From: Mesodorylaimus sp. YZB2_4
Taxonomy: Eukaryota > Nematoda > Enoplea > Dorylaimida > Dorylaimidae
NCBI GenBank assembly: GCA_030248295.1
Contig: JASANH010001344.1
Span: forward strand, 62,001-126,000
Reading direction: 5' to 3'
Length of the DNA: 64,000 nt
The notes beneath the pieces were generated by a model. It searched no databases. It was not told where the DNA came from and worked only from the letters and a program-made list of their open reading frames with translations. This document shows, one piece after another, positions 1 through 64,000 of this stretch; position 1 is the first letter of the stretch, and the number at the start of each line of letters is the position of its first letter. A program made the position numbers and the translations under genes.

Positions 1-1160
1 AGAGGGACAAGCCGGCTAAGTATTCTGTTTCTTCGGAGGGACGACTCAGAGGGACTAGAGGTTTAGACCACCCTGAGCACGCCCTCCCAATGGCAATGAA
101 CTTGAGCCTCGGGGGTCTGGGGGGGGGGGGAGAGCCCTCTTTAGCCGAAATTGAGGGCCCTATCTTCAAAAGCTGTTTTTTGGTGCATAGTACTTTCTGG
201 CACATGGTGGAGCTTAAGCGTGTATGCGCTAAAAAAGTTTTCTCCATCGGCCGGCCTGAGCCACACCGACAGTGATTCGCGCTCTAACTTCGACCTTTCA
301 TCGCTGATTTTCCGCGTAAAGAAAGGTGACCGCCGCGAAATTTCAATTGATTAGAGAGTTTTCAGGGGTGCTGGAGAAAACAGAATCATTAGTTTTTGAA
401 AATTCGATACTTTCCATCAAGAAAATTGGTGCCATTTGAAGCCTAAAATCACAATTTCGCACTCTTTCCCTGATTTTGGCTCCAAAATTCCTAGTTTCTC
501 AGTTTTTCAAGACATTTCTCCGATTTCAAGATCTTTCTGGTTTTCCAACCTTCTATGAACCCTGAGTTATGAAGATACTTTGCATGCAGAGAGCCGCATG
601 TGCCTCATCAAGCGGTGCAGCTATTAGAGGCATCAGATAAGCGGTGAGCCAGGCTTGCTTCTATGCAAGCATTAAGTGGGTGGGATGATAAAGGAAGAGA
701 TGGGAATGAGGGCCAGTGTAACCAAGCCTGACAGGGTGGGAGAGAGACAAAAACCCCGACGGGGCAGGTGAGTCTTGCGACTCTATCTGCGACTGAAACA
801 TCAACCTGATAGCTGACCTCTCCCAGACAGGGGAGATCAATTACTCTCTGTCGCTCGCCATGGCCAACCAGGCACGGCACGAGGGTTACACCGGGATCCC
901 TGTCCGGACGGACGCTTTCCAAGTCGTCTGTCGCCTGACATTCCCATGCGTGGTGAGATTCCATTCATTCCGCACTCCCCTCTATTCTCATGGCTTGTCA
1001 GTGGGAGCCACTGATCGCCCCAGCTGGGGAAACCTCAACCCCTCGGGGTAATGTTTCAGCACCAGGCATCAGGCACCAGGTTTGGTCGCAGGACTAGCCT
1101 TGCTCCCCCTGACTTGGGTCGATCGCATTCTTTCCTGCCAAACATGGTTGCATCCCCTAC
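1..1160. other. Non-coding stretch left of the HELQ exons
   Basis: I see no convincing exon here. A G-run of about twelve lies near 119-130, and repeat family C occupies about 718-1075. The next HELQ exon, which would start just after the Asp-Glu of motif II, is not present here in any frame I could find. Either the gene continues beyond the window with a long intron or it is truncated. Confidence 0.5.
718..1075 (-). repeat. Dispersed repeat family C, one minus copy plus a plus-oriented fragment
   Basis: Positions 718-905 read on the minus strand match the copies at 6510-6690 and 60827-61020. Shared blocks include a motif like CTCCCCTGTCTGGGAGA, then GGTTGATGTTTCAG, then GTCGCAAGACT. A second piece at about 1000-1062 carries the same GGGGTAATGTTTCAG block in plus orientation. 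No coding capacity is visible. Type of element unknown. Confidence 0.65.
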
Positions 1161-2632
1161 CTCGTCAATGATCACCATTCCGACGCTATCGATCCGTTTG
1201 GACTTGATCAAGCTATTAATCAACAACTGACTCTTCTCGATAGTCGCCACATAAACAGAATTCCTGTTACAACGACGCTTGATCGGTGGGATTCGACCGC
1301 GTGATCCAGCGTATTCTTCCACTAAAAATCCCGATTTTGCATCGAGTAGAGCTTGAAGAGATTTGATCTGAAAATGACACGGCTGTATTACACACTATAG
1401 TGTGATTCCGGCGGAGTCGTTCTAAAATTGCACTGTTCGGGCAGGGGCGAAAATTAAAACCAAAATGAAACATGAATTTTTCGGCTTAATATATATACAA
1501 TGTGTGAGATTAAATTTTAAGGTTTCTTTTAGTTTTAAAATATTTAACAATACTTGCAGTATCAATAATTGCTTCTCGAAAAGTGTGCAATTTCTAACGC
1601 AAATCTTCTGAAAGCCTTCTTTAAACTTACTTTTTCCTGCACAATAGAAACAAATGGTAAAATGAATAAAGCGTCTTTGTCGCGACATAATGTTTTCAAA
1701 ATCAGGATTTCGGCCAATAAAGTTTTTCCCCCGCTAGTTGGTAAGGAAACGATAAAATTTCGACGCGGATTACGCATTTGCTGCAACAAGCATTGTTCTT
1801 GCCATTCTAAAATGAACAAAGAAATCAAACACTTTCAGTGAAAATGAGAAGAAATTTAAAAACGCTAAACGAAAGGGTGTAGGCTAGTATCGCCATTCGC
1901 GTCACCGCCGTCAATGCCCATACACTGGGGAGATAAAGCACAATGAGAAAAGATAGTAGGGCGCGCTGCCATACTGCGATTATATTATCGAGCGCAGAAG
2001 TGAGCGAACCGTCATTGAGGCCTATTTTTCAGTGGTGTCAAACCACTGATGCGGTTTTTTATCATAACTGAGTGCCCTTGATCTTGACATTGTTTGGGCT
2101 TTTGTATGTACAGTATGCATAGTATTTGTGAGCTTCATCCCTGACGATGAGTGCGTTTCATGATGCTTGGTGATAAAAAATGAATGACATGATCGATAGA
2201 TATATCGGTCGGTGCTGGACTGTAATTGCTTTGAGTGAGGCGCCTCTTTTAAAATCGATTAAATAAATACAAAAAGGGGTCGTGAACACGTGTCTTACCA
2301 TACAATCTCTTAATTCCACGTTGCTCGCGCAAGTAATTTCGGATCTGACTATCCAAACCAAACAATGGATCATTATTTAACTTTTGAACGGAGCTGGCAG
2401 TATCACGTACGAAAAGAGAGGTGGTGGATGATGAAGACGACGGCGATGAATCTAGACATCGATAATTAGCGGATGATGAAAAGTTACTGTCGTCCAAAAA
2501 GGCCGAATCTGGTAAACTATCGTCTGGACCGGTTTGATCGAGGACAGCGGATGTTGTTGGTTCAGGCGATTTACGAGGACGTTTTGATGCTAAAACGGGA
2601 CTGTCGTACACAAAACGAGGGTGGCGAATCAT
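1161..2632 (-). CDS. HELQ-like DNA helicase, N-terminal part (partial or broken)
   Basis: HELQ is a superfamily 2 (Ski2-like) 3'-5' DNA helicase used in repair of replication damage. Three exons are clear on the minus strand. Exon 1 (2632-2299) begins at ATG, encodes a Ser-rich N-terminus and ends with the family sequence GIKRLY. Exon 2 (1806 to about 1631) continues in phase with EWQEQC and the Walker A motif PTSGGKT. A later exon (1321-1161) encodes [10 protein letters not shown], then VATIEK and IIDE, the start of motif II. Between them, 1630-1560 reads on in frame with FALEIAHF, which fits the family, but reaches a TGA and gives no donor matching the phase of the 1321 acceptor. So either a small exon is missed, there is a frameshift, or this is a pseudogene. 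The rest of the helicase is not in the window. Confidence 0.75.
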
Positions 2633-3365
2633 AATATGTGAAAGAAGAAAACCGAAAAACGTAAAATCGGAAAGTAAATATTTCAGAAGTCAGAACGAGA
2701 AATTTTTGAACAGCGCGGCGTGAAAGAGGAATTTGATTTTTAGCGCTCCTAGCAGACACCTACCAAGGTGAGCGGGAGATTCAAAAATTACTGTGCAGCA
2801 ATTTTTGAAGCCATTTTGGATGACCGGTTTCGATAGTATGGCCCACCATGTCAGGTGCTGGTGACCTTAAGTGGGATAAGCAGTCTTAGGACTGCTCGGT
2901 TTGGCCCTACATCAGGTGATGTGGCTGATGGTAGCAGATAGGGCCCATCAATTCGCGTCAGCTGTGGATCATATGAGCCAGCCAATCCGTCTTTTCGTTA
3001 GTTCTAATCCTGCCCAGCATTGTGTGATTGGCTGCAGCTGCCCTGCTCTGTCCTGCGATCTCCTCCCCACGTGGAGTCCAAACGGGGGAGGGGTCAGTGT
3101 CCCAACACAAATCTTGGATCAGGTCGCTCGTGAAGAGGACCCTCGTCACTGGACCCACCCTACCATGGATCTATGCGGAATGGGGAGGTTGGACGGTTCT
3201 GTCTAAATATCTGTCCCACGCAAAAGAGGCCCTGGAGAGCTAGCACTTTAATGGCGCCACGCAAAGTAGTCAGAGATTAGGATGGGCAGGACCGACAGGA
3301 GCACAACACCCAGCATGGGCACCCCACACACATGTCCAGTCAGCGGCAGTGGAGCTGACTCTGAC

Positions 3366-3398
3366 CCTGCACTCAATGGAAGGTCCATTGAGTGCAGG
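3366..3398. repeat. Perfect hairpin, 15-bp arms and 3-nt loop
   Basis: Arms 3366-3380 and 3384-3398 are exact reverse complements (left arm CCTGCACTCAATGGA) around the loop AGG. It lies in the HELQ-PI4K2 intergenic region with no T-run after it, so a terminator role is not suggested. Confidence 0.85.
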
Positions 3399-4081
3399 TT
3401 TTCAAGAGCCAGCTCCTACAGATCCATTCGGTGCCTCTGGAGCTGCAGATTGGTCCAGCATCCTGTCAGTACCTGTCGGGTACTCTGTTGAGGAACTGAT
3501 ATCGGTGCCATGCCAATATGTTCCGGGTTGCATCATTCAGGTCACATGATTCTGCTCGGTTCGCCTGATTCTGATTGGCGAATCCTAAAAAATGTCACAG
3601 CAAGCCAGAAAAAATTTTATGAAACTAATTTTTCAAAGCCGCTATGATTGTGCTTTTAATGATGAGTGTTAAAATTATTGATTTCAAAAATCTAATAAAT
3701 AACTGAAACCCAATTTTACCCTGTGATCGCAGGCTACAGTAAGCCAAGTTTCCATGAATCGTGAATCATGACGACACATCATACAAGTATGAAAATAAAA
3801 TAAAATAGTATTCCATTTCGAAACAGTTTATGCTCAATTAGTTCGAGAAAATCAATGGTTCATCCCTAGTCGAGAACAGGACTGCGAAGTTGAGCAATTG
3901 ATGCAGATTTTCAAATTTTGAAGTTTTCAGGTCAACGTTTTCAAGACGGCTACGACGGAAAGTAAGTGAGTGTCCTGATTTAGTATGTTTGACTCTCGTT
4001 TCAGGAATCGAGTTTTACCATCTTGATCTTTCGGTTTTAATCTTTTTGAACGCGCAATCTTAAAAACTAAAATATGACCCC

Positions 4082-4345
4082 AAAATAGATACATAGTAGG
4101 CACGCGGCACTAACGAGCAGGATGTGCTTACTATCCCCGCACGCTTTAGACGACACGGCTAACGGAAACGCGCATTTTTTAATCAGACGAATCTGCATAC
4201 AAGGAAGCGCCAGACTGAGCCTAAGTCTAGGATTAGATAGAAAGTGAGAAGACACGCAAAAATACACAAAGAAACGGATAGAGCAAGTTTCAGGTTGGGA
4301 GCACATCCTGCTCGTTAGTGCCGAGTCATAGACGGCTATCTATTT
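4082..4345. mobile_element. MITE-like element with inverted terminal repeats
   Basis: Positions 4106-4128 and 4300-4322 are a perfect 23-bp inverted repeat containing ACTAACGAGCAGGATG. Farther out, AAAATAGATA at the left end is mirrored near 4336-4345, so imperfect arms of about 45 bp enclose roughly 170 bp. No open frame of note inside. The exact ends and the target duplication are uncertain. Confidence 0.7.
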
Positions 4346-4628
4346 TCCAAAATACAAAAATTCATGCTCGATAGAGCGATATGTTCGATCCTGCAACATG
4401 TTTTGCACGCAAGTATTTGGCATTAATTTTAGGCAACTAATGGCAAACGGGTCTTCCATTTCGGCTGCACTTAATTTTTCACGTTATTTTCTTCGTTTTC
4501 GTTTAGTTTCGGAAACAGCAGGCAAAATTTCTCATTGAAAAATCGCAAACTGTCTTTCCTTTACTCGATAACAGATTATTTTACGTTGCTTATATCTTTG
4601 GATTATTTACTCTAGACACCTGAGAATC

Positions 4629-9723
<5,095 letters not shown>

Positions 9724-10349
9724 ATGACTGGCCCTGGATCAGTCTGCGATCGTTGGGCTAGCTCACTGCAACCGCGAGCGCTGGCAGTTGGCTGCGGGAC
9801 GATTCGGTGTGGGTGCGATGGGCCTTGCTTGCCTCTGGTGGCTTTATTATGTTAGGATTATAGCTTTGGATTTTTATGGTTTGTCTTACTTATTGGGTTC
9901 TCGTGCTAACCTGGGGTTGCGAATTACTCGGCTGCCTTTGGAATGGCCTTGATTTTGTGGTGGCTATGGGAATAACTGGGTGTTATGTCGATGATTGTGA
10001 TGGTAATCTGTAAAGTGAAATAAAATAGTGGATAGTGGCTGTGGTAGGGAAAGCAGAGTTTGGGCTCATCCATAAGGGACTTACAGAATCGGTCGAAATT
10101 TGGGGTGATGGTTTTCGGAGATTTGATTTCCCGCAAATTTTGTCCCGCCTTAAAGCAGACAAGGTCGTGTCATAAGCAGATCGAGCTGTGCGCGTTTTGA
10201 CTTGGAGCGAGCTTTCGTTTCGGATTCACGCGCCAAATTCATTCGTCTTGTTTGAACTAGCGTCGCTTGGTCGGTTCGAGAATATTCGTTGGATTTGGCT
10301 AGTGGATTAAGTTTTTGTTTTGTCAAGTTTCGTTGAATTTTTACGAAAA
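9724..10349. promoter_or_regulatory. PI4K2-TOP2 intergenic region, probable TOP2 promoter
   Basis: These 626 bases separate the PI4K2 stop from the TOP2 start codon, both genes being on the plus strand. It should hold the PI4K2 3' UTR and the TOP2 promoter and 5' UTR. I see no clear TATA box or initiator and no open frame that looks coding. Confidence 0.4.
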
Positions 10350-13300
10350 ATGTCTTCAAAACCGGCGAAGGTTCCTAAAGCACCAAAAGATCCACCGGCA
10401 AAGCCCAAAACGACGAAACCTAAGAAAACGAAGGAAAACGGGGCAGTGGATCCTGCATTCAATGAAGATGGAGCGGCTGCGGCTACGGGGACGAAGAATG
10501 TGGAAAAAGATCCATTGCACGTGTTCCAATCGTTGGAAGAAGCTACTGAAGGTGGAAAAAAGCGATTGTCAATCGAACAAATTTATCAGAAGAAAACGCA
10601 ATTGGAACACATTTTGCTGCGTCCGTCGACGTATATTGGTTCAGTTGATCCGCACACAGAAGTAAGTTGGTCTAACGTTTCCACCAGTGAGTAAACTAGT
10701 TAACAGTACCTGGAGTCCGAAGAAGGCCCGCAGGCACGCCTGTTCATGAACGCTTGGGTACTAGCAGAGGGCTGTAGGTGTGTACAACGTGTCGATCTGT
10801 TCCCCAGGACATAGCCGTACAATTCCTACATATTATATAGGTGCCGGTGGTACAGGCTTCTGCATACTTCAATTAAATATCTGAACAGCTTCTGGTAACT
10901 TGTCCGAGGGAATGAGATGGTGTCGCGGGTTGGTTTTAAATGACGATAGGCTGATTTACAGCATCGAACTATTCGATCCTAAAAGATTGCAGCAGGGGGT
11001 GGCCATAAGTAGCTCAACCCAGGGTCGACCGTACCGCCGTACGGGGAGGGGGGTTGCACGGGGAAAATACCCAGTTGCGCCGCTTACGAGTTGCGGCGTT
11101 CGGATTGCGCCGTTTTACTTGCGCCGTTTTGTGTTGCGCCAATTCATAATAGCGCCGCTTTGAGTTGCGCTTGTCACTAATTGCGCTGATTTCTCAGGTT
11201 GGATTGAAACCTCTCTGGGCCCGGCATCGACCGATCCAACCCTAGGTCTGGATGCCGATCCGATTCGGCCAATCCGCTCCAAAAGAATTTAGATTGATGG
11301 GGAGGACGTACAGTACTTGGCACTGCGTCCTCCCCAACCTGCTCTGTTTCCTCGCTGTCACTCTGTCAGTTCACTCTAAAGGACGCAGGGAGGAGAAAGC
11401 AGCAGAGCCTTAAGTGGGACTGAATGCTATTTTGAGAGAAAAAACGGGATTTTCTCATCATAGTATGCCACACCTTATCATTCTTCGGCAGATACAGAGC
11501 GTGAAATTTCAGTTGCTGATCCGGCCGATCCAGCGGTCGGATTGGATCGGTCAATGCTGGCTCTGGGCCGCAAAGATTCGTGATCAGTGCTCATACACCC
11601 AGCGCCGTAGCAGATTTTACATGGGATTCGGAAAAAATAGGAAGTGCTCCTTCACAGTATGCCTCACACAAGGGTTTCCAGACATAAGAGGAGCTGATAA
11701 CATTGTCAATTCAGATATCAAATCGTCGATGCTGGTTTTTAACGTGTTTTTAATGTTAGAAAGGGACAAGACACGCATACTCGCACGATATTACATGGGT
11801 ACTATAAATGCAGATGAGAAGTGCGAGCTCCAAAACCCCTGTTTTTGATGCTTCAACAAGATTTGAAATTTTGCATATACAGTAGTCTATGAAATTCTTT
11901 TTCTGTAAATTCATGCGCACTGCGGTACTCTATTCCTAATGGCTTGTTTTTCAGCAAATGTGGGTCTTCGATACGGAATCAGAGACCATGGTCAATCGTG
12001 AAATTACGTACGTGCCAGGGTTGTACAAGATTTTCGACGAAATCGTTGTGAACGCCGCCGATAACAAGCAGCGCGATAAGACAATGACAACTATTAAAAT
12101 CAGCATCAATTCGTAAGTGCTTGTTACTTGTGTGTCCGACCGACCGGTTATCGGTCGATAATATCTATCGGAGCTGGATTAGATATGATTGCGAAACTGT
12201 ACACACAGCTGCTGGAGTCATTATTGGGCGAGGGTGATCATCCTGCTTGCTTGTTCAGGTCCTTTGCCCAAGCATAAACTGTCAGATCGGTAGTTTAAAT
12301 TGATAATTCGTGCCAGAAATCAATGTTTATGATGATGTCACATTTTCTGTCCAAATCATCATCCCCCTTTGTGTGATGTTCAGTTCTGGACTGATAGCAT
12401 GAGGGACCTAAACAGCTGACCCCTGGGATCTTGCATAGGGCTTGTCCCACTAACCCCCCCCCCCCCCATAACCGCCCCACTCTGAAATTGGTCTGTACCA
12501 TTGACACCTCCCCTGACGCGGGTTGGGTGACATGACAGTACGAATCTATGTAGACGGCTAAAAGAACCAAACTGTCTTTCGCGTGTAATAATTTCATTCA
12601 ACCGCCTTTTGCAGAGAGAAAAATGAAGTAAGCGTATGGAACAATGGACGTGGTATTCCCGTTGTCGAACATCGCACCGAAAAAATGTACGTGCCAGAAC
12701 TCATCTTTGGTACTCTTCTGACTTCGTCAAACTACGATGATACTGAGAATCGATTGACTGGTGAGAATTCTTGTCAAGTGTTTTTTCTGAAGAATGAAAT
12801 CTTTTCTTTCAGGCGGTCTGAACGGTTTTGGGGCAAAATTATGTAATATCTTCAGTAAAAAATTTACTGTGGAAACTTCGAGCAAGGAATATGGAAAACA
12901 GTTCAAGCAGGTTAGCTTCTTCGCTTGATTGTTTGCATTGATTGGGTGTGAAAATCGTGTTTTTTTAGACTTGGCGAGATAATATGGGATCGACTGATCA
13001 GGCTCAAGTGACTCCAGCGAAAGGAGACGATTTCACTTGCGTTACATTCACGCCAGATTTAGCAAAGTTTGGAATGACGGAATTGGATAACGATATTGTT
13101 GCGTTGATGTCTCGTCGTGCCTATGATTTAGCTGGTTCGACGCAAGGGGTTACTGTATTTCTTAATGGAAAGAAGTTACCAGTAAGTTATTTGAATTTGT
13201 TTCAGTCGTTCAGTCGTAACGACTTGCTTTCTCCTGCAGGTGAAAGGGTTCAAGCAATATGTCGAGTTGTATACGCGCGAACGAATGAATCATAAAGGCG

Positions 13301-16300
13301 AGCCGTTAAAGGTTTGTTTCGGTGAACCCAGTGAACGGTGGCAAGTTGCTGTGACTATATCGGATACAGGGTCGTTTCAACAGATCAGTTTCGTCAATAG
13401 TATTGCTACCACCAAGGTAAGTTGGGCTTGGAAGCGGTAATGAAAAGTTCCCATAGTCTTGGGCTGCAGTTAGAGTACTATTCGCTATTTAAGGGTGGCC
13501 GTCATGTGGACTACGTTTGCGATCAGATCGTGGAAAAGTTGATCGAGCAAGTTAAGAAACAGATCAAAAAGACGGGCATGAATATTCGTGCTGCTCAAGT
13601 AAATTTTTTTCTATCGTTTCTTCCTAATCATTTATTCTCCTCATTTTAGATCAAGAGTCACATGTGGGTCTTCGTCAATTGCTTGATCGTCAATCCCACG
13701 TTCGACTCTCAAACCAAAGAAAATATGACTTTGCAATCGAAAAATTTTGGGAGCAAATGCGAATTGAACGAGGATTTCATTAAAGCAGCAAATAAATCGG
13801 GTATTGTGGAGAGCGTAATGGATTGGTTGCAAGGCAAAGCACTGGTAAGTTAAGGGACAAGGGTGGAGAGGTCTGACAGAATCTAGACCTTTTTGTTGGA
13901 GATTTTTTATTGCACTGCTGTTGTGTTTGTCCTTATATGGCACCATAAGCCTTGGCGTGCATCTTTCCTTGCGGCGGTTAATGATGCTGTAGGTTTTCCG
14001 TCGCTGCGAATGTGGTGTGCGTCGGGGTCTGGATGGGAGTGGTGCCAGGAAGGGTCACTATCGTAAGCATAGGTCCCTGTTGTTGATGGAATGGGTCGAG
14101 GTGACGGCTGTCAGGGAAGGAAAGGAAACCTGTCTCGCTACACCATTGTCCTTGCTGAAACTATCCTGCTCAAAACTTGCTTGTCTGAGGTTGGCCAGAA
14201 ATGATTTGCACAGCCTATTTTTGTGTCCTTTTTAGCAACAATTAAACAAGCAATGTCATTCGAGCAAGCACTCGAAACTGAAGGGGATGCCGAAATTGGA
14301 CGACGCCAACGATGCTGGTACGAAGAACTCACATTTATGCACTTTGATCTTGACCGAGGGAGATTCGGCCAAGTCGTTGGCTGTTGCTGGTTTGGGTGTG
14401 GTCGGTCGTGATCGATACGGCGTATTCCCGTTGCGTGGCAAAGTACTGAACGTGCGTGAAGCCTCGCATAAACAGGTAAGATTAGTGGTGCTAGATAGGG
14501 TGGATGATAAAATGTACTATATTGGTGTTTTTCAGATCATGGAAAATGCGGAGGTGAACGCTTTGATCAAAATTCTCGGTCTGCAATACAAAAAGAAGTA
14601 TGATTCGTTAGACGATGTAAAGACGTTGCGTTATGGAAAGGTTATGATCATGACTGATCAGGTATGGCTGTCAATCGCGTTAGTTGCGGGTGTGAAGCTG
14701 ACGAATGCTTATTTTAGGACCAAGACGGATCGCATATCAAAGGCTTACTGATCAATTTTATCCATCACAATTGGCCGTCGTTGTTGCAGCGTGATTTCTT
14801 AGAAGAGTTCATTACGCCTATTGTAAAAGTATCGAAAGGAGGAAATCGTGAATTTTCGTTCTACAGTATTCCCGAATATGAAGAGTGGAAATCTCAAACG
14901 GCGGATTGGAATAAGTGGACGATCAAGTACTACAAAGGTATTGAAGTTTTGAAGTTTTTGGTAGCTGGATCAGAATTACTTGGTGGGTGGGTGGCTAGGT
15001 GATGGACGGGATGGATTGGAGGGGGCGTCATCTGCTGTAGATTGTTTGGTTGGTTCGATGAGATGTAAGGGAAAGAGTCGACGTCGCCAATTTTTCCAGG
15101 AGAATATTATTTCCTCGCCTTTCAGGTTTGGGTACCTCGACTTCGAAAGAAGCGAAAGAATATTTCCAGAATATGGAACGACATCGCATTGTGTTCGCGT
15201 ATGCTGGCAATCAGGATGATCAATCTATCGATTTGGCATTTAGTAAGAAGAAAATCGACGATCGCAAAGAATGGTTGACACACTGGATGGAGGATAAGAA
15301 ATCGAGAAAGCGAGAAAATTTGCCAGATGTAAGTCAGATGACAGCTGAGCGGTTTCGGTGGTTTCCATTGTGGGGGTACGGCTCATTGGGGTCAACATGA
15401 CTAGACAGACCAACATGGCAGGTCGTTGCATAACACTTCCTTTCAGGTTTATCTGTACGAAAAAGACACGACGAAGGTGTCGTACACCGACTTCATCAAC
15501 AAGGAGTTGATCCTGTTCAGCAACATGGACAACGAACGCAGTATTCCGTGTTTGGTCGATGGATTGAAACCGGGTCAACGCAAGGTCATGTTCACTTGCT
15601 TCCGTCGTAATGACAAGCGTGAGGTCAAAGTTGCTCAGTTGGCTGGTTCGGTTGCCGAAATGTCGGCTTATCACCACGGCGAACAGTCCCTGATGTCCAC
15701 TATCATCAACTTGGCGCAAGATTTTGTTGGAAGCAACAATATTAATTTGCTCTTGCCCAATGGTCAGTTCGGTACGAGGTTGCAGGGTGGTAAAGATGCG
15801 GCCAGCCCTCGTTATATTTTCACGATGCTCAAGTAAGTCGTTGATGCTGTTTGGGTTGCAGCTTGTCCTACTGCCGGTGGGCAGTATTATGGGGTCTGTA
15901 AGTGCGGATAGCTGGCTACATATCATGTGCTTCGACTTATTGTAAACCAATCTATCAGATTGCATGGTCTTTTTCAGTCCTGTTACTCGCACAATTTTCC
16001 ATCCAGCTGACGATCCGTGCTTGGCGTACACATGGGACGATAACAAGAGGACGGAACCAGAGTATTACTGCCCTATCGTTCCGGTCGTGTTAATAAACGG
16101 TGCCGAAGGTATTGGTACAGGATGGTCGACCAAGGTTCCATTGTACAATCCACGCGAAATTGTTAACAATATCAAAAGGATGATTCGAGAGGAAGAACCA
16201 TTGCCAATGGTGAGTAGTGTTTGCTGATGTGCCTAAATCAATTCGTACATGCTGGAAAACCTTGAAATACCAGGGAAAACTATTTGCCACTTCTTGTATG

Positions 16301-18760
16301 AACCTTGCAAGGGGGAATGGTTTCCTGCTGACATAGCCTTGACGTGGCTTATGTATGCGGCTAATAGGATGAGGTGTGCTGGTTCTCGTAACCCAAATTC
16401 AGGATTCGAATCTGAACGTCATCTTGACCAAAATTTCCAGAAACCTTGGTATAAGAACTATCGCGGTACCATCATTCAATGTGGCCCGCAGAGATATCTT
16501 GATTATGGCGAAATCGCGGTTTTGGACAACGAAACGTTGGAAATCACTGAATTGCCGCACGATGAAGCCACTCAAGCGTACAAAGAAAGCGTTTTGGAGC
16601 CGTTGTTGAATGGAAACGCGGAAAAACAACAGCCGGCGATGATTACGTAAGAAATTGCCGTCTTCTTCGACTGATATTGTGATTCTGAGGTCTTCTGTTT
16701 TAGGGACTATCGAGAATACCATACTGATCGGACAGTACGATTCGTTGTGAAAATGGCGGCTGACAAGTTGGAACAACATCGTGCTAATGGTGGTTTGCAT
16801 AAATTGTTCAAATTGCAATCGACGATTACTTTGACATCCATGGTAAGTCCATGTTCGAGAGTGTACTTTGCTTTGCAAAATTCTCCCGCTACATTATTCT
16901 TTAAATTAGGCTTCTCAAGCAAGGGAGTTCCCTCCCCAACCATGCCTGGTGGATGAGGCTAGTGTCATCATTCTGCTTTTTACTTTAGGTGCTGTTCACC
17001 GCTGACGGTTGTCTAAAGAAATTCGAGAACGTGGAAGATATTTTGAAAGAATTCTACACGGTTCGCTTGGGATTGTACGAGAAACGCAAAGCTTATTTGG
17101 ACGGATTATTGCAAGCAGAAGCGAGTCGATTGAGCAATCAAGCCCGTTTCATTCTGGAGAAAATCGATGATAAAATAATTATGGAGAAGAAAAAGAAACG
17201 TGAAATCGTGGAGCAATTGATCGCTCGCAAATACGACCCTGATCCTGTAAAAATATGGAAGGAGGAGCAGAAGAAGAAGGTAAGACAGCTGAGAATATGA
17301 TTTGCTGATGGCGGGGCGGGGATTCTGGACAGATTTCATACGACACATCGATTTTAGGAGAGTCGGATGGGAAATGACGATGAGGAAAACACTGCGGAGG
17401 GAGAAAGTGCCGACGAAGGAGAAGCAGATGGTGCGAACGTTCAGTTGGTGAATTACAATTATTTGGTGACCATGCAATTGATTAAGTTATCCGAGGAGGA
17501 AGTGGCCAAGTTATTGCAAGAGCGGGACAAGAAGTACGAGGAACTGAATATTTTGCGTGCTAAGACGCCCAAGGATTTGTGGTTGGCCGATTTGGAAGCC
17601 TTTATGGAAGCGCTAGATAAGCACGAAGACAAGGAGAAAGAACAGGCAGCCGCGGCTCCCCAAGTAAGCGTGGCGACTGGTGGAAAAGCTAGTGGAAAGG
17701 GCAAGGACACGGCACCGAAGAGGGCGAAGAAACAACAAACGCAAGCTGTCGAAACTTTGCCCGCGCAAGATGGAGAACGAGTAGAGCCAGTGGTAGATTT
17801 GGCCACGAAGGAAAAGTATGAGAAAGCAGACAAGGCAAAGGAGAATAAGGCTACTGGTGCGACGAAGCGAGGAAAGGTGAGTAATTGAATTAGGGGCCTG
17901 GTAGTATGAAAAGAAGTGTTTATTATCAGTTTGATGAAGCAGTCAGTCAGAAAGAACTAATCTATTTTTTAGAGGAAATCGGATGACCTGGAAAGCAGCG
18001 GGCTGGCTAAGCGTGTCAAGAAGCGCATGAGCGATGAACCGAAGCCAGTAGCGGATGACAAAGGTAAGGGGTTGGAGCTGTCTGGGTATAGGATTATCCG
18101 ACTGATTGAGTCAGTCCGCGGTGGGACTCTTTTCTTCTGCATCAAACGAGTGGCATGTGCCTTATTTATGCTATCTCTTGGCACCCATGTGAAAATAGTA
18201 ACGTCTTGCCTAATGACAAAAACAAGCTTTCTTGGAAATGAATCTTTGATTCTTGCATACTCATCTCCATACGTACTGTATAGTACATACCCGTACTGTA
18301 GATACTCCGCTGTGGTCACTCTTTCATGCATGGCTAACAATTGCAAAGGGGTCGTCATTTTTCAGGTATCAAGCGTTTTCTCACGGCAAAGACACAAAAC
18401 GAGGATAAACCTAATGCGGCTAAAAAGCAAAAACGTGCTCCTAAAGCGAAACAGCCGAAATCTGACGATGAGGATGAAAGTGAGGAGGAAGTGGTTTTGG
18501 ATGACTCAGATTCGGAGGCTTCGTTCAAACCATCGCCGCCCAAAAAAGCCAAGATGACTGAAAAACCAGTCGCTGCGAAGAAGAAACCGGCCAAGAAAAC
18601 AAAAGGCAATATGTCGGATTCAGGAGACGATTTCTTTATCGAGGATGATTCGGATAAAGGCGAAAGTGGCGATGATGAATCAAAAGCTGTTGCGTCGCGT
18701 CCAGCTCGTGCTCGTAAGCAAGTGGTGTACAATATCGATGACGATGAGGATGATGAGTGA
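10350..18760 (+). CDS. TOP2: DNA topoisomerase II
   Basis: The enzyme passes one DNA duplex through another using ATP, in replication, transcription and chromosome segregation. Twenty exons: 10350-10661, 11955-12112, 12615-12760, 12813-12910, 12969-13181, 13240-13416, 13494-13598, 13650-13844, 14236-14475, 14536-14661, 14718-14937, 15126-15328, 15447-15832, 15978-16209, 16441-16646, 16704-16842, 16989-17279, 17358-17876, 17973-18063, 18366-18760. All phases agree: 1483 aa, normal for the family. Visible motifs in order: GHKL ATPase EIVVNAADNK, NNGRGIPV and GGLNGFGAKL; the QTK loop in DSQTKENMTL; TOPRIM EGDSAKSLAVAGL and DQDGSHIKGL; the active-site Tyr in ASPRYIFTML. The C-terminal domain is Lys/Asp/Glu-rich and ends RARKQVVYN plus acidic residues. 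The start is the first ATG; no upstream in-frame ATG was seen. Confidence 0.97.
11074..11194. repeat. Degenerate tandem repeat in TOP2 intron 1
   Basis: About eight units of 14-16 bp, each starting TTGCGCC or a close variant followed by a T-rich or mixed tail, for example TTGCGCCGTTTTAC and TTGCGCCGTTTTGTG. The array sits in the 1293-bp intron 10662-11954. Confidence 0.75.
11298..11346. repeat. Inverted repeat in TOP2 intron 1
   Basis: Arms 11298-11308 (TGGGGAGGACG) and 11336-11346 are exact reverse complements separated by 27 bases. Nearby sequence is rich in GATCCGAT and CGGATTGGATC stretches, probably the remains of an inverted-repeat element. Confidence 0.6.
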
Positions 18761-19091
18761 GCGGGGACTTGGGAGTTGGTTTTTACGTTTTTCGTTTTCT
18801 TGGTTTTATTTTCTGTAAACAAGCGGCTCTTATTAGATTCGCTTTTTTCCTGTTCATAATTGCGGGACTTTGAGGTTTTTCATAACAACGCCTCTGATTT
18901 TCTGATTGTGTCACGAACGATGTGGAAAACGGCTGTATGGTTTAGGCGTTGTGATAAGGCGGGGTGCAAGCAATGGATGATTGGGAGGTGGGTACAGGCA
19001 CTGTAGGGTGGGGGTGACCCACATTCGTCTGAGGTCAGTGGGGCACACTGTACATATAAGGGAGAACAGACCATAGCTGACAATCACTTGG
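18761..19091. other. Short gap between convergent genes
   Basis: TOP2 (plus) and DEG/ENaC copy 1 (minus) end toward each other, with 331 bases between stop codons. Both 3' ends must be here. I see no canonical AATAAA for TOP2. Confidence 0.5.
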
Positions 19092-21954
19092 TCACTTCTT
19101 ATCATTTATCGATCGGCGGTATGCTTGGGCTTCGTTCACAAAGAACACGTCCTTCGGTGGCGGGACTCGAACTGAATTCATGGCCAGCCCCTCTTCCTGC
19201 CTTTTAATCCTGCGGCCGACCAGGCGAGTGCGGCATAAATCGATGGCCAGGAAGAAGAGTTGGATGAGGGAGATGATGCTGGCCCCGATCCACAGTCCCA
19301 GCTGGCCGCCGATGTTGGCCACGAACGTGTCGAAGGTCATCGATTCGGATTGTTCGACTAAAGTGTAGCGCAGATCCCCGAATGCTATGCGAACTATGGC
19401 CATGTCCTTTTGACGACGATGCACTTCTTGCTGGTATGTGAAAAATATTTGACTTTTTTCTTCCCATTCCGCCATTGCCGCCTAAATAGGAATCTGATCG
19501 ATTGAATCGATCAATCGGTGCGATCGGATTGATTAATGGATCGATGATCTCACCTGATATCGATTGATTGCATCAGTTTGATTGCTTGAAGTATCGTTCT
19601 GATTAGCGTCATTGATCGGGTCAGTATCGCTGGTGTCATCTGGATAATAAACCCATGGTGGCTGTGGTTGGGGACCAGGGTACATCGCTGCGAGAAAAGA
19701 GATCAGGGTGATTATTGGGTCGGAAATCAATGGACAACATCGACTCACAGTAATCGACTTCTCCCCTCTGATCATTGAGGGGCAGGGAAGTGGATCGATA
19801 ACTGATTTCCCACCCGGTGCAGGGGGTCCGACAGTGGTCCCTGATGCACTTGCTGATGTTCTCCCGCTGCCTCTTCTCCACATCGTCATAGAAACACTCT
19901 ACAGTCTTGTTGATTGAGCACACTCGATCGATCAGGTGGGCGGGAAAATCACGGTGATCGATAGGTAGCAGACATTGGCATTCGGCCATGACCACGTCCT
20001 GCACACACTCCAGGCGACAGGCCGTTTGAGAATAGGGCAATGTGGAGTACCGGAATTGCATCGATTGATCATCCCGTTCTCGGCATTTCTGAGTCACGAG
20101 TCCAGTATCGACGCTGATCAATCGATAATTGGTTGCTGATAAGGAGATATCGGTCACGTAGCCCGGACTGGCGTACACTCCACTGCTCTTGTCCATACTC
20201 GCATCGAACGCGTCGTCGTAGCTGGCCACCAAACGGACCCCGTCCATGATGGGTCGGAACGAGGGCGGGTACAGGTCGCGATGGATGTCCAGTGCCAGCG
20301 AGAGGCCGTGTCCCCGCGAGGTCTGATTGAACATGCGCTTGCCAGGGAACAAAAAGCATCGGCCGTAGTCGGGATCAAATCGATCGATAAAAATCGATTT
20401 TTTGCAAGAATCGATCGATGATTGACCGAAAGAGCAATCGATTATGAATTCGGATTTATCGTAACCAATCAGACGAAACAACTCTTCTGCTGTTTCTGGA
20501 GGAGGTGGTGGCGGTGGTGGTGATGCAAGTGTCGTTGTCGTTTTAGTACCTCCAGAACCGCCTACACCAGGTGCCATGGGCGGTGGTGGCGGCGGAATGT
20601 TTTGATTTCGAGTGTCTGAATTTGTGGTCAATCGATTGAGGACGCCTGATGCATTCTGAAAATGAGCATACCTGTAATTTACTTCTCGTGGTTTTATCAA
20701 CCGTAAAAGATTTAGCATGGTTGACCAAACCATGTGAGCCCATCGTCCGGTGATCTAAATTTAGGCCCTGTCCGTAAATACATTTTAATTAATTGCCAAG
20801 TTTTATTTATCTCGGCGAGGCCATGTAGGTGGATGACGCAGAGTTCCCTGCAGCCTTGCTGGCCGTGCTGTAGTCATGGGGTCGTGTGGGTGCATCCCTG
20901 TAACCAAGGAATACCCGTCTCGAAAGCATGTTGCTCAGGCGAGTGAGAAAGTGTAAACACGAGTCATCATGTCCCGATATGGCGAGGTTGCAAATTTTGA
21001 ATTAGTTTTGTCTTATATAACCGAAGGAGGCTTCATTGAAATCTAAGACAAACTAAATGGATGAAATTAAGTAATTTGGATTGGATTGGATTAAAAATTA
21101 GGGGTCACATTTTAGAATCTAAGGTGTGACTGTAAAAGTAGAGGGCCTGTGTGTAGAAGAAATATCGACCTCAATCGTATACGTACTACGCACAGCACCC
21201 TCAAACGGGGCGGATTATCAAAATCTATCTTGCGGTTCTCAAGGGACTCTGAAAAAACCCTGCTGAGTAAGACCTTGTTTTCAAACAAAGCGCTGCACTT
21301 GTAGAGCGGCGAGAACGACCTTCAAACATTAATCCAATTGCTGCTACTTGATCTTGCTAACAGGATGACTGGGGAAAAACTTTCTGATTTTATAACCTGT
21401 AATCCAGTGCACTTGGACCACTGTAGATTGGAAAGGAGAAGTAATAATGCACAAAGCCCCATTATGGTCGTCATGTCTTACCATGAGATCACGGCGTGAC
21501 TGACCACACACAAAATAAAAAAGGGTTGGATGGAGCGCTATGGGATCGAACCCTCCCCACTTACCCTCTGCTGCCCAGCGGTCAAGAACAATTTGGCCAC
21601 TTGGACATACTCCAGGGTCAACGCCCGTCGATTATCGATTGAATTTATGGGGCAGATATAAATGTCAGGGAACGGGATACTCTCTCGGACCATAATCTTG
21701 GTCGAGGTCACGATCGGGCTTTGACGATAAGTCTGCACAGCCGCCACACACTCGTAGATGCCGACCCCGAAGGCCCCGATCAACAGCAGGCCCCAGATCA
21801 CTTTCATCGATCGATTATCGGCCGATTTGAATTCGATCACTCCATCCACGCACAATCGCCCGATACGCTCATCGAGCCAGCTCGACCGGTCCATCTTGGC
21901 AGTGGCTGGCTCACGGAGCGATTGCTCTGGTTTGACTCTCCAAGTACTAGCCAT
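19092..21954 (-). CDS. DEG/ENaC (amiloride-sensitive) sodium channel, copy 1
   Basis: Members of this family form trimeric cation channels with two membrane helices, gated by peptides, protons or force. Exons on the minus strand: 21954-21565, 20655-19749, 19687-19554, 19481-19092; phases agree, 606 aa. Exon 1 gives the cytoplasmic N-terminus, TM1 (near residues 50-72) and FPDIYICP, matching the post-TM1 family motif. Exon 2 has a Pro-rich stretch, then the Cys-rich extracellular domain with RLECVQDVVMAECQCLLP. Exon 3 encodes a Pro/Asn-rich linker with no family match. Exon 4 gives the pre-TM2 segment and TM2, with the selectivity signature Gly-Ala-Ser in GLWIGASIISL. A near-identical paralog lies at 27291-29851, except for exon 3 and both ends. 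The last codons differ: copy 1 reads through a codon (CGA) that is TGA in copy 2, adding seven residues. Gating stimulus cannot be read from sequence. Confidence 0.92.
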
Positions 21955-22005
21955 GATGGGAATGATGGACTACTTCAACTGCCAGGTTACCATGCAAGTT
22001 GGTCG

Positions 22006-22060
22006 TGTTACTAGGCGTGCCGAATAAATAGATATTCCACGAGGCCCATTAGTGAAATGA
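22006..22060 (-). promoter_or_regulatory. Conserved upstream block of DEG/ENaC copy 1, possible promoter
   Basis: Lies 52-106 bases upstream of the start codon and is mirrored at the same distance in copy 2 (29921-29976), both containing GCGTGCCGAATAAA. On the coding strand this gives an A/T box like TCTATTTATTC. It could be a core promoter or simply what is left of the duplication. Confidence 0.4.
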
Positions 22061-23045
22061 ACATGTTCAATTAATTAAAACATGACATTTTATTATTACA
22101 CGGTGAACGCACTGGCAGAAATATAGATAATTGGCGTGGCCAGTAAGGTAGGCAGGTATTGAATAAGAGATCACGAACCTCTGAGCATGGCTTATGAGAA
22201 TAAAATGAGCTAAAAACACCTAAAACCACTGGCATCCTACGTGACTGAGTCCATTAGCTCAGGCACTGGGGCTTCCAGTGGGCCTCACCAACGAATCTGC
22301 GCTTCATACAGCTCCCCAGCCAATCAGTCACAAAGTGTGGATGGCGCAGTTGGGCCTAGTAGCGCCTCGTCCCCACACCCAGTCTCATTGTTTTGGCCGC
22401 TTGGTTTGAGTGTTATAGCAAAAATGAGCCCAGTTTTTGCGGGATTTTTACTTTAGCACCCTCATGTTACTTAGCATTTTGAGTTGGCGTCCTCTGGTTG
22501 CCTCATTGAGGAACCGAGTTTGGACAATTTGGACTCCTCGACGTTCTTGCACGGCCCGTTCTGATTTGTTGGACGGCCTTGTTCATTGGACGACTGCACG
22601 GCATGATTTTTTGGAGCTTCTAGTATATTTGGCCGGTTTGTGCCCATAGACCCACAATGAGACAAAAACTATAAGGAGGATGAATTTCCACTCAGGCAGA
22701 GCGACAGAGCACACGTTGTTAGTGCTCGGCGTTGTGCGATCGGAATAGGCAGTCTCTCGTCGATTCGAGCTCGCGACCCTTCAATCTGCACCAAAGTTTT
22801 AGAGGCCACATCGATCTTGTAGTTTCTGAGACATTGACCGTGATTGTTGTTGCTCTTTTTTTATTCTGTGTCCTCTCCCTTATGAGTGCGCTGATTAGTG
22901 TTAGGGATGAGAGTAAATAGCAATAGCAAGCTCTGATCGTGAGCTCGTGTGTTTTGGTGGATGGCCAGGCTAAAAGAAGTAAAGGACGACAAGACTAGTG
23001 CTCCAATGACCTGGGTTTTTCACTGTCTGACCTGACCCTGGCCTT

Positions 23046-23113
23046 GACCAGCCCCTCAACAAACTTGCTGAGTCGGAGCCTGACATTGAACAGCCCCTCA
23101 ACAAACTTTCTGA
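23046..23113. repeat. Two-unit direct repeat, 42-bp spacing
   Basis: The 26-bp stretches starting at 23046 and 23088 differ at two positions and share CAGCCCCTCAACAAACTT. A weaker third unit may follow near 23150. No gene nearby. Confidence 0.65.
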
Positions 23114-24692
23114 ACTGACCTGCGAGGACTTGTAAATTTTCTGGCTCTGACTCTGACATTAATCAGACCAAAAAATGATGCTTATGATCGGCACCAGCAA
23201 CAAAGCTTCTCTCTGTGTTTGCAATTTTTCCAAGAAATTTTACTACAGCTTACAATATCCTGGCATTTCGTGAAATTTAACGTGCAGCCCAAGAAACGGA
23301 GTTTTTCATCAATCTCAAAAAGATATGCAAAGCTGCTTTTGATAGTTTAAGGAAAATTAGAGGAAATCCTATAGAAAATCAAAAATAGATCTCATTTATT
23401 ATAACATCAATTCCTGTTCCAACTGCCTGCCCGCCCCATCATCTAGTGCTTTTCCCACCAATCGCAATGCTGGCTTCCGTACAAAGGCGTCTTACCAGGC
23501 TGGAAGTGGCTGGTACAGCCAGAATACCTTGCGCCAATAAAGCCAGGTTTGGATATGAAGAAATGGGAAGAGATAGGGATGGCTAGGCCACTCCAAGGGT
23601 ATGCAAGCGAGCACTACGTTGGCACACAGTAGTCCATGCAGCTGAGCTAGTAGGTTACTGTACGAGCAAGATAACTGCAATAGCACAAGACTCACAATCA
23701 GCAGGGGCCAGTTTCACAGTGCGATCCTAATTTTAAGACGGGAGCGAATTCAGGCCACTGTTTAGGACAGCAACTTGGGACAACGCTGAGACACTGATTC
23801 AGGGCGTGTCACAGAGGTGCCTTATCCATAGATTTAGGCGTCCCCTAAGTCATGTCACATCTTGTTTCACAGTGAAAAGGATGACCAAATTTTTAGCAGA
23901 CCTCAAAATTCAACGCTGGAAACACATACTGTACGTGTAAGCTGGGCACTTATTACTGGTCGAAGTTTGCTGTGCGATTGTATCTGAATTATTTTACTCA
24001 GTCACGAGGACGCCTTGGCTAAGGCAGGCTGGTCCACATTACAGTATATGAGCTCTGTGAACGTGCCAAATCGGGTTTATTTTGTGAGCTTTACTATGGG
24101 TTTTATTATTTGGGAATCCTCGTTTTATACACAAAATCTGATCTCTATGTTAGTGGGCGGCTCTGTGTACCACATTATTTGGTTTTTCCAGGTCATAATT
24201 TTGAGTCCACAAACAGAGTTTTTTGTTTTCTGCGACAGTTTTACGGGATTCCGTACCGTGGGATCATGCTTGCTAGTAACTTTATCACGCGTATAAGTTT
24301 TGATTAATTTTAAGTGTGTCTCTCGCCCCTGTCAAGTGCATGGGCCGGGAGTAAAATGATAACGATGGGATTCTGTCGTCCCTTTTTGGCCTCAATGGCT
24401 AAATAGGTACATTTTCTCTAGGTACGATCTTTGACAGCGAGAATACGACGTCCTTCATTCTATATGCCAATTCAATTTTTATGCTCAAAATTATTAAATG
24501 ATATCAATAAGCTTCATGGTTTTATCAGTCCGCTTCCCTGAGCACTCTGAGTTTGCACTAATATACTGTATGCAGGAAGGCACTATGTTATGGCAAAGTC
24601 TGAAATGAGATCAATATTGCGATATCATGGGGAGGGGGCTTTCCATGAGAACCCTGCAGGTGGATCCGACCAACTAGTAAAGCAGTATATCA

Positions 24693-24830
24693 GATTCGGG
24701 AAACGACTTCTTTATCGAGGGCTAGTCGGAAAAAGACGAGAGCGGTGATAATGAACGAACAGCTGCTGCGTCCTGCTATTGCATCGCGCTGTTAGCAAAT
24801 GGTGTACAATCGACGACGGTGAGGATGATG
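24693..24830 (+). pseudogene. Fragment of the TOP2 last exon
   Basis: Matches the 3' coding end of TOP2 (about 18617-18756) over its whole length. It keeps GA(T/C)TTCTTTATCGAGG and GTGGTGTACAAT-like blocks in the same order, with scattered substitutions and several stop codons in the ancestral frame. It has no promoter or start and cannot make a TOP2 domain. It lies about 6 kb from its source, in the same orientation. Confidence 0.8.
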
Positions 24831-24933
24831 GTCCCGCGTCCAATATTCTTACAAGGTCAGCAGCATCGTTGCGAATGTTGTAAAGTATCTTGGGTACTAC
24901 TAGCATCGAACTTACAGTCCACTGAGCACTGCA

Positions 24934-25119
24934 GAATTGTATCGAAAAGACCGAGATCAATCATGGGCGGTGCCAGACGCCGTTTTGGAAAATCATCACG
25001 CATGGTTCAAATTATCCACTCGCAATGTATTCTACCATACTTGGACTATGGATTTATTGCTTGGTCGCCAATTCAAAAGTTTTTTAAGTGACTTGCCGTT
25101 CGTCTCACCGTATTGGTAG
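24934..25119 (+). other. Unidentified open frame, possibly a captured exon
   Basis: An AG-bounded open stretch of about 60 codons contains VLENHHAWFKL and FYHTWTMDLLLG, with codon choice like the real genes here. It follows the TOP2 fragment directly. I do not recognise the family. It could be a piece of another gene carried by the same event, or chance. Confidence 0.3.
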
Positions 25120-26235
25120 CAGTAGGGTTCGATCCCTGGCGATGGAGGTCGGTTTGAGAGCCGTAAACCCTCGTAGTATCCTAGGTTGCCCCGAGTGGTT
25201 GCACCGAGTGGAGACGTAGTATCCTAGGTTGCCGTATGTCCAGGGTTGCCGACTAATGTATAGGAAGGATACGGGAGAGGTCAAACCTGTCCTAGGTCGC
25301 CGAACACTGATCATAACATCACCTCGCTGCCACCCGCCGCCACGCCTTCAACACGTGACCATGCATACCCCCGTGCTATACCACATGCGCGCGGGCGGTG
25401 CGAAAATGTCTGATCTGTACTTTCCACAGGCCACACACACAAAACATACGCACCCCACCCCTCGTCTATACTTTTGTACTCTATTCCTAAGGTAACGATA
25501 AGGCACCAAAGCCATTCATGACTGGAGCTCACGCTCGAGTTTGCAAGAATCGCGGGGTGCGTTTCTTGCAGACAATGCAAGAATGTGTCGATGGCTAGGT
25601 GAAGTTTTCCGAATTCTTGGTTCATTCTGTTATTCCAGCCCTCTGCATGGTTGTTCGTCCTTGGAACCAGCCTGCCTACCCACCACGATACAATAAAAAT
25701 TGATGGGGTTCAAATAAAAATGATTAGCCTCAGTTCGACTTTTGCAAACGAGCATGTTAAAATTTCCGTGAATTGTGTTCATCTTTCGAGAACCCTTTCC
25801 GCAACAAAGTCCGTAAAATTTTCTAAAGAAAAGCAACGCGGCGCCTCTGTCACATCGTATGTAGTACAATGCGCACAGTTTCCGATAAACTTTCAGAACA
25901 GAAAATGTACTTGCGCATCATATTTTGTATACTGTAGATGACCATTGGTCGGCAACATAGGACGGCTTTGACCCTTGCCGTATCCTTAAACATTAGTCGG
26001 CAACCCTGGATGGTCGGCAACCTAGAGCATATTCAGTGGTGAGACGGAAGCAAAACGAGCCGACAGTCTCGGCTGTCCAACACCGACAGGTTTCACAGCC
26101 CACCCGCCGGGTTTCCAGTCCAGGATGTCCCCGTGGACGCTACTGTGTGTGCTGATCCCGCACAGCCTTGCTTATAAGGTTTGACTGCTGGCCGGCCGGA
26201 AGCAAAACTGGCTACGCCACAAAAAATTTTAAAAA
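25100..26235 (+). mobile_element. SINE family A split by a foldback element
   Basis: The left piece (about 25100-25171) holds the SINE A B-box region GTTCGATCCCTGG and following GAGGTCGGTTTGAGAGCC. The right piece (about 26036-26235) resumes with GAGACGGAAGC, the GACAGTCTCGGCTGT block, TTATAAGGTTTGACTGC and the A-rich tail. Between them lies an inverted-repeat element, so the SINE was there first. Confidence 0.7.
25172..26035. mobile_element. Foldback element with long imperfect inverted ends
   Basis: The left end (25172-25310) has CCTAGGTTGCC twice, then GTTGCCGACTAATGTATAG and GGATACGGGAGAGGTC. The right end (about 25945-26035) gives these in reverse complement and reverse order: GACCCTTGCCGTATCC, then CATTAGTCGGCAACCC, then CGGCAACCTAG. 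The 19-bp repeat CGTAGTATCCTAGGTTGCC occurs at 25172 and 25214. No transposase is evident in the 600-bp middle, so it is probably non-autonomous. Confidence 0.7.
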
Positions 26236-27290
26236 TATGCAGCTTTATCGGCCTACTTAACAAAAGCGTCGAAGGATCTTTTCATTCAAGGATCTTTTAT
26301 TCTAAAAAATCTACAGCGGCTATACGGCCTATCCGAATCGTCATCTTCAGCATCAATCAGATACTGGTCAGCGCAGAAGTGCGAGGACCGTCATGGTGCC
26401 GCAATTTTTCTGTTTGTGTCGCAAACGACGAGAATAGTTTTGAGCACTGTACTGTATAGTGTAGGGACAGCGTGGGCGCCTGTCGGTGGACGAGTCATAG
26501 ATGAGAATCAGCTGTCCGATGAGGTGTAGATAATAGAAGGATTTTTGCAAAGTCGAGTTCTTAAAAAAAGAATGAAAATCTTAAGAAAAATGTAGAGAGT
26601 TGGTTCTGAGGTTTCAAAGTTTGAGCCACGCGCTCCACCACACTGGAAATCAATAAACCACTTGAAATCGATCATTGAGCTGGGATGGCGGGGAAAACTT
26701 ACGGCGAAATCAGTTTGTCTGAAATTTTGTAAAAATCAGATATTGTCGTTTTGTACTTTTTGTTTGAACAGTTTCGATGGGTGCTCGATGAGCATGAAAA
26801 GACATTACGATGCGTACGTTCGTTCTAGTTCTTCGACTACTTCTACTGTAGTTTCTTTTTCGTAAACACATAAACGTGCACTCATCTAGCAAAAGAAAAA
26901 AAGGTGAAGTGAAAGAGGAATGTCATTCCGAACTTATCCTGGAAATCGAGTCACGATATCTCGCATGTCAGATAAAGAGGCCATCGCACAGCGAAGGACT
27001 CCATATGGCGAATATGAAAAACCTTGCCTAAACCTTCAGCGAATTCAGCCTTCTTGTACGGACACTGGACGTATCACCCGTTCGATGGACCAAGATATTA
27101 TACGACAAATCATGAATTTGCTAAACTGGAATAGCTTTAAGTGCTTTCTACAATAATAAAAAAGTGAAACCGCGGCATCAGCATATGATACATTGAAATC
27201 CAAAAAATATAATCGCTCAGACCTTAGTTGACAGACTGATACTACGTCCTGTCCGCTACTCTGGGGATATCACTTCTTATCACTAATCGA

Positions 27291-29851
27291 TCAGCGGTAT
27301 GCTTGGGCCTCGTTTACATACAGCACGTCCTTCGGTGGTGGCTTTCGAACTGAATTCATGGCCAGTCCCTCTTCCTGCCTTTTCCTCATGCGGCCGACCA
27401 GGCGGGTGCGGCATAAATCGATGGCCAGGAAGAAGAGTTGGATGAGGGAGATGATGCTGGCCCCGATCCACAGTCCCAGCTGGCCGCCGATGTTGGCCAC
27501 GAACGTGTCGAAGGTCATCGATTCGGATTGTTCGACCAGAGTGTAGCGCAGATCCCCGAATGCTATGCGAACTATGGCCATGTCATTTTGCTGACGGTGC
27601 ACTTCTTGCTTGGACGTGCGAAATGTTTGGCTTTTTTGTTCCCATTCCGCCGTACCTGGCTAAAAATGAAAGAAAAACATAAGCGATTAAATCCATTGAC
27701 TCAAAGCAATCAATAAATCAAATCGAAAGCTCGAACTCACCTGGTCTTCAAAGATCGCTCCAGTTTGAGTTCTCGACTTATTCTTCGGATCAATGTTAAC
27801 AGCTGTGTCAGAGCTGTTATCCAAATCGTAATCGCTTGGTAGTAGCGTTGGCGAGGGGTCAGGATTCAATGCTGTGAGAGTAGTTATCTAGCTTATTATC
27901 AGATTAGGAATAGGTAAGCAAAATCATCTTACATGGATCGATTTCTCCCCATTGATCATTGAGGGGCAGGGAAGTGGATCGATAACTGATTTCCCACCCG
28001 GTGCAGGGGGTCCGACAGTGGTCCCTGATGCACTTGCTGATGTTCTCCCGCTGCCTCTTCTCCACATCGTCATAGAAACACTCTACAGTCTTGTTGATTG
28101 TGCACACTCGATCGATCAGGTGGGCGGGAAAATCACGGTGATCGATAGGTAGCAGACATTGGCATTCGGCCATGACCACGTCCTGCACACACTCCAGGCG
28201 ACAGGCCGTTTGAGAATAGGGCAATGTGGAGTACCGGAATTGCATCGATTGATCATCCCGTTCTCGGCATTTCTGAGTCACGAGTCCAGTATCGACGCTG
28301 ATCAATCGATAATTGGTTGCTGATAAGGAGATATCGGTCACGTAGCCCGGACTGGCGTACACTCCACTGCTCTTGTCCATACTCGCATCGAACGCGTCGT
28401 CGTAGCTGGCCACCAAACGGACCCCGTCCATGATTGGTCGGAACGAGGGCGGGTACAGGTCGCGATGGATGTCCAGTGCCAGCGAGAGCCCGTGTCCCCG
28501 CGAGGTCTGATTGAACATGCGCTTGCCAGGGAACAAAAAGCATCGGCCGTAGTCGGGATCAAATCGATCGATAAAAATCGATTTATTGCAAGAATCGATC
28601 GATGATTGACCGAAAGAGCAATCGATTATGAATTCGGATTTATCGTAACCAATTAAACGAAACAACTCTTCTGCTGTTTCTGGAGGAGGTGGTGGTGGTT
28701 GTGTTGTTGTTGTGGACTGCGAGTCAAAACCAGCGCCATTACTTGATCCCACAATCGAAAGTACTGGAGCAATATTCAGATTTCGAGTGTCAGAATTTGT
28801 TGTCAGTCGGCTGAGAATACCAGACGCATTCTGAAAATGAGTATGCTGATTGCATTTATTAATGGCATGATTTTGTTGGATGTCTAATCTTTTGACACGC
28901 CTGACAGAAGTACGCATTATTGTAAATGCTCCCCAATCTGAAGTGACAATAGTTAATTATTCTGCATGCTTGTTTCCATGACATCCATTTCGATCAATGG
29001 GAAGGTTTTATTTTACTAGGGTCCACAGCAGCAGTCCTTTTGTAGGACGGGGCAGGATTCCTAAAGCACTTGGGGGGGGGGGGGGGGGAGTTGGAGGGAG
29101 CCCACCTGTAGTCACGGGTAAGGGCACATTCTTGGTACCAACGATTACACGTGTAATTTGCATGTTATTGAGAAAAGCAAAAACACGATTTTATATTGGC
29201 TGGAAATTTCAATGCACTTCGTTTCCCTTTGCAGTGAAGTACATATGATACTGCTGATAATTTTGACGTTTCCTATAACAGGGGTGAAGCTGTGGGAAAA
29301 GTTTGAGCCCCACAACCTTCAGTCCATGCAAAACGTACGAGGCTTGGTCTGGCCGTACGATGAGATCTCAGTGTGACTGCCAACACAAAAAAAATAAAAA
29401 AAGCGTTGGAGCGTCATGAGATCGAACCCTCCCCACTTACCCTCTGCTGCCCAGCGGTCAAGAACAATTTGGCCACTTGGACATACTCCAGGGTCAATGC
29501 CCGTCGATTATCGATTGAATTTATGGGGCAGATATAAATGTCAGGGAACGGGATACTCTCTCGGACCATAATCTTGGTCGAGGTCACGATCGGGCTTTGA
29601 CGATAAGTCTGCACAGCCGCCACACACTCGTAGATGCCGACCCCGAAGGCCCCGATCAACAGCAGGCCCCAGATCACTTTCATCGATCGATTATCGGCCG
29701 ATTTGAATTCGATCACTCCATCCACGCACAATCGCCCGATACGCTCATCGAGCCAGCTCGACCGGTCCATCTTGGCAGTGGCCGTACGTGAATTCATGGC
29801 TGGCTCGCACAGCGATTCCCTGGCCGCAACTTTCCTCCAAGTGCTACCCAT
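27291..29851 (-). CDS. DEG/ENaC (amiloride-sensitive) sodium channel, copy 2
   Basis: Tandem paralog of the gene at 19092-21954. Exons on the minus strand: 29851-29441, 28830-27933, 27871-27741, 27659-27291; phases agree, 602 aa. TM1, the post-TM1 motif FPDIYICP, the Cys-rich ectodomain and TM2 with Gly-Ala-Ser are all present. About 740 bp of exon 2 differ from copy 1 at only a handful of bases, and exon 1 is almost as close. In contrast, the first 40 or so codons of exon 2, all of exon 3 (an Asp/Ser/Thr-rich linker starting SLNPDPSPTLL) and the intron bodies do not align well. The start codon used is the ATG at 29851; it adds a short AMNSRT insert relative to copy 1. Both copies look intact and could form mixed channels. 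Confidence 0.92.
29072..29088. repeat. Run of 17 G in DEG/ENaC copy 2 intron 1
   Basis: A homopolymer run in intron 28831-29440. Similar G or C runs occur at 119-130, 12454-12467, 42108-42121 and about 59289-59301. Their length may be a sequencing uncertainty. Confidence 0.8.
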
Positions 29852-30307
29852 CGCGCAAATGATGGGTGGCACCAACTTCAGGCTGCTAAGCAGATAAACT
29901 ACCAAATAACCTGGCAATTTTTGTTACTAAGCGTGCCGAATAAAAAGAGATTGCTCAAGCCCCATTAGTAAAATGGCAATTTCAGATGCCAATTACTTAA
30001 AATACTAGTATCACAAATTTTGAATTTAGCGCTTTTTTATTTGATGCGCAGGTTCTTCTATATTTGGTGCGGTCTCTTACAGCAAAAGGTACCGCGTTTT
30101 CCTAGGCGCCTTCAAATTGCTCGTGCGTCTAGCGTCAGTTATTCACTAAACGCCATTGTTTTGTTTTTTCCGATCTAATAAAACGGGTCGGCTAAATAAA
30201 ATTGTTTCTTCGTAATTTGATCGATAAATCGTTGTAAAATCGCTTAATTTAGTTTTTCCAATTTTGCACTGCTCCGTTGCCGTCGAATTACGATTTTCAA
30301 ATTCAAG
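29852..30307. promoter_or_regulatory. Bidirectional intergenic region
   Basis: DEG/ENaC copy 2 (minus) and the charged nuclear protein gene (plus) start 456 bases apart and diverge, so both promoters must be here. The part next to the channel gene (29921-29976) resembles the upstream block of channel copy 1. Confidence 0.45.
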
Positions 30308-31793
30308 ATGCCCAGAGGCGCGGCTACAGGTAACGTACTGTACTGTACATATGTACACATCAAAATGTTCTTAGAGAAATGGCACATTGTTTGTCGTTTT
30401 AAACAAAGATAAGATTTGTCACACCTGTGAAGGCTGTAAAACCATCATATGTTTCAGTCATATAGAACGGATTTCGGCTTTCTAATTTTTTAGCTGCAGT
30501 ACCCTATACGTACATACGTGAGCTTACCTATGGGTAGTATAGGCCCGCAAAGGTAGCATGTTTGTAGATAGACTTGGGGCACATTCGTTTTTTTCTAATT
30601 ATAGAAAAAACCAGATATTGACGTCTTCGTTGTTTTGGTTTTGTTCATGAAGTGCAGTGTGCCTGGTCTATATATTTTTCTCCTGAACATGCATTTCATT
30701 GTAGACCTACGAAATCAGAGCATAGGTTTCATGTTTTTTTGCTGAAACTAACACTTGCGGGTATATGTCTGATCTAAGCTGTGTTTATTTTTTCTTTGTA
30801 GCTCGTAAAGGAAAGTCCAAAGGCCCGGCACCGAAAAAACAAAAAAAGGAAGAATCCGAGTCGGAGGAGGTATGTACCTAGATCATGATTAAACTGAGTT
30901 TCTCGTACCTCCTGGTCAAAGTGAATGCGGAAACCGTCTGAGCAGTCATTTGAAAAGTTTTGCCGTGGTTTTTAGTACATTGAGTTGACTGCTTGTAATC
31001 CAGCAACCGGTACCAATGTCCAAAAGCTTTCTGGCCTAAGTTTATGCAGTTTGACTTGGCATGACGTATTTTGTAATTTCTCGGTTGGCATTGGTTCTTT
31101 TTTTAGCACTCTGATGATGAAAACGGTGGCGAGGAATCCGATCATGGCTCTGACGCTGGCGGTTCGACTAAGGAGGTGAAAGCTGGTGGCGAGGCTGAAA
31201 ACAACGTAACGGCAAAGGTGAGCGAAAAATCTGAAGCCGATGACAAAAAAAGTGAAGCGGAAAAGTCCAAGGAAGAATCAGGCGACAAGAGCCCGGAGAA
31301 AGGTGAAGGCGATAAGAAAAAGGTGAAAGAAGGCAGCGAAGGCGAGGAAAGCGACGATGGTGAAAAAGAAACGAAATCATCACCGGTCAAGAAGCCTGCC
31401 GCCAAAGCTTCCCCCCGTGCTCGACCGAAAATCGACTACCGCCAGGAAGGGGAAGAAGATGAGGAGGAGGATAACGACGATGACAAGGACGATTTCCACG
31501 ATGAAGATGAAGAATCGCCGTCGCCCGACGAAGACAGTGGAAGCGATTACAAATCGGACGACGATGACGATGAAGATAGTCGTGGCGGTAAATCTAAGAA
31601 GGCGAAGGGCGGGAAGAAAGCCGCGGCCGCTGGTGGCAAAGGGAAAGCTAAAGGCAAAGCTGGCGGTGGCGACGAAGGCGGAGCGAAAGGCGGAAAAAAG
31701 AAGAAAACTGCAGCGGCGTCAGCCCCGCGCATCGAACGTCCAACTCGTTCTCGCAAGCAGGTCAGCTACAAAGAAGATGAAGGATCCGATTAG
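30308..31793 (+). CDS. Charged nuclear/chromatin protein with topoisomerase II-like tail
   Basis: Three exons (30308-30329, 30802-30869, 31107-31793) with matching phases encode 258 aa. The protein starts MPRGAATARKGKSKG, then has alternating acidic (Asp/Glu/Ser) and basic (Lys-rich) blocks and no globular domain I can see. An AKGGKKAAAAGGKGKAKG-type basic block precedes the end. The C-terminus, RPTRSRKQVSYKEDE, closely resembles the last residues of the TOP2 in this window (RPARARKQVVYNIDD). In vertebrate topoisomerase II this tail helps hold the enzyme on chromatin, so a chromatin role is inferred. It might be a DEK- or nucleolin-like low-complexity protein, but no diagnostic domain is present. 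Function unknown. Confidence 0.8.
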
Positions 31794-32509
31794 GTGGGCT
31801 GAGAGCATATTTGAAATGCGTGTTTGAGAAAGTGGACGAAACGTGAGGTCTCGTTTTTTTCTGTTTTCGAATATTCGTGGTTGTTTATCGCGGTTTTTTG
31901 CTGTTTTTTGTGCGCGTGTACCTGCGTCGGCAGGGATTTTCTAACACTGGGCCCTGGACTTTATTTCACACACATGAATGGATTTCGTAGCAGTTCTTGA
32001 GGTTGATATAATAAGCAGGAATCCCATTTCCTTAAATTTCGAATTATGATGGCGTTTAGCATTTTTCAAAATTATGTGTGTAGAAATAGGGATTTGACAG
32101 TTCTCATTGTAATTGCGCTTGGACTTTTTGATTAGTGACCTGGCTATGTATTCCTGGGAAGACTGCATGGTGAACACGCGTTTGGTTTTTGTGGGTTAGT
32201 TTTGTTTCGAATTGGCAGTATTTACAGTACGTGTCTTTACTTGGATATGAGAAGTGACTCAAACTCGTCTGCTCTACCTGGGGTTAAAAGTCTGCTCTTG
32301 GGCCGCTGGCTGATTGCGATTGGTGGCCCTTTGCAAAGCGAGAAGGCCTGTAGTGGGATCGTGGTTCGAGTAAGATGGAGGGTGCAGTTGATTGCCCTGA
32401 ATATGAGCTTCGGCGAGGCCTCTGCTTTGGTGAGTTTAGGGACCGTAAAAGCCTTCTCCGAGCTCCTTTTTTCAATTTTTCCACTGCCTACTTTGCGCCT
32501 GGGCCAGCC

Positions 32510-32823
32510 ACCAGTCAACCTGAGCAAGGCCGTGTGGGGCTCGACTAGGAGCACCTCCGCAAGAGGGCACTGGACCAGGCACTTGCTTCCTCGGACGATG
32601 GTGGGTGACTGCCAAAAATCCTGTCCGTGTTCAACGGCCGTTTGGCTTCCGTCTCTCCACTCTGAGCACCTCTCGGGTACCGGGTGAGTCATCCACACTG
32701 GAGTGTAAGGTCAGCGAGGGGTTATGGTTCGCAAACCGACCTCCGTCACCGAGGATCGAACCCATAACCAAGCAATACGGGGTGACGATGGCTGAACCAC
32801 CTGCACCACCGCGGCCACGAGTC
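32510..32823 (-). mobile_element. SINE family A copy (minus)
   Basis: The minus strand gives the full tRNA-like head: CGCGGTGGTGCAGGTGGTTC (A box) and, about 50 bases on, GGGTTCGATCCTCGG (B box). The body follows with GGTCGGTTTGCGAACC, GAGTGGAGAGACGGAAGCC and the CCGAGGAAGC block. The 3' end near 32510 is eroded. Confidence 0.8.
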
Positions 32824-33159
32824 CTCGCACTTGCGGTAGACCATGCAAGGAAGTGGGGAGAACCCCTCCCAATAACATGCGAGTCAGCCCTTCTGAAAAC
32901 AGGGCATGAGCGTGAAGGCAACGAAGAGAGAACCAGAACTTCTTGCCAGAACTTCTTGCCCATATTTAGTAGCAGCTGCGGAACAGAGGCTGGTCATGTG
33001 GGTGTAAAGGAGTGTGGTTCGAGTGTTTAGTCAATCACAGCGTTCACTGCCTCGACTTGCTGAAAGTATCTCCGACGCTGTTAAATTGGAATTGTTTCAA
33101 GAACACCTAGTTCAAATTATGCACGTGTGTTATTGCCGGTGCCTGCTACAGCAAGTCTA

Positions 33160-33260
33160 GCATGCGAGTCTACAAGGCACTAAAGGAGCTCGAACACTCG
33201 CCAACTGTAAGTGCTCACCCAGCGAGAAAGGCAGACACCTAACCTCGTGGGCCACTAACA
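33160..33260 (-). mobile_element. SINE family D head fragment (minus)
   Basis: The minus strand has CACGAGGTTAGGTGTCTGCC and GGCGAGTGTTCGAGC, matching the tRNA-like head of the copy at 33340-33517. The body is missing. Confidence 0.55.
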
Positions 33261-33339
33261 GGGTACTGACAATAAGGGATAGAGTGGGTGGAAGTTCCAT
33301 CGACGACTCACCTCTGATATGCACATAGTGCAGGTAGCT

Positions 33340-33517
33340 ATGATCATCATGTTCATGTTCATGTTTTACCACATCACCAAACGCTTATGCGCACTCGAGG
33401 GTGAAGGGACACATTTTACACAATATGATTTACCGGCCCGCGAGTCGAACACTCGCCCGTAACTGCGCACCTGGTGTGAGAGGCAGACGCCTAACCCACC
33501 AGGCCACGAGGCCGGTG
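33340..33517 (-). mobile_element. SINE family D, tRNA-like, near full length
   Basis: On the minus strand it starts GGCCTCGTGGCCTGGTGGG with an A-box-like TGGCCTGGTGG (one mismatch), then GAGTGTTCGACTCGC as B box about 45 bases later. It continues to ACCCTCGAGTGCGCATAAG and ends in a GAACAT repeat tail. Other copies: 8650-8740, 51530-51622, 62190-62330. Confidence 0.7.
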
Positions 33518-33974
33518 ATCTCACCCTCCTCGTACTCGGCTGAGGAAAAGACAGGCATGGCAGGCATGGGTATCAGGATACCAAATATCCTTTTATTCGT
33601 GCCCCTCAAACAATTCCCCCTCGAACATTTCGCGGGAGCAAATTTTCGCGGTTTCTGGCTCCCCGTCAGTCACCAGTCTTATGCATTTGATGAATCTCCA
33701 GCTGACAGTGTTGATTGTGAGGGACTATTCGATCTTTTTAAAGAACACAATATCAGCTTCTGTTGTGTGCCTGCTTTCATGCACGTAGGAACTTCAATTA
33801 TTAGACGCCTAAGAAACCGCCTGGGTGGTGTAACAGTGAAAGGCATCTGTCAAAGTTTGCAATTGGCAGAGCTGGAAACCGGTCAGACCTGGGCTCAACT
33901 TTGGTCGTTTGAGAACTTGGTAAAGGTTTCTCCGCGCCTTGCACGTCTGGCGGTGGGTGACTCACGGGCCGGTT

Positions 33975-34150
33975 ATGGTTACTTCATGGGGTAAGCGCCG
34001 ACATGGAGGAGAGACGAATAACACGCGATCTTGCCCGGCATGCATCCCAGACTGATCGTAGTTGATGGCAAGATAGGGTCAAATAAGAATCCCCTAGCCT
34101 GCGGAAAAAGGGCCCCAGGAACGACCTGGATGGGTCGAAAAAAAATTTGA
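33975..34150 (+). repeat. Dispersed repeat family E, copy 2
   Basis: Aligns with 8430-8605 (see that entry). Here it is followed by GGGTCGAAAAAAAATTTG, perhaps the remnant of an A-rich end. The pair suggests an old dispersed element. Confidence 0.55.
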
Positions 34151-34799
34151 TGCAAAAAGAACTGTGAGTCAGTATGCCGGTGTATTAAAAGATGAGTTTA
34201 CTCACTGGCACTCGAGAATTTCCAAAGAAATTAAAAAATTGTGTGGAACTGTTAAAAACGGACCTCAGGCTGTCAGTGATCAAACCATTGCATGCTCAAA
34301 GGGTTCCGAAGGCGTTTGATTGCGTCTGGTCAGAACTATGATAGCCGCCAGCTGAGCAAGGACTGGTATATTTAGCGCTGTTCGAGATGCTCAGCAGTGC
34401 ATTGCTATGTACAGAGATAATGTGACTCATGTCCGCTTTTCTTGATAAGTTTCAAACGTTTCTAGGAACTGATCCCGGTTGCAGGCCAAATTAATGTTAT
34501 GAGCAGGTGGATGAAAGCAAGGCAAAAACCATGAACCCACAGTATGTTCTATCTGAAAATCCATGTTTTTGACATAAAAATTTCGCGGAAGGAAATTTTC
34601 GCGGTCGAGGCCATCCGCGAAATTAAAGTGATTTACTCGTCAGTTGGACAACCCGCTTGATTCAGCTTCAGATAGCCAAAAACTCGCAATTATGACTGCC
34701 GGCATATCAAGTACAATTCAGAGCGATTAGTCAGCACTGTACAACAAAGCGGCATTCTGTCGTCGCAACTTGTCTGTGAATTCGGGAAAGGGCTTTAAT

Positions 34800-35215
34800 G
34801 TTCAGATAGAAGGCGTTTTTGAATTGCTTGAAATGGGCGACCTCGACTAGCCACACGAAGATGTAGGACGTGAGGGAGATCAGGCAGAGGACACAGAGGA
34901 TCAGGGCCAGCGTGATCTTCTGCGTCGAGTAATCGGGGGTGGTCGTATCGGTCAGCGTAGAATCAATGAGTGAGGTGTTGGAAGCGGCAAGCTACAAGGC
35001 GCTGAGGAATGCGCTAGTTATAGCCATGCTTGTATCGTCCATGTCGGCAAAAAGGGCTGGAGCTAGAAATCTGAACATGGTTTTTATTGTTATTGCAAAG
35101 TCGATGAAACACTTGGCAACTGCCTCTCTTCCCTGGCTGACGGATTCTTCGGTCCAGTGTTTTGCGACCTGAAAATCGAGTTCTTTGAGATGACAGTAAA
35201 CGCGACTGTAATGCA
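34800..35215 (-). pseudogene. Truncated GPCR pseudogene
   Basis: The minus strand matches the 5' part of GPCR copy A: upstream acceptor and VAKHWTEESV (copy A: VSKEWTEEEN), the Thr-rich N-terminus, then TM1 with ITLALILCVLCL and HFKQFKNAFYLN. An in-frame TAG lies in the N-terminal region near 34990, and homology stops after TM1. Helices 2-7 are absent, so no receptor can be made. Confidence 0.85.
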
Positions 35216-35267
35216 GTTCCATTAGGTGACAACTAAACTTTAAATCGCCTTATTTGCCTATAGCCAG

Positions 35268-35930
35268 CTTGCAGTCATGTCATGATAAGCGAGGCCGTGA
35301 AGTGACTAGCCCTTCTGTCTTTGTGTGTCCACAGGGAGCACCTGCACACGAGGGCATCATGCTAAAACTTTGAACCATGCCTTACAGGAGCTGTCAAAAC
35401 AGCTTCTCTGAGCTCTATTTTATCCTACCATACCTGCTGTGTGTTTACCATTCCGAGCATGAGTTATACCTACCTGGGCTTCTTGGTTTATTCTGTTCTT
35501 TTTGTTTTTCAATTTTTGCAGGCTGGGCTCTGTGCCGCCCCATCCCTCAGGGGACACCCTCCCCGTTTTTCCTGTGGCCGGCCAGCACAGCAGTCATGTT
35601 ATGATACGACCAGCTCTTCCCTCAGTGTGTCTCCACTAGGTAGGAGCACCTCCACACCTGTGCCAGCATTAGCATCCCGGGATGACACTGGGCGAGAAGG
35701 GAGGGACCTTCCCGACTGGTGTTCGAGAACCAACTTTCTGATTCTCTACTCGTTCGGCGTTCGTCACTCGACGGTTCAGGGTGAGTCGCTAGAGCCAGAT
35801 GTGCAAGGCCAGCGACGGGCTTACTAAACTGCCGTCCCCAGCCGGAACAGAACTACGGCCACCCGGTCAAGGGTGCTTGCCCAAGAAATGTGGGACCAAC
35901 GCCTTAACCAACTGAGCCACTGCCTTTTTT
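35268..35930 (-). mobile_element. SINE family B copy plus fragment (minus)
   Basis: The minus strand from 35930 reads GTGGCTCAGTTGGTTAAGGC, a tRNA-like head with a perfect A box (TGGCTCAGTTG), then ACCGGGTGGCCG and GTTCCGGCTGGGGACGGCAG. The body matches the plus copy at 41262-41720. A separate 3'-end fragment lies at 35268-35360. Confidence 0.75.
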
Positions 35931-36149
35931 TGTCATTTGGATATACATCATCTGTAAAATGGACCGTGTGGGCAAGTTGATAGGTAACAGGAATAGGAAT
36001 TACCCTGGCTTGAAGTTGATATCTAGCTATATCAGATCGCAAACCCCAGCTTTTTGTTGGACTCTACTCGCACATCAGTTCAGGAAAAATTGACAGCTTC
36101 ATCACTCATCCGTTTCGTGGAGCGAATGAGCTGCGCCGGTTTCGAATGG

Positions 36150-36880
36150 TGTACAGTAGATAGAGGCATACAGCTTGGACGAGCTCTTGCAGAAACGATT
36201 GTTCGGATACGTACACCAAACAGTCGTGTCTAACATGGGCACGTGCGAGTGTGGGCACCGCGTGGTCATCCCTCGCCGTGACGTTTAAAGTGAGAGGTAA
36301 TGTCGAACAATTATGTGCCTTCTCGATAGCTCGGTTCAAGCACATAATAAGTAGGAAGTATGCCCAACTAAACCGTCGAGAAGACAAGGCGAATCGTTCA
36401 GGAACTTTGATATTAGTGAACGGAAGCAATACTGAATGAGTTTTTATGGACGCCCGCATCCCAAAAAACAATAAAGGAGGACATGTCCATGGCGAAGGTT
36501 TTTTGAACTGCTGGGCCTAGGTGTCAGAAATGAGGATTTTCTGAAGCTCATAGTAAGCTGACTCGGCTGACGTAGACCTCATCGTCAACTGCTAGAAGGG
36601 AGGGGGCTGATTGGCAGGTACAGGCTGCTGTCCAGCGGTCGCTGTATGAAATTGGCACCATGCAATTACTAAAAGGGCAGGTGTGCGTGCTGTAAAGGAG
36701 TGGCAATTAATGGATGAGGCCCTCATTAGGGGGAAGAACCTACTATTGCCATAGGCTAGGGGAAAGGGGGAAATCTAGCTATGTCCGACTGGAAGCCCCT
36801 ACTATTTGTTGGGCATCTTAGTCCACGCACTGCACTGATCCGAGGAAAGAGGGCGCCTGTCACAAAGATTCGAGTTTTTC
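36150..36880 (+). repeat. Dispersed repeat family F, copy 1
   Basis: About 700 bases align with 45430-46090 in the same orientation. Shared blocks include TCGATAGCTCGGTTCAA, ACATAATAAGTAGGA / TCATAATAAGTAGGA, TGACTCGGCTGACG, CCTCATCGTCAACTGC and GAGGAAAGAGGG. Frames are broken in both. Not assigned to a known transposon class. Confidence 0.65.
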
Positions 36881-37674
36881 TTTATAAAAACCTGTTATCA
36901 GACAACGAAAAGGTACGTAGCCCAGCGACCGTACTCTGACCAAATGCAAGGCGGGACAGGTTGGCTGGGTTCTCTCGGCGGAGTTCGCAGATCGAACAGG
37001 TTCTCTACGCTATGATAAAAAGTGCAACGGGGCGTCCCCTACCTCAGCCAATGAAGATATGGCAACAAGAAATGCCGACAGTCATTAGTTCTATTGCAGG
37101 TGTTTGATCGCCTAAAAAGAGGTTATTAGCATGCTGGCTCCACAGAAGCTGAATTTCCTGTTCTACAGTAGTGTCACTGGACGTGTGTACCACGCACAGT
37201 ACTCGTACCCTATCGCGACAGATGCAACCCTAGTGCAACAGTCGTCACTGTTTTCTAACCAGGGTCATGGCAACAGAAGGGCATCGTGTTGCTTTTCTCC
37301 AAAGTTCGAATAAGTGCAGTATATTCATGTGGTCACTGGCCATTGGTGTAAAACAGAAAGCATGGAAAATCGACAGGGAATCGACCCAATGACTTCATGA
37401 TGAACGGATTGTATCACAGAGGCACGCTCTATGTATGAGTGAGCTGGCTGGTGAGCCTCGCCCTGAGCACAACCTAAACGTAGATGTATCGCGTCTAAAA
37501 AAATAAGACCCACTGACGTAAGGGATAAGTCGCCGAGGGAGCCCAGCCAGCCAAGCCACGCCTTGCACATGGTCAGAGTAGGGTGGCTGGACTTTACTTT
37601 TCGTTGTTTGATAACAGAATTTTTTGAAATTGGAATGGGATTTCTGCCAGCCCTTCGGATAAGGCTTCCTTGTA

Positions 37675-38255
37675 CAGTCGACTCCACTTCATCGCATAAA
37701 TCGGTCAATTGCATAAAATAAAGCAATGCATAAAAAGTAAACCAATGGATGCCTTGTTCAAGCTCCAAAGCGAAACGCACAGATACAGTGTACAGTCGAG
37801 TCACAATCAGGTTAGAATCACAGGTTTTCAAAGTCCCGAACTGTTCCCCTACACTTTGTGTATTTTGAGTTCGCTTATTATCACACTGAATTAGGCTTAG
37901 TCCGCTGACTGTTGCATAAATTTGTAGGCCAAACGGAATAAATATCAGAAAAGCGTCGCATATACACTCTTGGCAGTCAAGCGTAAAATCGTCAAGAACT
38001 AGGATTTATCGCAAAAAAAGTAGTCAACCAATAACGCCTTTGATTTGAGTGATCCTCATAATTTGGATTTCTTTGATTACCAAACTCGTTGAAAAGGCTC
38101 AGCATCTTTTAATAGGTAAAATATGAAACGGTTCAAAATGGCGCTAAAACGCATAAAAATAAAGTTTTGGCCTTTTTAGAGTGCTTTGGTTTATGTCATA
38201 GTCCGGATATTGTCACATTTTCTCCCGCCCAAAGCTGGTTAAGCGGACTCGACTG
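37675..38255. mobile_element. pogo-like MITE with TA target duplication
   Basis: The ends are inverted repeats: CAGTCGACTCCACTT at the left, and the right end reads in reverse complement CAGTCGAGTCCGCTTAA. Each end is flanked directly by TA (37673-37674 and 38256-38257), as in Tc1/mariner/pogo elements. Inside are repeated GCATAAA motifs and further CAGTCGAGTC copies but no transposase. Length 581 bp. Confidence 0.75.
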
Positions 38256-38449
38256 TACAGTATACCAAATCAGAAGACGATGTGTGAGATTTCTTGCGCC
38301 AGTCAGCGTAAGACGAACTGGTTTTCGCCAGGACTGTTTCTTCACGGCAGGTTCGCAAACCTAGAACGTGAAGGTACACTAGTGCAACACTGCACTAGTT
38401 CAACAGTAGAAATACTATATTATTTGCGACCAGATAACAAATATACCAT

Positions 38450-39595
38450 ATGCGGTTTTTATTGAAACTGTTTTTGGTCCTAGTTTGTTCACCAGTATTT
38501 GTGTATTTCAGCCTGTTGATCATGGATTCATCGGATATTTTCACCAACATTCACAAGTCATATACGATAAATCGAGCTAGTAGTCAACCAATACTGACAT
38601 TTGACGGGACATTTTGGCGATGGACAGATGAACTCGAAAATTCAAAAACCGAAACCCATTCGACCATATTATACACTTGTGGACATTTAGTACGGTCATT
38701 TTGGGATGGTCGGCTTGGCAGCCAAATGTTCGTTTATGCGTCCTTTTATGGCATGGCGAAAGAACAAGAAATGCGAGGAGCCAACAAGACGGCTTATATT
38801 CGTGTGTCGCACATTCCATCCTCTCTGGATTATATCTTCGAGAATTTGACAATCCCTCAATAAGTTCTCAATGACTCTTTTCTCTCGTCAAACCATCTCA
38901 CAGATCTGCATGAAAAAAAATTCAGTACGTTTGATGACACTGGATTGAAAGACCTGCGCTGCGATGGGAAAAATTATTATGTGAAAGGATTTAGAACGAA
39001 TTACCGCTATTTTTCAAATTTTGTTGATCAGATCAAAGGAGAATTCAAATTCCATCGACATATTCTGGAAAAAGCTCAGAAACTGCTCATTCGCACTTTG
39101 ACTAGCAATGATTTAAATCATGATGATTCGATTTTGGTTGGTGTACATTTAAGGCGAGGCGATTTTTCTTTGCCTGATAAACTAGAATTTGGTCATTGGC
39201 CTGCAAGTAAAGACTATTTAAGAAAATCTATCAGATTTTTCGAAACTGTATTTCAAGATTCTACAAATAATACACGGCAGTCAAATTTAGTTTTCCTCAT
39301 ATTCGGAAATGATGATGACTGGAACAATGACGCCATAAAAACGGTCATTCTGAAACACCCGAATCACACGCAATCGATTTTTATGAACTCGAAAAATTCT
39401 CAGCCCGCCATTGACTTGTGCGCCATGAGTATGTGCGATCACATGATCATTTCGACGGGCACATTCAGCTGGTGGGCTGGGTTTTTTAGTCCAGGACTTG
39501 TCACGTATCAAAAAGAATTTTCGAGGCCCGGATCCTTTGTGTATAAACAATTTAACGCGGAAGAATTTTTTCCTGAATCGTGGATTCCATTGTAA
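38450..39595 (+). CDS. GT11 alpha-1,2-fucosyltransferase-like gene with an internal TAA
   Basis: The frame from ATG 38450 to the stop at 39593-39595 has no intron and spans 382 codons, interrupted once by TAA at 38861-38863 (codon 138). Both sides stay in the same frame and read as one protein. The N-terminus is a short tail plus a signal-anchor helix (about residues 1-24), as in Golgi type II membrane enzymes. Then come GRLGSQMFVYA, the GDP-fucose site VGVHLRRGDF and the C-terminal motif DHMIISTGTFSWWAGFF, all diagnostic for GT11. This family transfers fucose from GDP-fucose to glycans. The TAA may be a real nonsense mutation (recent pseudogene), an allelic variant or a sequence error. It would remove all catalytic motifs. 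Confidence 0.85.
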
Positions 39596-41261
39596 AAATG
39601 TTTTCTTCACTGCAAACAGCAAAATGTCAACTCCGCGAATACTGTAATTTACTCCCTAACTACTTTGAGCAAATACTGCCCGTAACTAGTGGAAATTGAT
39701 AATGAATTCACTGCATTTTCAGACCTCAAGATTCAGTTTGATGCCTGTCTTGATCGATTTTATGATTGGAACATTTGTGATGTATATTCTAATCTGGCTG
39801 GCCATTCACTCGATCTATTTGCTGCATCTTCTCGCTTATTTTTAGCGCCTGCATCCATAAATATTGCTTTGAAAGCGCAGCTCACATGGCTCCGGGTGTA
39901 GGCGGAAAATAATGCCCTTTGCAGTGTTGAATGGTAGCGGTTTGGTGCAGCGTTCGCATGGGTGAGCGACATCACGATAAGGGATGACCCAGGTCAATGA
40001 GCGACAATGAGTATACGACCAATACAGTTATTGTGCTTATAATACCCGTATACACAATAGTCCTTGTACACCTAAACTTATTTAAATTTTGCCATTTTAC
40101 TTGATCAGCCCAGATTACAATCAGAATTATTTATTGTGAACTTAAAAACCCTATAAACTGTAGACACATGTCATGCGACTTTCAGGAGTCTGTCAGGGTC
40201 AGGTTCATCAGTCGGAAAATGCGACTAAACACTCTAAGGAGGTTTTCGTCACTCATAAGAGGTTTTCTTCAAGGATTTAATAATGGACAAATTAGTTTTC
40301 GCCAAAAACATACGAGAAAACGTTTATAACTTTCGCATTCCGTCTCGTGCTCGACCCCCAATTATTCCTGATCAGTGCTGACCTTGCATTTAAACAATTC
40401 TTCACATTTGCCTTGGACTATTGTGTTTTTCGTAACTCGATCAAAAATCTTACGTGCCTGCGCATCATACTCGAATTAATATCTTACTTTAAGTTTTTCT
40501 CAGTGCATTGTCGCTCATCAATGGTGTCGCTCACTCAAGCCACGCTGACCTGGGTCAATGTTATGCACTGGTGCTCCCCATGGTTGAACCTTTGGTGCAT
40601 ATTTTTTGGAGGGCGCGGTCTACAGGTACTACTAACTTTAAGTCAGAGGTGGTTTTAAAATACGGGAAGGTGATGAGGTAAAAGTGATACATGGCTGCAG
40701 TAGATTGTCGTAGTGCCTGCTATCCTTTGTATCGTATCACATACAAAAATTGAAAAAATTTATGAAATGATGCGAAAGATAGTGCATGTGGTTTGATGCG
40801 CTTTCGGAATAGGTGGGTCCAGGCTGACAAACGGTGATCAAAAAAGATCCTGCTTGGCTACTGGCTAGTCATATGTACTCGCGGTTTTAGGGCTGACAAG
40901 TAGACCATAACAACTGAGAACCAAGGGCTTGAGAAGCTTGTTGCTAGAATATGTTCTCAGACGTTCAGAGACTGAGCATTGAGAAAACAGCTTTTGGGAG
41001 CAGGTCCCATTTTCACAGTCCCCTGCGTTTGGGCGAAAATGCGACAAATGTGAAGATTCTCTTGCAGCTATGGTGCACATCGAGATTTAGAACACATTGA
41101 TGTTGTGCGTAGCCTACTCGTGCGCTGGCACTTTCGACAACTTGGGAATTAGCCAGGTTGATTACATAATAATTATTTATCTGAAGCCTGGCGCAGATAT
41201 TCTCCCCATACCCTGAAATAATCGAGGGGACAGCCAGAGCAGAATAAAGCAAGGAGGGAGC

Positions 41262-41720
41262 CGCGTTGGCTCACACGCCGCGTTGGTTGTCAGTTGGTTA
41301 AGGCGTTGGTCCCGCATTGCTTGGGCCAGCAATCCTGACCGGGAGGCCACAAATCTGTTCCGACTGAGGATGGCAGTTTACTAAGCCCGTTCTCAGAGTG
41401 GGAACCGGTCTTCGATGGGCGACTCACCCTGCACCGTAAAATGATGGACGCCGAACGAGTAGAGAATCAGAAAATTGGTTCTCAAACACTGGTCGGGTAG
41501 GTACCTCCCTTCTCGCCCAGCGTCGTCCTGGGACGCTGGTGCTGGCACAGGATGCCCTCGTGTGGAGGTGCTCCTGGTGGACACACAAAGGAAAGAGCTG
41601 GTCACCTCACTCCCTCGCTTATCCTATCATGACTGCTGGCCGGCTATACCCAAAACGGGCTGGAAGTGCCGTGGGGAACTGGGGCGGCGCAGGGCCCAAC
41701 TGTAAACCTCAGCCAGGCAG
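41262..41720 (+). mobile_element. SINE family B copy (plus)
   Basis: Head: GTCAGTTGGTTAAGGCG, GACCGGGAGGCCAC and GTTCCGACTGAGGATGGCAG. Body: ACTCACCCTGC, CGAACGAGTAGAGAATCAG, GGATGCCCTCGTGTGGAGG and CTGCTGGCCGGCTA, shared in part with SINE A. Family C sequence follows without a gap. Confidence 0.75.
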
Positions 41721-41920
41721 GTCGTGGCGAGTGGGAGAGAGTAATCGATACTCTCCCCTGGCTGGGAGACGTCAACCTCTTCGGTTGATATTTCAGCCGA
41801 AGAGATTGACGTCTCCCAGCTCAGATATTACAATCGTATGACTTCCCTAATACGGTCGGAGTGTTTGTTCCGCCGACTTCGATTGGCCACACTCTGCTAC
41901 GCCTGCCTGGCCGGGTTGCA
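41719..41920 (+). repeat. Repeat family C copy with a rearranged centre
   Basis: It has the usual GTGGGAGAGAGTAATCGATA, CTCCCCTGGCTGGGAGACG and GGTTGATATTTCAGCCG. Where other copies continue with a CGCAGGTATAGTCGCAAG block, this one reads back through its own sequence, forming the palindrome at 41761-41820. It later resumes with TACGCCTGCCTGGCC and an A-rich end. Confidence 0.65.
41761..41820. repeat. Near-perfect palindrome, 24-bp arms
   Basis: Arms 41761-41784 and 41797-41820 pair at 23 of 24 positions (left arm starts GCTGGGAGACGTCAA), with a 12-base loop TTGATATTTCAG. Confidence 0.9.
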
Positions 41921-41999
41921 CGACCCACAAAAATAAAAAAACCCAGGCAAGGAGCCCAGGTATAGCACATGCTCGCAATGGTGAACACACGACAGGTAA

Positions 42000-43156
42000 G
42001 GGGCCGTTCAAAAAACGACGTCGTCTGCGAAGCAATTTTTGACCCCTCCCCCTATCGTATTTTGTCGTTTTGCGCCTGACACCCCCTTTTCGACGTCGTA
42101 TAAGGCAATACCCCCCCCCCCAAACTGCAAAGTGGAGTGAAGACAAATTTTTAAAACACCCCGCCGCTGCTCATGACCATATTTCGTACGAGTCCATATG
42201 CTCCCATCCTCATATCGGTATACATTCCAACAATGTTTTTCGGAATGTTCAGAGACATTTAGTAATTTGATTTCAGTAAGAATTTGGCAGATAAAAAAGA
42301 GCTGATGGTTTCACAGCTTGACTCAACGCCTTTAGTTCCCAAAGACTGTCGGGGAATTTTTCAATTCATTGAACTTGTTCAAAATTGACTAAGCAGTATA
42401 ACAGCAAAACGAATAACACTTTATGATAGAGCACATTTTTCTTTATCGAACTTTGACCTTTCTGCTTTAAAAATTTTTTTGGCTGCAGCCTGTTTTTGTC
42501 TATAACTGGCCAGCAGTCAAACCTTCTAAGCATAGCTGTGCGGGGACCGGCACACACAGCAGCATCCCTCTGCGTGTCCCCAGTGGGAGCGCCTCCACGC
42601 GATGGCAACCTGGACTGGACACCGACTTCCTCGGACGATGGCGAGCTTGCAACCCGTGTTCAGCAGCTGCGACTGTCTCCTCATTTGGCTTTCGTCTCTC
42701 CACTCGGAGCACCTCTATATTACTGGGTGAGTCACCCACAGCCCGGCGTGGCGTGAAAGGTCAGCGAGGGTTCATGGTTCGCAAACCGACCTCCATCAGC
42801 GGGCATTGAACCCAGGGTAAGTCTAGCCGCGCTACTGACTAAATATGGGGAGACAAATGCTGAAACCGCGCCGCACGAACGCGGCCGCTTCCTATAACAA
42901 ACTGAGTCTGGCCAATCCACATTATTATAACCAAAACAAGCATGAATAGGTGACCCAAAAGTGGCGGAACTGAGCTCATCTGACCGTAATTAGGCTCTAG
43001 CAGGAGAGTTCGAAAGGAAGAAAAATGCTGCAATACCTAGTGCAGAAACGAAGTCGTTTTCCTTTTGACCGCCCCCCCCCATTGTCGTTTTTTCTCGTTT
43101 TAGTGCTGAACCCCTCCCCCTCCTGGCGTACGACGTCGTATTTGAACGGCCCTATG
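42000..43156. mobile_element. Inverted-repeat DNA element with a nested SINE
   Basis: The left end GGGGCCGTTCA followed by ACGACGTCGT (42000-42025) is mirrored at the right end by ACGACGTCGT then TGAACGGCCC (about 43131-43153). Subterminal sequence is C-rich with GTCGTTTT motifs on both sides. SINE A occupies 42484-42893 within it. No transposase is visible. Target duplication is unclear, possibly TA. Confidence 0.7.
42484..42893 (-). mobile_element. SINE family A copy (minus), nested
   Basis: The minus strand begins with GCGGCCGCGTTCGTGCGG, then a decayed A box and B box region (GGGTTCAATGCCC), followed by GGTCGGTTTGCGAACC, ACCCTCGCTGACC, GAGTGGAGAGACGAAAGCC and the TCCGAGGAAGTCGGTGTCC block. 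The 3' end near 42484 matches AAGGTTTGACTGCTGGCC. Confidence 0.8.
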
Positions 43157-43580
43157 GTTGGAGGCAATACAGCTAAGAAAAACTGTTTTTTCAGCTCCTG
43201 TAAGGCATGGTTCGAAGTTGCAGATCTGTCGTGTGCTTATAAGTTCTGTCGTCTGTCGAATTCCCCACTGATTTTCAGAGCTGCGTGAGCATTGCTTTTT
43301 TAAATGTCTCTGGCAAAGAAGGAAGCTTTCAAGACTCCATAACTTCCAAGAACGTTATAGTACTTCCAACATGTAGATATGATGAAATTTTCTACGCAAT
43401 TTCTGTGTAAGGACTCATATCTAAATAAGTTCATATTAACATTCTCAGCAACTCTGATGAATATGTGGGACTGGCAGCAGACCGAGAAGAACTCTATACA
43501 ATAACTGTACATGTTCAATATGTGCCCTCCCAATTATCCCCCCACCACCTTAGGGGTACTGCGCTCGAATGTCCGATCTG

Positions 43581-44729
43581 TCACGAAGCAACACCATTTG
43601 GAGCACCAACAGCTACAGCCGGAATCGTGGCGACTTGAGCCAGGGCGGAGTCGATTACTGGATCAATCGAAATACGCCCAAGTTTCTTTAATTTTACTAC
43701 TAATACCTGAAAATCGTTTTTGGCGGCAGTTTGAATTCTCTGATCGAAAATCACATAAATGAATGGATTAGCTGCGACATTCACCAAACTTAGTATATTG
43801 ATCGCGAAATGAGATACGAGTTTGTCGAAATCAGTGCGAGCCAAGGGTTCGAGCCAGATGGACAGAAGGTACACGATGACGATGCCAGTGATGACTGAGA
43901 ATTGTAGCAGAATACGCAGTTCCCGCTTCGAGGTTTGGCCCACCATGGACACATCGCCCACAGTCTGTCTCCGTCTGGCAATGATGGCTGCCCAGGTGAT
44001 GGCGTAGAGCAGGGTGGCCAGGACTGGCAGTGCGCTGATCACCGCCTCGTTGACGGCATGGACGATGGGCGCGTGGAGTGTGCCGTGGGTGGCCTCCCAG
44101 TCCAAGGTCGCTGACGAGTAGTGCCACTGGCAGTCGGTCAGGATGTTGGCCAGGAGGAGAGCCAGGGAGCAAGTGTAGAGGAGGGCCAGCAGGGCCAGCG
44201 TTCTGGGCAGGGGCACGCACGAGGGGAGGCACGAGCACAGTTTGTACGTGCTCGATGTGATGTGCGACCATCGATTAACGGCGATGCAGAAGATATTGGC
44301 GCTCTGGGTCAGACTGGCGTACATGTGGACATGGCCGACGACCGTGCCGCCCATGCGCCCGTAGATAGCACGGTCGAGGAGGATGCAGGGGACGCAGTAG
44401 AAGAGGGTGCTGGCCAGGATGGTCGCGTCAGAGAGACCGGTCGAGACGATGTTCAGATAGAAGGCGTTTTTGAATTGCTTGAAATGGACGACCACGACGA
44501 GCCACACGAAGATGTAGAACGTGAGGGAGACCAGGCAGAGGACACAGAGGATCAGGGCCAGCGTGATCTTCTGCGTCGAGTAATCTGGGGTGGTCGAATT
44601 GGTCGGCGTAGAATCAATGAGTGAGGTGTTGGGCGTGAGAGGAGACATGGTGGTAAGGAAGGTGCTAGTCGTAGCTACGCTTGTGTCATCAACTTCGAGA
44701 AAGGGGTTGGGAGTGAGAAGACTGGACAT
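43581..44729 (-). CDS. Rhodopsin-like seven-helix receptor, copy A
   Basis: An intronless coding exon of 382 aa. I take ATG 44729 as start; the open frame runs further upstream, but there lies a splice acceptor (TTTTTCAG before VSKEWTEEEN), so that part is probably 5' UTR. The N-terminus is Ser/Thr-rich with possible Asn glycosylation sites. Seven hydrophobic segments follow. TM3 ends in AVNRW in place of the usual DRY, and TM7 has NPFIYVIFD, the NPxxY motif. Ligand and G protein cannot be told. It is almost identical to copy B in the helical core, but the C-terminus (after NDFQ) and the N-terminus differ. Nematode chemoreceptor-type families are an alternative assignment. Confidence 0.85.
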   Translation of the reverse strand: MSSLLTPNPFLEVDDTSVATTSTFLTTMSPLTPNTSLIDSTPTNSTTPDYSTQKITLALILCVLCLVSLTFYIFVWLVVVVHFKQFKNAFYLNIVSTGLSDATILASTLFYCVPCILLDRAIYGRMGGTVVGHVHMYASLTQSANIFCIAVNRWSHITSSTYKLCSCLPSCVPLPRTLALLALLYTCSLALLLANILTDCQWHYSSATLDWEATHGTLHAPIVHAVNEAVISALPVLATLLYAITWAAIIARRRQTVGDVSMVGQTSKRELRILLQFSVITGIVIVYLLSIWLEPLARTDFDKLVSHFAINILSLVNVAANPFIYVIFDQRIQTAAKNDFQVLVVKLKKLGRISIDPVIDSALAQVATIPAVAVGAPNGVAS

Positions 44730-45117
44730 GGTTTCGATTATTTGTGTGAACTCGAGCAAATACTCAATAACAGTCGATGGCCCCTTTCTTCCTTGCAAAC
44801 AATTTTCTTCTTCGGTCCACTCTTTTGAGACCTGAAAAATCAAGCACTTTTTTGAGATGAATGAGAAAGGCTGTACAGCAATTCAGTCTCATCATATCAG
44901 AACTAATTTCGCAAATTCGGATTTTCGCAAATTCGGATTTTCTGAATTGTTGTTTCGAAACTCCAAAAAACATGACAGCCATTTTGAAACATATTTGGAA
45001 ATATGTAACTTCAGGCCTCACAGTGGTTATCGCAAGGCAGACGCTTCCCCTATCGCGACTATAATCGTAAACAGGCTAGTATGGAGCCATCGGACTTGTG
45101 CTGACCATTGGACAAAT

Positions 45118-45175
45118 CATTAGTAGGTACATTAGACTAGTAATCATGGGTTCGGGTTCGATTCCCGCTGAAGCC
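45118..45175 (+). pseudogene. tRNA-Thr-like relic
   Basis: A D-loop-like TAGTAGGTA, an anticodon loop CTAGTAA (anticodon AGT, Thr), a well-paired T arm CGGGTTCGATTCCCG and an acceptor 3' half TGAAGCC follow in order. The anticodon stem is badly mismatched and no GGCTTCA 5' half is found, so this is not a working tRNA. It may be a decayed gene or a SINE head. Confidence 0.45.
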
Positions 45176-45429
45176 TCACGTTTTTCACTGTTTCTAGTTC
45201 TTTTAGATACTGTGTCACAGCCGTTACAGCATGTTTGAACACGGGCGTCCAGGATCTCAAAGGGCCCTTCCTCTTGTAAAACACTGCTTTTTTCGCACGA
45301 ACAGGTAAAATTGAGAGCAGCTACCGCACGCGTCCCTCTCGTGTGGGAAAGTGAAGAGTGCCAGGTGAGACATCTTCAAGCGGCTAAGTACAGTGCATTA
45401 GAGGAGTGAGGTCAGAAGAGATTGTTCAG

Positions 45430-46090
45430 GTTGCACCAGGCAGTTCTCTCCGATATTGTCGCACGCGGGTCGTGTGCCCATCCCTTGCTCTGACGTTCGG
45501 GAAGTGGAAGGCGATGACGCACTATCAAGCGCCTGCTCGATAGCTCGGTTCAAACTCATAATAAGTAGGAGCTATGCCTAAGTAACCCGCCAAGACGACA
45601 ATAGAAATCGTTCGGGAACTTTGATTTCTTAGCGCATGAGAGTTGTGGGTCGAGGGCTGTATTGTCCAGAAACAATGAAGGAAGACGTGTCAGTGGCGGA
45701 TGTTTTTTGGTTGCTAGGCTTCAGTGTAAGAAAGGAGATGGATGGAAGCACATATTACAGTGTTCTGCTGACTCGGCTGACGCGAGGAACCTCATCGTCA
45801 ACTGCCAGAAGCCAGGACAGATTAAATGGCAGGCAGCTGTCCAGATGTTGCTGGATGAAACTGGCACCATGCTCATCAACTTACAAGTGTCCGTGTTGTA
45901 AAGGAGCGGCAATTTGTGGATGAGGGATCCCGTAAGGAGAATTACCAATTATTGTCAAAGGCGAGGCAGGGTTTTTCTTGGCCGAGCAAAATGCACACGC
46001 AAGCACCTTTCTCTCTCCCGACGAAATGTTTTCGAAGCACGACTTCGAGCCGAGGAAAGAGGGACACTGTCACAAAGATATCTCAGTCCA
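45430..46090 (+). repeat. Dispersed repeat family F, copy 2
   Basis: Matches 36150-36880. A frame of about 79 codons is open here (NCQKPGQIKWQAAVQ) but disrupted in the other copy. No transposase or reverse transcriptase motif was seen. Confidence 0.6.
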
Positions 46091-46950
46091 TAGTAGCTGT
46101 AATTTTGCATAATAAACTTACCGTACATAGATCAGGTACACCCTCTTCCCTAAGAACATCGACTTAGGTTTTCTGGGAAGAAACTAAATTGACTAGTACG
46201 ACCAGCTCATTTTCCTGTAGCTTCCATACATGGCATAAAGGAGGTTATGGCTGGTACTCTTGAGTCCTAGTGCAGGTCGGAGAATGTGTTCGGCACAAGC
46301 TGTAAGATGTCGGACAAAACGCGACTTGTTTTTTTTATGCAAATACAAAACGGGGGCTGGATTCTTAGTTGCACATACGTGCATCGCAGAAAATGCAATT
46401 GAAATGGAAAAGCGAACTGACTATGAGTGAGCATTCATAGGGTACAGTGTTTTCATCAGCGATAACTTTAGTTTGGTTCTAGTAAATAATTCCCTAAAAT
46501 TTGTTTGAGGTCATTTTGGTGCCATTGAGCATTTGTGACTGGCAGGGTCCTGTGTGGTGAGTGCGTCAAAATGCCATAAAATTTGGGTATCAAATTTAGG
46601 CTGTCTCGGCTTTTGTCGTGAGTCGAAATTTTTAGACGCTTGAAAGCCATCTGCTTATTGGTAGATAATGGCGGAAAACAGAACAACGGTAAGCAATGCG
46701 GCACTGAAGCCTCTGATTTGCAATTTTTCAAATTCAAGACTCGAAATTTACTAAAATCAGTAATAGTGATTATGAACTATGAGAAACTCGGCGAAAAGAA
46801 CAGTCGTCAATATTGTAAGTACACAGAGCCTTCACTGTGCTATGCCTTCACTAAACATTGTCCACATTGGCACGTCGTATGGAATAAAACCGTCAATGCT
46901 CGACTATATACTTTCTCAATCAAGCCACCGCCAGAACAAGCCCTCCTAGA

Positions 46951-47040
46951 CTTCTGCATCGCCGTCAATCGATGGTCGTACATCACGTCGAGCACGTACC
47001 AACTGTGCTCGTGCCTCCCCTCGCGCGTGCCTTCCCCCAG
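46951..47040 (+). pseudogene. Inverted GPCR fragment
   Basis: About 90 bases on the plus strand match the coding strand of GPCR copy B from FCIAVNRWSYITSSTY to LCSCLPS, so the fragment is inverted relative to the gene it adjoins. It has Tyr where copy A has His, so it derives from a B-like sequence. Confidence 0.8.
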
Positions 47041-47089
47041 AATTTCGCGCCCGATGTTGTAGGACTGCCAAGCTGAAATGTGTGATCTG

Positions 47090-48238
47090 TTACGAAGCAA
47101 CACCATTTGGAGCACCAGCAGGTACGCCCGGAAATATGGCGACTTGAGCCAAGGCAGTATCGATTTTTGGATTAATCGAGTCATTTCCTAGTATCCTAAA
47201 TTTTTCAACTAATGACTGAAAATCGTTTTTGGCGGCAGTTTGAATTTTCTGATCGAAAATCACATAAATGAATGGATTAGCTGCCGCATTCACCAAACTT
47301 AGTATATTGATCGCGATATGAGATACGAGTTTGTCGAAATCAGTGCGAGCCAAGGGTTCGAGCCAGATGGACAGAAGGTACACGATGACGATGCCAGTGA
47401 TGACTGAGAATTGTAGGAGAATACGCAGTTCCCGTTTCGAGGTTTGGCCCACCATGGACACATCCCCCACCGTCTGTCTCCGTCTGGCAATGATGGCTGC
47501 CCAGGTGATGGCGTAGAGCAGGGTGGCCAGGACTGGCAGTGCGCTGATCACCGCCTCGTTGACGGCCTGGACGATGGGGGCCTGGAGTGTGCCGTGGGTG
47601 GCCTCCCAGTCCAAGGTCGCTGACGAGTAGTGCCACTGGCAGTCGGTCAGGATGTTGGCCAGGAGGAGAGCCAGGGAGCAAGTGTAGAGGAGGGCCAGCA
47701 GGGCCAGCGTTCTGGGCAGGGGCACGCACGAGGGGAGGCACGAGCACAGTTTGTACGTGCTCGATGTGATGTACGACCATCGATTGACGGCGATGCAGAA
47801 GATGTTGGCGCTCTGGGTCAGACTGGCGTACATGTGGACATGGCCGACGACCGTGCCGCCCATGCGCCCGTAGATAGCACGGTCGAGGAGAATGCAGGGG
47901 ACGCAGTAGAAGAGGGTGCTGGCCAGGATGGTCGCGTCAGAGAGACCGGTCGAGACGATGTTCAGATAGAAGGCGTTTTTGAATTGCTTGAAATGGACGA
48001 CCACGACGAGCCACACGAAGATGTAGAACGTGAGGGAGACCAGGCAGAGGACACAGAGGATCAGGGCCAGCGTGATCTTCTGGGCCGAGTAATATGTGGT
48101 GGTCGAATTGGCTGGCGAAGAATCACTGAGTGAGGTGTTGGGTGTTAGAGAAGACGTGGTGGTAAGGAAGGAGCTAGTCGCAGCCATGAGCGCGGAGTCG
48201 TTGTCAATAAACTGGGTGGGTGAAATAAAAGAGGGCAT
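47090..48238 (-). CDS. Rhodopsin-like seven-helix receptor, copy B
   Basis: Single coding exon, ATG 48238, 382 aa, the same length as copy A. TM1 to TM7 are nearly identical to copy A, including synonymous positions; AVNRW replaces DRY and NPFIYVIFD is kept. Differences cluster at the N-terminus (MPSFISPTQFIDND here, MSSLLTPNPFLEVDD in copy A) and the C-terminus (SLVEKFRILGNDSINPK here). Both end in GAPNGVAS. The receptor probably sits in the plasma membrane; the ligand is unknown. Spacing between the copies is about 3.5 kb. Confidence 0.85.
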   Translation of the reverse strand: MPSFISPTQFIDNDSALMAATSSFLTTTSSLTPNTSLSDSSPANSTTTYYSAQKITLALILCVLCLVSLTFYIFVWLVVVVHFKQFKNAFYLNIVSTGLSDATILASTLFYCVPCILLDRAIYGRMGGTVVGHVHMYASLTQSANIFCIAVNRWSYITSSTYKLCSCLPSCVPLPRTLALLALLYTCSLALLLANILTDCQWHYSSATLDWEATHGTLQAPIVQAVNEAVISALPVLATLLYAITWAAIIARRRQTVGDVSMVGQTSKRELRILLQFSVITGIVIVYLLSIWLEPLARTDFDKLVSHIAINILSLVNAAANPFIYVIFDQKIQTAAKNDFQSLVEKFRILGNDSINPKIDTALAQVAIFPGVPAGAPNGVAS

Positions 48239-50263
48239 GGCTTACTTCAGATACAATTCTTCCTAGTAATTAGCAAAAAGGCGAACAATCGTTTCTCCCA
48301 CCGAAGAAAATAATTAAGCCTTTTTAGGTTACTCTTTGTTTCCATCGATCCTGTCCCTGGTTTTTAATAGTCCTTCATTCAGGTGAGGGTTTTGCTGTCC
48401 TTTCTTGCAAGGAATAATGAGGTTCGAAGGAGTGACGATATATTAAATTGAGGAGAATTTTGTAATTAAGACGCTGCAAGTCGATAGTTCATTTCAAATT
48501 GCAAGTATGCCGCGATTGCCAAGACCGCACGAAACAAAATGCCAATGATTGCTGACCCAATGATTGTTGTGACCTGAAAAGACACCGCTAACTCAAATTT
48601 CAACGTTCCATTCACTAAATATGGAGTTCGTTGTTTTGGACGGACAAACATCGCTCCGTTACAATCACGACAGAATCTTTGCCACTGTGAAAATTTGACA
48701 CTCTGTTGTTAACAATTTTCCTTTTCCACACTGCTCGTCTATTCACTCAAGAATTCACGGCAGAGCTAAATAATACAAGCAAGCGTGAAAGATGGACAGC
48801 TTGTCGTAGCTACAGGCGAGGCTCGATGATCTTGGCCAGTAGAATACCACACTCAGCAAACTGGTGACCAACACTTGCTCTGTTGTCAGGAAGTGACGCG
48901 TTGTCACGTGTGCCTGCTTTAGCTTGCTTCAGAGGACTGGTGAGTCGAGAAGAAAATGAAAATCGTTCAAGGATTTTTATTGTATTGTCATAAAATAATG
49001 GCTTAAAGGCTCGATTTGGTTGCGTAGATCGAAAAACAGAGAGAATATGAGGCAACTGCAGGTGGTTTTTAGGTCATTAAGACTACCCGGTGATCGAAAA
49101 GGGATGGTTGGGACGAATAATTTAGTTTTGTTGACGTAGAGGAGCGTGATTCTAGAAGATTGCCTGATCTGCTAAACACGGCAGGCACCTATTCAGCAAT
49201 CGCGAATGAAGCGGGGCACTCTAGGCATACGGTGGACGGGTAGTATGGGCGAGATGTAACAGCGGCAATTGGAGAAAAAATTAAAAAGTGTCCATCGTAC
49301 GAGTGGTTATCACAGCAGACAGGGGAAGACAGGGCCTGAAGGACGGGCTCTTATTGTCTATAACAAGCACGCTAGCCCCTTTGTTCTTTTTCATGCTCTC
49401 AAAGACTAGCTACGCGCCATTCCTCTTATTTGAGATCACGAAAGAAGGCACTGTCGTAAAATTCCTCATTCCGAACAACATCCCCGTGAAGGCGGAAAAT
49501 TAATTTGCTAATAAGGAAAGGAAGCGAGAGCACTATGCAGGTATAGCTGCCCTTAACTCTGACACATACAGTAGCTGATCGATACGCGGTGCACATAAGA
49601 GTAGCACCTCCTGCTGTTATTCTAATCCATCGTACTTTGATAATTTGGACCTGTGTTTACTTGGGGAGGGAGATTGTCGGAAAATTGGATTGTACGAGAT
49701 TTTTGACAAAATCTGAACCATACTAGGTACATATTAAAGAAAAAATTTATCTACAGCATTTAAAAATAACGTTCGGAAAAAATTAACTGACATTGACTTT
49801 ACTCCTGCTGGTCAAATTTGCGTACCATATTTTAGTACTGCGTGAACCCCACATTTCAGAAGGTTCCTTTGATCGATATCTCTTGAACAGATCGAAATTC
49901 CGCGAAATCTCATAGTAGGGTTCTCGGGTGCCATCTCTCCGCATGCAGGGGTCAAAAATCATCCAAAGTCCGTCAAACGGTGCTCAAATAACGCTGAAAA
50001 CCTTCCCGGTAGTACAGTATACAGACCTCGTTTGCAACGTAAAGAGCTATATTTTTGTAGAATCGCAAGACCTATCTTCTAGCACAGGCATCGTACAGTT
50101 GCTACTTGATATTACTGACAGGGTGACCAGCGGGGTGACCCGTTTCCACACTAATGCATTTCAGTCTAGTCCAATCCTTATGAGATTTCTTTCAGTTAAT
50201 AACTTTATGATGCAGCCTAATCAGCATTATTCTGCTTCTAGCAATGAGTCTTACAGTGAAGTC

Positions 50264-50500
50264 ACCTGAAAACCAACTGCACAGTCATCGATGGTATTTA
50301 CGGCTCGGTCAGATTGGCCTTGGTCATGGAGCAGGCGCACGTGGCCAACGCCACATTCAGTACGCACGACCGCCACTCTAAAAAGATCATCCCCAATCTT
50401 CTGGCCCTTTCCGATATCATTGGCAACTCGATTGAAGGCAATGGAATATGGATGCAGAGAACAATATAACAACGTCCCGTTGTCACAGGCAGATGACTCG
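50264..50500 (-). other. Unidentified open frame
   Basis: The minus strand is open with SLHPYSIAFNRVANDIG and RTECGVGHVRLLHDQG. The plus strand is also open here (HSKKIIPNLLALSDIIG). GC content is raised over the surroundings, suggesting a real or former exon. I do not recognise the family and cannot fix the strand. Confidence 0.25.
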
Positions 50501-50987
50501 ATGCTATGCTTGGTCTGGCCACACACTAATCAGGGCACTTACACGGCAGTAGACAGAAGAATACAGAATGACAATAAAACTGAAGTAAACATCCAGAATT
50601 CAGTATTCCAATAATTCTTTAGAACCTTGATATCCTACCTTCTGTCATCAGTAAACCTTCATGCTATGCAGCTGCAGTTCAGCTTTCTGGCACATTTTCC
50701 ACCTCTGATGCTTTGACTTTGATACAAGTGACACAGTGCGTTTTGCAATGCTTCGTGGCATGACAGTATAACAGGTAGAGGACAAGATATCATGACAGCC
50801 TTGATGACTTCCAGATAATGCAGTACAGTATCAACTGTGCTTGGACATGCGATTGAACTGATGAGCCCTCATTGCATTCATTGGTTCAGTGTTGTCTCAT
50901 TCTACTGGTACACTAAAGGCAACTGGTCAGCATCAACATCAAGCCGGATACCTGTGCTGTATTGTAGGCATTAACAAGGCACTCAGC

Positions 50988-51395
50988 GGCCGCGCTGGTG
51001 CAGCGGTTCGGCATTCGTCTCTCCGTATTGCTTGGGAGCGAGTGGCTGGGCTCGTCCCGGGTTCGATCCTCGGTGATGCAGGTCGGTTTGCGAGCCATAA
51101 ACCCTCGCTGACCTCGCACGCCAGGCCGTTGGTGACTCACCCAGTACCGTCGAGGTGCTCCGAGTGGAGAGACGGACGCCAAACGAGTAGACAGTCTCGG
51201 CTTTGAACCGACAAAGTTCAAAGCCCTTCCGCCATTGTCCGAGGAAGTCGGTGTCCTGTCCAGGATACCCTCGCGTGGAGGTGCTTCTAGTGGAGACACG
51301 CAGGGGGACGCTGCTATGGGCCGGTCCCCGCCTTGCTTATAAGGTTTAACTGCTGGCCGGCTGGAGGCAAAACGGGCTTCGGCCCACAAAAAAAA
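50988..51395 (+). mobile_element. SINE family A, full-length reference copy
   Basis: The head has an exact A box TGGTGCAGCGG (50996-51006) and B box GGTTCGATCC (51060-51069), spaced as in tRNA genes. The body runs through GGTCGGTTTGCGAGCC, GAGTGGAGAGACGGACGCC, GACAGTCTCGGC and a CCCTCGCGTGGAGGTGC block. The end is CTGCTGGCCGGCTGGAGGC, ACGGGCTTCGGCCC and an A-rich tail. A tRNA-derived SINE transcribed by RNA polymerase III is the best reading. Confidence 0.85.
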
Positions 51396-51529
51396 ATAAG
51401 GCAGTGTTCGGTATGTTGAAGTCGTTTGCAACTCTTGTGGTCACATTTGTGGATTCACTTGCAGTGTATGACCTGTTTGTCTTGATATCCCCACTGTGCC
51501 AAACGGCTTGGGAAGATCAATGCTTGACA

Positions 51530-51622
51530 ACTAATCGTAAATCATATCGTGGGTAATTGCTCCCACCCTCGAGTGCGCATAAGCCTTTGATGATGTGGTA
51601 AACATGAACATGAGAATTATCA
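51530..51622 (+). mobile_element. SINE family D, 3' part (plus)
   Basis: Has the block ACCCTCGAGTGCGCATAAG, then GATGTGGTAAACATGAACATG. The tRNA-like head is absent. Confidence 0.6.
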
Positions 51623-52122
51623 CCAAATGTTATTTCTGAATGGTCCATATCTTGCGGGCCATGTGAGAAATCAGGGACTTGCTCACAGCCCAGACTGTAT
51701 GCAAAGTTCAGTACTCTGGCCGGCCACTTGCAAACTGCCTAGGCTCTTTATAAAGGGCCCAGGTTATACGCGACATTATGGGTGCAGCAGTTAAAGTTAA
51801 GTGCTCGAAATGATGAACGTTTTGCGTGATTTGGACGTACTGGGGTTTTGTGCTCCCACAATATGGACGCATACAATAATGTTGTACAAGAAAATTACTT
51901 TTATTCCTGATCTAACCAGCTGTAATGCAGTTTGAAGGTCACGAAGGAACTCTATATCGACAGTTTCTACAGGAGAGGAAAAGCTAAGAAACATTTGAGA
52001 CACCGGGTACAGTACTTCAGGCGCACTGAAGAAACATCATTGCGCCGGCTTATACTGCTTTTGCGCATACTATACCGTACATGAACGATGGAAAAGAACA
52101 AAAATTGAGCGACAGCGTTATC

Positions 52123-52527
52123 AAGTCGAACTTTGAGAAACCAAAAATTGTAATATGCTCCTAGGTCCGAAAGAAAGCTCCGTGCCACATATTAAAGGCG
52201 TCTGGCAAACACGTCAGCAGTGGTCAGCGTCTAAAGTCCGGGAGCTTTGTGTGGCAAGGAAGCCAAGCGTTAAGGAAAACATGCAGAGTTTTTTCCAAAC
52301 TCAGTTTTTGGGTTCGGAGTTTCGAGTTCAAGCTCTCAACACTCTTGTTCGGGGTTTTTTCCTGAAGAAACCAAAAAACTCCAGCAGAATTGAAAAATTT
52401 CACTGTACTCTACTCCAAGCATTGACCACTGCTGACCAGTTGGCCAGACGCCCCTAATATTTCGCACAGAGCTTTCTTTTCGGAGCCTAGAACCTATTAC
52501 AATTTTTCGTTTTGCAAAGTTCGACTT
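52123..52527. mobile_element. Foldback MITE with inverted ends of about 110 bp
   Basis: The left arm starts AAGTCGAACTTTG and continues with AAAAATTGTAATA, GAAAGCTC, GGCGTCTGGC and GTCAGCAGTGGTCA. The right arm gives the same blocks in reverse complement, ending in CAAAGTTCGACTT. About 190 bp lie between. No coding frame inside seems real. Confidence 0.8.
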
Positions 52528-54184
52528 AACGGTTGGCGATGTTCCCTTGTCAGTGTGTGTACGCTGTTGCCATAGTGCTAATGATGGCTTCGCTTTGCAG
52601 CTGTCCATGCTTTCTTTGCATTCATAGTTACAATTGATCGTTGTGACCACAAAGTAGTACCCCAAATTCTGCTGTACTTGGCAACATGGTCTATAAAGAA
52701 CGAGCAGTCATATTATCAAACTGGAAAACTTGGATACTAGGCAGAAATATACGAGTAAAACCAGTTATGAGTGGCTTATTTTAGTTTCCAGGCTCGCTAA
52801 AAACTAGCATTGAGTCGATGTACAGTTTTAAAAAAGCACTTGTAATCTACGTATGATCCTGTATTCGAGGTGAATGCTGACACGATGCGGATACATATTC
52901 AAAATGGTGGAAGAGCGTCATTGATCAGTTTACCATCAGCGCCCATCCCATCTGAAAATGTCTGTAACAGAAATTTACTGAATTATTAACAGTACATATT
53001 ATAGCTAGCGGTGATCACGTGCAAACTGCACCTGGTAATCCCAATCGCGCCAAGGGTAGGCCAATATTTGTATATTTAGGCCTTGCCTACAAATGAACCA
53101 AATATATATTTGATGGAATCAGTCGACCATCGTCTTTGCCCATTAACTGTATCACTGAAACCTCTTCGGGTACTTTCGGTGCCTGCCATGGACATGCGTT
53201 GATTATTTTCCCTGTATCTGTGAAATTGATTGTTCACTGTTGCTATGGCGCCTTGTCATCTGCTGACAGTGAGAGTTACCATTTCCTTATTAAGTCCTGG
53301 AAAGAGTACCCTCTTCGTGATGTGCTTGTAACAGTCACCGTTCCTTTGATCTGATTGAACTGACCCTTTTGTCACGCGCGCCCTCACTGGCTCGTGTTTT
53401 TTGTGGCAGATGAGAGGCTAGCACCTGAGGTCACCTTGCATTTATGATTACAGTCCAATTCTCTCCCCTTTCATCGTGGCTAGCCAGTGGCCTGGGACAG
53501 AGCACAATGGACTGCTGGTCGACAATGAACCCGGCAGTGAAAGTGGACTCTGTGCTGACTAGACGGACAAGAAAGGACGAGACCGCCCTGAAGTTCAATG
53601 ATGATGGAGAAATGAAAGGGGCACTTTTTCCTCATTTATGCCCCACTGACTATCGGTCGACCAACTCTTCATCGAATCGCCTTTTTTGTTGCCGCCTGAC
53701 TTGGGCAGGTGGAAATGGTACCCGCCTAGTGAACATACATTTTCCATTTTTCTAAAGAAGTGAAAAACGGATCGGATGTTGGATTGGTGGCGACTTGACC
53801 AGGAAACGCATCAAGTGTGGAAATGGTGCATATTCTCATTTTTCTTCAATAACAATCATAATGGAATGTTCGAATAGCGATGAGGAGAGTGGTCGAAGGA
53901 GACGGCAGGAGAGAAGAAGAGAAGGCGGAGATCGAAGGTAGGTTCTATCTCTTTCCCATTCACCGCATAGTGCGGGCTACGGACCGAGGACATACATTGG
54001 ATTTCCTGCGATTTGTTTTGTCGGCGGTGTGAAAAGTTTTAAAAGAGGCGAAGAGCGCGAGGTAGAAGACAGCTGTTCATACTGGCTGGGGACGGAGAGG
54101 ACAAGGTGGCTGGTTGGTGATTTGTAACAGCATTAACCTGGTTGAGTGAGAAGGACTGGCTTCTGGTTGACCGTGAGAGAAAGC

Positions 54185-57100
54185 ATGGCCAAAAGCTTAT
54201 TCGGACTGGCAGTAATTGGAATCTGGATTTTGCGTGGTAAAGGTAAGATGAATTGTTTAAGCCTACAGATGCGTCGAAAAATCAATGAACGGCCACTTTC
54301 GGTCACTGACCACACCTGGCCAGACGACAGTACAGTACTAGCGCAAACATTTGCCAAATGTGTTCTTTGGCTATCTGCTACAACTCTCTTTTTGCCCCAC
54401 TATCAAATTCACCGTCGCACTTTGGGCAGCTTCCTTGTTAGATGCCGCCAACGGTTGCAACATCAGTTTGAAAATGTGTAAGCATTGACCGAAGTCACAG
54501 TATCAGATTGTATTGGAAACAGCTTTGTCAAATAAGGGATTAATATGAAGCAATTTTGAAACCTACAAATGTGTACTGCTTTTTGAAAAGTCATTCCCTT
54601 CGAGAGGTTACAGCTAGCGGGGAATAAAATCAGATGCTTGATGCAACAGTTTTAGATAAACTACTCCTGACTACCTGACATAGGCTTCTTTCCTGCTAAC
54701 TCTTTTTGTGTCCTATACGAGTCAGTCCGTGCGACCTTTGAAAATTCAATAAAACTACTGGTGTCTCCCTTAAGAGACCTCGAACGGTTAGCCCCACCAG
54801 CATCGTTATCACTCCGTTACGTTACGTTATCACTCGTTATCACCCACAGCCAGTCCGGTTATAAGAAGGGACTCACGCAACAGTCGTCATTGGAGCTACC
54901 TCAACCTTTAACCACGGGCTTGTATCAGAGAAGCCCACTGCTTACAAAGCTTGAACTAGTTGTTTGTGTCCGGGTGGTGTTTGTTATCCATAGACCCCTT
55001 AGGTCGCTGAGTGCCAAGTGGTGTATGGATAAGGACTAAATGTAAATGCGAGTGAGCTAAGTGCTTTAGCTTTGGTAAAATATGACTTTCATATCATCAG
55101 GCTTAATAAATTATCTTTAGTTGTCTCTTATCATTAAGGGAATTCATGCTTTCTGACATCGAATGTCAAATCTCCAATGTTTAGAGTCGACTGCTGAAGT
55201 AGCAAGTGTGCAGCACCTTCCCGTCCCGTTAAATGTGCGCGTTGGACGATTCTTCGCCAATGGAATGGAAGTATTATGGGATTACGCTTACGCGAATGGG
55301 CTGAGGAGCGAGGGTAAGCATGGGCAGAACACAGCATTCTCGAGCAAACCCTCAAGCCATGAGCACGCGCGGAGGCACAGCGAAGCTACCATGCATCGCG
55401 GTCCACCAGACTCTCTCAGAGGCTAAGGGTATATCCGAACAGGCTAGATTTGCATGTCATGGAAGAGGTGAGCATTCACAATTAGTTTGGTAGGAGCAGA
55501 GTAGACAAGTTAGCAACTTTTGGGCCTCACAGTTTTTCAGCGCCAAAGAAAACGCCTGAAGGTTACCCGTACATCACGAAGGGCGCGTATCAGCCATAAA
55601 ATTAGGCACAAACTTCCAAACACACTTGCACTATAGGCTGGTCATGATCAAGCTCCAATCCTTTTAGACATCCAGTTCGCAGTGGAATACAAGCGCGCTA
55701 ACGAATCGACTTGGTCGACACGTCTGATACAAAATGGGACAAAAATGTTTATCACGCCTTTGCAAAAATCAGCTTGGTATCAAGCTCGGATAAAAGCTAA
55801 AAAACGAGGCGATGACAATGCCGCTGTGGAATCCGAATGGACGCCTGTATTCCTATTCTCCATGCCGAGTGATAAGAGTAAGTAAGGTTGGTGGAAATGG
55901 TTGCAACCCAGGAAGGAATCTCCGTGGTTATTATCATACACGATAAGGTGAGCACAATAATGGAAAGAGGCCGACTAAATGTGTCTGACAGGAGACACAT
56001 TTAGACTAAACACTGGAGCATATATCAGCTTTTACCTATCAACGCTGCCAGCACTAGATAGAAATAATGTCTTATCTGTGATAAGGGCATAAAAAGATCT
56101 TGGCATTGATTGTGCTGGCGTATTGTCAAGAAGGCTCGTACAAGAGATCGGGTGCGCGGTAAATTTTGGTGATAAGAGTGGTACGGCTATGGTGTCTGAG
56201 GTTTGCGCACACTGGTCATAGTAATAACTCACGATCAGATATTACTGAAAACTACATGGACGTAAAAATTTAGCGTCACATTATGTGAATCACTAATGTT
56301 CTAGTAGTATCAGGGAAATGATAAGAATCAGTGATAACATTTTTTATGCACTTAGATCTGGTTTCAAATATTTCGACACCTCACGACGTTGCCGCGTCCT
56401 TGCTCTCGCCAACATCCGTGCATCTACGCTGGACAAGTTTAGATCAGCCTGTGACAGCTGACGATGGTAAGCTTCACTGCGGGTACTGTACATTTTTCTG
56501 CAGTACTGTGTTAAGTTATGCCGAAGTCCTAATGAATCACTAAAAATAACTCACATCTAATACATATTTATCAACATCATGTCAACAGCTCTCACATCTG
56601 CCGCGCTGTTCGATGCTGAACCACCCTATCTAGAGCATATACAGCTTCACACGATGCACTGCCGCACTCTTTGCAGACAGATATTTTCTGGTCGACGTGG
56701 AGGCGAAAAATGACTTGACTGGTGATTATGAGCGATCGAGGCAAATTCGTGTGAAATCTAGCAGCTTCATTTTGGATCAACTGCAATTGGGCACCGCTTA
56801 TCGATTTCGCGTACTCACGCACTCTGGATCCAGAGAATCGCAGCCCACTGATTGGATTGTGTTGAGGATGCCAACTGGTGGGTATCACTGTGGGTGGCTG
56901 GCAGAGAATACGAGGATGGACATTAAGCAAGGTGGCTTGTGTTCAGTGCAGTACAGTGACCAACTTTATCAAATCCTTGGGGCGACTGGCGGTTAGCTTG
57001 TACAAGAGGGATCCACTTGACACTGGCCCCGCATTAGCGTCAGCTCTATCCGTTCAGCACTTGCCTACTGATTTCCTTTCAACGCGAGGCAGCATACAGT

Positions 57101-60100
57101 GGTTGGCACGCTGGAACAGATCCCCAAAGGCGCGGGTTCCAACACTCCAAATTAAATGAATTTGATCGAGCACCAGGCATTTGATTTTTTTATAAGCTTT
57201 TTTCCACTTTTTAGAAGCTGAAACTTATTCCCTTGCAAATCTGCGTTTCACATATTCGGACGAGACTCCTGGTTTGGTCAACTTGACTTGGACAGTTCCT
57301 GATCGCATGAAAGATCATATTTTTGGTAAGCCAATACTTTTTTTGAATATAATACACCCATAGCGGTGAAGTGGTTGTGGTGATGGTGGTATAAGCCTTA
57401 GGCTGACTGGGAAATCTCAGTGTTTATAAGCCCTAACTGGCATCCTACAGAATAAGGTAAGCCCGTTGTTGTGCTTAAACGGTGCAGCAGCCGCTCGTGC
57501 TTGTGGGATGCAGTTGCTGTGTGTACTGTAGGCGATACATCAGTGGGAGTGCCTATTTTGCCCGGACTCTCATGAGGGCATGCCTGCAGGTTAGAAATTA
57601 TCCTGCATGTGCAGGGTCTAGAATCCTGGCTGTCCACAAATAAGGACATAATCAGTCTATAACCCGTCTGAAATCCTATTCCTTGGGGACTATAAAAGGG
57701 AATTACATTGTTATTGTCTTCCTGCATCTCTCTTGACGTTGACCACAGGTTACGTGCTCTGGTTCTCGACCAATCGCGATACCGACTTGTGGTCTCAACA
57801 GTACTTTCCCGGCAATGAACCAGCTGCTACACTTTATAATCTGGCACCGAATAGCACCTACTATTTGACTATTGAAACTCAGCTGGCTGGTGGACGAAAG
57901 ACCGAATCGAGCGTGTTTCAGTTCAAGACTCCCCCAGGTATGGTGGTGTGGTGTATTTAAAGACGGTGTTAGCAGAAACCCAATCTAGCGGCCGCGGTGG
58001 TGCAGCTGTTCGCCATTTGTCTCTCCGTGAGGGCACCTTGAGGTGCTCCGAGTGGATAGACGGAAGCCAAACGAGGAGACAGTCTCGGCTGTTGAATACC
58101 AATAGCAGCCTACCCGCCATCGTCCGAGGAAGTCGGTGTCAAGTCCAGGATGCCCTCGCGTCGAGGTGCCCCGAGTGGAGACACGCAGAGGGACGCAGCT
58201 GTGTATGCCGGTCCCCGCACAGCCTCGCTTAGAAGGTTTGACTGCTGGCCGGCTACAGGCGAAAACGGGCTTTGGCCAACAAAAAATTTAAAAAACTTTA
58301 AGCAACGAATTGGAACATGAAATCCTGGCCCACCCTGGGGTCAAATAGGACTAGCCAGATGATGCTGCAAGCGACAGGAACGATCCCACGCAGTTCAAGA
58401 CACTTTGCCCCGCTGAGCATGTTCATTTTAGTCAACCCAATCGACAGTGTGGATGTGATGTATTCGAAAAATTTAAGTACAGTTCGATTGCAGTGGAAGT
58501 TGAAATCGTTCGTGGATCCAAGCTCTATCTTGGGTAAAGTGCACTTTATCATTTTGACACTTACTATATGGGTGAATGATCTCAGGGTACGAGCTGTACT
58601 TTAGCGAAGACTACAACGCTCCTGAAAGCCAGTGGAGACGACTAGGGAGCCGAGAGACTGTCTTCGAGATGCAGGTGGGTTGGGTGGGTTCGACCGCGAC
58701 CTTGCACGCTGTGCACAAGTGTACACTCCCTTGGTGTGTGAAGTGGCCTTTAGATGCAAAGCACCAAACAGATATAATTTTTGTCCAAAAGTCGACTCTT
58801 GTCGGTGCAAGATCAAGTCAGCATGATATGCGCAAGAAATAAGTATTTCTCATAGTTCATGTCATGTTTCTTCAATTTTAGAATTTGCGTCTGGGGACGC
58901 GATATTATGTAAAGTTTCGTGTACTCAACAAAGACGGATCAGTAATTCCGATTCCTACAATTTATCACTTTGCAACTATGAGTGAGTATTGAATGAGATT
59001 AGACAGAAGAAAATTACGCATTTTGCAAAATGGGACTCGCTTATAACCAAAATGAAATCTCAAAAGAGCAGTCCATGATAATAGTAAATTTGATGTATCA
59101 CCGAAACATCACAGTGTAAAAGCCGATTCTAGGCTGGAAATGTGAGTACCGTTTTCCTAGGTGATCAGTCCTCCATGAAAGACCATTCCATCACGCTGAC
59201 CTATCAACGCGTTAGTCCTGGAATGGTGAAAATCCGCTGGGAATTTCCAGTCGAAGTTGAAGCAAAATTGGTGACGGGTAAGTGGGGCGGGGGGGGGGGG
59301 GAGTCGGGAAAAATGTTTGGAGATGTGGGTCTGTTGCTACGGGTAATGTGAAGGTAGTGACTTGTCAGACTGGACTCCGCCTTATCAGTGCCGTAACATT
59401 GCCGAGAAGCGGAGGTGCGGTTGCGGACGGTCAATAAATTGTCGGCGGCCTCTTTATCTCAAGATTGTCATTGAAATCCGACAGTGCCTTCCTATCCATC
59501 AAGGACTCTTCTTTCGATCGGCTTCAATACTGTGGTGATTCCATTTTTTGAATTAGGGTCCTCATGCCATTTATATTTATGTGCTGTGCCGCCCCCCTGA
59601 AATGTCTTTCTGTCACCAAATCTGCATCGTAGCTTTTTTCAGCTACTACATATCTTACCATGCTTTGTCTGCCTTCGCCCTGTCACCAGCTCACCCCTGC
59701 CGTGGTGGATGGTTAAGCGCCTTCAATGGCGCTATCGATAACAATCGTTTGCTCGTTTTCAGAATCGTTGGTGCTCTACACCAACGAGCCGAACAGACCC
59801 GACGTGCAATGGATGAAGATCATGGTTCCTGGCGATCGGCGCGAGATCACTTTGACGGGCATCATGCCGCAGACTCCCTACTACGTCAAGGTACTGCCAC
59901 GTGTCCAAGGCTCCACCATGGACATGGGCACGAATGGGCCAGCCAATGAACCGAGTGTATTTTATTTGAATCCTGTCGGAGAGATCGACACGAATGTGAC
60001 ATCCGAGATCATCGTGGCTACTCGGATCAGTGATCAGAGACCGGTCGATACTGATAGTGCTGTGGACGGAAGTGATTTGCAGGTACGAATGCATATCCAT

Positions 60101-60501
60101 TCTACACTATTACGAGATCAGCAAACCAGAGTAGACTGCAACAGGAGAAATTGGAAAAACGAGACAGGATAAAAATGGATGCCAAAGTGCGCGCGGTGGC
60201 TGTCCTTGAAGGACAGGACTGTATGGTGACAGTCCTGTTTCTCTTAGTCTTTATCTTTCATCCACCATGACCCAACTAGTCGCTTTTTCAGGCTTACTGC
60301 ATGAAAAGATGCCGGCGCCAACCTGCTGACATCAACACTGAACCAATTGACGATGATCGCAAATCGAAGAGGCAGTCAAACTTGGAACAAGGATGTGCTG
60401 CCAATGAGCAGTGCATCGTGGTCGATCAAGGAGCCACCATCGGCTATTGCATGCCCTCCAATATGGTGAATGCACTAAGAAATACATCTTTGAATAATTA
60501 G
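54185..60501 (+). CDS. Secreted protein with five fibronectin type III domains
   Basis: Thirteen exons: 54185-54242 (or to 54236), 55185-55313, 55668-55877, 56356-56466, 56677-56877, 57215-57325, 57749-57937, 58432-58533, 58586-58674, 58882-58981, 59161-59277, 59763-60082, 60292-60501; phases agree, about 648 aa. Exon 1 encodes a signal peptide (SLFGLAVIGIWIL). Five FN3 modules follow, each with the Trp of strand B (for example HLRWTS, LTWTVP, LQWKLK) and the Tyr of strand F (YRFRVL, YYLTIE, YYVKFR, YYVKVL). The C-terminus is a basic, five-Cys tail containing YCMKRCRRQ and EQCIVVDQ, with KSKRQS as a possible furin site. There is no membrane helix after the signal, so it is likely secreted into matrix. 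Partners are unknown. More 5' exons could be missed in intron 1 (about 940 bp). Confidence 0.86.
55975..56004. repeat. Perfect hairpin in FN3 gene intron 3
   Basis: Arms CTAAATGTGTC (55975-55985) and its exact complement (55994-56004), with an 8-base loop. Confidence 0.8.
57987..58295 (+). mobile_element. SINE family A copy in FN3 gene intron 7
   Basis: Starts GCGGCCGCGGTGGTGCAGC with the A box, but the B box and following section are deleted; it jumps to GAGGTGCTCCGAGTGG. The rest is intact up to ACGGGCTTTGGCC and the A-rich tail. It lies in sense orientation in intron 57938-58431. Confidence 0.8.
60200..60237. repeat. Two overlapping hairpins in the last FN3 intron
   Basis: CTGTCCTT/AAGGACAG (60200-60216) is followed, sharing three bases, by CAGGACTGT/ACAGTCCTG (60214-60237). 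The same 8-base word and its complement are used three times. The intron is 60083-60291. Confidence 0.75.
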
Positions 60502-60719
60502 CTCATCAAAATTATGATAAATATCTCAAATTATCAAATTATTGAGTTGATTTTTGCAAAATTCTAACTTTTGAACTGTCGCTTTCTTTCCTATCAATAA
60601 GAAAAATATGATGTGGTGTAAAAGTACAGTGATGCAAGGTTATGGTATGCATGGATTTTTATAAATTTTTACCATGAAGATTTGTTTTAAAACTACAGTG
60701 AAGGATTTTAGATTTTTCA

Positions 60720-61100
60720 GTCCAGTCCAGGCGTCCAGTCCAGGATGTCCTTGAAGGAGGTGCTTCCAGTGGAAACTCCAGAGGGAAGTAGCTAGAGCTG
60801 GTCACCTCACGTCCTCGCTTATCATAACGTAACCCTCGTGCGGGGTGGGCGATGGCGTGGGGGAGAGTGATCGAGATTTTCCCCTGTCTGGAAGACGTCA
60901 ACCTCTCGGGTTGATATTTCAGCCGTAGGTTCAGTCGCAAGACTTGCCTACTCCTGTCCAGTCGGAGTTTTTGTCCCGTCAAGTTCAGTCGGCCATCTGC
61001 CTCCTACGCCTGCCAGGCTTGGTTACATGACTGCTGGCCGGCTACAGGCAAAACGGGTTGGAAGTCCTGAGGGGAACTGGGGGAAACCACAAAAAACTTT
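60720..61100 (+). mobile_element. SINE 3' end holding a family C copy
   Basis: SINE body sequence (GTCCAGGATGTCC, GAGGTGCTTCCAGTGG, GAGCTGGTCACCTCAC) is interrupted after CTCGCTTATCATAACG by family C (about 60827-61020: GTAACCCTCGTGCGGG to GCCAGGCTTGGTTACATG). It then resumes with ACTGCTGGCCGGCTACAGG, ACGGGTTGG and an A-rich tail. Family C could thus be an insertion into the SINE, or part of a longer SINE subfamily. Confidence 0.65.
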
Positions 61101-62189
61101 TTAAATGCAGCATGTCCCGTGCCTGCGCAGATTCGAATTTCCTCCTTTTTCCGACCTCGCCGCACGGATAGTTGGTGGTATTTTGCAAATCAGCTTCCTC
61201 GTTCTTTTGTCATGCTGCCAAAATTGTTTAGTATTTCGCTTGTGTTCCGAATGGCAGATTTCCTTCTCGTTCAACAATGTGGAAGTTCATTCTGGCCATT
61301 CCACGTCCTGAAAGTACCATGAGGTCACGCCTAGAATACAAATGTTCCACAAATGACGCATTGTGTGTGAACAAAGTGGCCAAGGATTTATGCTCCATGT
61401 CTCTAAGACCGTTTAAATTGCCACTCTTGTGCCTTGGTCTCACAACCCTACGCGTGCAATACAGCATTGTATGCTAGGGAGAGGGGTCAAGCACGGTGCG
61501 ACGCCGTTTATGCCATGGCTAGTCTGATTGTGAGTTTGAATTGCCGCTTTCACAAGTTGGTTGTCCCTCTGTGCAGCAGTCACCAGACTGGGAGTGGTTT
61601 AGAAGAGGGTACCGAGCCAGAGTGAAGCATTAGCGGAGCGTGGTGCTTACATGGGAACTATAGTAACAAGAAACATCTAGTGTATGGTTTGAAGTCCTCG
61701 GGACGATATCCTAATAATTCCCGCGCTTGTCTCCTTCCCAACCTCAACCTTGTCTCGTTTAAAAAGTTAATCAATGTTTAGTGTAAGAAATTCTTGATAA
61801 AAGTATGAGTCCGAGAGTACTGAACATCCCTGCATCCTCCCTCCTAATTTTGGGCTCCTTCGCAAGTTCTGCCCCGATCTTTCACAAGTCGCCCTTTGCA
61901 CGTCCCCTTTTTTTCAAGGCCTCACAAGATCGGGGTGAAACGCTCGGCCGTCGGGATGTGACTTGCCGCCCCTATTTCTCTAAACTTGCAAGGTCTTTGT
62001 CCCGGACGGCTCTCAGGCTTCTGCAAGCAGGCATCTCTCTCGCTTGCATTCCTAACTTGTGAGTTGGTTTCTGGTGAAAGGCGGATACTTGTAAAATAGT
62101 CAATTGTAGCGCTTGTTCCTAGTGCCTCGGTGAAATTGAGCCCAGGTCACCATCCTTCGACCAGTCGTTCAACACCATATCGTCGTACC

Positions 62190-62330
62190 TCTTCCTCATG
62201 TTCATGTTTTACCACGTCAAAACTCACTTGTGCGACATGAAAAGATTTATCAGGCCGTGACTCGAACAGCAACTGGTGAATGGCAGACTGCAAGCTAATT
62301 CTCTAAGTCATGGGCCGTCCTTGACTTAGA
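62190..62330 (-). mobile_element. SINE family D copy (minus), decayed
   Basis: The minus strand shows GGCCCATGACTTAG and a GTTCGAGTCACGGCC block as tRNA-like head remnants, ending with GACGTGGTAAAACATGAAC. Confidence 0.55.
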
Positions 62331-62645
62331 TAGCATCGATCAGTGGCCTTCCTGCGCAAATCTCTACCACTGGTCATTTTTTAAAATAACAAGAATCAAG
62401 GTGATCCTTCATGTTTTTAAAGTTCTGTTTTCCCTTATTTGATCCCTTGAACTACAATTTCTAGTTTATTCTAAAATTTCATAGAGCAAACAAATACAGC
62501 GTGATCAACCTGTCATATTTTCATCCACATCTTAGACTAATTCTTGTGAGCGATGGTGTGCTTAGAGAAACGCCATCCCTAAATAATCTCTAATAACTAA
62601 CCTGCCAAACGTACGGTAGCATTTCAGCTCCTGATGTGGCCCAGC

Positions 62646-64000
62646 TCATTCGGCCGTTCCATTAGCATGGCTACTTCTATCCCGTCTTTTCTCTTTCTCG
62701 CTGGCCATGGCTTGTCGCCTTCTTTCCTTCGACTCCTCTTTGGCTTTCTTCTTATGTTTTCTGGCGTCGGCTTGTTTTTCATCCTCCTCGTTGTTTTGTC
62801 CTTCGAGGACTCCATTATTCACTTCATGTACCACTTTGGACGGTGGTGTTTTCACTTTTCGCACATAGCTTGGTTGTTCTTGAGGGGGTTCTGCAGCTGC
62901 TACTGTCTCGTTTTCTTGACCTTCGAAACCAGTGTTCTTTGCTTGTTCTTCGTAACCAGAACTGACCGATGACCGCGATGCTGTCCGGGAACCGGCCATA
63001 CTGATCGACATGCGGGACATGGTCGATGCGCGGCTGTTGTCGTCGAAGTCTTCGATCGGTGTGTAGAGGGCTGATCGATCGTCATCATCCAGGTCCATGC
63101 CGTTTTGTTGGGAAATTGGATATCTCTCATGGCGAGGTGGCCCTTTTTTGGATACGAGACAGAACGCGAGCATTTCGCCCTTGCCCTGAAAGTGCTTTAC
63201 ATGGTGTAGGTGTTCGAAAAATGAAATTAATCTTTGCTGGCATTTGTAATAGGCGGAAGCCCTCCTTTGGAGATGATATAGCGGAAAGCGGATAGTCTCA
63301 AACACCTTCCTGACCTCCCAGGCGGGTCACCTAGTCGTAGGTGCCTGAGACATCAACCCGACGGGTTTCAGCCTCGACCGAAGGAGAGTATCGAGCGGCC
63401 AACGAAGGCAACCTCACATACTACCTTCTCCAGAGGCAGCGCACGCCTACTAACGTTACACATGCACAACACTACAGTATCGTAAATTAAGTCGAGGAAA
63501 GGACGCGGCTGGGCTGAGTTTTCAAAGTAATTAATTTGAAACCCATTCGATAGGTTGGTACTTAAAACATTTGCCTGCTCTCTGAGGGCAGATGAGACGA
63601 GTCACGATAACCTGCCATACCTTTAGATTAATTTTCCCGCGACTTTCAAACTGAAATTGTCCAGGTGCGCAATTTTCGAGCAAAACCTTTGCTTTGACGC
63701 TGGCTTGAATGGTCATTGGCTAAATGTAGAGCGAATGCATGTTGGCTCAATTCGGTGACTCGGCACACGGCTTACTTGTTTATTGTGCATTTCTAGTCTC
63801 GATGTGCAGTTGACTGTATCACCAAACAGGCAGAACCGTGGAGCGCGGACACCAACCACACTGCCAACCACCGGCCCAGCGTGAATGCCTGAAAAATAAT
63901 TTGAGCAGGTGTTATGTGGGACTACATAGTTCAAGAAGACAGTCCTCCCCAGCACTCTACTACCTCTGATGGTGATTTTCAAAACGAATTGTATCTCGTT
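62646..64000 (-). CDS. Guanylate cyclase, C-terminal part (soluble-type), cut by window edge
   Basis: Class III cyclases make cGMP (or cAMP) from nucleoside triphosphate. Four exons on the minus strand: 64000(edge)-63964, 63888-63776, 63719-63621, 63185-62646; phases agree, 262 aa in view. The first pieces read [17 protein letters not shown] and [14 protein letters not shown], the C-terminal half of the cyclase fold with the usual Asn-xx-xxx-Arg transition-state residues (N and R in TVNCTSR). Then come [15 protein letters not shown] and FCLVSKK, which resemble the end of soluble guanylate cyclase subunits more than receptor types. A tail of about 160 residues follows: Ser-rich, then a Lys/Arg/Glu-rich coil ([14 protein letters not shown]), ending SSHANGTAE. 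Long tails of this sort occur in some atypical soluble cyclases. The haem-binding and dimer domains lie outside the window. Confidence 0.85.
63310..63380 (-). repeat. Small family C fragment in the last cyclase intron
   Basis: Contains GAGACATCAACCCGACGGG and TTTCAGCCTCG, echoing the family C centre. Its location in the region just 5' of the last exon (63186-63620) is intronic. Confidence 0.45.

Follow-up and report, generated by a model that had tools for sequence, protein, structure and literature searches.

Two neighbouring genes of the DEG/ENaC channel family, here called A and B, lie about 5.3 kb apart on the minus strand of the window, the whole 64-kb stretch of DNA that was analysed (C117:62001-126000, from an assembly of 145 Mb in 1067 contigs; Table 1). 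The gene models were built from open frames and splice sites, with the first ATG guessed as the start codon; each gene has four exons, and intron phases 0, 1 and 0 are common to both. Gene A matches the Pfam ASC family (PF00858) with 214 bits over residues 36-554, against a curated cut-off of 23.6, and exon 2 of gene B alone reaches 100 bits against the same cut-off. The open frames, splice sites and PF00858 matches uphold the positions and the tandem DEG/ENaC identity proposed for this pair in a first-pass annotation of the DNA.

By match to ASIC1, TM1 lies in exon 1 and the bulk of the extracellular domain in exon 2; exon 4 supplies the final extracellular strand together with TM2. The TM2 segment, with the motif GGQLGLWIGAS, aligns together with the preceding extracellular strand to the ASIC1 and FaNaC1 chains, which places the proteins within the family; we take the GAS of this motif to be a selectivity filter of the G-x-S type. 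Exon 3 encodes 44-45 extracellular residues, flanked by a CRTPC motif and the last strand before TM2, in agreement with its earlier placement in the extracellular part ahead of TM2; the first-pass annotation had gone on to suggest that a change of exon 3 might alter gating. The gap matching exon 3 in the ENaC alpha chain 6wth_A looks much shorter, and exon 3 is likely to be an insertion; the claim is put no higher than this because the alignment of the CRTPC part with 6wth_A is too weak for significance.

On an exon-by-exon count that scored 93 of 1085 candidates, the DEG/ENaC family has 114 matches in the genome, and it was also matched in one of 14 control genomes. The window further holds two Srx-like serpentine receptor genes (GPCRs), which, like the cuticle collagen N-terminal family, are nematode markers. 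The collagen family has 133 matches in the genome and none in the 14 control genomes.

Table 1. Positions of the genes, exons and blocks discussed in the text, numbered along the window.
Feature	Position	Strand	Details
DEG/ENaC gene A	19092..21954	-	606 aa; exon 1 21954-21565, exon 2 20655-19749, exon 3 19687-19554, exon 4 19481-19092
DEG/ENaC gene B	27291..29851	-	602 aa; exon 1 29851-29441, exon 2 28830-27933, exon 3 27871-27741, exon 4 27659-27291
Exon 3 of A	19554..19687	-	134 nt; divergent homologue of exon 3 of B
Exon 3 of B	27741..27871	-	131 nt; same phases as exon 3 of A
Homogenised block 1	21540..21894 (A)	-	partner 29416-29770; 2 differences in 355; most of exon 1 and first 25 bases of intron 1
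Homogenised block 2	19769..20494 (A)	-	partner 27953-28678; 6 differences in 726; exon 2 body
Homogenised block 3	19180..19411 (A)	-	partner 27358-27589; 8 differences in 232; exon 4 body including TM2
Relic of topoisomerase II 3' end	24677..24830	+	parent about 18602-18755
Srx-like GPCR copy 1, homogenised core	43584..44882	-	PF10328
Srx-like GPCR copy 2, paired with copy 1	47093..48241	-	PF10328
Broken third GPCR copy	34725..35186	-	one 184-nt block (34798-34981) 95% identical to copy 1

Near-identical blocks and silent divergence in the A/B pair

Three blocks of near-identity connect the two genes (Table 1). The core of exon 2 had been described as near-identical with its silent sites included, which the few differences in block 2 bear out; exons 1 and 4, described as close behind, are so in blocks 1 and 3, and not at the ends of those exons. 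The 25 bases of intron 1 that fall inside block 1 carry a single difference, and the differences in block 3 are denser toward its 3' end, with five of the eight between 19227 and 19188.

At fourfold degenerate sites A and B differ at 3 of 179 positions inside the blocks and at 19 of 64 outside; the corresponding Fisher P value of 8e-10 is only descriptive, since the block borders were picked after looking at the data. Shuffle tests of run length involve no chosen borders. Same-residue codons continue without any silent difference for up to 154 of 504 codons, a length matched in 1 of 10,000 shuffles; in the gapless part of exon 2, identity is unbroken for up to 333 of 772 bases, a length matched in 36 of 10,000. 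The clustering of identity therefore exceeds chance.

For codon counts the core borders were set at codons 20-130, 182-427 and 501-560 of A, slightly unlike the block borders. Residue changes affect 4 of 414 codons inside these cores and 64 of 176 outside, and silent differences in degenerate codons for the same residue number 6 of 396 inside and 30 of 108 outside. Synonymous divergence, aligned exon by exon as the first-pass annotation had proposed, is markedly unequal: dS in the three cores is 0.013, 0.031 and 0.050, as against 0.82 in the N-tail, 1.01 in the proline-rich start of exon 2, 1.11 in exon 3 and 0.60 at the start of exon 4 (the last five codons of exon 2, being too few, were left out). 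The C-tail, with a dS of 0.26, is intermediate. Because sharp steps in divergence also fall within exons 1, 2 and 4, the contrast is not one between exon 3 and the other exons. Blocks of low silent divergence in otherwise diverged paralogues, the pattern by which interlocus gene conversion is recognised, are thus present in A and B, and the fourfold contrast gives good support to conversion of the core exons, one of the two causes originally suggested.

Other origins of the blocks have to be weighed against this reading. Assemblies can collapse where sequence is nearly identical over several hundred bases, and the sequence of one copy might have been used for both cores; an artefact of this kind is very unlikely, given that the window is without any N, that scattered differences (2, 6 and 8) are retained in the blocks, and that such blocks occur in three pairs (see below). 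The cores might instead have been kept identical by strong selection on silent sites, exerted for example by an antisense gene or an RNA structure, and open frames on the opposite strand do overlap them. Nearly all silent sites across about 1.3 kb would, however, have to be fixed in this way, and a like pattern is found in the GPCR pair and in another pair of DEG/ENaC genes, located on contig C23, so that we regard silent-site selection as highly improbable. The mostly exonic extent of the blocks would also fit retro-conversion by spliced cDNA. A DNA template is favoured because block 1 crosses a splice donor and takes in intron bases; moreover, exon 3 is unconverted although it lies between two converted exons in the mRNA, and the GPCR pair has a core-restricted block within a single coding frame, which leaves the cDNA route with very little probability.

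Exon 3 and the age of the duplication

The first-pass annotation had regarded exon 3 as unrelated between the two genes and had offered its replacement as the second possible cause of the mosaic. The two versions are of like length and the same phases (Table 1), and intron 2 is 61 nt long in both genes. The global identity of exon 3 is 0.542, below the best of 40 shuffles (mean 0.435, maximum 0.554), and this test is therefore not decisive. In local alignment, 2000 shuffles each of exon 3 DNA, intron 2, intron 3 and the contiguous stretch reached the observed score 0, 1, 3 and 0 times, respectively; of 5000 shuffles of the exon 3 peptide one did so, and of 500 shuffles of intron 1 without its first 60 bases none. 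The two exons are homologous. The earlier impression that exon 3, the proline-rich start of exon 2 and the introns align poorly stands insofar as all are strongly divergent, and fails insofar as exon 3 and introns 1-3 score above shuffles.

These results bear on the proposal of a recent duplication in which foreign sequence took the place of exon 3, the proline-rich segment and the introns in one copy. The poor alignment of exon 3 and intron 1, and the one shuffle test of exon 3 that was not decisive, are what such replacement would predict. Against it, exon 3, intron 2 and intron 1 past its first 60 bases all exceed shuffles, lengths and phases agree between A and B, and several independent events at matching places would be required. 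No donor was found in searches of the genome DNA, in which very common words were skipped; with E values up to 10, exon 3 of A and exon 3 of B each found only itself. Foreign replacement is accordingly a most improbable account, and exon shuffling, in the sense of an unrelated exon with a donor elsewhere, was rejected on the same grounds of homology above shuffles and no donor found.

The rates of change in exon 3 (dN 0.42, dS 1.11) are in line with those of the proline-rich start of exon 2 (dN 0.36, dS 1.01), and exon 3 therefore behaves as unconverted background, which likewise speaks against its replacement. The same comparison, with both dS values near saturation and few sites, gives no sign of positive selection on exon 3. 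The evidence on exon 3 as a whole removes the lead of a swapped exon.

A second measure of divergence is provided by the topoisomerase II relic, a copy of the 3' end of that gene lying between the two channel genes. It matches its parent over 157 nt at 77%, with an in-frame stop in the alignment, and third positions differ at 16 of 59, much the same proportion as the 19 of 64 at fourfold sites outside the DEG/ENaC blocks. The relic is a sign that the tandem duplication extended into the adjoining topoisomerase II gene and took in its 3' end. Set beside the 3 of 179 inside the blocks, the relic and the sequence outside the blocks indicate that the blocks are much more recent than the duplication.

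Taken together, these data make it very probable that an old tandem duplication was followed by recent interlocus gene conversion, limited to segments kept alignable by protein constraint. The duplication would have produced two DEG/ENaC genes and the copied topoisomerase II end. Purifying selection would then have kept the core codons alike (TM1 and the sequence flanking it, the greater part of the extracellular domain, and TM2), and conversion, recent and perhaps repeated, would have reset the silent sites of those cores. Gene conversion requires near-identity over some length. The introns, the proline-rich loop, exon 3 and both tails may have drifted below the similarity required, and so retained the old divergence. 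The same requirement of near-identity is stated in excerpts of PMC3966223. Conversion as the mechanism, its repetition and the passive escape of exon 3 are what we infer from the mosaic. In a search of the genome DNA the exon 2 core was found only at A and B, with no third copy that might serve as donor or outgroup, and among other protein matches the one with the best score is 25% identical; there is consequently no outgroup copy by which conversion could be polarised.

Comparison pairs and silent GC

Copies 1 and 2 of the Srx-like GPCR gene, each a single open coding frame, form a like mosaic. They differ at 15 of 858 bases in the core, and the two ends have 40 differences in 156 bases and 28 in 132; at fourfold sites the counts are 5 of 157 (core) and 6 of 37 (ends). 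Beyond the coding frame, in ungapped comparison, 44 of 100 bases agree after the last codon (stop included) and 34 of 100 upstream. The third mosaic is in the C23 pair, a distant DEG/ENaC pair with copies 12 kb apart, which has no silent differences and two residue changes in codons 20-160 of its first exon, and no silent differences and four residue changes in codons 40-120 of its second; its introns are more diverged than the exon cores and partly alignable. Exon 3 of the A/B pair is therefore not special. The core block within one open frame in the GPCRs and the exon-core blocks of C23 indicate that block borders sit where the sequence stayed alike, whether or not an exon border is there.

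The frequency of such blocks was surveyed in part of the family, by comparing 20 stretches and window positions 18001-31000 all against all with blastn. Comparable DEG/ENaC neighbours, treated as putative pairs, lie on eight contigs (C5, C26, C64, C94, C149, C185, C23 and C117, the last with the window). Blocks of at least 200 nt at 95% identity or more were found on two of the eight, C23 and C117; on the other six the neighbour matches listed are at 71-85%.

Fourfold sites in the blocks are rich in GC, at 130 of 181 inside versus 41 of 97 outside in gene A, 128 of 181 versus 41 of 95 in gene B, and 129 of 158 in the core versus 32 of 63 outside in GPCR copy 1. The fourfold GC fraction is 0.27-0.58 in 24 distinct open frames of at least 300 codons from other DEG/ENaC loci (putative channels, one of them from the C23 pair). 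These values suggest that GC-biased gene conversion may be at work in the blocks. As a general rule the bias was rejected, because the C23 pair lacks the clear enrichment of silent GC seen in the A/B and GPCR pairs (exon 1 47 of 82, exon 2 30 of 83). Mammalian tandem arrays are described in excerpts of PMC10463633 as AT-rich and low in recombination, so that cores rich in GC are not the rule everywhere.

A broader alternative is that selection bars conversion from exon 3, the proline-rich loop and the tails, such that subunits share pore and fold and differ in their surface loops, and that core-only conversion is widespread on the tandem receptor and channel genes of this genome, leaving GC-rich cores. 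We consider this unlikely, though less remote than the artefact, silent-site, cDNA and foreign-replacement accounts discussed above, and prefer conversion confined by alignability.

Relation to known cases of gene conversion

The pair shows how conversion, acting jointly with constraint, can produce mosaic paralogues. Core and loops of a single gene differ more than tenfold in silent divergence, and trees or clocks based on genes of this kind are misleading if the blocks are not treated separately. No report of conversion in DEG/ENaC genes was recognised among the matches listed, which is weak evidence of absence.

According to excerpts of a review on Caenorhabditis (PMC3966223), conversion is usually reported for exons, and the faster divergence of introns may impede it. 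In C. elegans it was detected in 2% of 7,829 duplicate pairs, and tracts averaged 117 bp; it declines with distance over 1-8 kb, perhaps favours the same orientation, and in one study reached introns in 15% of detected events. Surviving tracts are said there to aggregate toward 50-200 nt, with a range of 12 to 2,958 in C. elegans. Like the Caenorhabditis paralogues in these excerpts, A and B are neighbours a few kilobases apart in the same orientation with converted exons; unlike those tracts, their blocks are longer (232 to 726 bp versus 50-200 nt), and whereas Caenorhabditis tracts can enter introns, only 25 intron bases are covered in A and B (PMC3966223).

The closest parallels in part are two. 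The voltage-gated sodium channel paralogues and duplicate exons of newts, as excerpted from PMC8476164, are likewise ion channels with partly homogenised coding sequence; conversion there is tied to toxin resistance, whereas in A and B any adaptive role would be conjectural. The fog-2/ftr-1 pair of C. elegans, in the excerpts of PMC3966223, likewise consists of neighbouring paralogues with one part converted and one region divergent, but the divergent end is described there as novel sequence gained by recruitment, whereas exon 3 is homologous in A and B. The A/B pair is a new instance of a known process, and it fits the Caenorhabditis picture with longer blocks.

Topoisomerase II relic and a second DEG/ENaC pair

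The relic of the topoisomerase II 3′ end probably belongs to the tandem duplication. On another contig of the same assembly (C23), a further DEG/ENaC pair (L037 and L038) shows a length difference of 4 bases between its copies late in the second exon, which puts one copy out of frame with the other.

Srx-like GPCR copies and dispersed repeats

In the Srx-like GPCR pair the core is homogenised and silent sites are rich in GC, and the 3′ end of copy 2 is closely adjoined, on its outer side, by an inverted fragment of GPCR coding sequence. The dispersed repeats of the window share roughly 71-94% mutual likeness across their five places.

Features in the window and on contig C23
Feature	Coordinates	Remarks
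Topoisomerase II 3′-end relic	window 24677-24830	between the two DEG/ENaC genes
Dispersed repeats	window 7680-7980, 26020-26230, 42466-42830, 51040-51400, 58040-58300	both orientations
Broken third Srx-like GPCR copy	window 34725-35186	one near-identical block, 184 bases
Glycosyltransferase family 11 match	window 38864-39592	PF01531
Srx-like GPCR pair	window 43584-48241	
Inverted GPCR fragment	window 46951-47042	92 bases, 90-92% alike
Further DEG/ENaC pair	L037, C23:171000-175500; L038, C23:183000-187500	exon cores near-identical
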